Assembly: GCA_021373025.1 (NCBI GenBank)
Contig: JAJFTL010000025.1
Coordinates: 1-48,127, forward strand
DNA: 48,127 bases
Direction: 5' to 3'
Source of the DNA: a bacterium
GTDB taxonomy: Bacteria; Caldisericota; Caldisericia; Cryosericales; Cryosericaceae
Notes under the pieces: generated by a model
Database searches by the model: none
Told to the model about the DNA's origin: nothing
Seen by the model: only the letters and a program-made list of their open reading frames with translations
Shown here: positions 1 to 48,127 of the stretch, one piece after another
Position numbering within the stretch: the stretch's first letter is position 1
Layout: each line of letters starts with the position of its first letter
Translations under genes and position numbers: made by a program

Positions 1-41
1 GATCCGAAGTCCGCAGCTCTATCCAGTTGAGCTATGGGCGC
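1..41 (-). tRNA. tRNA-Arg(TCG), partial at window edge
   Basis: The 5' part of a tRNA read on the minus strand: acceptor strand GCGCCCA, D-arm GCTC...GAGC and anticodon loop CTTCGGA, giving anticodon TCG (reads CGA). The 3' half lies outside the window. It is the most distal visible member of a five-tRNA array. Confidence 0.85.
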
Positions 42-63
42 TCGCCTGATATATCGATGCTAT

Positions 64-140
64 TGGTGCGCTTAGCAGGACTCGAACCTGCGGCCTACGG
101 ATTAGGAATCCATCGCTCTATCCGCCTGAGCTATAAGCGC
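64..140 (-). tRNA. tRNA-Arg(CCT)
   Basis: Complete cloverleaf: acceptor GCGCTTA pairs with TAAGCGC, the anticodon loop TTCCTAA gives CCT (reads AGG), and a T-arm with GGTTCGAGTCC is present. The 3' CCA is encoded (64-66). Confidence 0.95.
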
Positions 141-183
141 AGTCATGCAAAGCGTACCAAGACAACACCTGCAGGTAAGGAAA

Positions 184-261
184 TGGGGTGGGTAAGGAGA
201 CTCGAACTCCCAACATCTGGATCCACAGTCCAGTACTCTAACCAATTGAGCTATACCCACC
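184..261 (-). tRNA. tRNA-His(GTG)
   Basis: Acceptor GTGGGTA pairs with TACCCAC and the anticodon loop CTGTGGA gives GTG. The discriminator base is C and the base before the acceptor is G (261), matching the extra G-1 identity element of tRNA-His. The 3' CCA is encoded (184-186). Confidence 0.95.
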
Positions 262-307
262 ATATAATTACACCCAAGACACGTTAGTCACGTGCAAGGA
301 ACGTACC

Positions 308-384
308 TGGCGAGCCCAGCAGGATTTGAACCTGCGACCGACGGATTAGAAATCCGTTGCTCTATCCAGCTGAGCTATGGGCCC
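308..384 (-). tRNA. tRNA-Arg(TCT)
   Basis: Acceptor GGGCCCA pairs with TGGGCTC (one G-U pair). The anticodon loop TTTCTAA gives TCT (reads AGA). The CCA is encoded (308-310). Only one base separates it from the upstream tRNA-Pro, so the two must be cut from a shared precursor. Confidence 0.95.
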
Positions 385-385
385 A

Positions 386-462
386 TGGTCGGGGCGAGTG
401 GATTTGAACCACCGATCTCATGGTCCCAAACCATGCGCGTTACCAAGCTACGCTACACCCCG
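386..462 (-). tRNA. tRNA-Pro(TGG)
   Basis: Acceptor CGGGGTG pairs with CGCCCCG (one U-G pair). The anticodon loop TTTGGGA gives TGG. The CCA is encoded (386-388). It is the first tRNA of the array, 33 bases downstream of the rdgB stop codon. Confidence 0.95.
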
Positions 463-471
463 AGCAAAAAG

Positions 472-499
472 AGAATACACGCGATCAGCCAAAAATCAA
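472..499 (-). promoter_or_regulatory. Putative promoter of the tRNA array
   Basis: Minus strand: -35 TTGATT (494-499, overlapping the rdgB stop codon), a 16-base spacer and -10 TATTCT (472-477). Transcription would start just ahead of tRNA-Pro. This would let the tRNAs be made independently of the cell-wall run upstream. It is assigned by pattern only. Confidence 0.45.
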
Positions 500-1104
500 G
501 GTCTGAGCCCAAGCCCTTCCCGCGCAAAGCTCCAGAGTTTCGCCGCAGCGACGGCGCGATGACTGATACGGTCCTTCAGGCCAGTGTCCATCTCTGCATA
601 GGTGACCGAATACCCCTCTGGCACGAATAGCGGATCATACCCAAAACCTGCAGACCCACGCGGCTCAGGAGTGACAAACCCGGAGACGATTCCCTCACAC
701 GAAAAGCATGGCTCCGACCAGGGAACAAAAACAACCATCTGGCAGACGAAGCGAGCCGGTGTACAGGAAACCTGTTGATCCCGAAGAAATGCTGTCATTG
801 CTTCGCGTTCACGAAGATGCGCGTATTCGAAGCGTGCTGAGTAGATTCCGGGAATGGAGCCAAATGCAGGCAGCTCCAATCCGGAATCATCGGCCATGAC
901 AATGCACCGTTCCCTCGCGGTGGCCTTGATAGCAAGAAGTCCAGCCCGGGCTTTCCTGTATGCGTTCTGGTAGTATGTCGATCCCCTCTCAGTGACACTC
1001 GATACATTCAGCACCTCCACTGGAAACGGACATCCCAGCCCTGCCAGGATTCTGGAGAATTCTTCGCGCTTGTGAACATTGCCAGTGACCAGCTCCAGCC
1101 TCAA
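496..1104 (-). CDS. rdgB: XTP/dITP diphosphatase (RdgB/HAM1 family)
   Basis: Cleans the nucleotide pool by hydrolysing (d)ITP and XTP to the monophosphate and pyrophosphate. At 202 residues it has the usual family length. Visible family motifs are TGNVHK (7-12), ADDSGLE (71-77, with the likely general base Asp73), GFGYDP (153-158) and SHRA (181-184). The start codon is TTG and shares TTGA with the murI stop, so translation is probably coupled to murI. It is the last protein gene of the long minus-strand run, followed by the tRNA array. The family assignment is secure; substrate preference is from the family. Confidence 0.95.
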   Translation of the reverse strand: MRLELVTGNVHKREEFSRILAGLGCPFPVEVLNVSSVTERGSTYYQNAYRKARAGLLAIKATARERCIVMADDSGLELPAFGSIPGIYSARFEYAHLREREAMTAFLRDQQVSCTPARFVCQMVVFVPWSEPCFSCEGIVSGFVTPEPRGSAGFGYDPLFVPEGYSVTYAEMDTGLKDRISHRAVAAAKLWSFAREGLGLRP

Positions 1105-1889
1105 ACTGCTGCCACCTCTACCGTGCTCACGTAGTCTCCGAGGAAGAGCTGGGCCTTGTCAAGGAAATCACCCGGATCGCCCGTTGTAAAGAACTTGTCT
1201 GGCTGGCCAGTCGCGGTCGCCAATCCACACTTCTCAAGTACCAGTGCCACCTCGTAGGCCAGTTCCTTGCTCGGATCGACGATTTTCACGGACGGTCCCA
1301 GAATACCCTCCAGAAGGCTCGTAAGAAACGGAAAATGTGTACAGCCCAGGACAAGCGTATCCGCCTGGAAGACTCTTGCTGGGGCCAATACCTCGCGTGC
1401 GTAGTCAGTCACTGCCTGGCCTTGTATCGTTCCATTTTCGACGAGATTGACCAACTCCTGCGATTGAAGTTCTATCATTTCGATCGTAGGATCCATGAGT
1501 GCCATTGCTCTCAGATAGCCATGGCTTTTCGCCGTACCTGGTGTCGACAACACTGCGACACGACCATTCCGGGTCGCCAGTTGAGCACTCTTGACACCAG
1601 CCGAAATCATCCCGAGAACTGGAACGTCTACCTGGTGCTGGATGTCGGGGAAAATGGCACTCGAAGCAGTATTACACGCCACCACGACCATTTTTGCCCC
1701 GTTCCCACGCAGGAACTGGATCAGAGTCGCAGCTCTGTCGATGACTTGCTCCCGTGGTTTGGTTCCATACGGAAAAAAGCGAGAATCCGCTATGTATATG
1801 ATGGCTTCGCGTGGCAAGCGGTTCTTCAACTCCCGCACGACTGCCAGTCCACCGACACCAGAATCGAAAACCCCTATGAAGGATTCCAC
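1101..1889 (-). CDS. murI: Glutamate racemase
   Basis: Interconverts L- and D-glutamate, supplying the D-Glu that MurD adds to the peptidoglycan stem peptide. Its 262 residues carry FDSGVGG (8-14) and the two catalytic cysteines in ACNTASS (Cys72) and LGCTHFPFL (Cys183), the paired acid/base residues of this cofactor-independent family. The start is GTG, preceded by AGGAG, and that ribosome site overlaps the stop codon of the upstream amidase. Its place in the cell-wall run fits its role. Confidence 0.96.
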   Translation of the reverse strand: MESFIGVFDSGVGGLAVVRELKNRLPREAIIYIADSRFFPYGTKPREQVIDRAATLIQFLRGNGAKMVVVACNTASSAIFPDIQHQVDVPVLGMISAGVKSAQLATRNGRVAVLSTPGTAKSHGYLRAMALMDPTIEMIELQSQELVNLVENGTIQGQAVTDYAREVLAPARVFQADTLVLGCTHFPFLTSLLEGILGPSVKIVDPSKELAYEVALVLEKCGLATATGQPDKFFTTGDPGDFLDKAQLFLGDYVSTVEVAAV

Positions 1890-1898
1890 AGGGCTCTC

Positions 1899-4553
1899 CT
1901 AGTTGGCAAAGTATTCGACAATGGCACCTTCTATTGCGTTTGCAGTTTTCTGTTGAAAGGATTCCTCACGCAAGAGACGTTCTTCTTCAGGATTGCTGAT
2001 GAATGCACACTCAATGAGAACAGCTGGCATGGTATCAATATGAGAAACTAGATAAAGAGACGTCTTGGTACCTCCACGGTCCTTCCTCTGTAGTGCTTCT
2101 ACAAGACGCTTCTGAACCAATTGAGCAAACGGCTTTGACCGGTCAAACCAATAATGGGTTTCGGTGCCGCCCGCGGTCGTGTCTGCATCCGTGGCATTCT
2201 CGTGAAGAGATACAAACAGGTCGGCCCCTGAACTGTTTGCTATCTGAACTCGCGCGGACAGATCAGGATTGTCTGTTGACGTATCATCGAATCGGGTGAG
2301 AATCACTGTAGCGCCATCAGCCTCGAGCAAAACTTTTACTTTCATCGCAATCGCTAGGTTGATTGACGATTCCTTTGTTCCGGCGGGACCCGTCGCTCCG
2401 GCATCGACCGTACCATCTGACATCACGTATCCATGGCCAGGATCCAGCACAACTGTTCTTCCCTTGAGTGTCCCTGCAGACGCATTCTGAACGGCTATGA
2501 CATAGACCCCCGTGGTCGGATTCTGAATCTTAACCATTGCAGCCGACGTGTGAATCTGAAGTTTGACGCACGGTGGCGTGTCATTTTGGCGCTTCGTACT
2601 GCTGACAGAGACCCACGATGCCAGTGATCGTGTCCCTGCTGCCATAGACATCACCCCATCAAGCTGAAGAATCGCTTCGTCACCATCAGCTGTTTTTGTC
2701 AACTTGAGATCGTTTTCTGAGATGACTGTAATGCTATCTGGAACGGACGCCGAGCCACCCGTCAGCGAAATGGACGAGATGACGGGGTCAAGATACACTC
2801 TCAGTGCGTCTCCACTTGCTTCGAGAGAAAAAATGTGCGCTATGGTCGCAACGGGAACGTAGAGCAGGCCCCTCACCAGTCTCGGCGCCACAGTCATTTC
2901 CTCGTTCCAATGGCTGTCTCCCTGTGCGATTTTCAGCGTACGAAGCCCATCCTTCAACACGAACTGTCGATCCCCAAACGTCAGGCTGGTCTGCTGATTC
3001 GTCGCATCCCATGACAGCAGAATGCCATATGAGTTCGCAATGTCTGCCAGTGGCATGAACGTGGCATTGTCTGCAAACAAAGTCTCTTCACTACCACACA
3101 GAAGCTCGTTTTGCAAGAATACCGCCTTCGATGGAGCAATCGAACCGAGGGCACTGAAGGCCAACTGTATAGTCGACCCGGTAACAGACTGCTTCATGGT
3201 GACTCCAACCCCTGTAAGGTAGATCACGATCTTGGAGACAAAGCCACCTGGACTCGTCCACACCTTTATGGCAGAAACCTGACCCGTTGGCACACCTGCA
3301 ATACCGGCCTGTCCCGCCTGGACCAAGCTTGGCAGTGAGACTTCGATGCGTTCAGGATTATGTGCTCGCGCGACCAGCAGCCCTGTCTTGTCTCCATCAA
3401 TGTGGATTGTGACCCCTGTCCAGCCATTTGATGCAACAACCTCAATAAGCGTCAAACTGCAAGTGTTGGAACCAAGCCCAGCTCCACCAGTCAGCGTTCC
3501 ATCGGCCATTTGGACCCAGCGCCCTGGCCCCGTCCCAGTAGAGAGCTCTAGGTATACCTGCTTTCCATCCGTGGCAACCCCGGTAATGCCCGTACCCTTG
3601 GCGGGGAGCTGATTCAACAATCCTGGTCCAAATGGGACGTCTGTTAGCAGAGCTGATGCGGAAACGGAGACGAGACTTCTACCCACTGTCGCTTCGACAA
3701 CGCTCCCAGGAACCTTCGCCCACACACTGAGCAAAGGGGCATACATCCACCCTGTCACATTCCCTGAGGTAACGCGGCACCATGTTTCCTTCTGATCGTT
3801 CAGCGCATAGCCTGAAATAACAACGTTTGAACCAGAGGCCAACGTACCTGCACGATCCGACAGCACGGATGGACCTTTGCGAAGATTGACTGCATCAACT
3901 GTCCTGGAGACCGATTCGAGCTTCACCGGCCATAGTGCCAGAATTGACGCCGCTGTAAATGTTGATGGAGTGGTCGACGACGTATCCACGGTCTTGACCT
4001 TGACCACCCATGAAGCCACATAGCCACTGCTCTGCTTGAGTTTCAGAGAGGAGCAATCCACGTTGAACCATATCTGGCCGTCGCTCGTCTTGGCCTGAGC
4101 CAGAATGGGCAGTGACGTGCCTGACTTCATGGTCGTCAGACGCGCAAACGTTGTCCCCGCTCCGGTTCGCAGAGCCGTTCCATCCTCAATGACAACAGCA
4201 TAGCGCTTTGATGAAACCGGTGTGACAGTCACTGCAGGCGTAGAAGACGGCTTCTTTGGCGTAACAGTGGCAGGTGTATACGTGACGAGCCATCCAGCGA
4301 CGAAACCTGCAGAGGAGCCGATCTTTATTTTGTACCATGTACGGTTTGAGGTATCCTTGGCCGACCCCAGCACTTCAAATTGCTCGCCCTTGCGCCCGAC
4401 CCGCACTACACTGAACGCCGTCCCAGCACCCGACCTTATGTTTGCCTCATCCTTAATCGTGATTGAAGCTGCTGTGTCTCCATGAGCCACACTCACCACA
4501 CTGCCAACAAGAAAGATAGCGATTATGGCCATCGCGATGATTTTTTTGCTCAA
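1899..4553 (-). CDS. Secreted N-acetylmuramoyl-L-alanine amidase with SH3-type repeats
   Basis: An 884-residue exported cell-wall hydrolase that should cut the MurNAc-L-Ala bond. Order of parts: signal peptide (about 1-25), three bacterial SH3-like segments (about 30-92, 118-186, 218-276), an AMIN-like beta-rich stretch (about 368-470), a copper-amine-oxidase-N-like segment (about 478-600), and a C-terminal Amidase_3 domain (about 700-884). The zinc ligands look complete: His707 in DPGHG, a Glu near 728 in KESS and His784 in SLHEN; Glu848 in LIECAF is the likely catalytic acid. The start is TTG, sharing TTGA with the smpB stop. The two middle domains are assigned by general resemblance only. 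It probably acts in daughter-cell separation or wall turnover, given its place in the division run. Confidence 0.88.
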   Translation of the reverse strand: MSKKIIAMAIIAIFLVGSVVSVAHGDTAASITIKDEANIRSGAGTAFSVVRVGRKGEQFEVLGSAKDTSNRTWYKIKIGSSAGFVAGWLVTYTPATVTPKKPSSTPAVTVTPVSSKRYAVVIEDGTALRTGAGTTFARLTTMKSGTSLPILAQAKTSDGQIWFNVDCSSLKLKQSSGYVASWVVKVKTVDTSSTTPSTFTAASILALWPVKLESVSRTVDAVNLRKGPSVLSDRAGTLASGSNVVISGYALNDQKETWCRVTSGNVTGWMYAPLLSVWAKVPGSVVEATVGRSLVSVSASALLTDVPFGPGLLNQLPAKGTGITGVATDGKQVYLELSTGTGPGRWVQMADGTLTGGAGLGSNTCSLTLIEVVASNGWTGVTIHIDGDKTGLLVARAHNPERIEVSLPSLVQAGQAGIAGVPTGQVSAIKVWTSPGGFVSKIVIYLTGVGVTMKQSVTGSTIQLAFSALGSIAPSKAVFLQNELLCGSEETLFADNATFMPLADIANSYGILLSWDATNQQTSLTFGDRQFVLKDGLRTLKIAQGDSHWNEEMTVAPRLVRGLLYVPVATIAHIFSLEASGDALRVYLDPVISSISLTGGSASVPDSITVISENDLKLTKTADGDEAILQLDGVMSMAAGTRSLASWVSVSSTKRQNDTPPCVKLQIHTSAAMVKIQNPTTGVYVIAVQNASAGTLKGRTVVLDPGHGYVMSDGTVDAGATGPAGTKESSINLAIAMKVKVLLEADGATVILTRFDDTSTDNPDLSARVQIANSSGADLFVSLHENATDADTTAGGTETHYWFDRSKPFAQLVQKRLVEALQRKDRGGTKTSLYLVSHIDTMPAVLIECAFISNPEEERLLREESFQQKTANAIEGAIVEYFAN

Positions 4554-5002
4554 CGCATGTACCCCCTGATTTCGCGCTCCACGCGCCGTCTCTCTGATGT
4601 TTCGCGAGATCCCTTGGTCGTCAGAAATTTCCCAATGGCCAGCTCGACCTTGATGAACCCGCCCTCCGCGAATGAGATGGACGCAGGCACAACGGTCAAC
4701 CTCTGCTGACTGACTAACGAAGCAACTCTGACGAGTTCGCGCCGATGAAGCAACAACTTTCTGCGCCGCTTCAATTCCCCGTCACTCGTGTGTGCAAAGG
4801 CATATGGTCCGATAGACATCTGCACGAGATACAGTTCTCGGCCGTAAAATCTGCAATAGGAGTCACCAAAAGCGAAGGTACGAGATCGCACGGCCTTCAC
4901 CTCCCATCCTCGCAGTTCGATTCCGGCCTCCAGACGTTCAAACGTCTTGAAGTTATGCTGGATACGCCTATTCGCGACGACTATTCTGCCATTGTCTTCC
5001 AT
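4550..5002 (-). CDS. smpB: SsrA-binding protein SmpB
   Basis: Binds tmRNA and carries it to stalled ribosomes for trans-translation. Its 150 residues match the family length. Visible hallmarks are EAGIELRGWEVKAVRS near residues 25-40, the DSY motif, the basic RRRKLLLHRREL helix and a basic C-terminal tail. The central KGxTLVPL region is diverged (QQRLTVVPASISF). The start is ATG; the gene begins two bases after the rluA-family stop. No tmRNA gene is visible in the window. Confidence 0.92.
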   Translation of the reverse strand: MEDNGRIVVANRRIQHNFKTFERLEAGIELRGWEVKAVRSRTFAFGDSYCRFYGRELYLVQMSIGPYAFAHTSDGELKRRRKLLLHRRELVRVASLVSQQRLTVVPASISFAEGGFIKVELAIGKFLTTKGSRETSERRRVEREIRGYMR

Positions 5003-5004
5003 GT

Positions 5005-5715
5005 CTATCTTCGAAGTGCCCTCAACACAGCACGAAAGTCCTCGGGCAGTGGAGCCATAATCCGTACCTGCAATCCCGAAGAGGGGACCATAAAAGACAG
5101 TGCAAATGCATGAAGCATCTGCCTCGTTACCACGACGCCACGTTGTTCTCTGTAGCCGTACATGTAGTCCCCCAGCAAAGGATGTCCAATATATGAGAAA
5201 TGAACCCGTATTTGGTGCGTCCGTCCAGTTTCAATACGTATTCGGACGAGAGATGCCAGCTCTCCATAATGCTGGATCACTCCAAAGGACGTCCTGGAAT
5301 CTCGGCCCGAACTGTCAGCCTGTCGAAGTAGAAGGCCTCGTGCATGCACGGCACCAATGGGAATATCAATTTGGCCACTCTTTTCACCGAAGACCCCCCG
5401 CACAATGGCCAGATATTCTTTCCGAGCCTCGTGCTCATTCAACTGCCGTTTGAAGCTGTTCCAGCCAGCTTCGGTTCGGGCAAGGAGCATCACCCCACTC
5501 GTGTCCTTGTCGAGACGATGTACAACCCCCGCCAGCTCAACACCGTGTCCTTCATAAAGTGTCACTCCGCCTGCTAAAACCACTTCGCTGAGAGTGCCTT
5601 CCATCTTCCCCGACACTGTCAACACCGGCAGGCCAGCTGGCTTATTCACTGCTACAATGTCATTATCCAAGTATAGAATCGGGACAGTGACCCGCCCCAG
5701 ACTCACCTCAGCCAT
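5005..5715 (-). CDS. RluA-family pseudouridine synthase
   Basis: Converts specific uridines in rRNA or tRNA to pseudouridine. The catalytic motif HRLDKDTSG is at about 66-74, with Asp69 as nucleophile. With the ATG at 5715 the protein is 236 residues and has no N-terminal S4 domain, so it is RluA-like in build rather than RluC/RluD-like. An upstream in-frame extension runs to 5778 inside lspA but lacks family similarity. The chosen ATG overlaps the lspA stop by 8 bases, fitting the coupling seen along the run. The target site cannot be told from sequence. Confidence 0.88.
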   Translation of the reverse strand: MAEVSLGRVTVPILYLDNDIVAVNKPAGLPVLTVSGKMEGTLSEVVLAGGVTLYEGHGVELAGVVHRLDKDTSGVMLLARTEAGWNSFKRQLNEHEARKEYLAIVRGVFGEKSGQIDIPIGAVHARGLLLRQADSSGRDSRTSFGVIQHYGELASLVRIRIETGRTHQIRVHFSYIGHPLLGDYMYGYREQRGVVVTRQMLHAFALSFMVPSSGLQVRIMAPLPEDFRAVLRALRR

Positions 5716-6169
5716 GAAAGCCCCATCGCTTCGGAAAGACGAGCGCAAGCCCGCAGAGGATAGCTCCTGCCGTGACAAAGCAGTCAGCCAGGTTGAACAC
5801 GGACCAGCCCCGAATCCAGATAAAATCTGTCACTTTTCCCATCACGACTCTATCGATAAAGTTGCCTGCGAAACCTGCAAAGATAAGAAAGAAACCACTC
5901 GCAACGCCACCCTCTCCATGGCGAAATGCCACAAGGCCAGCAATGAAGACTGCACAGCCCAATAACGCGTTCAGGGGGACCACCCATGCTCTTCCACCAA
6001 AAAGACCGAATGCCACGCCACTATTCATAGTAAGGATAAGTCCCATGAGGTTCGATGTCAGGGGATTTCCGGCTAGGAATCGCCTCGCCCCCCATTTGGT
6101 CAATTGGTCTGCGGCGATCATGACTGCAAGAAGGGAGAACCACCGAAGAAGAGAAGCTCTCTCGTTCAT
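5708..6169 (-). CDS. lspA: Lipoprotein signal peptidase (signal peptidase II)
   Basis: Membrane aspartyl protease that removes signal peptides from diacylglyceryl-modified prolipoproteins. Its 153 residues contain about four hydrophobic segments. The two catalytic aspartates are in GNFIDR (Asp106) and FNLADC (Asp129); the N-terminal DQLTK (Asp21) is also typical. The ATG shares ATGA with the stop of the DUF167 gene. The lgt partner is not in the window. Confidence 0.95.
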   Translation of the reverse strand: MNERASLLRWFSLLAVMIAADQLTKWGARRFLAGNPLTSNLMGLILTMNSGVAFGLFGGRAWVVPLNALLGCAVFIAGLVAFRHGEGGVASGFFLIFAGFAGNFIDRVVMGKVTDFIWIRGWSVFNLADCFVTAGAILCGLALVFPKRWGFHG

Positions 6170-6456
6170 GAGTTCCTCGGTATCGACGGCGTGGTTGCCA
6201 GGTTCACATCTACGGTCTTGTTTCTGGAGGTGCGCCCATTCTTGATGCGGATTGCAGAGCAGTTGACCCCAAAATAGCGACCAAGCAACTCCACAAGCTC
6301 TTCGTTTGCCTTACCATCTACAGGCTTGGCATGGAGGTGCACACGCAAGGGATCCCCAGGTTCAACGCTGGATTTGTTGCTTCCCGGAATGACATGGACA
6401 TCGATTCGCACAGGTTCTTCTCCTCGATTTGCGGCACCGTCGATCACTACATTCAA
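6166..6456 (-). CDS. DUF167 (YggU-type) protein
   Basis: A small conserved protein of 96 residues with no established biochemical role. Family features are the AKPVDGKANEELVELL segment (about 43-58) and GRTSRNK near 74-80. DUF167 genes often sit next to yggS, as here. The start is uncertain: the annotated TTG at 6456 has a GAGG about 14 bases upstream, and an in-frame GTG lies three codons later. Confidence 0.85.
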   Translation of the reverse strand: MNVVIDGAANRGEEPVRIDVHVIPGSNKSSVEPGDPLRVHLHAKPVDGKANEELVELLGRYFGVNCSAIRIKNGRTSRNKTVDVNLATTPSIPRNS

Positions 6457-6499
6457 GTCTTCAGAGTACCTCGATCATCATGGCAGCCCTATCCTCTGA

Positions 6500-7204
6500 C
6501 TATGCCTGCTGGGGAAGACGCGGTCCAAAAATGGCGGTGCCTACACGTATCATGTTCGAACCATGCTCAATCGCCACCTCGAAGTCATCCGAAGTGCCCA
6601 TGGACAACGTCGTAACGCGCGATGGACCAAGTTCCTCCGCCAGGTCCTCAAACAGCACGTGAACGTTCTCATACATCCTCGAGCGCATTTCTGTCGACGC
6701 CTGAAGCGGGACGACTGCCATCAATCCAGCAATCTCTTGCAGCCAAGGACTATGCCCTGTTGCAAGCTCACGTATCTGAGCAATGGTCAGACCACCCTTC
6801 TGAACTTCCTCTCCTGTATTCACTTCCAAGAGGAACGTCCGCGCCTGATCGGTACGCACTCCGCCAACGGCATGTATATGCTCCAGGAACTTCTGATCCC
6901 CGGAATCAACAGCGTCAAAATTGCGCAGGATGGCATTGTATTTGTTAGATTGCAGACGGCCGATATATCGAATTGTCACTCGATGGCTCTGTCGCAGTGC
7001 AAACACACCCTTGCGTACCGCTTCCTGCAGATAATTCTCACCGATCTCGGCAGCACCTGCATTGATCGCTTCAAGAATGTTTGGAAGTGACTGCATCTTT
7101 GTTACACAAACAATGCGGGGCTCCCCGCCGCCTCTCGAAGCGCTGCGATATGCAAACTCGGCTCGCTCGCGCACCTGTGCGAAGCGGTCGGCTATTGCCC
7201 CCAT
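6500..7204 (-). CDS. yggS: YggS-family pyridoxal-phosphate homeostasis protein
   Basis: A single-domain PLP-binding protein with an alanine-racemase-like barrel; the family keeps free PLP and amino-acid pools in balance and has no firmly known enzyme activity. At 234 residues it has the usual length. The PLP lysine is Lys36 in VTKMQ. Other family motifs are GENYLQE, IGRLQSNK and the C-terminal SMGTSDD plus IRVGTAIFG. The ATG lies 8 bases after the ftsZ stop. A position beside ftsZ is common for this family in Gram-positive-type clusters. Confidence 0.94.
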   Translation of the reverse strand: MGAIADRFAQVRERAEFAYRSASRGGGEPRIVCVTKMQSLPNILEAINAGAAEIGENYLQEAVRKGVFALRQSHRVTIRYIGRLQSNKYNAILRNFDAVDSGDQKFLEHIHAVGGVRTDQARTFLLEVNTGEEVQKGGLTIAQIRELATGHSPWLQEIAGLMAVVPLQASTEMRSRMYENVHVLFEDLAEELGPSRVTTLSMGTSDDFEVAIEHGSNMIRVGTAIFGPRLPQQA

Positions 7205-7212
7205 GTGTCGAG

Positions 7213-8322
7213 CTAGAACCCGCGAGGTGGACCCTTGCGCAAGATTGCCGGGAGTTCGACCTCCTCTACCTTGAACTCCTTCAAGATCTTCTTCTCCTGC
7301 TCCACCTCAGCCTTCTGAGGCTGCATTCCAGAGGCAACTACCGTTATGCGAATCTCATCATTGGCCTCTCCGGCCTCTCCAAGGAATTCGTCAAATGGAT
7401 CCGCCAGCCCAAAGATGATCTTTGCATCCTTTGATGCATACGACTGTATGGCCGTCGAAATAATGTCCATCTCTTCCATGGATATCTCATGGCCAATAAC
7501 ATTGTAGATAAGCCCAGATGCTCCCTGCATGGAGTATTCGAGAAGCTCGTAACTGGTGGCCGCCTTGATGGCTTTTGCAGCCCGCTCGTCACCCTTGCCC
7601 GTTCCCATGCCTATCCAGATGCTGCCGTCAGCTCCATCAGGAAGTTCCCCAGAGGTCGTTGAAGTCAAGACGTTCTTGAGATCGGCAAAATCAAGGTTGA
7701 TGATGCCTGGCGTCCGAATGAGCTCAGTAATGCCCTGGACCGCCTTCTTCAAGACCTCGTCCGCTTTCCGGAACGCATTACTGATGGTGATCTTTCCCTC
7801 TTCGAGCTTGAACAATCGTTGGTTCGGGATGACCACTAGCCCATCAACACTGTCTCGCAGTTCCTTGATGCCGTCGGATGCGACCTTGGCTCGCTGTGGA
7901 CCCTCGAAGTTGAACGGCTTCGTGACAATCGCAATCGTAAGGATACCCAACTCTCGAGCAATCTTTGCCACGACAGGAGAACCACCAGTGCCGGTTCCCC
8001 CTCCCATGCCAGCCGTTATGAACAAGAGAGACGAGCCCGTGATTGCCTCTTTGAGTAGTTCCCTGCTTTCTTCTGCCGCTTTTCTGCCGATTTCGGGATC
8101 AGCTCCTGCCCCCATGCCACGCGCCACCTTGGCTCCAATCTGAATCTTGCTTTCTGCTCGGCTATACCGCAATACCTGAGTGTCTGTGTTGACAGTCACA
8201 AAATCAACCCCTGAGGGAAAATCCCCTACCATGCGATTGACAGCATTGCCACCGCCACCACCAATACCAATGACCTTAATGTTGACGTTCGAGCTTCCCC
8301 AGGGATCCAATCCATTATCCAT
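7213..8322 (-). CDS. ftsZ: Cell division GTPase FtsZ
   Basis: Tubulin-like GTPase that forms the cytokinetic ring. Its 369 residues show the nucleotide-binding GIGGGGGNAV (19-28), the tubulin signature GGGTGTG (108-114) and the T7 loop NLDFAD (209-214) that completes the active site of the next subunit. The C-terminal tail ends with ELPAILRK (356-363), the conserved peptide that binds FtsA and other partners. The start is ATG with a strong GGAGGAG site. It lies 28 bases downstream of ftsA. Confidence 0.98.
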   Translation of the reverse strand: MDNGLDPWGSSNVNIKVIGIGGGGGNAVNRMVGDFPSGVDFVTVNTDTQVLRYSRAESKIQIGAKVARGMGAGADPEIGRKAAEESRELLKEAITGSSLLFITAGMGGGTGTGGSPVVAKIARELGILTIAIVTKPFNFEGPQRAKVASDGIKELRDSVDGLVVIPNQRLFKLEEGKITISNAFRKADEVLKKAVQGITELIRTPGIINLDFADLKNVLTSTTSGELPDGADGSIWIGMGTGKGDERAAKAIKAATSYELLEYSMQGASGLIYNVIGHEISMEEMDIISTAIQSYASKDAKIIFGLADPFDEFLGEAGEANDEIRITVVASGMQPQKAEVEQEKKILKEFKVEEVELPAILRKGPPRGF

Positions 8323-8350
8323 AGTGGCTTCTCCTCCCCGTCAATGTGTC

Positions 8351-9583
8351 TTAGTCGAACAGATCAAGGCCCTTGAACAGACCACTCAGGCCCTTGAAGG
8401 AACGCTTCTTCTTCTGCACCGTGGCACCATCACCACGGATACCGAGCTCGAGCAACCCGATCGCGGTCGAAAAACCTGGATTCTTGAATGAACTGAACAC
8501 AACATCATCCACGGTCGGCTGACCCACTCTGGCTCGCAGTCCCGTAATCTCAGAAAACTTCTCAGTGATGTGAGGCACCATTGCTGTCCCTCCTGTTAGC
8601 ACAAGTCCAGCAGGAAGCATGTTGTTATAGCTAGAATGAACCAGTTCAAGCTTAACAGCCTCTGCTATCTCCTCGATACGGGACGTTACAACATCACTGA
8701 TGTAGGATTTCGTCGTTGCAAGAACTCCGTCCCCTGATGCAGTAGAGTAGCTGACCTGCGTATCCTGAAAATCTTTCGCTCTGCTCGCATCAACCGAGCC
8801 ATAGGCAATCTTGAGTTCCTCGGCCACGTTCAGACTGGTTTTGAGCATCATTGCGAGGTCCATCGTTACGTGGCGCCCACCTATGGGCAGGACAGCAATA
8901 TAGCTCAGACTGCCTCCAGTGAAAACCGCTAGATCCGTGGTGTCTCCTCCGATATCTACGCATGCGACCCCGATTTCCTTCTCCTCTGATGAGAGGACGG
9001 CATCGGCCGACGCCAACCCCTCCACCACGAGCTTTTCCACCTTGAGACCCGATTCTGTCACACAACGGCGAAGGTTGTCGAGAATAGTCGATTGCCCTGT
9101 GACAATAAACGCTTCGAACTCCAGTCGGATGCCAGACATTCTGAGGGGATCCTTGATTCCTTCCTGTCCGTCAACAAGGTATTGTCGCGGAATCACGTGG
9201 ATGATCTCTTGATTGGGCCCCAGCAGAACGGCTCTCGCCGATTCCCATACACGGTCCACGTCATCCTTCTGGATCTCACGTCCCGGCCGAGATATGGCTA
9301 CAAGCCCACGATTCACCAGTCCAGTAATATGGGTACCACCCACGTTAACAATAACTGACGAAACAGTGTAGCTGCTCATACGTTCCGCTTCATCCCGCGC
9401 AGCCTGAATAGCCTGAGTAACTCCTTCCATGTCGACCACCACTCCGCGCTTCAGACTGTTGCATGGAGCTGTACCAACCCCCAGAATGGAATCCAGACCA
9501 TCCCCGACTGCAGAGGCGATCAACATCTTTACCCGAGTGCTGCCAATATCCAGTACGCTGACGATTCTTTCCTGACCCGCCAT
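8351..9583 (-). CDS. ftsA: Cell division protein FtsA
   Basis: Actin-fold ATPase that anchors FtsZ to the membrane. Its 410 residues carry the phosphate loops DIGSTRVK (12-19) and DIGGDTTD, the adenosine motif LTGGTAMVP, and a C-terminal amphipathic helix (about 394-410, with alternating Lys and Phe/Leu) that serves as the membrane anchor. Start ATG and the sbp stop overlap by one base (TAATG), so the two genes are coupled. Confidence 0.97.
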   Translation of the reverse strand: MAGQERIVSVLDIGSTRVKMLIASAVGDGLDSILGVGTAPCNSLKRGVVVDMEGVTQAIQAARDEAERMSSYTVSSVIVNVGGTHITGLVNRGLVAISRPGREIQKDDVDRVWESARAVLLGPNQEIIHVIPRQYLVDGQEGIKDPLRMSGIRLEFEAFIVTGQSTILDNLRRCVTESGLKVEKLVVEGLASADAVLSSEEKEIGVACVDIGGDTTDLAVFTGGSLSYIAVLPIGGRHVTMDLAMMLKTSLNVAEELKIAYGSVDASRAKDFQDTQVSYSTASGDGVLATTKSYISDVVTSRIEEIAEAVKLELVHSSYNNMLPAGLVLTGGTAMVPHITEKFSEITGLRARVGQPTVDDVVFSSFKNPGFSTAIGLLELGIRGDGATVQKKKRSFKGLSGLFKGLDLFD

Positions 9584-9924
9584 TATGCCTCCTTCTTCAA
9601 CAGAACCCGTCGGATGATTGCAATATTCTGATACATTCTGCTGCCAAACACGACGACTGCGGCAAGATAGAGGTCAATTCCCAGCTGGTCACCGAGATAT
9701 CCTAGCAAAGCAGCAACAAGGCTGTTGATGAGAAAACCGGAAAAGAAAACAGTCGCATCGAACGTGTCTTTCAGGTAGCCCTTGATACCACCAAGTATGG
9801 AGTCCATCCCGGCCAGCAGAGCCAACCCCACGTACTTGGAATAGATGGCAGGGATGTGCACGGGGCGAAGGATCCCGATCACAATGCCAAGTACAAGTCC
9901 ACAAACGGTAACAAAACCGACCAT
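9583..9924 (-). CDS. sbp: Small basic protein Sbp (DUF1290)
   Basis: A 113-residue membrane protein with about three to four hydrophobic segments. The family signature is visible: DSILGGIKGYL, a conserved FFSGFLINS, LGDQLGIDLYLAAVVVFGSRMYQN and IIRR. The family is found beside ftsA/ftsZ in Gram-positive-type division clusters; its exact job is unknown. A good GAGGAGG site lies about 12 bases before the ATG. Confidence 0.93.
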   Translation of the reverse strand: MVGFVTVCGLVLGIVIGILRPVHIPAIYSKYVGLALLAGMDSILGGIKGYLKDTFDATVFFSGFLINSLVAALLGYLGDQLGIDLYLAAVVVFGSRMYQNIAIIRRVLLKKEA

Positions 9925-9943
9925 ATCTGTTCGGATTCCTCCT

Positions 9944-10615
9944 CTACGTGCTGATGCCGATCTTGATCTTGCTGACTTTTTGAACTATAGCACTGATGCG
10001 CCTGAGGTTCAACAAATCGAGGACACCTCCTGGGATCTGGAGTCCCTTGGACATGTTCTCTGTATCTCCGATCGCATCGATTACCAGAGGCATTGTCGTT
10101 GTCTTCGCGCCCACATGGACATTCAGGCCTGCACGGTACACTGAGGTGGAATCCATGAGGCGTATGCCATTTACAGATATCACCTCTGCTCCAGAAGCCC
10201 AGAGGTCATTGAGCAGAAGAAGCAGGTCATCATCAGCAATCATGGAGGGCGAAGCACCTGAAGACTCCTCCTTGATCGTCACACGAACGCCCGGCCCGGA
10301 AAGCGCGACTTCACCTGTTCTTTCCTTCAAGACCTCTATTTCATGCTGGAGTTGAGCTACCTGAGCTGCTGTGTCGTTCGATGCCCGCGTGTACTGGCTG
10401 ACCTTCTGAGACAACCTTGACTCCTCCGTGAGAAGGTCCTGTTTTCGCTGTTGCAGGTCCTTGATCACTCGGATAAGGTCCTTAGGATCTTCATTCTGAT
10501 ACGTCTGCTTCATCTCCCGAACCACGCGTGCCTGTCCTGGCAACAGGGACCCAACAACTAAGCTGATCACAAACAAGATCAGAAGGCTCGACCTCCAGGC
10601 GGAAACCTTTGACAT
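9944..10615 (-). CDS. DUF881 division-cluster protein (second copy)
   Basis: A 223-residue bitopic membrane protein: short basic N-terminus, one membrane segment (about 8-27), a coiled-coil-like stretch, then the DUF881 domain. The domain shows the family pattern GPGVRVTI, a GAEVISVNGIRLM segment and the late DAIGD motif. I chose the ATG two bases after the upstream gene's stop (TGAGAATG); a longer frame overlaps that gene and adds nothing family-like. Role unknown; the domain is regularly linked to ftsQ, sbp and ftsA. Confidence 0.88.
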   Translation of the reverse strand: MSKVSAWRSSLLILFVISLVVGSLLPGQARVVREMKQTYQNEDPKDLIRVIKDLQQRKQDLLTEESRLSQKVSQYTRASNDTAAQVAQLQHEIEVLKERTGEVALSGPGVRVTIKEESSGASPSMIADDDLLLLLNDLWASGAEVISVNGIRLMDSTSVYRAGLNVHVGAKTTTMPLVIDAIGDTENMSKGLQIPGGVLDLLNLRRISAIVQKVSKIKIGIST

Positions 10616-10617
10616 TC

Positions 10618-11352
10618 TCACTGAGCCCCCTTGGCATAACGCCATTCCGAAGTCTTGAGGGATGCAGGGACTGAAAGAGATGCCTTCTTCTCAAGAGAGC
10701 AGACGATACCGAATTGATCCCGGTACATTTCCAGAACGCGGAAGAAAACATCCTGAGAGATACTGTCGCCAAGCATATCTTGGTCTCCTAGTGCTGTAAT
10801 CACATACGGAGGGGACATTCGGGTGGAGTTTACGAGGATGATGGGGCCAGCGCAGACGATTGGACTGTCTGCAAGGATACGCTGGTCATTGATTGAGATC
10901 GCCATAGCACCATACCTGCGCATGAGGTTCACAATGCTGCGAAGATATCCATCGTGAATGACAAAGTAGTTGGGGTCATCAGAAAGCGTAGGAGTGCGAA
11001 GGCTGTCACTCAGAGTTACAACGACTCCTGCTCCCATCATGTCGGTCTGCCCGGCCTTCGCTCGTAATTCCTGTACCCGCTGTGTAAGAGCGGCTACTTC
11101 GCCACTCGTGGCAGCATTCCTTGCTTCGAAGTCCACTACTTGATTCCGCAGGTCGAGAATTCGTTGAACTGAGGCAACATTTTCGGCCTCAAGGCCCTGC
11201 ATGATATCGACAAGCTCCACATTTTGAGCGGGAACAACGTATGCCTTGTTCACTGTCGGCTCGAACTGAACCGCCAAAAGGTAGCCAAATCCTGTTGCCG
11301 TGACAAACAACACGACGAGGAAGATGACGCTATTTCTTCGGTTGCCGTTCAT
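10618..11352 (-). CDS. DUF881 division-cluster protein (first copy)
   Basis: A 244-residue paralogue of the next gene: membrane segment at about 8-27, a coiled-coil-like region (about 45-95) and a DUF881 domain with GAGVVVTLSD, GAMAISINDQRI and ITALGD. The two copies differ clearly in sequence, so the duplication is not recent. The ATG shares ATGA with the ftsQ-like stop. The membrane topology places most of the protein outside the membrane; I infer a scaffold or divisome role from position only. Confidence 0.88.
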   Translation of the reverse strand: MNGNRRNSVIFLVVLFVTATGFGYLLAVQFEPTVNKAYVVPAQNVELVDIMQGLEAENVASVQRILDLRNQVVDFEARNAATSGEVAALTQRVQELRAKAGQTDMMGAGVVVTLSDSLRTPTLSDDPNYFVIHDGYLRSIVNLMRRYGAMAISINDQRILADSPIVCAGPIILVNSTRMSPPYVITALGDQDMLGDSISQDVFFRVLEMYRDQFGIVCSLEKKASLSVPASLKTSEWRYAKGAQ

Positions 11353-12023
11353 TTTCCACCTGGAATGACAGCCTGGCCATCAAACCGCAAATCGATGGTT
11401 ACGTTTTTGTCCTTGAACGCAGGCATGGCAAGAACTGCGACTCCTCTATCGATCTTCGAAATGCTATTTTTCCCGTCACCAAAGACCAGTGTCTGTCCAG
11501 TTTTCAAACGGGCAGAAAGTCCAGTCGAAGACGAGAGCGATAGTCGGGAGACGACCAGTTGGTCGTTGCGCCGCAGCAATTCGCAGCATAACTGAGCATA
11601 TTCTAGCGAGGTAGACAAGAAGGCTGGCAGTGCACGTGGAAACCCGTTTACATTGATCACCTTCCAAGATGCGCCAACCGAGGGCACTGCATAGGCAATC
11701 CCCTGATCCAGGAACACTGCAGCCATGATGTCTCCCTGCCTGATGACAAGATCAGGATCAGCGAGGCTTACCACAAGCGTCGCATTCCACGGACGCTCTC
11801 GCTGAATTGCAACGCCAGTAACTGGCAGCTCACGCAGGTACTCTGTGATCGAGGACTCGTTGAGAAGGAGGAGATGTGATGGAGAACGACTGGGCCAAAC
11901 CTGGTCGAGAACCGGCCTTTCCCAGGAGTTCGCCAGGATAGTAACGCGATCAGCCGGCACAGTGAACCACCAGACGCCGACAAGTACCAACAGGACCAAC
12001 GCCACCCGCCAGACAGATTTCAT
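11349..12023 (-). CDS. ftsQ: FtsQ/DivIB-like division protein
   Basis: A 224-residue bitopic protein: one membrane segment (about 5-22), then an extracytoplasmic part whose first section (about 27-95) fits a POTRA-like domain, ending in a TIDLRFDGQAV segment like the C-terminal DLR of FtsQ. Similarity is otherwise weak, so the name rests on topology, size and position between murB and the DUF881/ftsA genes. The ATG at 12023 has GGGG five bases upstream; a GTG two codons earlier is the alternative start. Confidence 0.75.
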   Translation of the reverse strand: MKSVWRVALVLLVLVGVWWFTVPADRVTILANSWERPVLDQVWPSRSPSHLLLLNESSITEYLRELPVTGVAIQRERPWNATLVVSLADPDLVIRQGDIMAAVFLDQGIAYAVPSVGASWKVINVNGFPRALPAFLSTSLEYAQLCCELLRRNDQLVVSRLSLSSSTGLSARLKTGQTLVFGDGKNSISKIDRGVAVLAMPAFKDKNVTIDLRFDGQAVIPGGK

Positions 12024-12062
12024 GTGCACCCCGACCCGGCTGCCATAGGCACGCGTTGCCTC

Positions 12063-12974
12063 CTATGAGAAGTCCCCGAGCAAGCGTATCTCGGGCGACA
12101 GCCGAATATTGAAACGAGCATAGACCCTGTGCACAACAACATCCATGAGCTGAACAACGTCCTGGGCTGTCGCTCCGCCCAGATTCACGATAAAGTTGGC
12201 ATGTTTCATGGACACCTGCGCCTGCCCCACTTGAAGCCCCTTGCATCCAGCTTCCTCAATCAGCTTTCCAGCAAACGTGGTCGGAGGGTTGCTGAAGATG
12301 CTACCCGCATTTGGGTGTTCCCATGACTGCTTGGCCCTCTTCTCTGATCGAATACGTTCGGCAGTCGACCGAATTGTCGCACCATCTCCGTGTTCCAGCT
12401 CAAATGCGGCGCCCAATATGACGGCTCCATCTTCCTGAAATTCGCTGTATCGGTAGTCAAAATCGATATCTTCATGCCTTCTTGTGGCGTACGTCAGATC
12501 ACGCTCAAGCACTTCCACGTAAGCAAGATGCGTGCTTATCGCCTGCGAGAATGAGCCGGCGTTCATGTAGATAGCTCCGCCAACCGTACCGGGAATACTC
12601 ACGAGATACTCGAGTCCGGCCAGGTCACGCTCCATTGCAAAGTTCAGCAGGACAGACAATGGGATCGGGGCACGCACCAACACCAGGCCATTTTCTAGCA
12701 CGGGACTGAGTGAGGTCTCAACCAGCCGGACCACCAAGCCCTGAATACCCCGGTCGGAGATAAGGACATTTGTACCATTGCCTAGAATTGTCGCAGGCAT
12801 CCCGAGAGACTTTGCGGCTCGCAGAGCACAGATCAGGTCCTCTTCTCCGCGTGGCATATAGAAATACTCGGCTGGGCCCCCAATGTGAAAAGACGTATAT
12901 GGCGCAAGCGGCTCCTTGACCAGAACTCGCTGGGCAACGCGCCCCCGGAATCTATCTAGAACCGAACTCGTCAT
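12063..12974 (-). CDS. murB: UDP-N-acetylenolpyruvoylglucosamine reductase
   Basis: FAD enzyme that reduces the enolpyruvyl group to lactyl, giving UDP-MurNAc. Its 303 residues contain the FAD-binding TSFHIGGPA, GNGTNVLIS (65-73) and SIPGTVGGAIYMNAG, the YRYSEF motif, the proton-donating Ser225 in GSIF, and a C-terminal Glu295 in SPEIRLLG. The length fits the short type II enzymes. The ATG shares ATGA with the murC stop. Confidence 0.97.
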   Translation of the reverse strand: MTSSVLDRFRGRVAQRVLVKEPLAPYTSFHIGGPAEYFYMPRGEEDLICALRAAKSLGMPATILGNGTNVLISDRGIQGLVVRLVETSLSPVLENGLVLVRAPIPLSVLLNFAMERDLAGLEYLVSIPGTVGGAIYMNAGSFSQAISTHLAYVEVLERDLTYATRRHEDIDFDYRYSEFQEDGAVILGAAFELEHGDGATIRSTAERIRSEKRAKQSWEHPNAGSIFSNPPTTFAGKLIEEAGCKGLQVGQAQVSMKHANFIVNLGGATAQDVVQLMDVVVHRVYARFNIRLSPEIRLLGDFS

Positions 12975-14443
12975 TCCTGATTCTCCTGTCCTCTCGTCTC
13001 TCCATGAGGTGAAACCAATTCAGATTCTACCGCATTGTCACTTTTGAGCAAGGCGCAGAAACGCGAAGCAAGCCTGTTGACGTCGCCTGGACCCATAAAC
13101 AAGAATACATCGTCGTTCGAAATGGATGTTCGCAAGTTTTCAAGCAATTTCTCGGGAGCCAACCTTGGTGAGAGTGCTCTGCCCACATTGTTCTGCAGGC
13201 ATTCGCGAAGTCTTGCATTCCATTCCTCAGGATGTTCGATCGTCTCTCCTGCCGGAAAGATGTCCAGGAGAATAACCCTCGAAGCACCTCTTACGGCCGC
13301 GCCATAATCCTCAAGGCACGTCCTGACACGAGAATAGCGATGGGGCTGAAGGATGAGTGTTACCGGCCTTCCAGGATACCGAACGGAAACAGCTTGCATC
13401 GTCGCTCTGATTTCCGTCGGATGGTCAGCGTGGTCGGTCAGGACAGTGGCGCCGTGGTATGTGGCCAGAACCTGCATCCTTCGCTCCATCCCAGGGAACG
13501 TCTCAAGCTCGTGCAATCCCTCTATAACAGGGACGCCTGCTCTTTCGCAGGCGAGAGCTGCCGCTACAGCATTCAGATAGCTCTTCTCATCTCCATGCGT
13601 CATGTGAAACGCAACATTCACATTGGGCGCGAGGACTCTCGCTGAATTGCTCATTGAATCATAGATAAGTTGTACGTCGTCTGACGTCTTCTCTCCATAG
13701 ACGATGTGTCGAGGTGCCTGCCGTGTGATGCGCGCTGAAGCCTCCTCATCACCGAAGCCTATGACGAGTCCTTCTCGTTCAGAACACTGCCGCGCAAATT
13801 GCCCGAAGGCATTGACAAGGTTGTCCATGCTGTCCCCATATGCGCCAAGGTGGTCCCTGTCAATATTCGTGAGAACGGCAACGTCCGGATGAAACCGCAA
13901 AAACGATCCATCAGACTCGTCGGTCTCCATCACCATGATTGGGCGTCCATCAATGGAGCGCCGCTGATTTCGCTGCACAGGAAACTCAATATCACCTCCC
14001 AGGATATGGCCACCCACATACATGGTTGGCGAAAAGCCCTGCTTCGCCAGCACATAGCCAATCATCCCTGATGTCGTCGTCTTGCCATGTGTTCCGGCCA
14101 CCGCCATCAGAAAGTAGTCTGCTGCAATTTCAGCCAGCAATTCAGCACGGTGGAGAACGTCTGCTCCTCTGCTCAGAGCGGCCATCATCACGACGTTGTC
14201 TCTGCGAATTGCTGACGAATATACAACGATCTCATCCCTCGACAGCTCACCGGCCGCTGCCTCTTCAGACATCACGGGAATTCCACGCAACAGAAGGCGG
14301 TCGGCTACGGGGCCGTCGCGAACAGCGTCCGATCCACGCACCTTCATTCCCATGTCCTGCAGCAGTGTCGCCAGAGAGCTCATGCCGGCACCGCAGATGC
14401 CGACCAGAAAGAAACAAGTTCCTTCACGCAGAGATCTATCCAT
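12971..14443 (-). CDS. murC: UDP-N-acetylmuramate--L-alanine ligase
   Basis: ATP-dependent ligase that starts the stem peptide with L-Ala. Its 490 residues show the N-terminal GICGAGMSSLA, the P-loop AGTHGKTTT (116-124) and TNIDRDHLGAYG. The usual DDYGHHPTEI motif is changed to TDHADHPTEI, a mild oddity in a conserved ligase motif. The ATG overlaps the murG stop by 8 bases. Confidence 0.97.
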   Translation of the reverse strand: MDRSLREGTCFFLVGICGAGMSSLATLLQDMGMKVRGSDAVRDGPVADRLLLRGIPVMSEEAAAGELSRDEIVVYSSAIRRDNVVMMAALSRGADVLHRAELLAEIAADYFLMAVAGTHGKTTTSGMIGYVLAKQGFSPTMYVGGHILGGDIEFPVQRNQRRSIDGRPIMVMETDESDGSFLRFHPDVAVLTNIDRDHLGAYGDSMDNLVNAFGQFARQCSEREGLVIGFGDEEASARITRQAPRHIVYGEKTSDDVQLIYDSMSNSARVLAPNVNVAFHMTHGDEKSYLNAVAAALACERAGVPVIEGLHELETFPGMERRMQVLATYHGATVLTDHADHPTEIRATMQAVSVRYPGRPVTLILQPHRYSRVRTCLEDYGAAVRGASRVILLDIFPAGETIEHPEEWNARLRECLQNNVGRALSPRLAPEKLLENLRTSISNDDVFLFMGPGDVNRLASRFCALLKSDNAVESELVSPHGETRGQENQE

Positions 14444-15503
14444 GAAGGCACTCCTGTTGGATGGTCTTTGCTATGGAATCGCCTGCATCAGTTGCAAAGA
14501 TACTCTCTGGGGGAAGCTGCCCGCTTCTCTCTTCAGCAAGCGCCTTCTCAAGGATCGAGAGGTATGCATTGAAATCGAGCACGTCCTGCTCTATCTCTAC
14601 GCCGAGATGCTGGCTCTGAAGATATGCTGCATTCGTTGACTGGTGATGTCCTACGGCGAACGGGTACGGAATGATCACAGCGTAGATTCCACCAACGGCA
14701 AGTTCCGTGAGAGCCAAGGCCCCCCCTCTGGTTACTGCTACCCGGGCATTGCAGTAAATGTCCTCCATTTGTTCGCTGTATGGGACAATAGAAGGAACAA
14801 TGTGTCGCAGCTTCATGCCAGAGACTTCATCGCGAATCCGAGCGTAATCATCTGTTCCAGTCACAGCTGTCACATGAAGAGACCGGCCCCGTTCATCCAG
14901 CTCATGAACGGTTCGTAGAAACAGGTTATTAATGAAGAGTGCCCCACCACTGCCACCGAGGAAGAGCAGCCCCGTTCGTTGTGAACTGTTTGTCCGACAG
15001 GCGGTAAGCGCCGCATAAAGCCGACGCCTTAGGGGATTGCCTGTCAAGATGTAGCGGGCTCCAGACCGGTTTTCGACGGGAAAGCCAAGAAATATTCGCT
15101 TTGCGGCATGAGCGAAGAGTCTGTTTGCCCTCCCCATGACTGTGTTTTGCTCAAGAAGGTAGATTGGGACTCCGGTCATCAAGGCAGCCAGAATGCCAGG
15201 CACTGACACGTATCCTCCCGTGCCGATAAAAGCATCAACGTGACTGGTAGACATAATTCGATGGGCAGCTCGTACACCGCTTGCAGTTGACCGTGTCAGA
15301 CGCCATATCGAGCGCGGAGAGTAGAGAAAGGGCGCGGATGAGACCGTCGAAACCGCTAGGCCATATGCCAGGAATACACGTTCTTCCATACTTTCGGATC
15401 GCGCCAGCATGGTCACACTTCCGCTGGTCAGCAAACGCTCCGCGATTGCCACTGCAGGATAGATGTGTCCCCCCGTTCCTCCCCCGGCAATCACATACTT
15501 CAT
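14436..15503 (-). CDS. murG: UDP-GlcNAc transferase MurG (lipid II synthesis)
   Basis: Peripheral membrane glycosyltransferase that adds GlcNAc to lipid I to make lipid II. At 355 residues it has the usual length. It shows GGGTGGHIYPA (7-17), FIGTGGYVS and the second GGSGGA motif in the C-terminal lobe. The ATG shares ATGA with the ftsW stop. Confidence 0.97.
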   Translation of the reverse strand: MKYVIAGGGTGGHIYPAVAIAERLLTSGSVTMLARSESMEERVFLAYGLAVSTVSSAPFLYSPRSIWRLTRSTASGVRAAHRIMSTSHVDAFIGTGGYVSVPGILAALMTGVPIYLLEQNTVMGRANRLFAHAAKRIFLGFPVENRSGARYILTGNPLRRRLYAALTACRTNSSQRTGLLFLGGSGGALFINNLFLRTVHELDERGRSLHVTAVTGTDDYARIRDEVSGMKLRHIVPSIVPYSEQMEDIYCNARVAVTRGGALALTELAVGGIYAVIIPYPFAVGHHQSTNAAYLQSQHLGVEIEQDVLDFNAYLSILEKALAEERSGQLPPESIFATDAGDSIAKTIQQECLHG

Positions 15504-16591
15504 GTCGAGGCCTCGGGGCTGCGAGCGATGGCTCCGACAATACCCAATGCTGCCATCTCAAATACAATGTGATTTCCTCCTTGGCTGAAGAACGGCAGCG
15601 GAACGCCTGTGGTTGGCAGAACTCCTGCAACAACGCCAATGTTGACAAGCGCCTGGACAGTCAGAAATACGCCCAGGCTCATTGTATATATGCGAGCGAA
15701 GGGTTCTGTCGACCGAGAAGCGATTCGGAACAGCTCAACCATGATCCAAAGGTAGATAGCGAGAATTGCGGTCACGCCAATCAGTCCAAATTCTTCAGCG
15801 AATATCGCGAACACGAAGTCATTCTCCTGAGCTGGAAAGTGAATGAATTTCTGAACACTGCGCATGAAACCACGACCAAACACCCCTCCCCTCGCAACTG
15901 CAAACATTGAATTGACAAGCTGATATGCCACGCCTTTTGCCTTATCTGCTGCGAGTGGATTGATGAACGACGTCATTCTGACTTTCCATGACGACTTTAA
16001 GCTCACGGCAACAGCAGCAAGTGCGCCAGCTGCCATCACGCGGCTCAGCCAGTACGAGAATGGGGCACCGACCACGAGAAGGATACCGAACGAGGATCCA
16101 GCAATCACGAAGGCTGTCCCAAAATCCGGTTCGATTGCGACCAGCCCGACGAATCCAAGTACAAAGACAAGAAAAGTCGTGTAGTAGCGATGATCGTACC
16201 TGTTGAGGTACTTTCCACTGAACAGCTTGGCTGCAAGAAGTGGTATAGCCATAACAGCTGCCTGAGAGGGCTGGACGCCGATCGAAGCTGTTCCCAGCCA
16301 ACGACTCGAACCGTTGACACTTCTCCCCACTCCGGGAATGAGAACGACGACGAGCAGTAACCCGAGCCCATAGGTGAGCAATTCTGCAATATCGGCCCAC
16401 CGCATATACTTGAACCGCGAGCAGACCCAGTACGCCGCAACCCCAACAACCACAATCAGCGCCTGCTTCACAACACTCCACGTGACAGTCACGAACTGGC
16501 CGCGCGCAGCACTCAGACTGGCCGTAATGCTGTAGTTCTGTAAGATGCCGAGACAGAGCAGTATGGCGACAAGGGCTAGTATGCGCCTCAC
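15500..16591 (-). CDS. ftsW: FtsW/RodA-type SEDS peptidoglycan polymerase
   Basis: Multi-pass SEDS-family glycosyltransferase that polymerises lipid II at the septum. Its 363 residues contain about ten hydrophobic segments and the SEDS motifs GRSVNGSSRWL, FAIFAEEFG and GVLPTTGVPLPFFSQGG. It is called FtsW because it sits between murD and murG, the classic ftsW slot. The start is GTG, sharing GTGA with the murD stop. Confidence 0.95.
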   Translation of the reverse strand: MRRILALVAILLCLGILQNYSITASLSAARGQFVTVTWSVVKQALIVVVGVAAYWVCSRFKYMRWADIAELLTYGLGLLLVVVLIPGVGRSVNGSSRWLGTASIGVQPSQAAVMAIPLLAAKLFSGKYLNRYDHRYYTTFLVFVLGFVGLVAIEPDFGTAFVIAGSSFGILLVVGAPFSYWLSRVMAAGALAAVAVSLKSSWKVRMTSFINPLAADKAKGVAYQLVNSMFAVARGGVFGRGFMRSVQKFIHFPAQENDFVFAIFAEEFGLIGVTAILAIYLWIMVELFRIASRSTEPFARIYTMSLGVFLTVQALVNIGVVAGVLPTTGVPLPFFSQGGNHIVFEMAALGIVGAIARSPEAST

Positions 16592-17964
16592 GGTATGGTA
16601 GCGCCTAGACTGTGCACGATCGCCCTGAAGCGGTCTCCACGCTCCTCAAAGTCCCTGAACATGTCGAAGCTGGCACATGCAGGTGACAGGAGCAGGGTGC
16701 CACCCCCCTTTAAGAGCGAAATCCCCTGGCTTACCCCCTCCTCAAGGGATTCTGCGTGCACAATTCTCGTCATGCCGGCCTGCAGGAGCGACGCAGCAAT
16801 GGCTGGACCAGTAGTACCCATAACAATGGCACTCTTCAAGTTTGTGTCCCCAGCCAGATATTCTGCCATCCCATCGAACGACACACCTTTGGAACTGCCG
16901 CCCAGGATCACGACGTATGGTCCAGACATTGCGCGGGAGGCCGTTATTACGGACTCTGGAGTAGTGGCTTTTGAATCATTGACGCATGCAACTCCAGCCA
17001 CCGTACCAACATATTCCAACCGGTGAGGAAGCCCATTGAACCGCTTGATGCCAGCCTGAATAGCCTCTGGTGCAACACCATACACAAATGCTGCCAGCGC
17101 CGCACTCATGGCGTTTGCAATGTTATGGCGTCCGGGAATACGTACGTCCTCCTCCCTGAAGAGTTCCACAAGATGCTCTCCGTCGTGAAACAGGATAACG
17201 CCACCATTGACAGATACGCCAGAGTAGGTCCCATCCTCTAACCCGAAATAGAAGGCACGCGGAACCAGCGCCGAACCAAGTTCCCTCAATGTGTGATCGT
17301 CCCAGTTGAGAACAACGGCATCTTTCTCGTCCATATTTGCAAAGATGCGCTGTTTCGTTTCAAAATAGCGTTTCATGGTTCCATACCGGTCAAGATGATT
17401 TGGCACGAGGTTTGAAAAAACAGCGACACGCGGATGAAACGTGTGAATCGTCTCCAGCTGAAAACAGCTGACCTCAAGCACGGCGAGGCTAGCAGCAGGA
17501 TGTTCGACGAGAAGCTGAGACACGGGCGTCCCGAGGTTCCCGCCGATTACCACATCAGGATACTGCTGCGCGACCATCTCGCCCAACAAGGCTGTTGTTG
17601 TACTCTTCCCATTGCTTCCGGTCACCGCCAGAACCGCGAGATCGGCATAGGCAGCAATCTCCATCTCACCGACGACAAACTTTCCCAACCGACCAGCGGC
17701 AACAAGAATAGCGGCATCCAGCGGTACGCCAGGCGAGACGACGACGGCATCATAACCAGTCATGATACCGACTGTATTGCCGCCAAACTCGTAAGGAATA
17801 CCGGCCTGTTCGAGCAACTGAACGGACGATACAAATCGCTGATCGTCGCCGCTGTTACGGTGCTCGGACACAAAAACCCGTACACCATGCCTTTGCAGGT
17901 AAAGAGCGGCGAACAGCCCACTTGGCAGAGCTCCGACAATGAACGCCGATTCAAAGGGGATCAC
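16588..17964 (-). CDS. murD: UDP-N-acetylmuramoylalanine--D-glutamate ligase
   Basis: Adds D-Glu (made by MurI in the same run) to UDP-MurNAc-L-Ala. Its 458 residues show the P-loop TGSNGKSTTT (115-124), a conserved NHLDRYG after the central strand, and NDSKATTPES in the C-terminal part. The start is GTG, three bases after the mraY stop. Confidence 0.97.
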   Translation of the reverse strand: MIPFESAFIVGALPSGLFAALYLQRHGVRVFVSEHRNSGDDQRFVSSVQLLEQAGIPYEFGGNTVGIMTGYDAVVVSPGVPLDAAILVAAGRLGKFVVGEMEIAAYADLAVLAVTGSNGKSTTTALLGEMVAQQYPDVVIGGNLGTPVSQLLVEHPAASLAVLEVSCFQLETIHTFHPRVAVFSNLVPNHLDRYGTMKRYFETKQRIFANMDEKDAVVLNWDDHTLRELGSALVPRAFYFGLEDGTYSGVSVNGGVILFHDGEHLVELFREEDVRIPGRHNIANAMSAALAAFVYGVAPEAIQAGIKRFNGLPHRLEYVGTVAGVACVNDSKATTPESVITASRAMSGPYVVILGGSSKGVSFDGMAEYLAGDTNLKSAIVMGTTGPAIAASLLQAGMTRIVHAESLEEGVSQGISLLKGGGTLLLSPACASFDMFRDFEERGDRFRAIVHSLGATIP

Positions 17965-17967
17965 TGA

Positions 17968-18948
17968 TTACCTCCACGTCATCGTCAGCGCACCCGCAAT
18001 GACGAATAGAATACTTACAACGAAGAATCGGTCAACGATTTTCGGTTCTTCCCATCCGAGCTTCTCGAAGTGATGATGAATAGGTGCCATCAGAAATACC
18101 CTCTTGGTGCGGCCCGACGCCCTGAACACGAGTACTTGAATCATGACACTCAGGGCCTCCACCAGAAACAGACCGCCCAGAAGCATCGACGAAAGAAGAT
18201 TCCCTGAGGCAAACACCCATGCAATAAAGATGGAACCAAGTGCCAGAGATCCCGTATCTCCCATGAAGACAGATGCTCTTGTTCCATTGAACCAAAGAAA
18301 CGACGTAGCAAACGCGGCTGCTGCCACTGGCAGGATCCCGGCCAACCCCGAGGGATGAACCACTGATGCGGCAGCGGCCACAGCAAAAACGGGAAGGCTT
18401 GCCTTGGCCAGCAAGCCATCGAGGCCATCGGTCAAGTTGAAAGCGTTGACCATACCCACCGCATAGATCAAAGAGATGCTATAGAATGCCCACCCACCAA
18501 GCAGAACAACTCCGCTCGCCAGTCGAATGTTCCAGGCAGGGCCGGGCCGCGCCAAACCAAAGAACAGACCCGCTGCGATCGTCTGGATGAGCAGTTTCTG
18601 GTAGCCGAGAAGGCCATCATTTCTCTGCTTGATTTCCTTCATCCAGTCATCCAGCAAGCCAGAAAGAAGGTTCACTCCTACGAAAACAAGAGCCGCCGTG
18701 TCCACCGTGGTCCAACCCTGTCCTTTCCTCACAACCAGATAGGCCGCCACAGCCACTCCTATGTCCAATACCAGCATCAACCCGCCACCCGTCGGCGTCC
18801 CTGCCTTGGACTTATGCGAGGCTGGACCCTCGTCACGAATCAACTGAGTAAAGTGCTTTCTCCGCAGCCATGAAATAAGTGCTGGAAACAGGATCAGATC
18901 GAGAAGAGTTAGAGCAAGAGCAAACAGCAGACTGGCTTGAATGCTCAT
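17968..18948 (-). CDS. mraY: Phospho-MurNAc-pentapeptide translocase MraY
   Basis: Integral membrane enzyme that transfers phospho-MurNAc-pentapeptide to undecaprenyl phosphate, giving lipid I. With the ATG at 18948 it has 326 residues. Motifs: HKSKAGTPTGGG (45-56; most homologues have PTMGG), the catalytic NLTDGLDGL, FMGDTGSLALG and the cytoplasmic PIHHHFE. The ATG shares ATGA with the murE stop; a longer frame reaching 18984 lies inside murE and is not needed. murF would normally sit just upstream but is absent. Confidence 0.95.
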   Translation of the reverse strand: MSIQASLLFALALTLLDLILFPALISWLRRKHFTQLIRDEGPASHKSKAGTPTGGGLMLVLDIGVAVAAYLVVRKGQGWTTVDTAALVFVGVNLLSGLLDDWMKEIKQRNDGLLGYQKLLIQTIAAGLFFGLARPGPAWNIRLASGVVLLGGWAFYSISLIYAVGMVNAFNLTDGLDGLLAKASLPVFAVAAAASVVHPSGLAGILPVAAAAFATSFLWFNGTRASVFMGDTGSLALGSIFIAWVFASGNLLSSMLLGGLFLVEALSVMIQVLVFRASGRTKRVFLMAPIHHHFEKLGWEEPKIVDRFFVVSILFVIAGALTMTWR

Positions 18949-20507
18949 CTCGGTGACGCCTCGCCGGTCTTGAGGCCTGCGCACTCAGTATAGCCTAAGA
19001 GGCGCAGCGCGAGTCGCACTTCCTCACGATCGTCAAAGGGGACATCCTCATGTTCGTAATACATGACTCCTTCGTGCCCACGCCCGAGAACAAGCACCAT
19101 ATCTCCCGGCTTGGCCGCACCTATTGCACTGCGAATCGCCTGTCTCCTGTCCTCGATGACAGTGAAACGATCGGTCAGAAACCCGGCTTCTATGTCTCGC
19201 ACCGCAATCGACGCCTCTTCACGACGAGGATCTTCGACCGTTACATACGACCATCGGCAAGCTTCCTCAGCAAGACGTGCCATAATTGGACGCTTCCTTC
19301 GATCATCAGCCCCAACTGCCCCAAAAACGGTAAGCAGATCCCCCGCCACATAAGGTCGAACTGCATTGAACAAAGCCGTGAACTCTTCCGGCGTATGAGC
19401 ATAATCTACAACCACTTCAAATGGCTGCCCGCAGTCGATGCGCTCATACCGCCCCGGGATATACAAAGGGAGGGCGAGCGAATGAATGGCCTCCTCCAAA
19501 CTTCTTGCCGGCTCAATCGCCTGAAAGGCACCGACTGCCGCCAGGCAATTGGATGCCTGAAACGCCGGCCCGACCGACAGCTCCACGTCGAAAGGGTCCC
19601 CGTTGTCAACCGACATTCGAAAGGTCGTCTTGCCCATGGTTGATACAACATGTTCTCCTCGGAGGCTCGCCGGTCGGCTGAGGGAAAACGTCCGTACCAG
19701 CGAACCCTTGGCTGCTTCCTCGAACTGATGGAACGCAGGGTCGTCGGCATTGAGCACGGCGATTGAGCCCTGCTCTAACGAAGCAAACAGGCTCAGCTTG
19801 GCTGCCAGGTACGCATCCATGGTGTGATGGTATCCGAGGTGGTCTTCAGAGAAATTCGTGAAAACCGCACAATCGAAGTGCATGCCATGAACTCTGCCGA
19901 ATGCCAGTGCAAATGAAGAGACCTCGATTACCGCGATCTTTGCCCTCGCCTTCAAAGCCCGATCCAGATACCAGTTGAGAGCAAAAGCCTCGGGGGTAGT
20001 GGCAGGCAGAGCATCTGGAGCAAAGACTTCTCCATCGGGCATGAAATAGCCTGTCGTCCCAATCATGACAGAAGGAATGTTCAGCGCCTGTAACATATGC
20101 CGGAGCATGTATGCTGTGCTGGTCTTGCCACTTGTCCCGGTAATACCGACCATCTTGAGATGACGTGCAGGGAAGTTGAAGAAGGCCTGCGATGCAAGAC
20201 TGAGAAATTGGCGTGCGTTTGGAACAACGATTACTGGCACGCTCTGCACTTCTGGATGTTCACGTTCGGCTACAATGCAGGACGCCCCGGCACGAATGGC
20301 GTTCGGGATGAATGAAGCCCCGTCCACGCTCGTTCCCGGGATGGCCACGAACATCGTGTCAGGACCACACTGGCGAGAATCCGGCGTAATCAGCTCAATC
20401 AACACTTGTGGAAATATACGAGGAGACGATGCTGTGGAATTCCAGGACTCTGGAGGTAGCATATGGAGAAGCTCTAAGAGCTCGCGTTTTTCAACAGTGA
20501 ATTTCAT
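18945..20507 (-). CDS. murE: UDP-MurNAc-tripeptide synthetase MurE
   Basis: ATP-dependent ligase that adds the third stem-peptide residue. Its 520 residues show the N-terminal DSRQCGPDTMFVA and the P-loop TGTSGKTST (123-131). The selectivity motif reads EDPR at 425-428, where meso-DAP enzymes have DNPR; the arginine is kept but the asparagine is replaced. GRGHE is also kept. The added diamino acid (DAP, lysine or other) therefore stays open. The ATG shares ATGA with the ftsI stop. Confidence 0.95.
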   Translation of the reverse strand: MKFTVEKRELLELLHMLPPESWNSTASSPRIFPQVLIELITPDSRQCGPDTMFVAIPGTSVDGASFIPNAIRAGASCIVAEREHPEVQSVPVIVVPNARQFLSLASQAFFNFPARHLKMVGITGTSGKTSTAYMLRHMLQALNIPSVMIGTTGYFMPDGEVFAPDALPATTPEAFALNWYLDRALKARAKIAVIEVSSFALAFGRVHGMHFDCAVFTNFSEDHLGYHHTMDAYLAAKLSLFASLEQGSIAVLNADDPAFHQFEEAAKGSLVRTFSLSRPASLRGEHVVSTMGKTTFRMSVDNGDPFDVELSVGPAFQASNCLAAVGAFQAIEPARSLEEAIHSLALPLYIPGRYERIDCGQPFEVVVDYAHTPEEFTALFNAVRPYVAGDLLTVFGAVGADDRRKRPIMARLAEEACRWSYVTVEDPRREEASIAVRDIEAGFLTDRFTVIEDRRQAIRSAIGAAKPGDMVLVLGRGHEGVMYYEHEDVPFDDREEVRLALRLLGYTECAGLKTGEASPR

Positions 20508-22216
20508 GGTTTTAACCTCAGATACTGTATCAGGTTGAGCGCAATCTTCTTGAAGGTTGGTCCTGCCACCTGAAAGGAGGTCCGCGCACCTTTGGTGGTT
20601 TCATGAATACTGAGGAACACAACCACCCTGGGGTCGTTCGCCGTCAGAATACCAGCGAAGCTGTACACATACGTTCCATTAGACAAATAACCGCCCCCAG
20701 GAGCGGCAACCTGGGCCGTTCCTGTTTTCCCTGCTACCTGATATCCGGGAATATATGCGCTGAAAACCCCGATGTCTTTTTGGACCACTCCATGCAGGCC
20801 TTCGAGAACCTGCTTGGCTGTCTCGGGCTTGAACACCTGACCGATGACCCCCGGCGTGTCTGTCTTCTGACTTGTACCAGAAGCATCGACAATGCGGTCA
20901 ACAATGTAGGGCCTCTGCATGAGGCCTCCATTAGCGATCGTAGCGTAAAAGTTTGCCATCTGGATCGCCGTCACTGCTACTCCCTGGCCAAACCCCATCG
21001 TCGGCAGAGTTGTCTTTGACCAAAGAGACGGTGGAAGGAGAATTCCAGACTCTTCTCCGGGGAGGTCGATACCCGTCCGCTTCCCAAAACCATACCGAGT
21101 AAGGCAATCATAAAAAGGCTTGGCCCCGATCTTCATGCTCAGCTGCGCAAATCCCACGTTGGACGAGTGCTGGAGCATAGCATACAGGTTCATGTTTCCA
21201 TAGGCATAGTCATTTACTTCGTGAATAACTGTTCCATAGACCTTCAGCGTACCGCCGCTGTAGAACGTACTTTGAAGATCGATCGTACCCGTTTCAAGGC
21301 CCGCAACAGATGTTGCAGCCTTGAAGACTGAACCTGGCTCATAGTTGGCGCTGACCACCTTCTCCGAGAGTGAACTCATGCCAGCGTCCTGCCAGTGCGC
21401 TGGGTCCACACTTGGAACATCAACCATTGCCAGAACGGCGTCGGTCTTCGGGTCAAGGATGGTGCATGTGGCACGCTTGCCAGCATAGGTTTTCAATGTC
21501 TCCATCAGTGCCTGCTGCGCGAAATACTGAATGTTTGAGTCAATCGTAAGAACAAGATTCTTTCCCGGAATAGGATCCTCCACATCCTCCATTATCGGTG
21601 GCTCGCCAGGGTTGGATCCTGAAACGCGATAGGTCTGCTTTCCATCCGTGCCCCGAAGTTCCTTGTCGTATTGAAACTCAATGCCTGAGAGCCCCTGATT
21701 GTCGGACCCCGTCACGCCAACCACCGATGAGGTCAACGAGCCCAGTGGATATACGCGGCGGTACCCCTTATCCAAGACAATCCCTGGTACATTAAGCCGG
21801 GACAACTGGCTATATTCCGTTTCCCCTACCTGCTTTTTAAGATAAATGAACGTTGACGAAGCACTACGTATCTGCTTCTCCAGCTGAGCAGCTGAAACAT
21901 TGATGATGGGGGCAACGCTTGTGGCGGTCAGGTGAGCATCCTTGACCTCTTTCATATACAGACCCAGAGACCACGTTGCTATATCCTCTGCCAGCACACG
22001 CCCTGTAGAATCGAGAATCATTCCTCGCTTTGCCTTAATAGGAATGGAATCAGTGTCCAGCTGCTGATTAGCCAAATCAACCAGATCGGCTCTGGCAATA
22101 ACCTGCAGATAGACAAACCTGGATTCGATTCCTAACACTGCAACCAGGAATGCTACAAAAACAACAACAAGACGCCGCCTGAACATATCGTTAAAGGATG
22201 CGACGCCTTTCTTCAT
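20504..22216 (-). CDS. ftsI: Septal penicillin-binding protein (FtsI/PBP2-like transpeptidase)
   Basis: Membrane-anchored D,D-transpeptidase that crosslinks peptidoglycan with FtsW. Its 570 residues have one membrane segment (about 15-32), a dimerisation domain and the transpeptidase domain with the active-site SVFK (Ser296), SSN (351-353) and KTGT (497-500). No PASTA domain follows, so it is more FtsI-like than SpoVD- or PBP2x-like with PASTA repeats. It starts with ATG, 33 bases after the ftsL-like gene. Confidence 0.95.
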   Translation of the reverse strand: MKKGVASFNDMFRRRLVVVFVAFLVAVLGIESRFVYLQVIARADLVDLANQQLDTDSIPIKAKRGMILDSTGRVLAEDIATWSLGLYMKEVKDAHLTATSVAPIINVSAAQLEKQIRSASSTFIYLKKQVGETEYSQLSRLNVPGIVLDKGYRRVYPLGSLTSSVVGVTGSDNQGLSGIEFQYDKELRGTDGKQTYRVSGSNPGEPPIMEDVEDPIPGKNLVLTIDSNIQYFAQQALMETLKTYAGKRATCTILDPKTDAVLAMVDVPSVDPAHWQDAGMSSLSEKVVSANYEPGSVFKAATSVAGLETGTIDLQSTFYSGGTLKVYGTVIHEVNDYAYGNMNLYAMLQHSSNVGFAQLSMKIGAKPFYDCLTRYGFGKRTGIDLPGEESGILLPPSLWSKTTLPTMGFGQGVAVTAIQMANFYATIANGGLMQRPYIVDRIVDASGTSQKTDTPGVIGQVFKPETAKQVLEGLHGVVQKDIGVFSAYIPGYQVAGKTGTAQVAAPGGGYLSNGTYVYSFAGILTANDPRVVVFLSIHETTKGARTSFQVAGPTFKKIALNLIQYLRLKP

Positions 22217-22249
22217 TGACTCTACGAAGCCTTAAGGCAAGGCTTCCCG

Positions 22250-22594
22250 CTAATGGAGACTACCCAGTGTGCCAATCACCACCGCATTATTGGATCTCAT
22301 GCCAATCGCACCTGCCGATGATCTGATTCGATCGGGTGAAGTAAGCTTGATATCGCGTTCAAGAAGCGACTCCTGAAGCTGAAGCTGAGCTTGAATGGCC
22401 GTTCGGTTCAGTTCCACCTGATGTTGGAGAAACAGCGTCGTGTTATATACATAGCCATACGCACAAAGCAGACCCACGATAGTAACGCTCAGCACGGCAT
22501 ACCGACGGGCGGTCTTTCTCGACGCCGCCGAAACACGAACGGTAGCTGCAGGATGTCGAACTGTTGTATAATTGCCCCGAACGGCAATGCTCAT
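22250..22594 (-). CDS. ftsL: FtsL-like bitopic division protein
   Basis: A 114-residue protein with a basic cytoplasmic N-terminus, one membrane segment (about 32-50), a short heptad-like stretch, and the SPDRIRSSAGAIGMR segment recalling the end of the FtsL zipper. Sequence similarity is low, as usual for FtsL. The name rests on topology, size and the slot between rsmH and ftsI. The ATG lies two bases after the rsmH stop. Confidence 0.8.
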   Translation of the reverse strand: MSIAVRGNYTTVRHPAATVRVSAASRKTARRYAVLSVTIVGLLCAYGYVYNTTLFLQHQVELNRTAIQAQLQLQESLLERDIKLTSPDRIRSSAGAIGMRSNNAVVIGTLGSLH

Positions 22595-22596
22595 GG

Positions 22597-23499
22597 CTAT
22601 ACCCTTTCAAGGACCCGCAATTTGGCACTGCGAGAACGTCTATTCTCTGCAATCTCAGAATCGCTAGGACGAATGACTTTCTTGTTTACCAGACGAAATC
22701 CTGGCTCTCCCGAGGCCGGTTTCTCGCAGAGAGCCAGGTAGCTCCTCTTAACAATTCTATCTTCGAGCGAATGATAACTGATGACCAAGAGTCTTCCTTT
22801 GGGATTCAAGAACGATGCTGCGGACTTGAGACCACGCTCGAGGGCATTGAGTTCATCGTTAACATAGATACGTAGCGCCTGGAACGACTTGGTAGCAGGA
22901 TGTATGCGGGCGTGCCTGGTTGGGAAGACAGCGGCTACTGTCTCCGCCAATTCGCTCGTCGTTTCGATCTGTGATCGTTGCCGGCGACGCACAATCGCCC
23001 GAGCGACCTGGCGCGACCTCCCCTCTTCGCCGTACTTCCACAGGATGTCGGCGATGTCTTCTTCTGGAAACGAGTTCACGATATCCCTGGCAGAGACCTT
23101 AAGATTATCGTCCAACCTCATGTCCAACGGTTGGTCATGACTGAACGAAAACCCCTTTCCTGTGCCCGTGAGTTGCTCTGAAGAAAAACCCAGGTCCATG
23201 AGGATCCCGTCGAACCCTATGTCTGGATAATCCTTCAACAACCGCGTCATGTCCCGAAAGTTTCCGCGGATAATAACCTTGCGGGCGGCAGTTTCCTTTA
23301 GCCGCTCGCGGGCAACGGCAAGAACGTCTGAATCCACATCCAGCATGAAAAGCGTCCCTTCGCTTGAAAGTTGGCGCCCAACTTCGTACGCGTGTCCACC
23401 TTCCCCTGTCGTGCAATCCAGATAGGTTCCGTCTGGTTTGATCTGCAGGTATGTCGTGACCTCGTCCAGGAGGACGGGGGTGTGTACAAACTCACTCAT
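22597..23499 (-). CDS. rsmH: 16S rRNA (cytosine-1402-N4)-methyltransferase RsmH
   Basis: SAM-dependent methyltransferase that modifies C1402 of 16S rRNA near the ribosomal P site. Its 300 residues begin with HTPVLLDEV and the SAM-binding DCTTGEGGHA (28-37), and later show GFSSEQL, the DMRLD motif and the conserved SYHSLEDRIVK. The ATG shares ATGA with the mraZ stop, the classic mraZ-rsmH pairing. Confidence 0.97.
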   Translation of the reverse strand: MSEFVHTPVLLDEVTTYLQIKPDGTYLDCTTGEGGHAYEVGRQLSSEGTLFMLDVDSDVLAVARERLKETAARKVIIRGNFRDMTRLLKDYPDIGFDGILMDLGFSSEQLTGTGKGFSFSHDQPLDMRLDDNLKVSARDIVNSFPEEDIADILWKYGEEGRSRQVARAIVRRRQRSQIETTSELAETVAAVFPTRHARIHPATKSFQALRIYVNDELNALERGLKSAASFLNPKGRLLVISYHSLEDRIVKRSYLALCEKPASGEPGFRLVNKKVIRPSDSEIAENRRSRSAKLRVLERV

Positions 23500-23939
23500 C
23501 TGGCTTGTAAAGCTCCGATATTCTGCTCAAACACTTTCTCCGCTTTAGCCCGATAACTATCCCAGATATGAACGTCCCAGATCTCCAGGTGTGTCAATGC
23601 ACCAGCAAATACGACCTCTTTGTCAAGTGAAGCATACTCGCGCAAATGCTGAGGTATCGAAATACGACCAATCTTGTCGAGTTCGACCGTTGCAGCTCCG
23701 CTGAAAAGAATGCGGACAAAAGCTCGATTGTCGGATGAGACAGGTATGAGGTCACCATAGAACCGTTCAATGATCGAGGTCCACACTCTGTCATCGAACA
23801 GGTAAAGGCATCGATCCATGCCCTTGGTGAGAACGTAAGGAGAACCAGTGTCACAGCGGTAACGGGCGGGGAACATTGTTCGTCCCTTGTCGTCCATCGA
23901 ATAACGGTATTCACCGATGAAACTATTCTCCTTGTTCAT
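23496..23939 (-). CDS. mraZ: Transcriptional regulator MraZ
   Basis: DNA-binding regulator of the division and cell-wall cluster with a double AbrB-like fold. With the ATG at 23939 it has 147 residues and two copies of the family motif: DDKGRTMFPARYR near 16-28 and DKIGRISIPQHLR in the second half. An upstream GTG frame would run through the promoter and its TGG boxes, so it is rejected. No Shine-Dalgarno sequence precedes the ATG, and the predicted transcript start coincides with it. It likely represses its own operon. Confidence 0.95.
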   Translation of the reverse strand: MNKENSFIGEYRYSMDDKGRTMFPARYRCDTGSPYVLTKGMDRCLYLFDDRVWTSIIERFYGDLIPVSSDNRAFVRILFSGAATVELDKIGRISIPQHLREYASLDKEVVFAGALTHLEIWDVHIWDSYRAKAEKVFEQNIGALQAR

Positions 23940-23945
23940 GGCGTT

Positions 23946-23979
23946 AGTATACCACAATTTCCCATTTTTTACCACAATT
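23946..23979 (-). promoter_or_regulatory. mraZ promoter with three MraZ-type boxes
   Basis: On the minus strand the -10 element TATACT occupies 23946-23951. Three TGG cores follow upstream at exactly 10-bp steps (23952-23954, 23962-23964, 23972-23974); the outer two lie in identical AATTGTGGTA repeats and the middle one reads ATGGGA. Known MraZ operators are TGGG-type direct repeats with 10-bp periodicity, so this is a strong candidate for autoregulation. No clear -35 element is visible; the boxes occupy that space. The predicted transcript start, seven bases from the -10, is the A of the mraZ ATG. Confidence 0.75.
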
Positions 23980-24004
23980 CATACACAAACGCCACAAGCA
24001 AGTC

Positions 24005-25039
24005 CTAGACTATTGTTCCTCCTCCAAGAATGCACTGGTCATGGTAGAAGACCACGGCTTGACCCGGGGTAACGGCAAATATCGCTTCCTCGAGAGAGAT
24101 ACAGACCTTGTCCTCTGCAATTCGATGAATAGTGGCTCGCACGGGTTTCGAACGGTATCGGGCCACAACATCCGCGGAAAACGATGACATTGCACTGGTG
24201 GGAATATGCTGCCATTTCAGATCGGTAGCTTCGAAAAAAGTCCTCAGACAGTCGCTGCGCTGTCCGAGGACCAGCTCGTTTGTTTCCTGCCGTTTCATCA
24301 CCACATACAGCCGTGATGAAGCACTGACGCCAAGACCAGACCGTTGACCGATCGTGTATGAAGCAAGGCCATGATGCCTCCCGACTTTGGTGCCGTCGAG
24401 GAGAACAATGTCACCGGGCAGATCAGACAGATGACGGCTAACCTCGTCATGAATGGAACCCTCTACAAAACACAAGTCTTGACTCTCGTGCCGTGCCAGC
24501 AGGTCTGCACTGAACCACTTCGGGGCCAGAGCCACCACTTCGCTCTTCAGGCGGCCGGCAAGAGGAAACAGGATCCGGTTTCGCTCTTCGGCCGAAAGCC
24601 TGTAGAGGAAGTACGACTGGTCTTTTGTCCTGTCGACGCCGCGACAGATCTGGACTCCATCGGCGCTGCGGACAATACCTGCGTAATGGCCACTTGCAAT
24701 GAGATCCACGTGAAGTTCTTCTGCCACATTGAGCAGACCCCGCCACTTCACGCTCTCGTTGCAGAAAATGCAGGGGTTTGGCGTTGTTCCGCGCTTCATC
24801 GCCTCCCAGAACGGCTCGATGACCTGACAACGAAAGACATCTTGCATGTCGACTTCATGCCAGGCAATCCCGAGCTGCTCACACTGAGCCTTCGCCCGTC
24901 GCACCGATCCCACGTCGCAGCAGGAACTGGTCTGGGAAAAATGGAGCGTCACACCAATGACTTGTTCCCCCAGCTCTTTAAGCAAAGCCGCAGAAACTGC
25001 AGAATCGACACCCCCGCTCATCCCGACGATAATGCTCAT
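24005..25039 (-). CDS. mnmA: tRNA-specific 2-thiouridylase MnmA
   Basis: ATP-dependent enzyme that thiolates U34 of the Lys, Glu and Gln tRNAs. Its 344 residues contain the PP-loop SGGVDS (8-13), the catalytic cysteine Cys90 in TPNPCIFCN and the second cysteine Cys190 in SQDLC, plus SGHYA. No clear Shine-Dalgarno sequence is seen before the ATG. It lies 98 bases downstream of ricT and 65 bases upstream of mraZ, so readthrough from here into the division run is possible. Confidence 0.96.
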   Translation of the reverse strand: MSIIVGMSGGVDSAVSAALLKELGEQVIGVTLHFSQTSSCCDVGSVRRAKAQCEQLGIAWHEVDMQDVFRCQVIEPFWEAMKRGTTPNPCIFCNESVKWRGLLNVAEELHVDLIASGHYAGIVRSADGVQICRGVDRTKDQSYFLYRLSAEERNRILFPLAGRLKSEVVALAPKWFSADLLARHESQDLCFVEGSIHDEVSRHLSDLPGDIVLLDGTKVGRHHGLASYTIGQRSGLGVSASSRLYVVMKRQETNELVLGQRSDCLRTFFEATDLKWQHIPTSAMSSFSADVVARYRSKPVRATIHRIAEDKVCISLEEAIFAVTPGQAVVFYHDQCILGGGTIV

Positions 25040-25138
25040 GGTGCAGGTTGATTCGCTGTCGACACTACGTCAGAGATACGATTCGCTCACGAGACAGAAA
25101 CAAGCAGACCTGGTATCCCCGCGTTGGAAAGGTCCTCA

Positions 25139-25879
25139 TTATTGCGACGAGTCCCCATTGACCGATTTCTTCTTGGCTTCGAGACCGGTATCATCGCCGT
25201 ATTCATATGTCTCGTACCTGAGACAGCACATCAGCTTTCCACAAACGCCTGTTATCTTGCTGGGGTTCAAACTCAGATTCTGCACCCGCGCACACTTCAG
25301 ACTGACTGGCTTGATTTCCTTGAGGAACGTGTTACAGCAGAGTTCCCTCCCGCACATCCCGACAGTCGGAAAAAAGCGCGTCTCGTCACGCGAGCCAATC
25401 TGCCACATCTGAACCTTAGCCCGGAGCGCTCGTGACAACATGGAAACTAGCGATCGAAAGTCGACCCGGCTTTCGGCGGTAAAATAGAAAACATATTGCT
25501 TGCCCGAAAATGAGAGCTCACAGTTGACGAGATGAATAGGAAGCTGACTCAGTCGCACCTGTTCCTTACAGAGAATCATCGCAGCATCCTGCTTCTGCTG
25601 GTTCTCGCTTAGGCGCTCCAAATCCGTAGATGCAAGCTTGCGAACATACTCCAGGTTGGCTGTAGCCCGCTTCTTGGCGGATGTATCGCGTCTGGGATAG
25701 CCAATAACAACGTGTAGGAGTTCTTTGTCGGCGCCTGCTGCCAGAACCTCGTCACCAGGCAGCAACACGACGTTCTCGGCGACCTCCAGTATATACGTCT
25801 GATAGGACTTCGCCGAGCGGGCACTGAGATATCTGACTGACGAGCAACGTTCACTGAGCATATGCGTCGTATCATTCAC
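25139..25879 (-). CDS. ricT: PSP1-domain protein (RicT/YaaT-like)
   Basis: A 246-residue protein with the conserved PSP1 C-terminal domain: FTAESRVDFRSLV, QIGSRDETR, CGRELCC, QNLSLNPSKITG and CGKLMCCLRYE. The clustered cysteines match the RicT subunit of the Bacillus RicA-RicF-RicT complex, which binds Fe-S clusters and influences RNA processing and development; the other subunits are not in the window. It follows holB as in Firmicutes. The start is GTG and overlaps the holB stop by 8 bases. Confidence 0.9.
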   Translation of the reverse strand: MNDTTHMLSERCSSVRYLSARSAKSYQTYILEVAENVVLLPGDEVLAAGADKELLHVVIGYPRRDTSAKKRATANLEYVRKLASTDLERLSENQQKQDAAMILCKEQVRLSQLPIHLVNCELSFSGKQYVFYFTAESRVDFRSLVSMLSRALRAKVQMWQIGSRDETRFFPTVGMCGRELCCNTFLKEIKPVSLKCARVQNLSLNPSKITGVCGKLMCCLRYETYEYGDDTGLEAKKKSVNGDSSQ

Positions 25880-26798
25880 GAGCGATCATCCTCCTTAGCT
25901 GTAACAGCGTATTAGTCAGGACGAGTTCAGGATTCACATTCTGCTCGACGTGGCTGAAGCGTTCTCCCAAACGGTCCAGAAAAGAGCCGACCCTTGATTC
26001 GTCCAGGACAAAATTCACACGAGCCAAATCAGGCTCAATGGCAAGAGGTACTTCGGCCAGAGGCGGAATCTTTCCTCTCGCTCGAAGAATGCTGTCCACA
26101 AAAACCGAAATTGCTTGCAAGCCCGCCATGGCATTTTCACGAGGACCAGGTTGACCCTTCATCCTGAGGAGTCGAGTTACCGTGTCAGAAAGACTCAGAT
26201 TCGCCCTGGCAAATTCAAGCAGGATACCGAGTCGAGGATCGTCAGCGAAAGCAAGAGACGCCCCGTTGCTGCTCGCACTCTGTCCATAGCCCTGCTCGAC
26301 CTTTATAATCTGAACACGAGATCGAATCGTTGGAAGCACTCGCCTGCTATTCTGTGAAAGCAACAGGAACACGTTCCCGGGAACTGGCTCCTCAATCGTC
26401 TTTAGAATCCGGTCTGCAGCAACATCCGTGAAAAAATCCACACCACGAAAAACACTGACCTTGAGGTTTCCAGATGCTGTTTTCAGCGACGCATAGGCGA
26501 TGAACTGGTCGATGGTCTCCACATTCAGTACACCTGGCTCTCCAAACGTCCGCATGTTTGGCGAACTCCCTGCATCGATCTGGCGGCACGATGGACACAC
26601 GCCACAAAATGTTCCCGACACATGAGCACCCTGGCAGTTCGCTGCCTTTGCGAGACCAGAAGCGAGAGCCAGCTTTGCATGTTCGTCCTTTCCGACAAGC
26701 AGGTACGCATGAGCAAGTCGATGCTCCGCAAGCGCAGCCCGAAAGAAACGAGCAGCCTGGCACTCACTGGTGGGCCCATTGAGATGTTCCGAGGACAT
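25872..26798 (-). CDS. holB: DNA polymerase III delta-prime subunit
   Basis: Clamp-loader subunit in the DnaX complex. Its 308 residues show the AAA+ N-terminal HAYLLVG, a degenerate Walker A with no GKT (usual for delta-prime), a zinc module with cysteines 55, 65, 68 and 71, and ILKTIEEPVPGNVFLLLS. The usual SRC motif is replaced by SRVQ. The ATG is preceded by GGGGAGAAGGG. An in-frame TAG lies two codons upstream, at the end of a short open frame. Confidence 0.92.
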   Translation of the reverse strand: MSSEHLNGPTSECQAARFFRAALAEHRLAHAYLLVGKDEHAKLALASGLAKAANCQGAHVSGTFCGVCPSCRQIDAGSSPNMRTFGEPGVLNVETIDQFIAYASLKTASGNLKVSVFRGVDFFTDVAADRILKTIEEPVPGNVFLLLSQNSRRVLPTIRSRVQIIKVEQGYGQSASSNGASLAFADDPRLGILLEFARANLSLSDTVTRLLRMKGQPGPRENAMAGLQAISVFVDSILRARGKIPPLAEVPLAIEPDLARVNFVLDESRVGSFLDRLGERFSHVEQNVNPELVLTNTLLQLRRMIARE

Positions 26799-26801
26799 TG
26801 C

Positions 26802-26876
26802 CTATCCCTTCTCCCCAGCTGTTGTGGCTTCTTGCATGATGTTCTCCGCTGTTCGGCTCTGACTATATTTATCCAT
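26802..26876 (-). CDS. Short 24-codon open frame before holB (unproven)
   Basis: An ATG located two bases after the predicted transcript start opens a 24-codon frame ending in TAG, three bases before the holB ATG and in the same frame. The peptide is hydrophilic, starting MDKYSQSRTAEN, and resembles nothing I recognise. It could be a leader peptide whose translation feeds ribosomes to holB, or chance. It is listed because promoter placement makes it the first possible start on the transcript. Confidence 0.25.
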   Translation of the reverse strand: MDKYSQSRTAENIMQEATTAGEKG

Positions 26877-26884
26877 CTCGTGTA

Positions 26885-26913
26885 AGTATACACACCACCC
26901 ACTCCTGCTGCAA
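26885..26913 (-). promoter_or_regulatory. holB-ricT promoter
   Basis: Minus strand: -35 TTGCAG (26908-26913), a 17-base spacer and -10 TATACT (26885-26890). It lies just downstream of the dnaJ terminator and reads into holB. The predicted transcript start is near 26878. Confidence 0.65.
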
Positions 26914-26936
26914 TACAGAAATCGACGTTGGACAGC

Positions 26937-26971
26937 AAAAAGCGGGCCAGCAACCTGCTGACCCGCTTTTT
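26937..26971 (-). terminator. Rho-independent terminator after dnaJ
   Basis: A GC-rich hairpin (GCGGG-CAGCA arms with one mismatch and a three-base loop) flanked by AAAAA on one side and TTTTT on the other. It sits 16 bases after the dnaJ stop and ends the grpE-dnaK-dnaJ transcript. The A/T flanks make it usable in both directions. Confidence 0.88.
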
Positions 26972-26987
26972 GGTCGCTCGGACCCTG

Positions 26988-28082
26988 CTATTTCTCGGTG
27001 TCAGCGAGCTGCCTGTATAGTCTGCGCTGTTCAGCCGTGAGAGTTTTGGGAACAACAATCTCAATACGAACAATGTAATCTCCGCGGCGACGTTCCCCCA
27101 CGGACTGAGCTCCCTTTCCACGAATGCGCAGTTCGGTGCCATGCTGACTTCCAGCAGGGATCGTCACCGTCTCTGTCCCACCCTCGACGAGTGGAACGGC
27201 AACTGTCGTTCCAAGCACCGCCTGGACAGGCGATATTCGAACCGTATGATAAAGGGAACTTCCCTGTCGCTCGAACCGTGAATCCCGCTCAACCGTCACA
27301 AAGAGGTACAGGTCCCCTGGTTGCCCGCCATGCTTGCCTGCGTCACCCTGTCCAGCAATGCGGACCTTCATTCCAGTATCGACGCCTGCAGGGATCGTAA
27401 CCTCGATCGTCTTGTCCATTCTTACGACACCCGAACCCTTGCACGTCGAACATGGAGAGTCTATGACGTGACCCTCCCCTCGGCAGGTTGGACAGACCCC
27501 TGATGTAACCACACGCCCAAATATCGTATCTTGTACCTGTCGCACCTCACCTGTACCATTGCACGTAGGGCAGACTCTGGAAGACGTTCCAGGGGCGGCT
27601 CCGGACCCATGACAGGTGGGACAGACATCAAGCCGCCTCACTTTGATCTCTTTCTTCACCCCAAAGATCGCTTCTGCCAATGTTAGGGTCACGGAAACAT
27701 TGATGTCCCGTCCGCGTGGAACCTCAGTCGTGGCTTGTTGACGACCAAATCCACCCATGAAGCTACCAAAGAGGTCTCCAATGTCAAAACCTCCAAAGGT
27801 CTCGCCAGAACCACCTCCCTGTGGAGCCCAACCCTGACCTCCACCAGGAAAACCCGACGGTCCTGCCTTGCCATACGCATCATACTGCTGACGTTTCACG
27901 GGATCACTCAGTGTATCATATGCCTCGTTTACGTCCGCCATATTCTTGGCTGCCTGGGGATCATCCTTGTGGAGGTCGGGGTGGTACTTCTTTACCAACT
28001 CACGATAAGCTTTCTTGATATCATCCGGGGAGGCTCCCCTGGGCACTCCCAACACCTCGTAGTAATCACGATCAGTCGCCAC
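26988..28082 (-). CDS. dnaJ: Chaperone DnaJ (Hsp40)
   Basis: Co-chaperone that delivers substrates to DnaK and stimulates its ATPase. With the GTG at 28082 it has 364 residues: J domain with HPD (34-36), a glycine/phenylalanine-rich linker, four zinc-finger CxxCxGxG repeats ([32 protein letters not shown]) and the C-terminal substrate domains. I prefer this GTG because GGAGG lies five bases upstream; an alternative GTG four codons earlier would destroy that site's spacing. It follows dnaK by about 47 bases. Confidence 0.96.
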
Positions 28083-28129
28083 ATCGACCTCCACCCATTA
28101 ATTAACGCTTTCGTTGAGACATGTTTACT

Positions 28130-29980
28130 CTACTTGGCTGTTCCCTCTCCCTCCACTGTCGGCCCATCCTGACTGGGCTGCTGAGGCTCCGCCTGACTGC
28201 CCTGCGAGCCGGAGGGTCCTTGCTGTGCAGACTGGCGCTGCAAATCTTCCGTGACCTTGGAGAACGCCGTGTTGACTTCATCGATTTTCGCTTCGATTTC
28301 GGAGGTCTTGTTGTCGCGCACCAGATCCTCAAGCTCGGTGAGCTTCTTCTCGGCCTCTGCTTTGACCTCCGGAGAAATCTTCGCCTCATTCTCCGCTAGG
28401 GTCTTGCGTCCGCTGAACACGACCTGATCTGCGCGGTTCTTGAGCTCTACCTCTTCCTTCACTTTCTTGTCCTGCTCAGCAAATTGCTCTGCCTCACGCT
28501 TCATCCGCTCGATTTCTTCGTCCTTTAGCTTTGTCGCATTTTCAATGGTGATGTGCTGTTCTTTCCCCGTTGCCTTGTCCTTGGCAGTCACGTGGACAAT
28601 GCCGTTTGCATCGATGTCGTAGCTTACATCGATTTGCGGTACACCGCGAGGCGCCGGAGCAATTCCGTCGAGGATGAAGCGTCCTAGAGACATGTTGTCT
28701 TTCGCCATCGGACGCTCGCCCTGCAGAACGTGAATCTCGACCTGAGTCTGATTGTCGCTTGCAGTTGTGAACGTCTGCGTCTTCGAAATGGGCACCGCAG
28801 TGTTCCGCTTGATCATCTCAGTGAAAACGCCGCCGAGTGTCTCAATGCCAAGCGTCAGGGGCGTGACATCAACAAGCACCATGCCACTCTTCACTTCGCC
28901 GCCCATGATGCCGCCTTGAATCGCCGCTCCCATAGCAACGCACTCCATCGGGTCGACGCCACGTTCAGGAGTCTTGCCAAAGTAGCTTTCGACGAATTTC
29001 TGAACGATGGGCATCCTAGTTGGACCACCAACGAGGATGATGTTGTCGATCTGTTGAGGCGTCAGACCCGCATCGGAGAGAGCGCGATTGACTGGCTCGC
29101 GGCACCTGTCGATGATCGGCTGTACCAGAGATTCAAGCTTGGCACGCGTGATAGGCATGACCAGATGCTTGGGACCACTTGCATCTGCAGTAATGAACGG
29201 AAGGTTTATCGTCGTTTCGAATGTCGTCGACAGCTCGACCTTGGCCTTCTCCACTCCTTCGCGAAGGCGCTGCATGGCCATCTTGTCGGCACGCAGGTCA
29301 ATGCCATTCTGGTTGCGGAAATCATCAGCAACATAATCCAGAAGAGCGTTGTCCATGTCCGTTCCACCAAGCTGAGTGTCCCCTGAGGTCGAAACTACTG
29401 TGAAAACGTTGCCTCCGAAGTCCATGATCGTCACATCGAGTGTTCCACCACCAAAGTCAAACACGAGGATCTTGTGTTCGCCCTCGGTCTTGTCGAGTCC
29501 GTATGCAAAAGCAGCCGCGGTCGGCTCGTTGATCAAGCGTACGACGTCAAGTCCTGCAATCTCGCCAGCATCCTTGGTCGCCTGCCGCTGTGCATCATTG
29601 AAATATGCAGGGACGGTAATGACCGCTTTGGTAACTTTCTGCCCAAGGAAAGCTTCTGCATCGTTCTTGATCTTGCGAAGAATGAATCCACTAATCTGCT
29701 GCGGAGTATAGGTCTTTCCAAAAATCGTCACCGTGTAGTCGGTTCCCATTTTTCGCTTGATAGCCTGCACCGTCGTTTCGGGATTCAATGCCGCCTGACG
29801 GCGGGCGGGCTCACCAACGAGTACCTGCCCATCTTTCGTAAATGCAACATAGGACGGTACAGTCTTTCCTCCAATGCTTACACCTTCCGCCGCCGGGATA
29901 ATGGTCGGCTTTCCACCAACCATGACGGCAGCGGCAGAATTCGATGTTCCCAGATCAATACCAATAATCTTCTCTTCCAT
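28130..29980 (-). CDS. dnaK: Chaperone DnaK (Hsp70)
   Basis: ATP-driven chaperone. Its 616 residues cover the actin-like nucleotide domain (starting GIDLGTSNS, with [17 protein letters not shown] and the DFGGGTLDV motif) and the substrate domain with its helical lid. The Pro/Gln/Ser-rich tail near the C-terminus is ordinary. It starts with ATG behind GGAGG, 19 bases after grpE. It is expressed in the CIRCE-controlled operon. Confidence 0.98.
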
Positions 29981-29999
29981 ATCCGATTAGCCTCCTTGT

Positions 30000-30695
30000 T
30001 TAGAACTGTGTCTGATTGCTATCAACACGTTGGTCCTCAGTACTGCTCTCAGTCTCGTTCTCTTGCTCAACTGCCCCAGAGACGTCCACCATGGCAGGTC
30101 GCAGCAGCATCTCGTTCAGTCTGTAGCCATCACGAAGAACCCGGATTACGGTGTTGGAGGGAGCGTCGGAGTCGGCGACGACATGCGCAATCTCCGAGGT
30201 CGAAGAATCGTATGGCTTGCCTTCCAATCCCTCAATCTTGTGAACACCATTCCTCGCGAGAAACTGGTTCAACTGCGCAAGAACTGCCTGTGAACCAATG
30301 GCAAGTCCGGAATTATCCTGAGTTCCTTCGCCATGCTTGACGAGCTGCTGGAAACTGTCAACGATCGCGAGCAGATCCAAAAAGAGAGACAGCTTCGTTC
30401 TTGCCTCAAACGAATTCTTGTCCCGCTGCAGCGTTGCCTGCTCGCGAATCCGCAGCATCTGCTCCTCGTGAACTGCACTCTTCAGACTCTCGTTCTCTCT
30501 GGCCAGGCGTTCAACCCTCTGCTCCAGTTCCTTTATTCTGGCTGCCAGCGTTCTCATCTCTTCCCCTCCGTCGCTGTTGCCCTGGTCAACACCCGGAAGG
30601 GCATCGGATGCCACTGGCGACTCTACCTGATCTGACCCTTCCTGTTCAGCAGCGCGTCCTTCAGTATCAATGAATGACTTGTCCTGATTCATCAT
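30000..30695 (-). CDS. grpE: Nucleotide exchange factor GrpE
   Basis: Releases ADP from DnaK. It has 231 residues: an acidic N-terminal extension (about 1-45), a long coiled coil (about 45-90), a helical part and the C-terminal beta domain with the GYRLNEMLLRPAMVDV segment typical of GrpE. It is the first gene of the heat-shock operon; hrcA, often upstream, is not present here. The ATG is preceded by GGAG nine bases upstream. Confidence 0.94.
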   Translation of the reverse strand: MMNQDKSFIDTEGRAAEQEGSDQVESPVASDALPGVDQGNSDGGEEMRTLAARIKELEQRVERLARENESLKSAVHEEQMLRIREQATLQRDKNSFEARTKLSLFLDLLAIVDSFQQLVKHGEGTQDNSGLAIGSQAVLAQLNQFLARNGVHKIEGLEGKPYDSSTSEIAHVVADSDAPSNTVIRVLRDGYRLNEMLLRPAMVDVSGAVEQENETESSTEDQRVDSNQTQF

Positions 30696-30762
30696 TTGTT
30701 CGCTCTCCAGTCCCAGTAGTTATCACACTATTCTCAGCAACAACCGAGATTAGACTCCTATG

Positions 30763-30789
30763 TTAGCACTCAGGTCACTAGACTGCTAA
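30763..30789. promoter_or_regulatory. CIRCE element (HrcA operator)
   Basis: TTAGCACTC, nine bases, then GACTGCTAA. This matches the HrcA operator TTAGCACTC-N9-GAGTGCTAA with a single mismatch. It sits just downstream of the grpE -10 element, around the predicted transcript start, where HrcA binding would block transcription. Confidence 0.88.
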
Positions 30790-30799
30790 TAGCCATAGT

Positions 30800-30827
30800 A
30801 TTGTAGTTCAAAGCGGTGCAGTGTCAA
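30800..30827 (-). promoter_or_regulatory. grpE-dnaK-dnaJ promoter
   Basis: Minus strand: -35 TTGACA (30822-30827), a 16-base spacer and -10 TACAAT (30800-30805). This is a near-consensus primary-sigma promoter, with the CIRCE element ten bases downstream. It predicts an untranslated leader of roughly 100 bases before grpE. Confidence 0.8.
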
Positions 30828-30849
30828 GCCGCCTCCTCACATGAGACCG

Positions 30850-30877
30850 TTGATTTCTCTCCCCATAGGATGATACT
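30850..30877 (+). promoter_or_regulatory. Putative deoC promoter
   Basis: Plus strand: -35 TTGATT (30850-30855), a 16-base spacer and -10 GATACT (30872-30877), about 30 bases ahead of the deoC start. It points away from the grpE promoter. The assignment is by pattern. Confidence 0.5.
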
Positions 30878-30906
30878 ATGAAAGAATTAACATTCGGAGG
30901 CAACTC

Positions 30907-31581
30907 GTGTATACAGACCACATTACCAGGAAGGAACTTGCCGCTTTTATGGACCACACACTCCTCAGGCCTGAAGCAACATCCAGCGATATTGAGCAGC
31001 TGTGCCTGGAAGCCATCCGGCTCGACACATGTGCTGTGTGCGTTAATTCGTCAATGGTGGAGGTTGCTGCTGCTATCGTGAGCGGATCAGATGTTCGCGT
31101 AGCATCTGTCATCGGGTTTCCCCTCGGAGCTTGCATACCGGCTGCGAAAGCCCGCGAAACAGAGCTGGCAATCAGGCAGGGTGCTTCGGAAATTGACACC
31201 GTTATCCAGATTGGCTGGCTAAAGGAGAAAAACTACCGCGCCGTTGCAGGGGATATTGCCGTCGTCGTCGATGCTGCGGAAAGCGCACTTGTGAAAGTCA
31301 TCATTGAGACCTGTCTGCTGTCGGATGAAGAGAAGAGAGTGGCGTGTGCCATTGCCGTCTCTGCCGGAGCGGGATATGTGAAGACAAGCACCGGCTTCAG
31401 CAAAGCGGGCGCTACTGAAGATGATGTCCGCCTGATGCGCGAAGTCGTTGGTCCTTCAGTCGGCGTCAAAGCTGCTGGAGGAATTCGTGATCTTCACACT
31501 GCTATTGCCATGCTCAATGCAGGCGCATCACGCCTTGGAGTCTCCGCATCTGCTGCAATTCTTGCCGAGGCACAAGAATAG
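30907..31581 (+). CDS. deoC: Deoxyribose-phosphate aldolase
   Basis: Class I aldolase that splits 2-deoxyribose-5-phosphate to glyceraldehyde-3-phosphate and acetaldehyde, in deoxynucleoside salvage. At 224 residues it has the usual length. The Schiff-base lysine is Lys159 in YVKTSTGFS; Asp97 in EIDTVI and Lys130 in KVIIETCLL complete the site. The start is GTG with CGGAGG six bases upstream. It leads the plus-strand run; the other deo genes are absent. Confidence 0.96.
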
Positions 31582-31587
31582 CCATCA

Positions 31588-32370
31588 ATGGCGTATCACT
31601 GGACGCTGGCTTCGATTCTGAGCGCATCGAGGGTAGGAGAGAAGGACAAGCGGCTGACACTCTTTTCGAGAGAACTGGGCAAGGTAACCGCTGTTGCCAG
31701 AGGAACGGCTGTTGCCAGCGCAAAATGGTCAACATCATTCGAGCCCTTCTCCCTGCTATACCTCCGCTTGTATGAACGTTCAGGTTTCTTTACCGTAGTC
31801 AGCTCGGAGGAACGAGTCGTTTATACCGGGATACTCTCATCATTATCAAAATCGCTGAAAGGCATGGCGATAAATCAGCTTGCCGGGTGTTTCCTCGAGC
31901 CATCGTCAGAGGAGCCAGGAATGTTCGCCTCATATGTCACTGCTCTTTCGAGCCTTAACATTGCTGCAAATGTAGGAGAGGAGGACAGAGTCTTCCTGAA
32001 CTTTAGCCTGGACATACTCGACGCACTTGGCTTCGGCCTGAACTCTCTGCGCTGTGAACGATGCGGCGAGGCACTCGGTGATGATGTCTTTTTTTCGACG
32101 GCAGACAATGCTTTTCATTGCCTGCACTGCGCGTCCACAGGGCGGGATATTCTGATCTCGCCGGAACTCGCCACCTTCCTTCAGAACAGACAGGGAAGCA
32201 TCGATGAACACCATGTGCTCATTGGCATTGCCCTTGCCCTCCGGCTGCTGAGGTCCGCCGCCAGCAAGCTGGCCACAATTCAGGCGTTTGAAGGCTTCGC
32301 TAAGAACGCTGCTACACTGTTTCGTACCAATATGATAGAGAACAATGAGGAGTCACAGCATGAACTTTGA
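31588..32370 (+). CDS. recO: DNA repair protein RecO
   Basis: Helps RecR load RecA on SSB-coated gaps. Its 260 residues comprise an N-terminal OB fold (about 1-80), a helical middle and a zinc module with CERCG and CLHC (about 150-175). No convincing Shine-Dalgarno sequence is seen before the ATG, which lies six bases after deoC; translation may be coupled. Its end overlaps glyQ by 11 bases. Confidence 0.92.
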
Positions 32371-33208
32371 ACAAATGGTTACCAAATTGGAACAATTCTG
32401 GATAGACGAGGGATGTGTTCGCTTGTTTCCGTATGACCAAGAGGTAGGTGCTGGAACGCTGAGCCCCTATACATTCCTCCGAGTGCTTGGGCACAAACCA
32501 TGGAATGTTGTCTATGTCCAGCCATCGCGAAGACCTGCAGATGGCCGATACGGTGAAAACCCCAATCGGCTGTATATGCACCATCAGCTGCAGGTCATCG
32601 TCAAGCCCCCTACCAAGAGTATTCAAGACACGTACTTGCGCAGCCTCTATCTGCTGGGCCTGAAACCAGCTGAACACGACATACGTTTTGTGGAAGACAA
32701 TTGGGAAACGCCCGTGCTGGGTGCGGCCGGCGTCGGCTGGGAAGTATGGCTTGATGGTATGGAAATTACCCAATTTACCTACTTCCAGCAGGCAGGCGGT
32801 ATTGAAGTGCCTGTCGTTGCAGTAGAGATCACATATGGTCTCGAACGGCTCGCAATGTTCGTTCAGCAGAAGACCAATGTCTACGAACTGGAGTGGCACA
32901 ATGGCACAACGTATGGCGACCTGAGGCAGCAAGTAGAGAGGGAAAACAGTATTTATTCCTTTGAGCAGGCTGACATCGATGCGCTTGTGACGATGTTTGA
33001 CTTGTATGAAAAAGAGGCCCAGCACATGATCGACGCAAAACTCATCACTCCCGCTTATGAGTACCTTCTGAAATGTTCTCACACCTTCAATGTCCTTGAC
33101 GCACGTGGAACCGTAGGCGTTTCCCAGCGCATGGCCTACCTGGCTCGCGTTCGACGCCTCGCGTATGGCTGCGCAAATCTCTATCTGGAGCATGAGACCA
33201 ATGAGTGA
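32360..33208 (+). CDS. glyQ: Glycyl-tRNA synthetase alpha subunit
   Basis: Catalytic subunit of the bacterial-type heterotetrameric class II glycyl-tRNA synthetase. It has 282 residues, with the class II motif regions around [35 protein letters not shown] and [11 protein letters not shown]. The ATG at 32360 is chosen because GAGGAG lies seven bases upstream; an ATG five codons earlier has none. It overlaps the recO end and the glyS start. Confidence 0.96.
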
Positions 33209-35276
33209 CCTTTTGATTGAGATTCTGACGGAGGAACTGCCGGCGCGTTTCATCACCGAAGCCCAAACCCAGATGGCAGACCGCGTGGCGCTCCACCTGA
33301 ACGAATTGTCGATTGAACACGGTGATGTCCATAGCTTCTCGACACCGCGTCGTCTTGTTGTCCTTATTCAAGCTGTCAAGGAACAGACCCAGAGTCGCAT
33401 CATTGATGTAAAAGGACCCGCTGCATCTATCAGCTACGACTCTCAAGGGAATCCGACACCTGCTCTAGAGGGATTCTGCAGAGGGCAGGGCGTGAGTATT
33501 GCCGACATTCGCGTTGAGGGTCAAGAAGGTAAGCAGTACGTCTACGCTCGGAAGACAGTGCCAAGTCGACAGACGTCCGAGTTGATTGAGTCGTTCCTAT
33601 CGCACTTGCCTCGCGAAATAACTTTTCCCAAGATGATGCGCTGGGAAGAGTCCGGATTTCAATTTGCTCGTCCTATTCGCGGGCTGACAGCACTGTTCGG
33701 GACCGAGGTGCTTCGCTGGGAAATCGCCGACGTTCAGAGTTCAAACACAACATTCGGCCTTCGCATTGGAAAGCCCAAGGCACTTGTTGTATCTTCTCCT
33801 CAAGACTACATGAAGAAACTTCGTGAGGCATTTGTGATCGTCGATCCCTCCGAACGTCGAAGGTCGATTGAAAAGCAGTCAGAAAAAGTACTGAAGCCCC
33901 TTGACGCCAAGTTGGCCAATGATTCAAGCGACCTGCTGGACGAAGTTGTAAATCTCATCGAATATCCCTCGGTGTTTCTCGGCAATCTCCCAGACATTGC
34001 CGTGGAACTTCCTGAGAGCGTAGTCCGCTCGGTCCTCCAACAACAAATGCACTCATTTCTCGTCTACGACCAGCATGAGAATGTCTTGCCATACTTTCTC
34101 GGTGTGCGCAATGGGTTGACAGATTTTATCGACACCGTGCGAAAGGGGAACGAGAGTGTGGCAAAAGCGCGCCTCATGGACGCGTCCTTCTTCATGCAAG
34201 AAGACATGCGTCTGCCTCTGGAGGCATACGTGAGTCGGTTGGACACACTCATCTTCATGGATGCGCTTGGCACGATGGCGGACAAAACACTGCGTCTCGA
34301 GCAATTGTCAGCTGCAGCCAATACATACACAGCCGTGACCCCCGAGGAACGTGCTATGCTCATGTCTGCTGCGCACTTGTCCAAGGCAGACCTCGCTACA
34401 AATATGGTGAAGGAGTATACCTCACTCCAGGGCGAAATCGGCAGTATGTATCTCCACCGAGCCAGCGCTCCAACTGACATAGTAACTGCGGTTCGAGAGC
34501 AATACGTACCGCGTTCTCCCACAGAAGACATCGCCCAAACAAAGATAGGTAGGCTGCTTGGAATCATCGACAAGGTGGATACGATTACCGGTATCCTTGG
34601 CATGGGCTTCAATCCTTCTGGGTCGGAAGACCCATATGGATTGCGGCGCGCAGGAAATGGAGTCATCCGTACGATTATCGAGTCGGGAGATACGATAGAT
34701 CTCGAGATTTTGGTAACCAGGTCGATTGACATCTATCTGGCCCAAGGGATTTTGTCACACCCAGACGAGTTACTTCAGCGTGTGCTCGCTTACTTAAAGG
34801 GTCGCATTCTTCAGTACTTCAGGGACAAGCATCTGGCAAATGAATACGCGCCTTTCGAGAGTCTTCCGCTATCGGAGTTGGGATCTGTTCCTGAACGTAT
34901 GAGTGCCCTTCGCGAGGTAAGAAGCGGTGCTTCACTTCTCGTGCTTGCAGACAGCCACCGTCGGATACAGAACATCACCAAGGACCTTCCAGACGTCGTC
35001 AGTCTTCCTTCAGACCTGTTGTTGACGGAGCCAGAGGAAATCGAATTGAGGCGGGCCTCTGAAGATGCTCTGCCACGCATCCTTCAATTCCTGACAGCCC
35101 GCCAATACAGGGATGCCATCAAGGTTTGTGAAAGCCTCACCGAGCCTATTACCCTCTTCTTCGACCGAGTCCTGGTCATGGCTCCTGATGAAAATGTGAG
35201 AAGAGCTCGATTATTGCTTTTGTGTTACGTGAAGTATATACTTGGGCGTGTTTGCGACTATTCCAAGTTAACCTAA
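33201..35276 (+). CDS. glyS: Glycyl-tRNA synthetase beta subunit
   Basis: Beta subunit needed for tRNA-Gly recognition. The 691 residues start [13 protein letters not shown], the usual N-terminal signature, and show the mid-protein [20 protein letters not shown] region and an anticodon-binding-like C-terminal part. The chosen ATG overlaps the glyQ stop by 8 bases and has GGAG ten bases upstream. Confidence 0.96.
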
Positions 35277-35293
35277 GCTCGACAGGAGGAATC

Positions 35294-37948
35294 ATGGATC
35301 AGCATAAGTATGTGTACGATTTCGAGGAAGGCAGCAAGGAGATGAGGAACATCCTGGGAGGCAAGGGTGCCGGTCTTGCCGAAATGACGAAGATCGGGTT
35401 GCCCGTACCTCCTGGTTTCACCATCTCAACTGAAATGTGTCCTGAATATCTCAAAGCTGGAGACATCCCAGAAGCCCTGAAGGTCGAGATTGGGGAGCAC
35501 CTCACCAGACTTGAGGGTAAACTTGGAAAGAAGTTCGGGTCAGCTGCCAATCCTTTGCTTGTTTCAGTGCGTTCGGGAGCGGCCGTCTCTATGCCGGGCA
35601 TGATGGACACGATCCTCAATCTTGGGCTCAACGTTGAAACCGTGGAGGGACTGGCGACACTGACCGACAACCCTCGGTTCGCCTGGGATTCATATAGACG
35701 GTTTACCCAGATGTATGGCAATGTGGTGCTGGGGATTGCGCATGACGACTTTGAGAAGATCCTTGGCGAGCAGAAGCAGCTCCAGGGCGTTACTCTCGAC
35801 ACCGACCTGTCAGTCGACAGCTTGAAAGCGCTCGTGCAGAAGTACTTCGCTCTCGTCCAGGAGAAAACCGGCAAGCCATTCCCTCAGGATCCAATGGAAC
35901 AGTTGCTTGGTGCGGTGGGGGCAGTGTTCCGTTCGTGGAATACTGAGCGAGCCATCACCTATCGCAAGATAGAGAAGATCAATAATCTGATCGGTACTGC
36001 AGTCACTGTTCAGTCAATGGTCTTTGGAAATATGGGTAATGACTCCGCGACGGGCGTATGCTTTACGCGTGACAATTCCACTGGAGCAAAGCAGTTTTCA
36101 GGCGAATACCTGGTCAATGCCCAGGGCGAGGATGTTGTCGCCGGCATTCGTACTCCGAAGAACATCAATGAGATGGCATCGGAAATGCCCGATACCTACA
36201 AGCGTCTTGTAGAGGTCTCTGTTCTTCTTGAGCAACACTACCGCGACATGCAGGACATGGAGTTTACCGTCGAACGCGGCAAACTGTTCATGCTGCAGAC
36301 CCGCAATGCGAAACGAAGCCCGGTTGCAGCTGTGAAGGTAGCAGTCGACATGGTTGGCGAAGGCCTCATCACAAAAGAGGAAGCAGTCATGCGTGTGACT
36401 CCTGATCAACTGGACACGCTTCTGCATCCACAAGTGGACCCCAAGGCCACTGTTGAAGTCATTGCAAGAGCGATTCCCGCTTCACCAGGTGCAGGGTATG
36501 GAAAGGTTATCTTTGAGTCAAAGAAAGCGGCAGAACTCGGAGAAGCCGGGGAAAAGGTCGTCCTTGTTCGTCAGGATACCTCCCCGGAGGACATCGACGG
36601 CATCTCAAAGGCTCAGGCAACGCTCACGACCCGCGGTGGTGCCTCAGCGCATGCCGCACTTGTGGCCCGTGGCCTTGGCAAACCCTGTGTCGTCGGTGCC
36701 GACCAGATCAAGCTCAATAGTACTGAGAAGACGTTCATGGTAAACGGCATAACCGTCCGCGAAGGCGATGTTATTACGGTGAACGGGACAACTGGTGAGG
36801 TCATCCTTGGCCAGGCGCCAATGGTAGATGCCGAGCAGACGCCTGAGCTGACGACGCTGCTGGCGTACGCTGACGAGATTCGGCGCCTGGGAGTGCGTGC
36901 AAATGCAGATACTCCCAGCAACGCTCGGAAGGCACGCGCATTTGGTGCAGAGGGCATTGGTCTCTGCCGTACAGAGCGGATGTTCAATGATCCTGACCGC
37001 CTCCCCTTGATGCAGGCAATGGTTATCGCAGATTCACTCGAAGAGCGTACTCCAGCCCTGGAGAAACTTCTTCCCATGCAGCAGGGAGACTTCGAGCAGA
37101 TCCTCGAGGCAATGGACGGTTTCCCTGTCATCATCCGTCTGCTCGATCCGCCTCTCCACGAGTTTCTTCCGCAAATCGAGCGATTGACCAAGGAAATGGC
37201 GGAGGCAGAGATGGCGCATGATGAAGTCCGGATTGCCTATCTCAAAAAGGTCATCAAGCGGTACAACGAGCTGAAAGAGTTCAACCCTATGATTGGGTTC
37301 CGTGGATGCCGTGTCGGCATCGTATACCCGGACATCTACGAGCTCCAGGTCCGAGCCATTGCTGAAGCAACTGCTACCCTTGTCAAACGCGGATTACATC
37401 CAATGCCTGAAATCATGCTTCCTCTCGTTGGCCACGTCAATGAGATCAAGGTGCTCAAGCCGCTAGTCCAGGCTGAACTCGACAAGGTGTTCCAGCGGGA
37501 GGGTCTCACGGTTGCCGTGAAGATCGGCACAATGATTGAGGTGCCGCGCGCATGCCTGACGGCGGACGAGATCGCTGAGTATGCGGACTTCTTCAGTTTT
37601 GGCACCAACGACCTGACCCAGACGACGTATGCCTACAGCCGTGACGATGCTGCCGGAACATTCCTGCCGCACTATCTTGAAGAAAAGATTTTGAATGTTG
37701 ATCCGTTCCAGAGCATCGATCAGAAGGGAGTCGGAAAGCTGTTGCGGATTGGTGTCGTCCTTGGCCGACAGACCAACCCCAAGATTGAGATCGGCATCTG
37801 CGGAGAGCACGGCGGCGATCCAGATTCCATTGAATTCTGCCACCTTTCAGGACTCGATTACGTCTCTTGCTCCGCCCCGCGTGTTCCCATTGCGCGCCTT
37901 GCCGCTGCGCAGGCTGTCATCAAGAACAGGCCGGCTGCCGTCAGTTAA
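35294..37948 (+). CDS. ppdK: Pyruvate, phosphate dikinase
   Basis: Interconverts pyruvate, ATP and Pi with PEP, AMP and PPi. The 884 residues include the ATP-grasp N-terminal domain, the phosphohistidine domain with catalytic His453 in TRGGASAHAAL, and the C-terminal PEP/pyruvate barrel ending with ICGEHGGDP. Residue 451, two before the histidine and the site of regulatory phosphorylation in studied homologues, is Ser rather than Thr. The ATG sits behind AGGAGGA; an upstream in-frame extension overlaps glyS and is rejected. Confidence 0.97.
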   Translation: MDQHKYVYDFEEGSKEMRNILGGKGAGLAEMTKIGLPVPPGFTISTEMCPEYLKAGDIPEALKVEIGEHLTRLEGKLGKKFGSAANPLLVSVRSGAAVSMPGMMDTILNLGLNVETVEGLATLTDNPRFAWDSYRRFTQMYGNVVLGIAHDDFEKILGEQKQLQGVTLDTDLSVDSLKALVQKYFALVQEKTGKPFPQDPMEQLLGAVGAVFRSWNTERAITYRKIEKINNLIGTAVTVQSMVFGNMGNDSATGVCFTRDNSTGAKQFSGEYLVNAQGEDVVAGIRTPKNINEMASEMPDTYKRLVEVSVLLEQHYRDMQDMEFTVERGKLFMLQTRNAKRSPVAAVKVAVDMVGEGLITKEEAVMRVTPDQLDTLLHPQVDPKATVEVIARAIPASPGAGYGKVIFESKKAAELGEAGEKVVLVRQDTSPEDIDGISKAQATLTTRGGASAHAALVARGLGKPCVVGADQIKLNSTEKTFMVNGITVREGDVITVNGTTGEVILGQAPMVDAEQTPELTTLLAYADEIRRLGVRANADTPSNARKARAFGAEGIGLCRTERMFNDPDRLPLMQAMVIADSLEERTPALEKLLPMQQGDFEQILEAMDGFPVIIRLLDPPLHEFLPQIERLTKEMAEAEMAHDEVRIAYLKKVIKRYNELKEFNPMIGFRGCRVGIVYPDIYELQVRAIAEATATLVKRGLHPMPEIMLPLVGHVNEIKVLKPLVQAELDKVFQREGLTVAVKIGTMIEVPRACLTADEIAEYADFFSFGTNDLTQTTYAYSRDDAAGTFLPHYLEEKILNVDPFQSIDQKGVGKLLRIGVVLGRQTNPKIEIGICGEHGGDPDSIEFCHLSGLDYVSCSAPRVPIARLAAAQAVIKNRPAAVS

Positions 37949-37963
37949 GCCATATTCACATAT

Positions 37964-39070
37964 ATGCTACCTATCACGAACTACAGGGATAGGGAAAGAA
38001 GGCTGCTCTCCAGGGGAGCAGCCTTCGGCATTGCCAGCAAAGGACGAATGCTGCCCGAAGCCGATGACGGCATCCGATCTCCATTTCAGAAAGACCGAGA
38101 CCGGATCATTCACTCCAGAGCGTTTCGAAGGCTCCAGTACAAAACACAGGTATTCATAGCGCCGAAAGGCGATGAAATCAGAACACGGCTTACGCATACG
38201 CTCGAGGTTGCCCAATTGTCCCGCTCAGTGGCCGATGCACTCGGACTCAACGAAGACCTGGTCGAAGCCATCGCACTGGCGCACGATCTCGGCCATGCGC
38301 CGTTCGGACATACCGGAGAAGCTGTCCTGGACATGAAGATGAAGGAAATCGATCCGGGTCTGGGCTTCGAACACGCTCTCCAAAGTCTCCGCGTTGTCGA
38401 TATGCTGGAGCGTCGTGAGCGCGGTCACGGTGAAGTACTCTTCGGGCTTAATCTCACCTATGAGACACGCAATGGTATTGCTTCTCACAGCAAGGGCCTC
38501 GAAGAATTGAGCAGGCTCGCCGACATGCAGAGTCCTCAGACTCTCGAAGGACAGATTGTGCGCCTCTGTGATCGCGTTGCCTATGTCAACCATGATCTTG
38601 ATGATGCAATACATGCAGGAATCATCGATGCTTCAGATGTGCCATCAGAAGTCACAGAAACGTTGGGCATCTTTTACTCGCAGCGCCTCGACACGATGGT
38701 GCTGGACATCATCCATTCGAGTTCACCCTCGGGCCGTATCGTCATGAGCCCTCCTGTACAGGATGCAATGGATGGGCTCATGCTGTTCCTGAAAGACAAG
38801 GTCTACATGCATTCGGAACCCAAGCGCGAAGAAGGAAAGGCACGTGACCTCCTGTCGCGGATCTTCGACTACTGCATGCTGGATACAAAGCACATGGAAC
38901 CGTATCTCAGGGAACACCCGATGACGTGTGAAGCTGATGATCCAGTCTCGTTGCTCAGGGGAGACAGCCTTGCGACGGTGCGCGTCGTAGCAGACTACAT
39001 TGCCTCAATGACTGACCGCATGGCTCTCAACATCGCTGCGGATCTGGTGATTCCACACATTTACGTCTAG
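37964..39070 (+). CDS. dgt: dGTPase-like HD-domain triphosphohydrolase
   Basis: Predicted to hydrolyse dGTP or related dNTPs to the nucleoside and triphosphate. The 368 residues have the family N-terminus (FQKDRDRIIHSRAFRRLQYKTQVF region near 41-64), the metal ligands His78 in RLTHTLE and His107-Asp108 in AHDLGH, and a helical C-terminus. No Shine-Dalgarno sequence is seen before the ATG. A 10-bp perfect inverted repeat lies within the first codons. Substrate is by family only. Confidence 0.88.
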   Translation: MLPITNYRDRERRLLSRGAAFGIASKGRMLPEADDGIRSPFQKDRDRIIHSRAFRRLQYKTQVFIAPKGDEIRTRLTHTLEVAQLSRSVADALGLNEDLVEAIALAHDLGHAPFGHTGEAVLDMKMKEIDPGLGFEHALQSLRVVDMLERRERGHGEVLFGLNLTYETRNGIASHSKGLEELSRLADMQSPQTLEGQIVRLCDRVAYVNHDLDDAIHAGIIDASDVPSEVTETLGIFYSQRLDTMVLDIIHSSSPSGRIVMSPPVQDAMDGLMLFLKDKVYMHSEPKREEGKARDLLSRIFDYCMLDTKHMEPYLREHPMTCEADDPVSLLRGDSLATVRVVADYIASMTDRMALNIAADLVIPHIYV

Positions 39071-39098
39071 CGAAAAGCCCTGCTTGTGGAATCAATGT

Positions 39099-39131
39099 GA
39101 GGAGAGCTGGAACGATTCCAGCCTCCTCTTT
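39099..39131 (+). terminator. Probable terminator between dgt and dnaG
   Basis: A hairpin with a seven-base inner stem (GCTGGAA/TTCCAGC), a one-base bulge, a six-base outer stem (GAGGAG/CTCCTC) and a CGA loop, followed by TTT. It would end the deoC-to-dgt transcript or attenuate it. The T tract is short. Confidence 0.55.
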
Positions 39132-39159
39132 CGTATACCTAGGTGGTGCAACCTCCCAG

Positions 39160-40851
39160 ATGGACTACAAAGACTATATCGCTGAAGTAAGCTCCAAAAT
39201 CGGCATTCTTGACGTGATAGGCCATTATGTCAAGCTGCACAAGCAGGGGCGTAACTATGTCGGCCTTTGCCCGTTCCACCACGAGAAGACGCCCTCTTTC
39301 ACGGTCAGCCCAGACAAGAATATGTTTTACTGCTTCGGTTGCAAAGCAACCGGTGACATGCTGACGTTCGTGCGAAAGATTCACAACGTTTCACTAGCGG
39401 AGGCAGTCGAGATTGTCTCCAAGGAATTTGATGTTGACCTGCCACCGTGGCATATGTCCACAGCCGCTTCAAAAGAGCGCCAGGAACTCCTGCGGACTCT
39501 AAAGGTGGTCGCTGAGGCTTTTTCTGCTGCATTGCAAACCCCTCAAGCCCAGCAGTGCCAAGAATACGTCCGACGACGCGAACTAAGCCCTGATACTATC
39601 CAGCGTTTCTCCCTGGGCTACTGCCCCCGCAATATAGACGATCTCATCGCGTGGTGCTCTGACCACGGAGTCGATGAGAAGTCCCTTGCACGTGCCGGTA
39701 TCGTTCAGCGCCACGATGGACGAGTCTCGTCACCGTTTGCACACCGGTTGATGTTTCCCATTTGGGATAGTGTCGGTAATGTCATCGCTTTTGGCGGCAG
39801 AGCCATCGACGGCTCGATGCCGAAGTACACAAACAGCCCCGAGAGCCCACTGTTCTCTAAGAGGAGAACGCTGTATGCGCTGCCCCTGGCTGAGCCGTCC
39901 ATACGAAAAGAGGGCATCGCAATCATTGTGGAAGGATACATGGATGCCATTGCCCTCCACGCCGCCGGCTTTCACCATACGGTGGCCTCACTAGGAACGG
40001 CATTCACGGAGGAACAGGCTACCCTTCTTAAGCGAAGCGCATCGCGCGTCCTTCTCAACTTCGACAGCGATGAAGCTGGACAGCGGGCCGCCCGGCTCGC
40101 TCTCTCCATCGCTGATCGGACTGGACTGGACGTTGCCATAGTACGAGTGGCGGGGGCCAAGGATCCGGACGAGTTACTGCATGAACCCGGAGGAAGCGAT
40201 CTGTACCAATTGGCTCTGGACCAGGCGATTCCAGCAGGAGACTTCCTGATTGCAGCCGCTGCCGCGGGCAAGGACATGAATTCAGTGACTGGCCGCAGGA
40301 GCTTTGTCCAGGAGATGATGGAGTCAGTGGATGCCATGCAGGACTCGCTTCTCAGGACTCAGGTGCTTACTCAGATTGCAAGAAGGGTGGGTGTCCGCGA
40401 AGAAGAGGTGCTAGGCATGTACCACAAGGGGCGAACGCGCATTGAGCAGCCTGTAGCTGTCGATCCCTGGAGGATTCCCCGAAAGAGTCTTGGACACTCC
40501 AGAATTCCGACAGGTGCCTCTTTGCAGAGTACACGCTCAATTCTCGAGCGGAACGTGGCACATGGCTTGATACATAACCTTGACCGGCTTCCGGAACTCC
40601 TTCCACAACTGGATGAGCTCACATTCCAGGACGAAGTGTGCCAGGAGATTATCGGCGTCGTACGTCGCGAAGCATCGGGTGGAACTGCTCTCCTCGCTGC
40701 GCTTGTTGCACAACTGAGCCCGGATGCTGCGGCACTCGTTGGCAGCTGGAGCCTCGAAGACCACAAATTGAGCTATCAGGGGCTGAGAGATACAATTGTC
40801 AGGTTGCAGCTACTGCCCTTAGTCATGGCACACGGAGACAGCGCGACGTGA
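39160..40851 (+). CDS. dnaG: DNA primase
   Basis: Makes RNA primers for replication. With the ATG at 39160 it has 563 residues: CHC2 zinc finger (Cys37, His40, Cys58, Cys61), the catalytic core with a TOPRIM fold (EGYMD, then FDSDEAG) and a C-terminal region for helicase contact. The upstream in-frame GTG at 39097 is rejected because it would begin at the terminator hairpin and homologues start near this ATG. A TATACC element (39134-39139) may be its -10. It is paired with rpoD as in the macromolecular synthesis operon. Confidence 0.95.
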
Positions 40852-40870
40852 ATCGCGAAAGGAGCGGACA

Positions 40871-42340
40871 ATGGTAGAAAAGAAAAGCACAAAAAGCAAG
40901 AAGGTGACACAAGAGGTTCTTCGGACAGGAGCTGACCGGACGTCTCCTGAAAGAGCTCTTGCGACACCAGAGGACGTTCCTGGACAGAAGACTAGAAAAG
41001 CGCGCCTGAAAACTCCCTCAAAGAAGCCGGCTATCCCTCTAGAGGAACCCTCCGAAACCGCCGCGTCGGTGTATGCTAACGTCGCATCTGACCTCAAAGC
41101 CTCGACAAGAACGGGGAGTCACGATGACGACGAAGAGCTGGAGACCGACCTGGACGTCGAAGAAGAACAGGATGCCCAGCATGATGAACTTATCCCTGGT
41201 CCACCACTTCCTAGAAGGCGCGAACTGATGAAACTCCTCCAGAGCGCCCGCCAAGCGGGTTCGCTGGACTATGACGCGGTCATGGACGCGCTCGAGAAAC
41301 ACGACATTCCATTGGAAGACCTCGACGCCTTCTATGACCGAATGGATTTCGAAGGCATCATTTTTGGAACGTCTCGCTACATTAAGTCCGCAACCAAGAA
41401 AACTACGGCAGCTCCTTCGCTCCCCTCCATCATTCGCGTTACGACCCAGGAAGAGCAAAACCCGATCCAGTCATACCTTAGCGATATTGGTCGAGTGCCA
41501 CTTCTTACCCCCGACCAGGAAAAGTCTCTGGGAAAAAGCGTCATGGAAGGCGACATGGAAGCGCGGCGTCAACTTATTGAAGCGAACCTTCGCCTCGTTG
41601 TCAGCATCGCCAAAAAATACACGGGACGCGGCCTTTCGTTTCTCGATCTCGTTGAAGAAGGAAATCTTGGACTGATCCGAGCAGTCGAGAAATTCGACTA
41701 CAAGCGTGGCTTTCGGTTCTCGACGTACGCCACTTGGTGGATTCGACAGTCAATGACACGAGCACTGGCTGATCAGTCTCGCCTGATCAGAGTTCCAGTA
41801 CATATGGTCGAAAACCTCAACAAGATCGACAAGATCAAGAAGTCCTTCCTCCAGGAACACGGTCGGGAGCCAACCAAGGAAGAGCTAGCCACAGCTATGG
41901 GTATCCCTGTCAAGAAGATCGTACGTTATCTGCGTCTTGGACAGCAGCCGCTTTCTCTTGAGAACACGGTAGGCGACGAGGAGGAGAGTCGGCTGGAGAA
42001 CTTTATCGAGGATGAGAAGAGCCCGTCCCCCGAGAAAGAGACCTTCAACAAATACTACAAAGAACAGTTGGAGCGCATCCTCGAGACGCTGCCTGAACGT
42101 GAGAAGAAGATCCTGATCTACAGAGAAGGCCTTCAGGGAGAATATGAACACACGCTTGAAGAGGTCGGCACGATGTTCCAGGTGACGCGCGAACGCATTC
42201 GTCAGATTGAGGCCAAGGCCAAGCGAAAACTCAAGGAGATTATCGCCAAGGAAAATGGCATGAACGAGGAGGATATGCACAATGATGGTAATGTCATCCG
42301 TCATCGCACATCTTCGAATCGGAGACGTTCTTCGTCCTAG
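40871..42340 (+). CDS. rpoD: RNA polymerase primary sigma factor (RpoD family)
   Basis: Directs RNA polymerase to housekeeping promoters. The 489 residues comprise a charged Lys/Glu-rich N-terminus (about 1-110), region 1.1 (about 115-165), region 1.2, and regions 2.1-2.4 with [20 protein letters not shown] and [10 protein letters not shown]. Region 3 follows, then region 4 with [21 protein letters not shown]. Two changes stand out: the LRFGL-type segment in region 4 reads IYREGL, and the usual ALRKLRHPSR ending is AKRKLKEI followed by a long Ser/Arg tail. It is 19 bases after dnaG with GGAG upstream. Confidence 0.96.
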
Positions 42341-42361
42341 GAACCCGGAAGGGGCGGCATC

Positions 42362-42389
42362 TTGACATAGAAATCGCCAACATTATAAT
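42362..42389 (+). promoter_or_regulatory. tRNA-Asn promoter
   Basis: Exact consensus hexamers TTGACA (42362-42367) and TATAAT (42384-42389) with a 16-base spacer, a few bases before tRNA-Asn. It is the strongest promoter match in the window and starts 22 bases after rpoD. Confidence 0.88.
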
Positions 42390-42400
42390 AGCAGTGGTAT

Positions 42401-42476
42401 TCCCCGATAGCTCAACGGTGGTAGCACTGGACTGTTAATCCGGGGGTTGTAGGTTCGAATCCTACTCGGGGAGCCA
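42401..42476 (+). tRNA. tRNA-Asn(GTT)
   Basis: Acceptor TCCCCGA pairs with TCGGGGA, the anticodon loop CTGTTAA gives GTT, and the T-arm contains GGTTCGAATCC. The CCA is encoded (42474-42476). The D-arm has a shortened three-pair stem (GCT/AGC). Confidence 0.95.
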
Positions 42477-42514
42477 GAATTGGATCGCTGGGGATTGCTA
42501 TTGCCTGTATAAGA

Positions 42515-42560
42515 GAGCTGAGGCATTGATGAGAGATTATCCCCATCAGTGCCTCAGCTC
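42515..42560. terminator. Long hairpin between tRNA-Asn and the ferritin gene
   Basis: Arms GAGCTGAGGCA-TTGATG and CATCAG-TGCCTCAGCTC form a 17-pair stem with one G-U pair and a 12-base loop. The stretch after it on the plus strand is ATTCAGTTT, only moderately T-rich. It lies between convergent genes and may end transcripts from both sides. A second small hairpin (42579-42593, CGGCG...CGCCG) follows. Positions 42594-42691 show nothing else I can name. Confidence 0.6.
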
Positions 42561-42691
42561 ATTCAGTTTATCATCACACGGCGTTGAACGCCGCTCACGG
42601 AATGTCCGTCCATAAATCACCTTGAGGGAACTCACTCAGCACTTTCACTCGTTAGCTTCGCCTCTCGCGAGTAGCAATTGGTCGTACTCAA

Positions 42692-42997
42692 CTAACAGGC
42701 TTGCTTCTTGATTTCGTCCTCCACTTCCTTCGCACCCTGAGCATAGAACTTCTCCTCGTCAGGAGCAAGCTGATGGAGCAGTCTCAGGAATTCGCCTGCA
42801 TGCACAAGTTCCTCGCCTGCAATATCCTTCAGCACTTCAATGGCGAGCTTGTTGTCTGTAGACTCCGCAAGTTGCGTATACAACTGAACCGCTTCGTACT
42901 CGGCAGCCACCATGAAGCGAATTTCTCTTATGAGTTCTTCGTGCGTCAACTTCCGCCCATTCGCCAAACCTGAAAAAGGCGATCCAAACTCCGGCAT
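42692..42997 (-). CDS. Encapsulin-associated-type ferritin-like protein
   Basis: A 101-residue two-helix ferritin-like protein. Conserved carboxylate and His positions are visible in AAEYEAVQLY (about 31-40) and the ExxH-type EELVHAGEFL (about 62-71). It resembles the small ferritin-like domains found as encapsulin cargo or fused to encapsulin (as in Pyrococcus). No cargo-loading tail is obvious at the C-terminus, and no encapsulin gene is in the window. Likely role: iron oxidation and storage or peroxide defence, as a decamer-type assembly. ATG with GAGGAGG six bases upstream. Confidence 0.75.
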   Translation of the reverse strand: MPEFGSPFSGLANGRKLTHEELIREIRFMVAAEYEAVQLYTQLAESTDNKLAIEVLKDIAGEELVHAGEFLRLLHQLAPDEEKFYAQGAKEVEDEIKKQAC

Positions 42998-43147
42998 TCC
43001 AAACCTCCTCGTGTTGTGGCAACCCCACCCCTGGCCCTCACTCGAGCACTCTGGCCACCGGTATCAGGCTACCGACGACGACCATGCCAAGAAACAGTCA
43101 TCCCCAGTACTCGGCAGGTCTCCCAATGGAATCGCTTCTCCCGAGAG

Positions 43148-43402
43148 CTATCGCCTTTTCCCCCCTCCCAGGGCTCGTACCACTACGATCAGCAATACAG
43201 CTCCGACCACCGCTGTGATCAGACTCCCCCACAAACCGGTGCTCTTGATCCCCAGGAGCCCGAACACCCAGCCACCGAGCAGGCCGCCGACGGCACCAAT
43301 AACCAGATCGCCAATCAAGCCGTAACCACTGCCCTTCATAAGCTGTCCTGCAATCCATCCTCCAGCGATACCAATAACAATCCACCAGAACCAACCGGGC
43401 AT
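43148..43402 (-). CDS. GlsB/YeaQ/YmgE-family membrane protein
   Basis: An 84-residue protein with three hydrophobic, glycine-rich segments (about 3-20, 29-47, 55-76), the pattern of the family once called transglycosylase-associated. The start MPGWFWW is preceded by GGAGG at a good distance; a longer upstream frame is rejected. The family is stress-linked in several bacteria but its function is unknown. It lies upstream of the ferritin gene on the same strand, 150 bases apart. Confidence 0.85.
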   Translation of the reverse strand: MPGWFWWIVIGIAGGWIAGQLMKGSGYGLIGDLVIGAVGGLLGGWVFGLLGIKSTGLWGSLITAVVGAVLLIVVVRALGGGKRR

Positions 43403-43558
43403 ACTTCCACCTCCACATCTCATGATCTCTGTCAAAAACTGACAGCAGTACGGTGCATCGACCTTCCTTCGATAGCTCCCAACAGTCTGGCAACCCATGA
43501 TATGCTACGGGACCAGCTTGTCCGGCCATCGACCAGTTTCCACAAACTTACCAAAATA

Positions 43559-43586
43559 ATGATAGTATACGCAATTCCCCTGTCAA
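43559..43586 (-). promoter_or_regulatory. Putative promoter of the GlsB-family gene
   Basis: Minus strand: -35 TTGACA (43581-43586), a 16-base spacer and -10 TATCAT (43559-43564). A TATACT lies inside the spacer, but at 11 bases from the -35 it is too close to be its partner. Confidence 0.55.
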
Positions 43587-43712
43587 CCCCACCTTTCTCT
43601 TTTCAGTGTTCGCCGATCACGTTTGGAAGCAACATCCATACACATCTTCTCCTCCGACCCGTATCGCACCTGTCTCTCACGTTCACGTGATATGTTCCGC
43701 CCGATTCGCCGC

Positions 43713-43718
43713 TATACT
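43713..43718 (+). promoter_or_regulatory. Putative -10 element of ispE
   Basis: TATACT about 30 bases before the ispE ATG, matching the -10 form repeated elsewhere in the window. No clear -35 element is seen at the proper distance, so the assignment is weak. Confidence 0.4.
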
Positions 43719-43747
43719 GAACGCATAAGCGATGAGGGGAACAGCGC

Positions 43748-44662
43748 ATGAGCCGTGACAAACAACAGTTGTCCATAACAACGACCACCAAGATTAATGC
43801 TTGGCTTCGAATTCTGCCCAGGCAGAACGAAACACATCTGCACGAACTCGAGTCTCTGTTCCTCCCTGTGGCATATGGAGATCACTTCTTGATAGAGGCT
43901 TGTCCATCCGAGGAGCCGGAGCTGTTGCTTTCGTCGAACAGGAAGGATCTTCTTGCAGAGAATACAGTCCAGACTGCATGGAAAGCCTTTGTTAGCACTT
44001 TGTCTCCAGGACAGGTGCAACCATCCTACAGGATTATAGTTCATTTGGAGAAGCGCGTTCCTGAAAAGACGGGACTGGGTGGAGGTAGTGGCGATGCAGG
44101 CGCCATGCTTCTTACACTCAATCAACTGCACGGATCTCCCCTCAGTGAGCACGAACTGCTATCGATAGCCATGAGACTGGGTTCTGACGTTCCGTTCTTC
44201 GTCCAGAACAGCGTGTCGATTGTCCGCGGAACGGGACAGATCGTCGATAGGATTCCTCCACTCCCTCCCCTGTGGTGTTGCATTGCTCTTCCCACTTTCC
44301 GCGTCAACACGAGCCAGGCGTATGCAGTTCTCGACGAAGTCATGGCCACACAAGGAGTTTCGGCGGTCGATCCCACGGTCGACCTGGACTCTATTGTTAA
44401 CGTACTTCGCGCGGGCACTGCCCTCCCCGATCATGGCAAACAGCGCTTGAATTCCTTTGAAGCAGCCCTTGGTGATAATTTGGCTGCTTTTCTGGACATT
44501 CGTACCGTGCTTCTCACCAGCGGCGCTATCCTCAGCGGTCTAAGCGGCTCAGGAAGTGCTGTCTTTGGCATATATACAGAAAGGGCGACCGCCGAAGCAG
44601 CCGCCCTTGCCGTTCAGGAACGCCGGAGCGTCGACCGAACGTTCGTCGCTGAAGTTCTCTAG
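43748..44662 (+). CDS. ispE: 4-diphosphocytidyl-2-C-methyl-D-erythritol kinase
   Basis: GHMP-family kinase of the non-mevalonate isoprenoid pathway, which feeds undecaprenyl phosphate for the wall. The 304 residues show the ATP-binding KTGLGGGSGDAGAM (family GLGGGSSDAA, with SSDAA changed to SGDAG), LGSDVPFF, and the third motif LSGSGSAVFG. The ATG has AGGGGA about ten bases upstream. It converges on rplL with 16 bases between stop codons. Confidence 0.93.
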   Translation: MSRDKQQLSITTTTKINAWLRILPRQNETHLHELESLFLPVAYGDHFLIEACPSEEPELLLSSNRKDLLAENTVQTAWKAFVSTLSPGQVQPSYRIIVHLEKRVPEKTGLGGGSGDAGAMLLTLNQLHGSPLSEHELLSIAMRLGSDVPFFVQNSVSIVRGTGQIVDRIPPLPPLWCCIALPTFRVNTSQAYAVLDEVMATQGVSAVDPTVDLDSIVNVLRAGTALPDHGKQRLNSFEAALGDNLAAFLDIRTVLLTSGAILSGLSGSGSAVFGIYTERATAEAAALAVQERRSVDRTFVAEVL

Positions 44663-44678
44663 ATGCTACCTCTAGAAG

Positions 44679-45041
44679 CTACTTGATCTCCACGGTAGCG
44701 CCAGCAGCCTCGAGCTTGGCCTTAATCTCATTCGCTTCCTTCTCAGGAATGTGCTCCTTGACAGGCTTTGGAGCACCATCAACAAGGTCCTTGGACTCCT
44801 TGAGGCCAAGACCGGTAATCTCGCGAACGACCTTGATTACCTCGATCTTCTTTTCCCCAACGGTCTTCAGAATAACATCAAACTCCGTCTTGGCTTCGGC
44901 GGCCGCTACTGGTGCAGCTGCAACAGCTGCCACTGGCGCAGCCGCTGAAACGCCAAACTTCTCCTCGATCATCTTCACCAGATCGGCAAGCTCCAGAACA
45001 GTCATGTTCTCGATAGCTGAAAGAATTTCCTCTTTAGTCAT
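44679..45041 (-). CDS. rplL: 50S ribosomal protein L7/L12
   Basis: Stalk protein that recruits translation GTPases. The 120 residues have the N-terminal dimerisation part, an Ala/Pro-rich hinge (about 34-52) and the conserved C-terminal domain with [23 protein letters not shown] behind GGAGG. It ends the operon; rpoB, which normally follows, is not here. Confidence 0.98.
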
Positions 45042-45067
45042 ATCATTCCTCCTGATAGATGGTGGTA

Positions 45068-45613
45068 TTAAGCTTGTGGAGCAACTTCGCTCTTCTGTTG
45101 GCGTACTTTGTCAAGCGCGTACACAATGCTGCTCACGGTTTGCTTCAGTGCCATGGCAAGGCCAGTGACTGGTCCGTTCATGCTCCGACATACCTGGGCA
45201 ATCAGCTCATCTCTGGTTGGCAAGAGTGCAAGTCGTTCGACCATTGATTTGTCAAAAAAACTCCCGTTGACAATAGCTCCTTTGACGACAAAACGCTGCT
45301 CATCCGGCTTGTTGGTGGGCTGTTTATAGAGGGCTTTTGCCAGAACTGATGGGTCTGTCTTGCCCAGTCCTATAGCGGTCATCTGGGTAAACAGAGATTC
45401 CGGCAAGGCAAGGCCAAGTTCCTTCATGGCGCGTTCAAGCAGTGTGTTCTTGACAACCACGTACTCAATGCCCTGCTGCGTCAGCTTCTTGCGCTCATTT
45501 GCGATAAATGAGGCCTTCAATCCTTCGTAATCGACAAATACCACGGACTCTGACTCTTTCAACTGCTTGACCAGATTCTCGACCAGCTGTTTCTTCTCAT
45601 CCTTGGTTAACAC
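45068..45613 (-). CDS. rplJ: 50S ribosomal protein L10
   Basis: Base of the ribosomal stalk that binds L7/L12 dimers through its C-terminal helix and, in many bacteria, represses its own mRNA through a leader structure. The 181 residues are of the usual size, with the N-terminal [18 protein letters not shown] and VDYEGLKAS. The start is GTG with AGGAGG. The likely L10 leader and its promoter lie directly upstream. Confidence 0.97.
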
Positions 45614-45624
45614 GGTTCACCTCC

Positions 45625-45745
45625 TCTTTCTATGAAACAAGCTCTCTGTCAGAGACAGAGAGCCGTATTGCACACACAAAAAGCGCAAAACGCCTCGGCG
45701 GGCAAGATTGAGGGGATGAACCCCGCTCGCTGTCTCGGGCTAGTA
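45625..45745 (-). ncRNA. Putative L10-type leader of rplJ-rplL
   Basis: The 5' leader predicted from the promoter upstream is about 130 bases. It can form an AGCGGG...CCCGC long-range pairing around an inner GGGG/CCCC hairpin and contains a GCCGAGG segment like that of known L10 leaders. A terminator-like hairpin follows near its 3' end. Family assignment is by pattern and position; a covariance-model search would decide. Confidence 0.5.
45641..45663 (-). terminator. Perfect 10-bp hairpin in the rplJ leader (possible attenuator)
   Basis: GCTCTCTGTC and GACAGAGAGC form an uninterrupted ten-pair stem with a three-base loop, followed on the minus strand by TTGTTTC. It lies 27 bases before the rplJ start. 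The T run is broken, so it is either a weak attenuator or a structural part of the L10 leader. Confidence 0.5.
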
Positions 45746-45751
45746 GTAACT

Positions 45752-45779
45752 AGTATACGCTAAAGCTTGCTGATGTCCA
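45752..45779 (-). promoter_or_regulatory. Internal rplJ-rplL promoter
   Basis: Minus strand: -35 TGGACA (45774-45779, inside the last codons of rplA), a 16-base spacer and -10 TATACT (45752-45757, three bases after the rplA stop). It would give stalk-protein mRNA separately from rplK-rplA. Confidence 0.65.
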
Positions 45780-46449
45780 GGCGAACGGCCGGACTCATTG
45801 TAAGTGACAGGTAAGCCTTACCAAGGTACGTTCCCTTGACCGACGATGGCCGTGCCCTCTGAATTGCCTCAAAAAGAGACATGAAGTTCTCCTTGATAGC
45901 AGCAGGAGCAAAACTGGACTTGCCAATCGGACAGTGCACCGTGCCCACCTTGTCAACGCGGAACTCGATCTTACCCGCCTTGAATTCGCGAACGGCTTTG
46001 CCTATGTCCAGCGTCACCGTACCCGCTTTTGGATTGGGCATCAGTCCACGCGGACCTAGAACACGGGCTACTTTGCCGAGTGTCGCCATCATGTCTGGAG
46101 TTGCAATGGCAACATCAAAGTCCAGCCATCCCCCTCTGATCTTCTCGACGAGCTCTTCACCGCCAATAACGTCCGCGCCCGCCTCCTGAGCCTCTGCGGT
46201 CTTATCTCCCTTTGTGAATACCGCAACCCTCACGGTCTTGCCGGTTCCGGCTGGAAGCGTCACGACGCCACGAACATTCTGATCGGCCTGCTTCGGATCC
46301 ACATTTAGTTTTATGCAGGCTTCAATTGTTTCGTCAAACTTGGCCGTCCTCAGTCTTGGCAGCAGTTCGACAACTTCATCGAGCGAGTAAATCTTCGTCC
46401 GATCGACGAGCTTTGACACTTCCTGGTACTTCTTTCCTTTCTTGCTCAT
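45760..46449 (-). CDS. rplA: 50S ribosomal protein L1
   Basis: L1-stalk protein that binds 23S rRNA and helps E-site tRNA release. The 229 residues match the family, with the [17 protein letters not shown] signature in the middle. ATG behind GGAGG. Its end carries the -35 of the rplJ promoter. Confidence 0.98.
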
Positions 46450-46506
46450 ACGTTATTACCTCCGTGGTTACGTGGAGAAACTCCTCCCACGTGTACTGTG
46501 AAGCTC

Positions 46507-46932
46507 TCACTCAACGACAGTGACTCCCATGCTTTTTGCAGAGCCAGCAATGATGCTGATAGCTTTCTCCAGGTCTGCAGTGTTGAGATCCTCCAGCTTG
46601 ATATTGGCTATCTCGGCCAACTGAGCTTTTGTGATGCGACCGACCTTCTTCTTGTTGGGTTCACCCGAACCAGCTTCAATCTTGATAGCTCTCCTAATCA
46701 GAGACGACGCTGGCGGAGTCTTTGTAATGAACGTGAACGACTTGTCTTCAAATACAGTTATAACGGCAGGAATAACCAAACCAGCCTTGTCCTTGGTCCG
46801 CTCATTGAACTGCTTGCAAAACTCCATGATATTGACGCCCTTCTGACCAAGTGCAGGACCAACTGGCGGAGCTGGCGTCGCCTTTCCTCCCTCGATCTGT
46901 ACGCGCGCGTACCCTACAATCTTCTTCGCCAT
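46507..46932 (-). CDS. rplK: 50S ribosomal protein L11
   Basis: Binds the GTPase-associated centre of 23S rRNA. The 141 residues include the proline-rich N-terminal switch [20 protein letters not shown] and the C-terminal RNA-binding domain ending in [12 protein letters not shown] behind GGGGG. Confidence 0.98.
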
Positions 46933-46962
46933 AGTGGATACTACCCCCTGAATTTAACTTTC

Positions 46963-47493
46963 TCAGATCTTCTTGATAAAGCCAAAATCAATCTCGACAG
47001 GCATTTCGCGCCCAAACATAACCAACTTTATGCGCGCCTTTTCCTTCTCAGCCGAAATGCTCTCAACCTTACCCTCCATCCCATCAAACGGGCCACCAAT
47101 AATCTGCACAGTGTCCCCTACCTCGAAGTGCAGCCTTGCAACCGCCTCTTCCTCTGACACTCTGTTCTTTATGATGCGGTCGACCTCTTCGTCCGAAAGA
47201 GGTATGGGCTTGCCATAATTGCCGACAAAACCCAGAATGCCGGGAGTGTGTGTAACCACATTCCACGTCTCATCATCCATAATCATCTCGACAACAAGAT
47301 ATCCTGGATAAACCTTCTCCTGTTTGACCTTTCGCTCCCCGTTCTTGATGATGACCTTGTTGTCCACAGGCAGAACCACCGAAAAGATGCGGTCGCTCAG
47401 CGCCAGCGTCTTGACTTTCTGCTCCAGATTGTTCTTCGCTTTCTCCTCGGCACCCGAATAGGTGTGTAGAAGGTACCAGTTGCGTTCGGCCAT
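46963..47493 (-). CDS. nusG: Transcription elongation/antitermination factor NusG
   Basis: Binds elongating RNA polymerase and links it to Rho or the ribosome. The 176 residues comprise the NGN domain (about 1-115, WYLLHTYSGAEEKAKNNLEQ) and a C-terminal KOW domain with FEVGDTVQIIGGPFDGMEGKV. ATG, six bases after secE. Confidence 0.97.
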   Translation of the reverse strand: MAERNWYLLHTYSGAEEKAKNNLEQKVKTLALSDRIFSVVLPVDNKVIIKNGERKVKQEKVYPGYLVVEMIMDDETWNVVTHTPGILGFVGNYGKPIPLSDEEVDRIIKNRVSEEEAVARLHFEVGDTVQIIGGPFDGMEGKVESISAEKEKARIKLVMFGREMPVEIDFGFIKKI

Positions 47494-47499
47494 TCAGAC

Positions 47500-47715
47500 C
47501 TACTGAATCAGCCACTTCAAAGCGGCTGCAAACAAATAGTCCCAGGCCCCAACGTACAAAGCCCAAAATGCGACAAACACAAGGATGGTCACGCCAGACT
47601 TCATCAGTTCACGAGGCCGGGGCCATGTCACCCTGTGTCTGATCTCGGTCCACATGGACCGGATCCACTTGCTCAGGCGCACACCAAGGGGTTTTGCTGT
47701 CTTTCTATTGTTCAT
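47500..47715 (-). CDS. secE: Preprotein translocase subunit SecE
   Basis: Short-form SecE of 71 residues that holds SecY together: a basic amphipathic N-terminal helix with the VTWPRPREL motif followed by a single membrane segment (about 45-63). The ATG has GAGGAGG upstream; a longer frame would run into tRNA-Trp and is rejected. Confidence 0.95.
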   Translation of the reverse strand: MNNRKTAKPLGVRLSKWIRSMWTEIRHRVTWPRPRELMKSGVTILVFVAFWALYVGAWDYLFAAALKWLIQ

Positions 47716-47736
47716 GCGTTCCTCCTCAAAGGAAGG

Positions 47737-47812
47737 TGGCAGGCCCGGAGGGGCTCGAACCCCCAACACTCGGTTTTGGAGACCGATGCTCTACCAGTTG
47801 AACTACGGGCCT
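47737..47812 (-). tRNA. tRNA-Trp(CCA)
   Basis: Acceptor AGGCCCG pairs with CGGGCCT, the anticodon loop CTCCAAA gives CCA, discriminator G, and the 3' CCA is encoded (47737-47739). It sits between rpmG and secE, the common tRNA-Trp-secE-nusG arrangement, so it is probably cut from the mRNA. Confidence 0.96.
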
Positions 47813-47831
47813 ACCTGCGGACGTACAACTG

Positions 47832-47981
47832 CTACTTTGTCTCCCTGTGTTCCGTATGCTTTCTGCAATGTGGACAATACTTGTTCACATGCACTTTGTC
47901 CGGATCATTCTTCTTGTTCTTGACACTGGTGTAGTTGTGGTTCTTGCACACTGTACACTCGAGCGTAATGATATCTCTCAT
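47832..47981 (-). CDS. rpmG: 50S ribosomal protein L33
   Basis: A 49-residue protein that begins [12 protein letters not shown] and ends near KHTEHRETK. Two CxxC pairs (CTVC and CPHC) mark it as the zinc-binding form of L33. The ATG follows tuf closely; GGAG overlaps the tuf stop codon. It is short enough to be missed by length-filtered gene calling. Confidence 0.94.
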
Positions 47982-47990
47982 GGCAGCCGC

Positions 47991-48127
47991 TTACTCCAGA
48001 ATCTTGGTGACGACACCAGCGCCAACCGTACGGCCACCCTCACGGATGGCAAAGCGGAGGCCTTCCTCCATGGCAATGTGTGTCATGAGGGTGACGGTCA
48101 TCACAACGTTGTCACCGGGCATGGCCA
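47991..48127 (-). CDS. tuf: Elongation factor Tu, C-terminal part
   Basis: Only the last 45 or so residues are in the window, ending in the highly conserved [20 protein letters not shown] of EF-Tu, followed by TAA. The rest runs off the right edge. It leads into rpmG on the same transcript. Confidence 0.95.

Follow-up and report, generated by a model that had tools for sequence, protein, structure and literature searches.

MraZ represses its own operon by way of short direct repeats upstream of mraZ, as has been established in Escherichia coli and mycoplasmas (PMC8475190), and such boxes are widespread in bacteria. In E. coli (NC_000913.3), three GTGG boxes spaced exactly 10 bp apart precede mraZ, and MraZ exerts autorepression (Eraso et al. 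2014, as far as it is outlined in PMC8475190); as the promoter is read here, these boxes are positioned at least ~8 bp downstream of an apparent TAAACT -10 hexamer with a TTGACA -35 element, in a leader that bears a Shine-Dalgarno (SD) sequence. A site downstream of the -10 element, as in E. coli, is also described for Burkholderia cenocepacia, where MraZ binds four GTG repeats in PmraBc (7 nt with 3-nt spacers, i.e., a 10-bp period) that extend over the transcription start (PMC7761207), and a G-rich region in Staphylococcus aureus is likewise found downstream of PmraZ (PMC11796246). In Mollicutes, direct repeats of the site AAAGTG[T/G] are located in the mraZ promoter, with a single site in the genome of M. 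genitalium (Fisunov et al. 2016, in so far as it is summarized in PMC8475190). In the described cases that we compared, the boxes are placed at or behind the transcription start.

Leaderless genes have been surveyed by means of a TANNNT element adjacent to the ORF (Zheng et al. 2011, PMC3160421; Deinococcus-Thermus, PMC12340547), and in the portions of these surveys considered here, such genes lack an SD and have a -10 element that precedes the start codon by about one discriminator length, with phyla rich in leaderless genes as the subject. In those portions, mraZ was not met as a leaderless gene, and we found no paper in the open literature that ties MraZ to leaderless mRNA in a relevant way. 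Here, we describe an mraZ locus whose boxes belong to a familiar type of element but whose box position, together with a predicted leaderless start, represents an unusual variant conserved in related bacteria; the sequence of this variant is well supported, and its function is what we infer from it.

Locus and MraZ protein

The window, namely the whole stretch of 48,127 nucleotides that was analysed, is contig 49 in a 1.6-Mb genome of Candidatus Cryosericum (Caldisericota/Cryosericota), a permafrost-type bacterium. The mraZ coding sequence (23496–23939, minus strand; 147 amino acids and a stop codon) is the first gene of a division and cell wall cluster, which continues in the same direction (7213–23499) with rsmH, an ORF of 114 amino acids, an ftsI-type PBP gene, murE, mraY, murD, ftsW, murG, murC, murB and further genes, among which are ftsA and ftsZ; the 114-amino acid ORF occupies the position of ftsL and gave no family match. 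The mraZ product matches the profile TIGR00242 at 110.6 bits (cut-off, 98.35) and contains two matches to PF02381, with both repeat halves present, and each half has a DxxGR motif that is aligned to E. coli MraZ. The identity with E. coli MraZ is 32%, and the nearest solved structures are those of MraZ. Upstream of mraZ, the co-directional mnmA gene ends at 24005, 65 bp before mraZ, and no terminator-like site was seen in the interval between the two genes. A terminator-like hairpin with 13 pairs and a T run was noticed at 24272–24239 (minus strand), within the mnmA frame (24005–25039).

Box array upstream of mraZ

On the minus strand, three TGG direct repeats with the 10-bp period that characterizes MraZ boxes are arranged upstream of a TATACT hexamer. 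All three are where the first-pass annotation had put them, its positions (23972, 23962 and 23952) being the last G of each TGG core. When the A of the mraZ ATG is taken as +1, box 1 (GTGG, 23972–23975; core, 23974–23972) begins at around -36, box 2 (ATGG in the window, 23962–23965; core, 23964–23962) at around -26, and box 3 (GTGG, 23952–23955; core, 23954–23952) at around -16. The outer two boxes were also correctly described as lying in identical repeats: AATTGTGGTA occurs at 23979–23970, enclosing box 1, and again at 23959–23950. In 886 kb of the genome searched on both strands, AATTGTGGTA is present exactly twice, both copies being those at mraZ, and the pattern GTGG-N6-RTGG-N6-GTGGTA has one match in the whole 1.6-Mb genome versus ~0.02 expected from word frequencies. 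The box array upstream of mraZ is thus not a product of chance. The number and spacing of the boxes are those of E. coli, the GTG repeats and their period are shared with Burkholderia, and direct repeats in the mraZ promoter are also common to the Mollicutes, in which, as far as the site is given in PMC8475190, the flanking letters are different. Indeed, the statement that MraZ of E. coli and mycoplasmas binds direct repeats of this kind agrees with the published sites (PMC7761207, PMC8475190).

An extra GTGG (23995–23992, minus strand) precedes box 1 by exactly 20 bp, in phase with the array, and it might be a weak distal box; the corresponding site is TTGG in most other Cryosericum and is lost (TTGA) in two of them.

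Conservation in Caldisericota

The strict array was searched for in 54 genomes of Caldisericota, 22 of which have an MraZ match (including G002, where the gene is a fragment) and 32 of which have no detected mraZ. Among the former, 21 possess the strict array, once per genome and always directly upstream of mraZ; the 22nd, G053, has ATGG as its first box in place of the GTGG in the other 21, so that relaxing one base brings the array to 22 of 22. Only one of the 32 genomes without detected mraZ contains the strict array, and that match is not at an mraZ gene. The co-occurrence of array and mraZ (21/22 versus 1/32) corresponds to a Fisher P of 9e-13, in which the 54 genomes are related and hence not independent samples. 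Some of the mraZ-negative genomes are incomplete (G006, G008 and G011 at 61–80%), and the missing mraZ may therefore be an assembly gap in these cases. The first-pass annotation had staked its reading on the TGG periodicity being kept in relatives, and the reading survived, as the 10-bp array stands at mraZ in all of the mraZ-bearing genomes.

When the sequences of 12 Cryosericum genomes are aligned, the region from the AATT of box 1 through the ATG is almost invariant, and codons 2–6 as well as most of the preceding intergenic DNA are variable. The middle box is ATGG only in the genome of the window and GTGG in the 11 other Cryosericum. As a separate observation on the class to which the window belongs, mraZ was undetected in all 29 genomes of four families (f3–f6), and the array is also absent there except for one unrelated match.

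Extended -10 promoter fused to box 3

The order on the minus strand is box 3, TATACT (23951–23946), the 6 nt AACGCC and the ATG (23939–23937). In all of the 22 mraZ-bearing genomes, a TAnnnT hexamer directly follows box 3, and the TGG of box 3 is therefore read as the TGn of an extended -10 element (TGG-TATACT, 23954–23946), with the TGn adjoining the hexamer and no -35 element. Indeed, no -35 element at the normal spacing of 16–18 bp was found upstream of TAnnnT in any of these genomes; the best matches amount to 2–3 of six bases in 22/22, and ~11% of random sites score better. The sole TTG is that of TTGTGG (23977–23972), 20 bp from the -10 hexamer. The boxes had been proposed to take the place of a -35 element, which is right in effect and needs to be rephrased in one respect: more exactly, it is box 3 that supplies the TGn. 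In contrast to E. coli, the boxes in Cryosericum are upstream of and inside the extended -10 element, with no -35 element and no predicted leader, and in contrast to Burkholderia, there are three repeats instead of four and none is downstream of the -10 element.

The overlap between box and -10 element could be partly incidental, given that the box consensus, GTGGTA, is in itself similar to TGnTA. The unit of box and extended -10 element is also kept in the sister class (f7: G049–G053; loci L053–L057 and L161), where the start codon is ~35 nt downstream behind an SD sequence, GGGAGAG; the promoter call is hence independent of the nearness of the ATG. In this sister class, a further GTGG (replaced by ATGG in one genome out of five) is present just after the -10 element in the 10-bp register.

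Predicted leaderless start

From the spacing to the -10 element, the A of the mraZ ATG (A at 23939; ATG, 23937..23939, minus strand) is the predicted transcription start, and no SD sequence was recognized before 23939. The gap between the -10 hexamer and the ATG is 6 nt in 12/12 Cryosericum and 7 nt in 5/5 genomes of the sister family, and the ATG is invariant in 12/12 Cryosericum. These gaps were compared with genome-wide profiles, in which hexamers with at least five of six matches to TATAAT were counted upstream of in-frame ATGs at the 5' ends of ORFs in ~886 kb of Cryosericum DNA. The TATAAT-like hexamers peaked at a gap of 6 nt (17 compared with an average of 3.1 across the other gaps; P = 4e-8), as did the extended -10 elements (9 versus 1.4; P = 2e-5), and in the sister-family genome G019, the peak of the extended -10 elements was at a gap of 7 nt (7 versus 1.7; P = 0.002). 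When ORFs were filtered in another way in a second count on the same Cryosericum DNA, there were 26 ATG ORFs of at least 70 amino acids at gap 6 versus ~7 at neighbouring gaps, with TGn in 8 of the 26 genes versus 0–2 at other gaps. An earlier profile with TANNNT alone on 314 kb had no gap peak, which appeared with ~886 kb, the stricter hexamer and starts at ORF 5' ends. The gap at mraZ coincides with the genome-wide peak of each lineage, so that mraZ conforms to the spacing typical of the lineage in which it occurs.

SD usage was judged by the peak upstream of ATGs, with the 16S rRNA not being assembled in this genome. A strong SD peak was found at gaps of 4–10 nt in Cryosericum, and most genes in both Cryosericum and G019 have SD sites; leaderless genes would therefore be a small minority class. 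This is distinct from the phyla rich in leaderless genes that are treated in the surveyed portions of PMC3160421 and PMC12340547, and so is an extended -10 element merged with an operator. Given the lineage-specific peaks, a leaderless mraZ mRNA is well supported as a prediction of the 5' end, and the leaderless start suggested in the first-pass annotation holds up to that extent. Elsewhere in the Cryosericum DNA, further genes that are probably leaderless, with a -10 element exactly 6 nt before the ATG, are seen at, for example, L106:6298 (minus strand), L121:15379 (minus), L102:8559 (minus) and L130:12693 (plus); judged by eye from the starts of the proteins, such genes include those for HrcA-like, RlmH-like, hypoxanthine phosphoribosyltransferase-like and methylglyoxal synthase-like proteins.

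Proposed mechanism and alternatives

We consider it quite probable that this site is the operator through which MraZ controls its own gene and the division and cell wall cluster, merged with the core promoter and followed by a leaderless start, with binding, repression and the 5' end being deduced from the DNA. Spaced by one helical turn, the three (G/A)TGG boxes would span from about -38 to -12 and thereby cover the -35 region, the spacer and the extended -10 element. When MraZ is scarce, sigma factor and RNA polymerase would use the extended -10 element and start at the A of the mraZ ATG, and the resulting leaderless mRNA would be translated without an SD sequence. When MraZ is abundant, an MraZ oligomer on the boxes would compete with sigma for the base pairs of box 3 and block the polymerase, so that mraZ and the genes behind it would be shut off in a negative feedback.

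Alternatively, the operator might be real but the main mraZ transcript might originate upstream, either by read-through from mnmA or at a further promoter, which would make the mRNA leadered, with an SD-less ATG, and the TATACT incidental. Because mnmA ends only 65 bp away in the same direction and no terminator-like site is seen in between, some of the mraZ mRNA could indeed be read-through, and partial conservation is also seen in a short segment behind the mnmA stop codon. An upstream origin of the main transcript is, however, unlikely in our estimate: the TAnnnT after box 3 is kept in every mraZ-bearing genome even where its distance to the start codon is different, the gap at mraZ matches the lineage-specific genome-wide peak, and a longer mRNA would equally lack an SD sequence before the ATG.

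As a further alternative, the true mraZ start might be elsewhere, namely at an upstream in-frame GTG (23975) or at a codon past AAGGAG in codons 3–4, in which case the mRNA would not be leaderless. The reading frame is open upstream to that GTG, AAGGAG (23933–23928, minus strand) is a perfect SD-like word, and the homology to MraZ starts only at F7. The upstream GTG, however, belongs to box 1 and has no SD sequence; after AAGGAG, no ATG, GTG or TTG appears before codon 15, which is inside the conserved domain; AAGGAG is replaced by AACGGG in G012; and the ATG is invariant among the 12 Cryosericum, whereas codons 2–6 vary. A start at either place is accordingly regarded as very improbable, and the ATG at 23939 is retained as the start. 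AAGGAG is situated in a six-residue N-terminal extension of MraZ that is missing from the sister family. We do not claim this word as a relic SD sequence of a lost downstream start; it stands only 3 nt from where the canonical start would be, is not kept in G012 and may merely encode Lys-Glu.

It is highly improbable that the repeats serve a role apart from MraZ, for example as a G-quadruplex like that reported downstream of PmraZ in S. aureus (PMC11796246) or as the site of another regulator. The boxes are G-tracts, but an intramolecular G-quadruplex is rejected because it needs four of these and only three short ones are present here. Moreover, the array is restricted to genomes with mraZ and, within them, to the mraZ promoter, and the MraZ sites published for E. 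coli, B. subtilis, mycoplasmas and Burkholderia consist of GTG repeats at a 10-bp period (PMC7761207, PMC8475190).

Variation of the box/promoter unit

Returning to the merged operator and promoter, we are inclined, by a modest degree, to a broader view of the mraZ-bearing Caldisericota, in which one sequence would serve as both MraZ box and extended -10 element, with repressor and sigma reading the same GG. With this unit held fixed, mraZ would have changed between two forms in the phylum: in the sister class, it is SD-led and leadered and another box stands just behind the -10 element, and in two families of the window's class, it would be leaderless and this additional box is lacking. A division regulator would then be made by leaderless translation in an otherwise SD-using genome. 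The position of a box within the predicted sigma contact suggests a simple competition mechanism, and the MraZ operator appears able to shift relative to the start and yet to keep its period. The phylum provides a natural series (an SD leader with a further box, and no leader with three boxes at a gap of 6 or 7 nt), which could be used to ask how a conserved cell division promoter changes its mode of translation.

Outside this phylum, TGG repeats near a 10-bp period were also noticed upstream of a TAnnTTTG box at three loci of Bacteroidales (L045–L047), ~90 bp before mraZ, and the box position hence varies between phyla. At L045, one of the repeats, TTTGG, is ~21 nt before TAnnTTTG, where the -33 TTTG is expected, and this is possibly another fusion of box and promoter.
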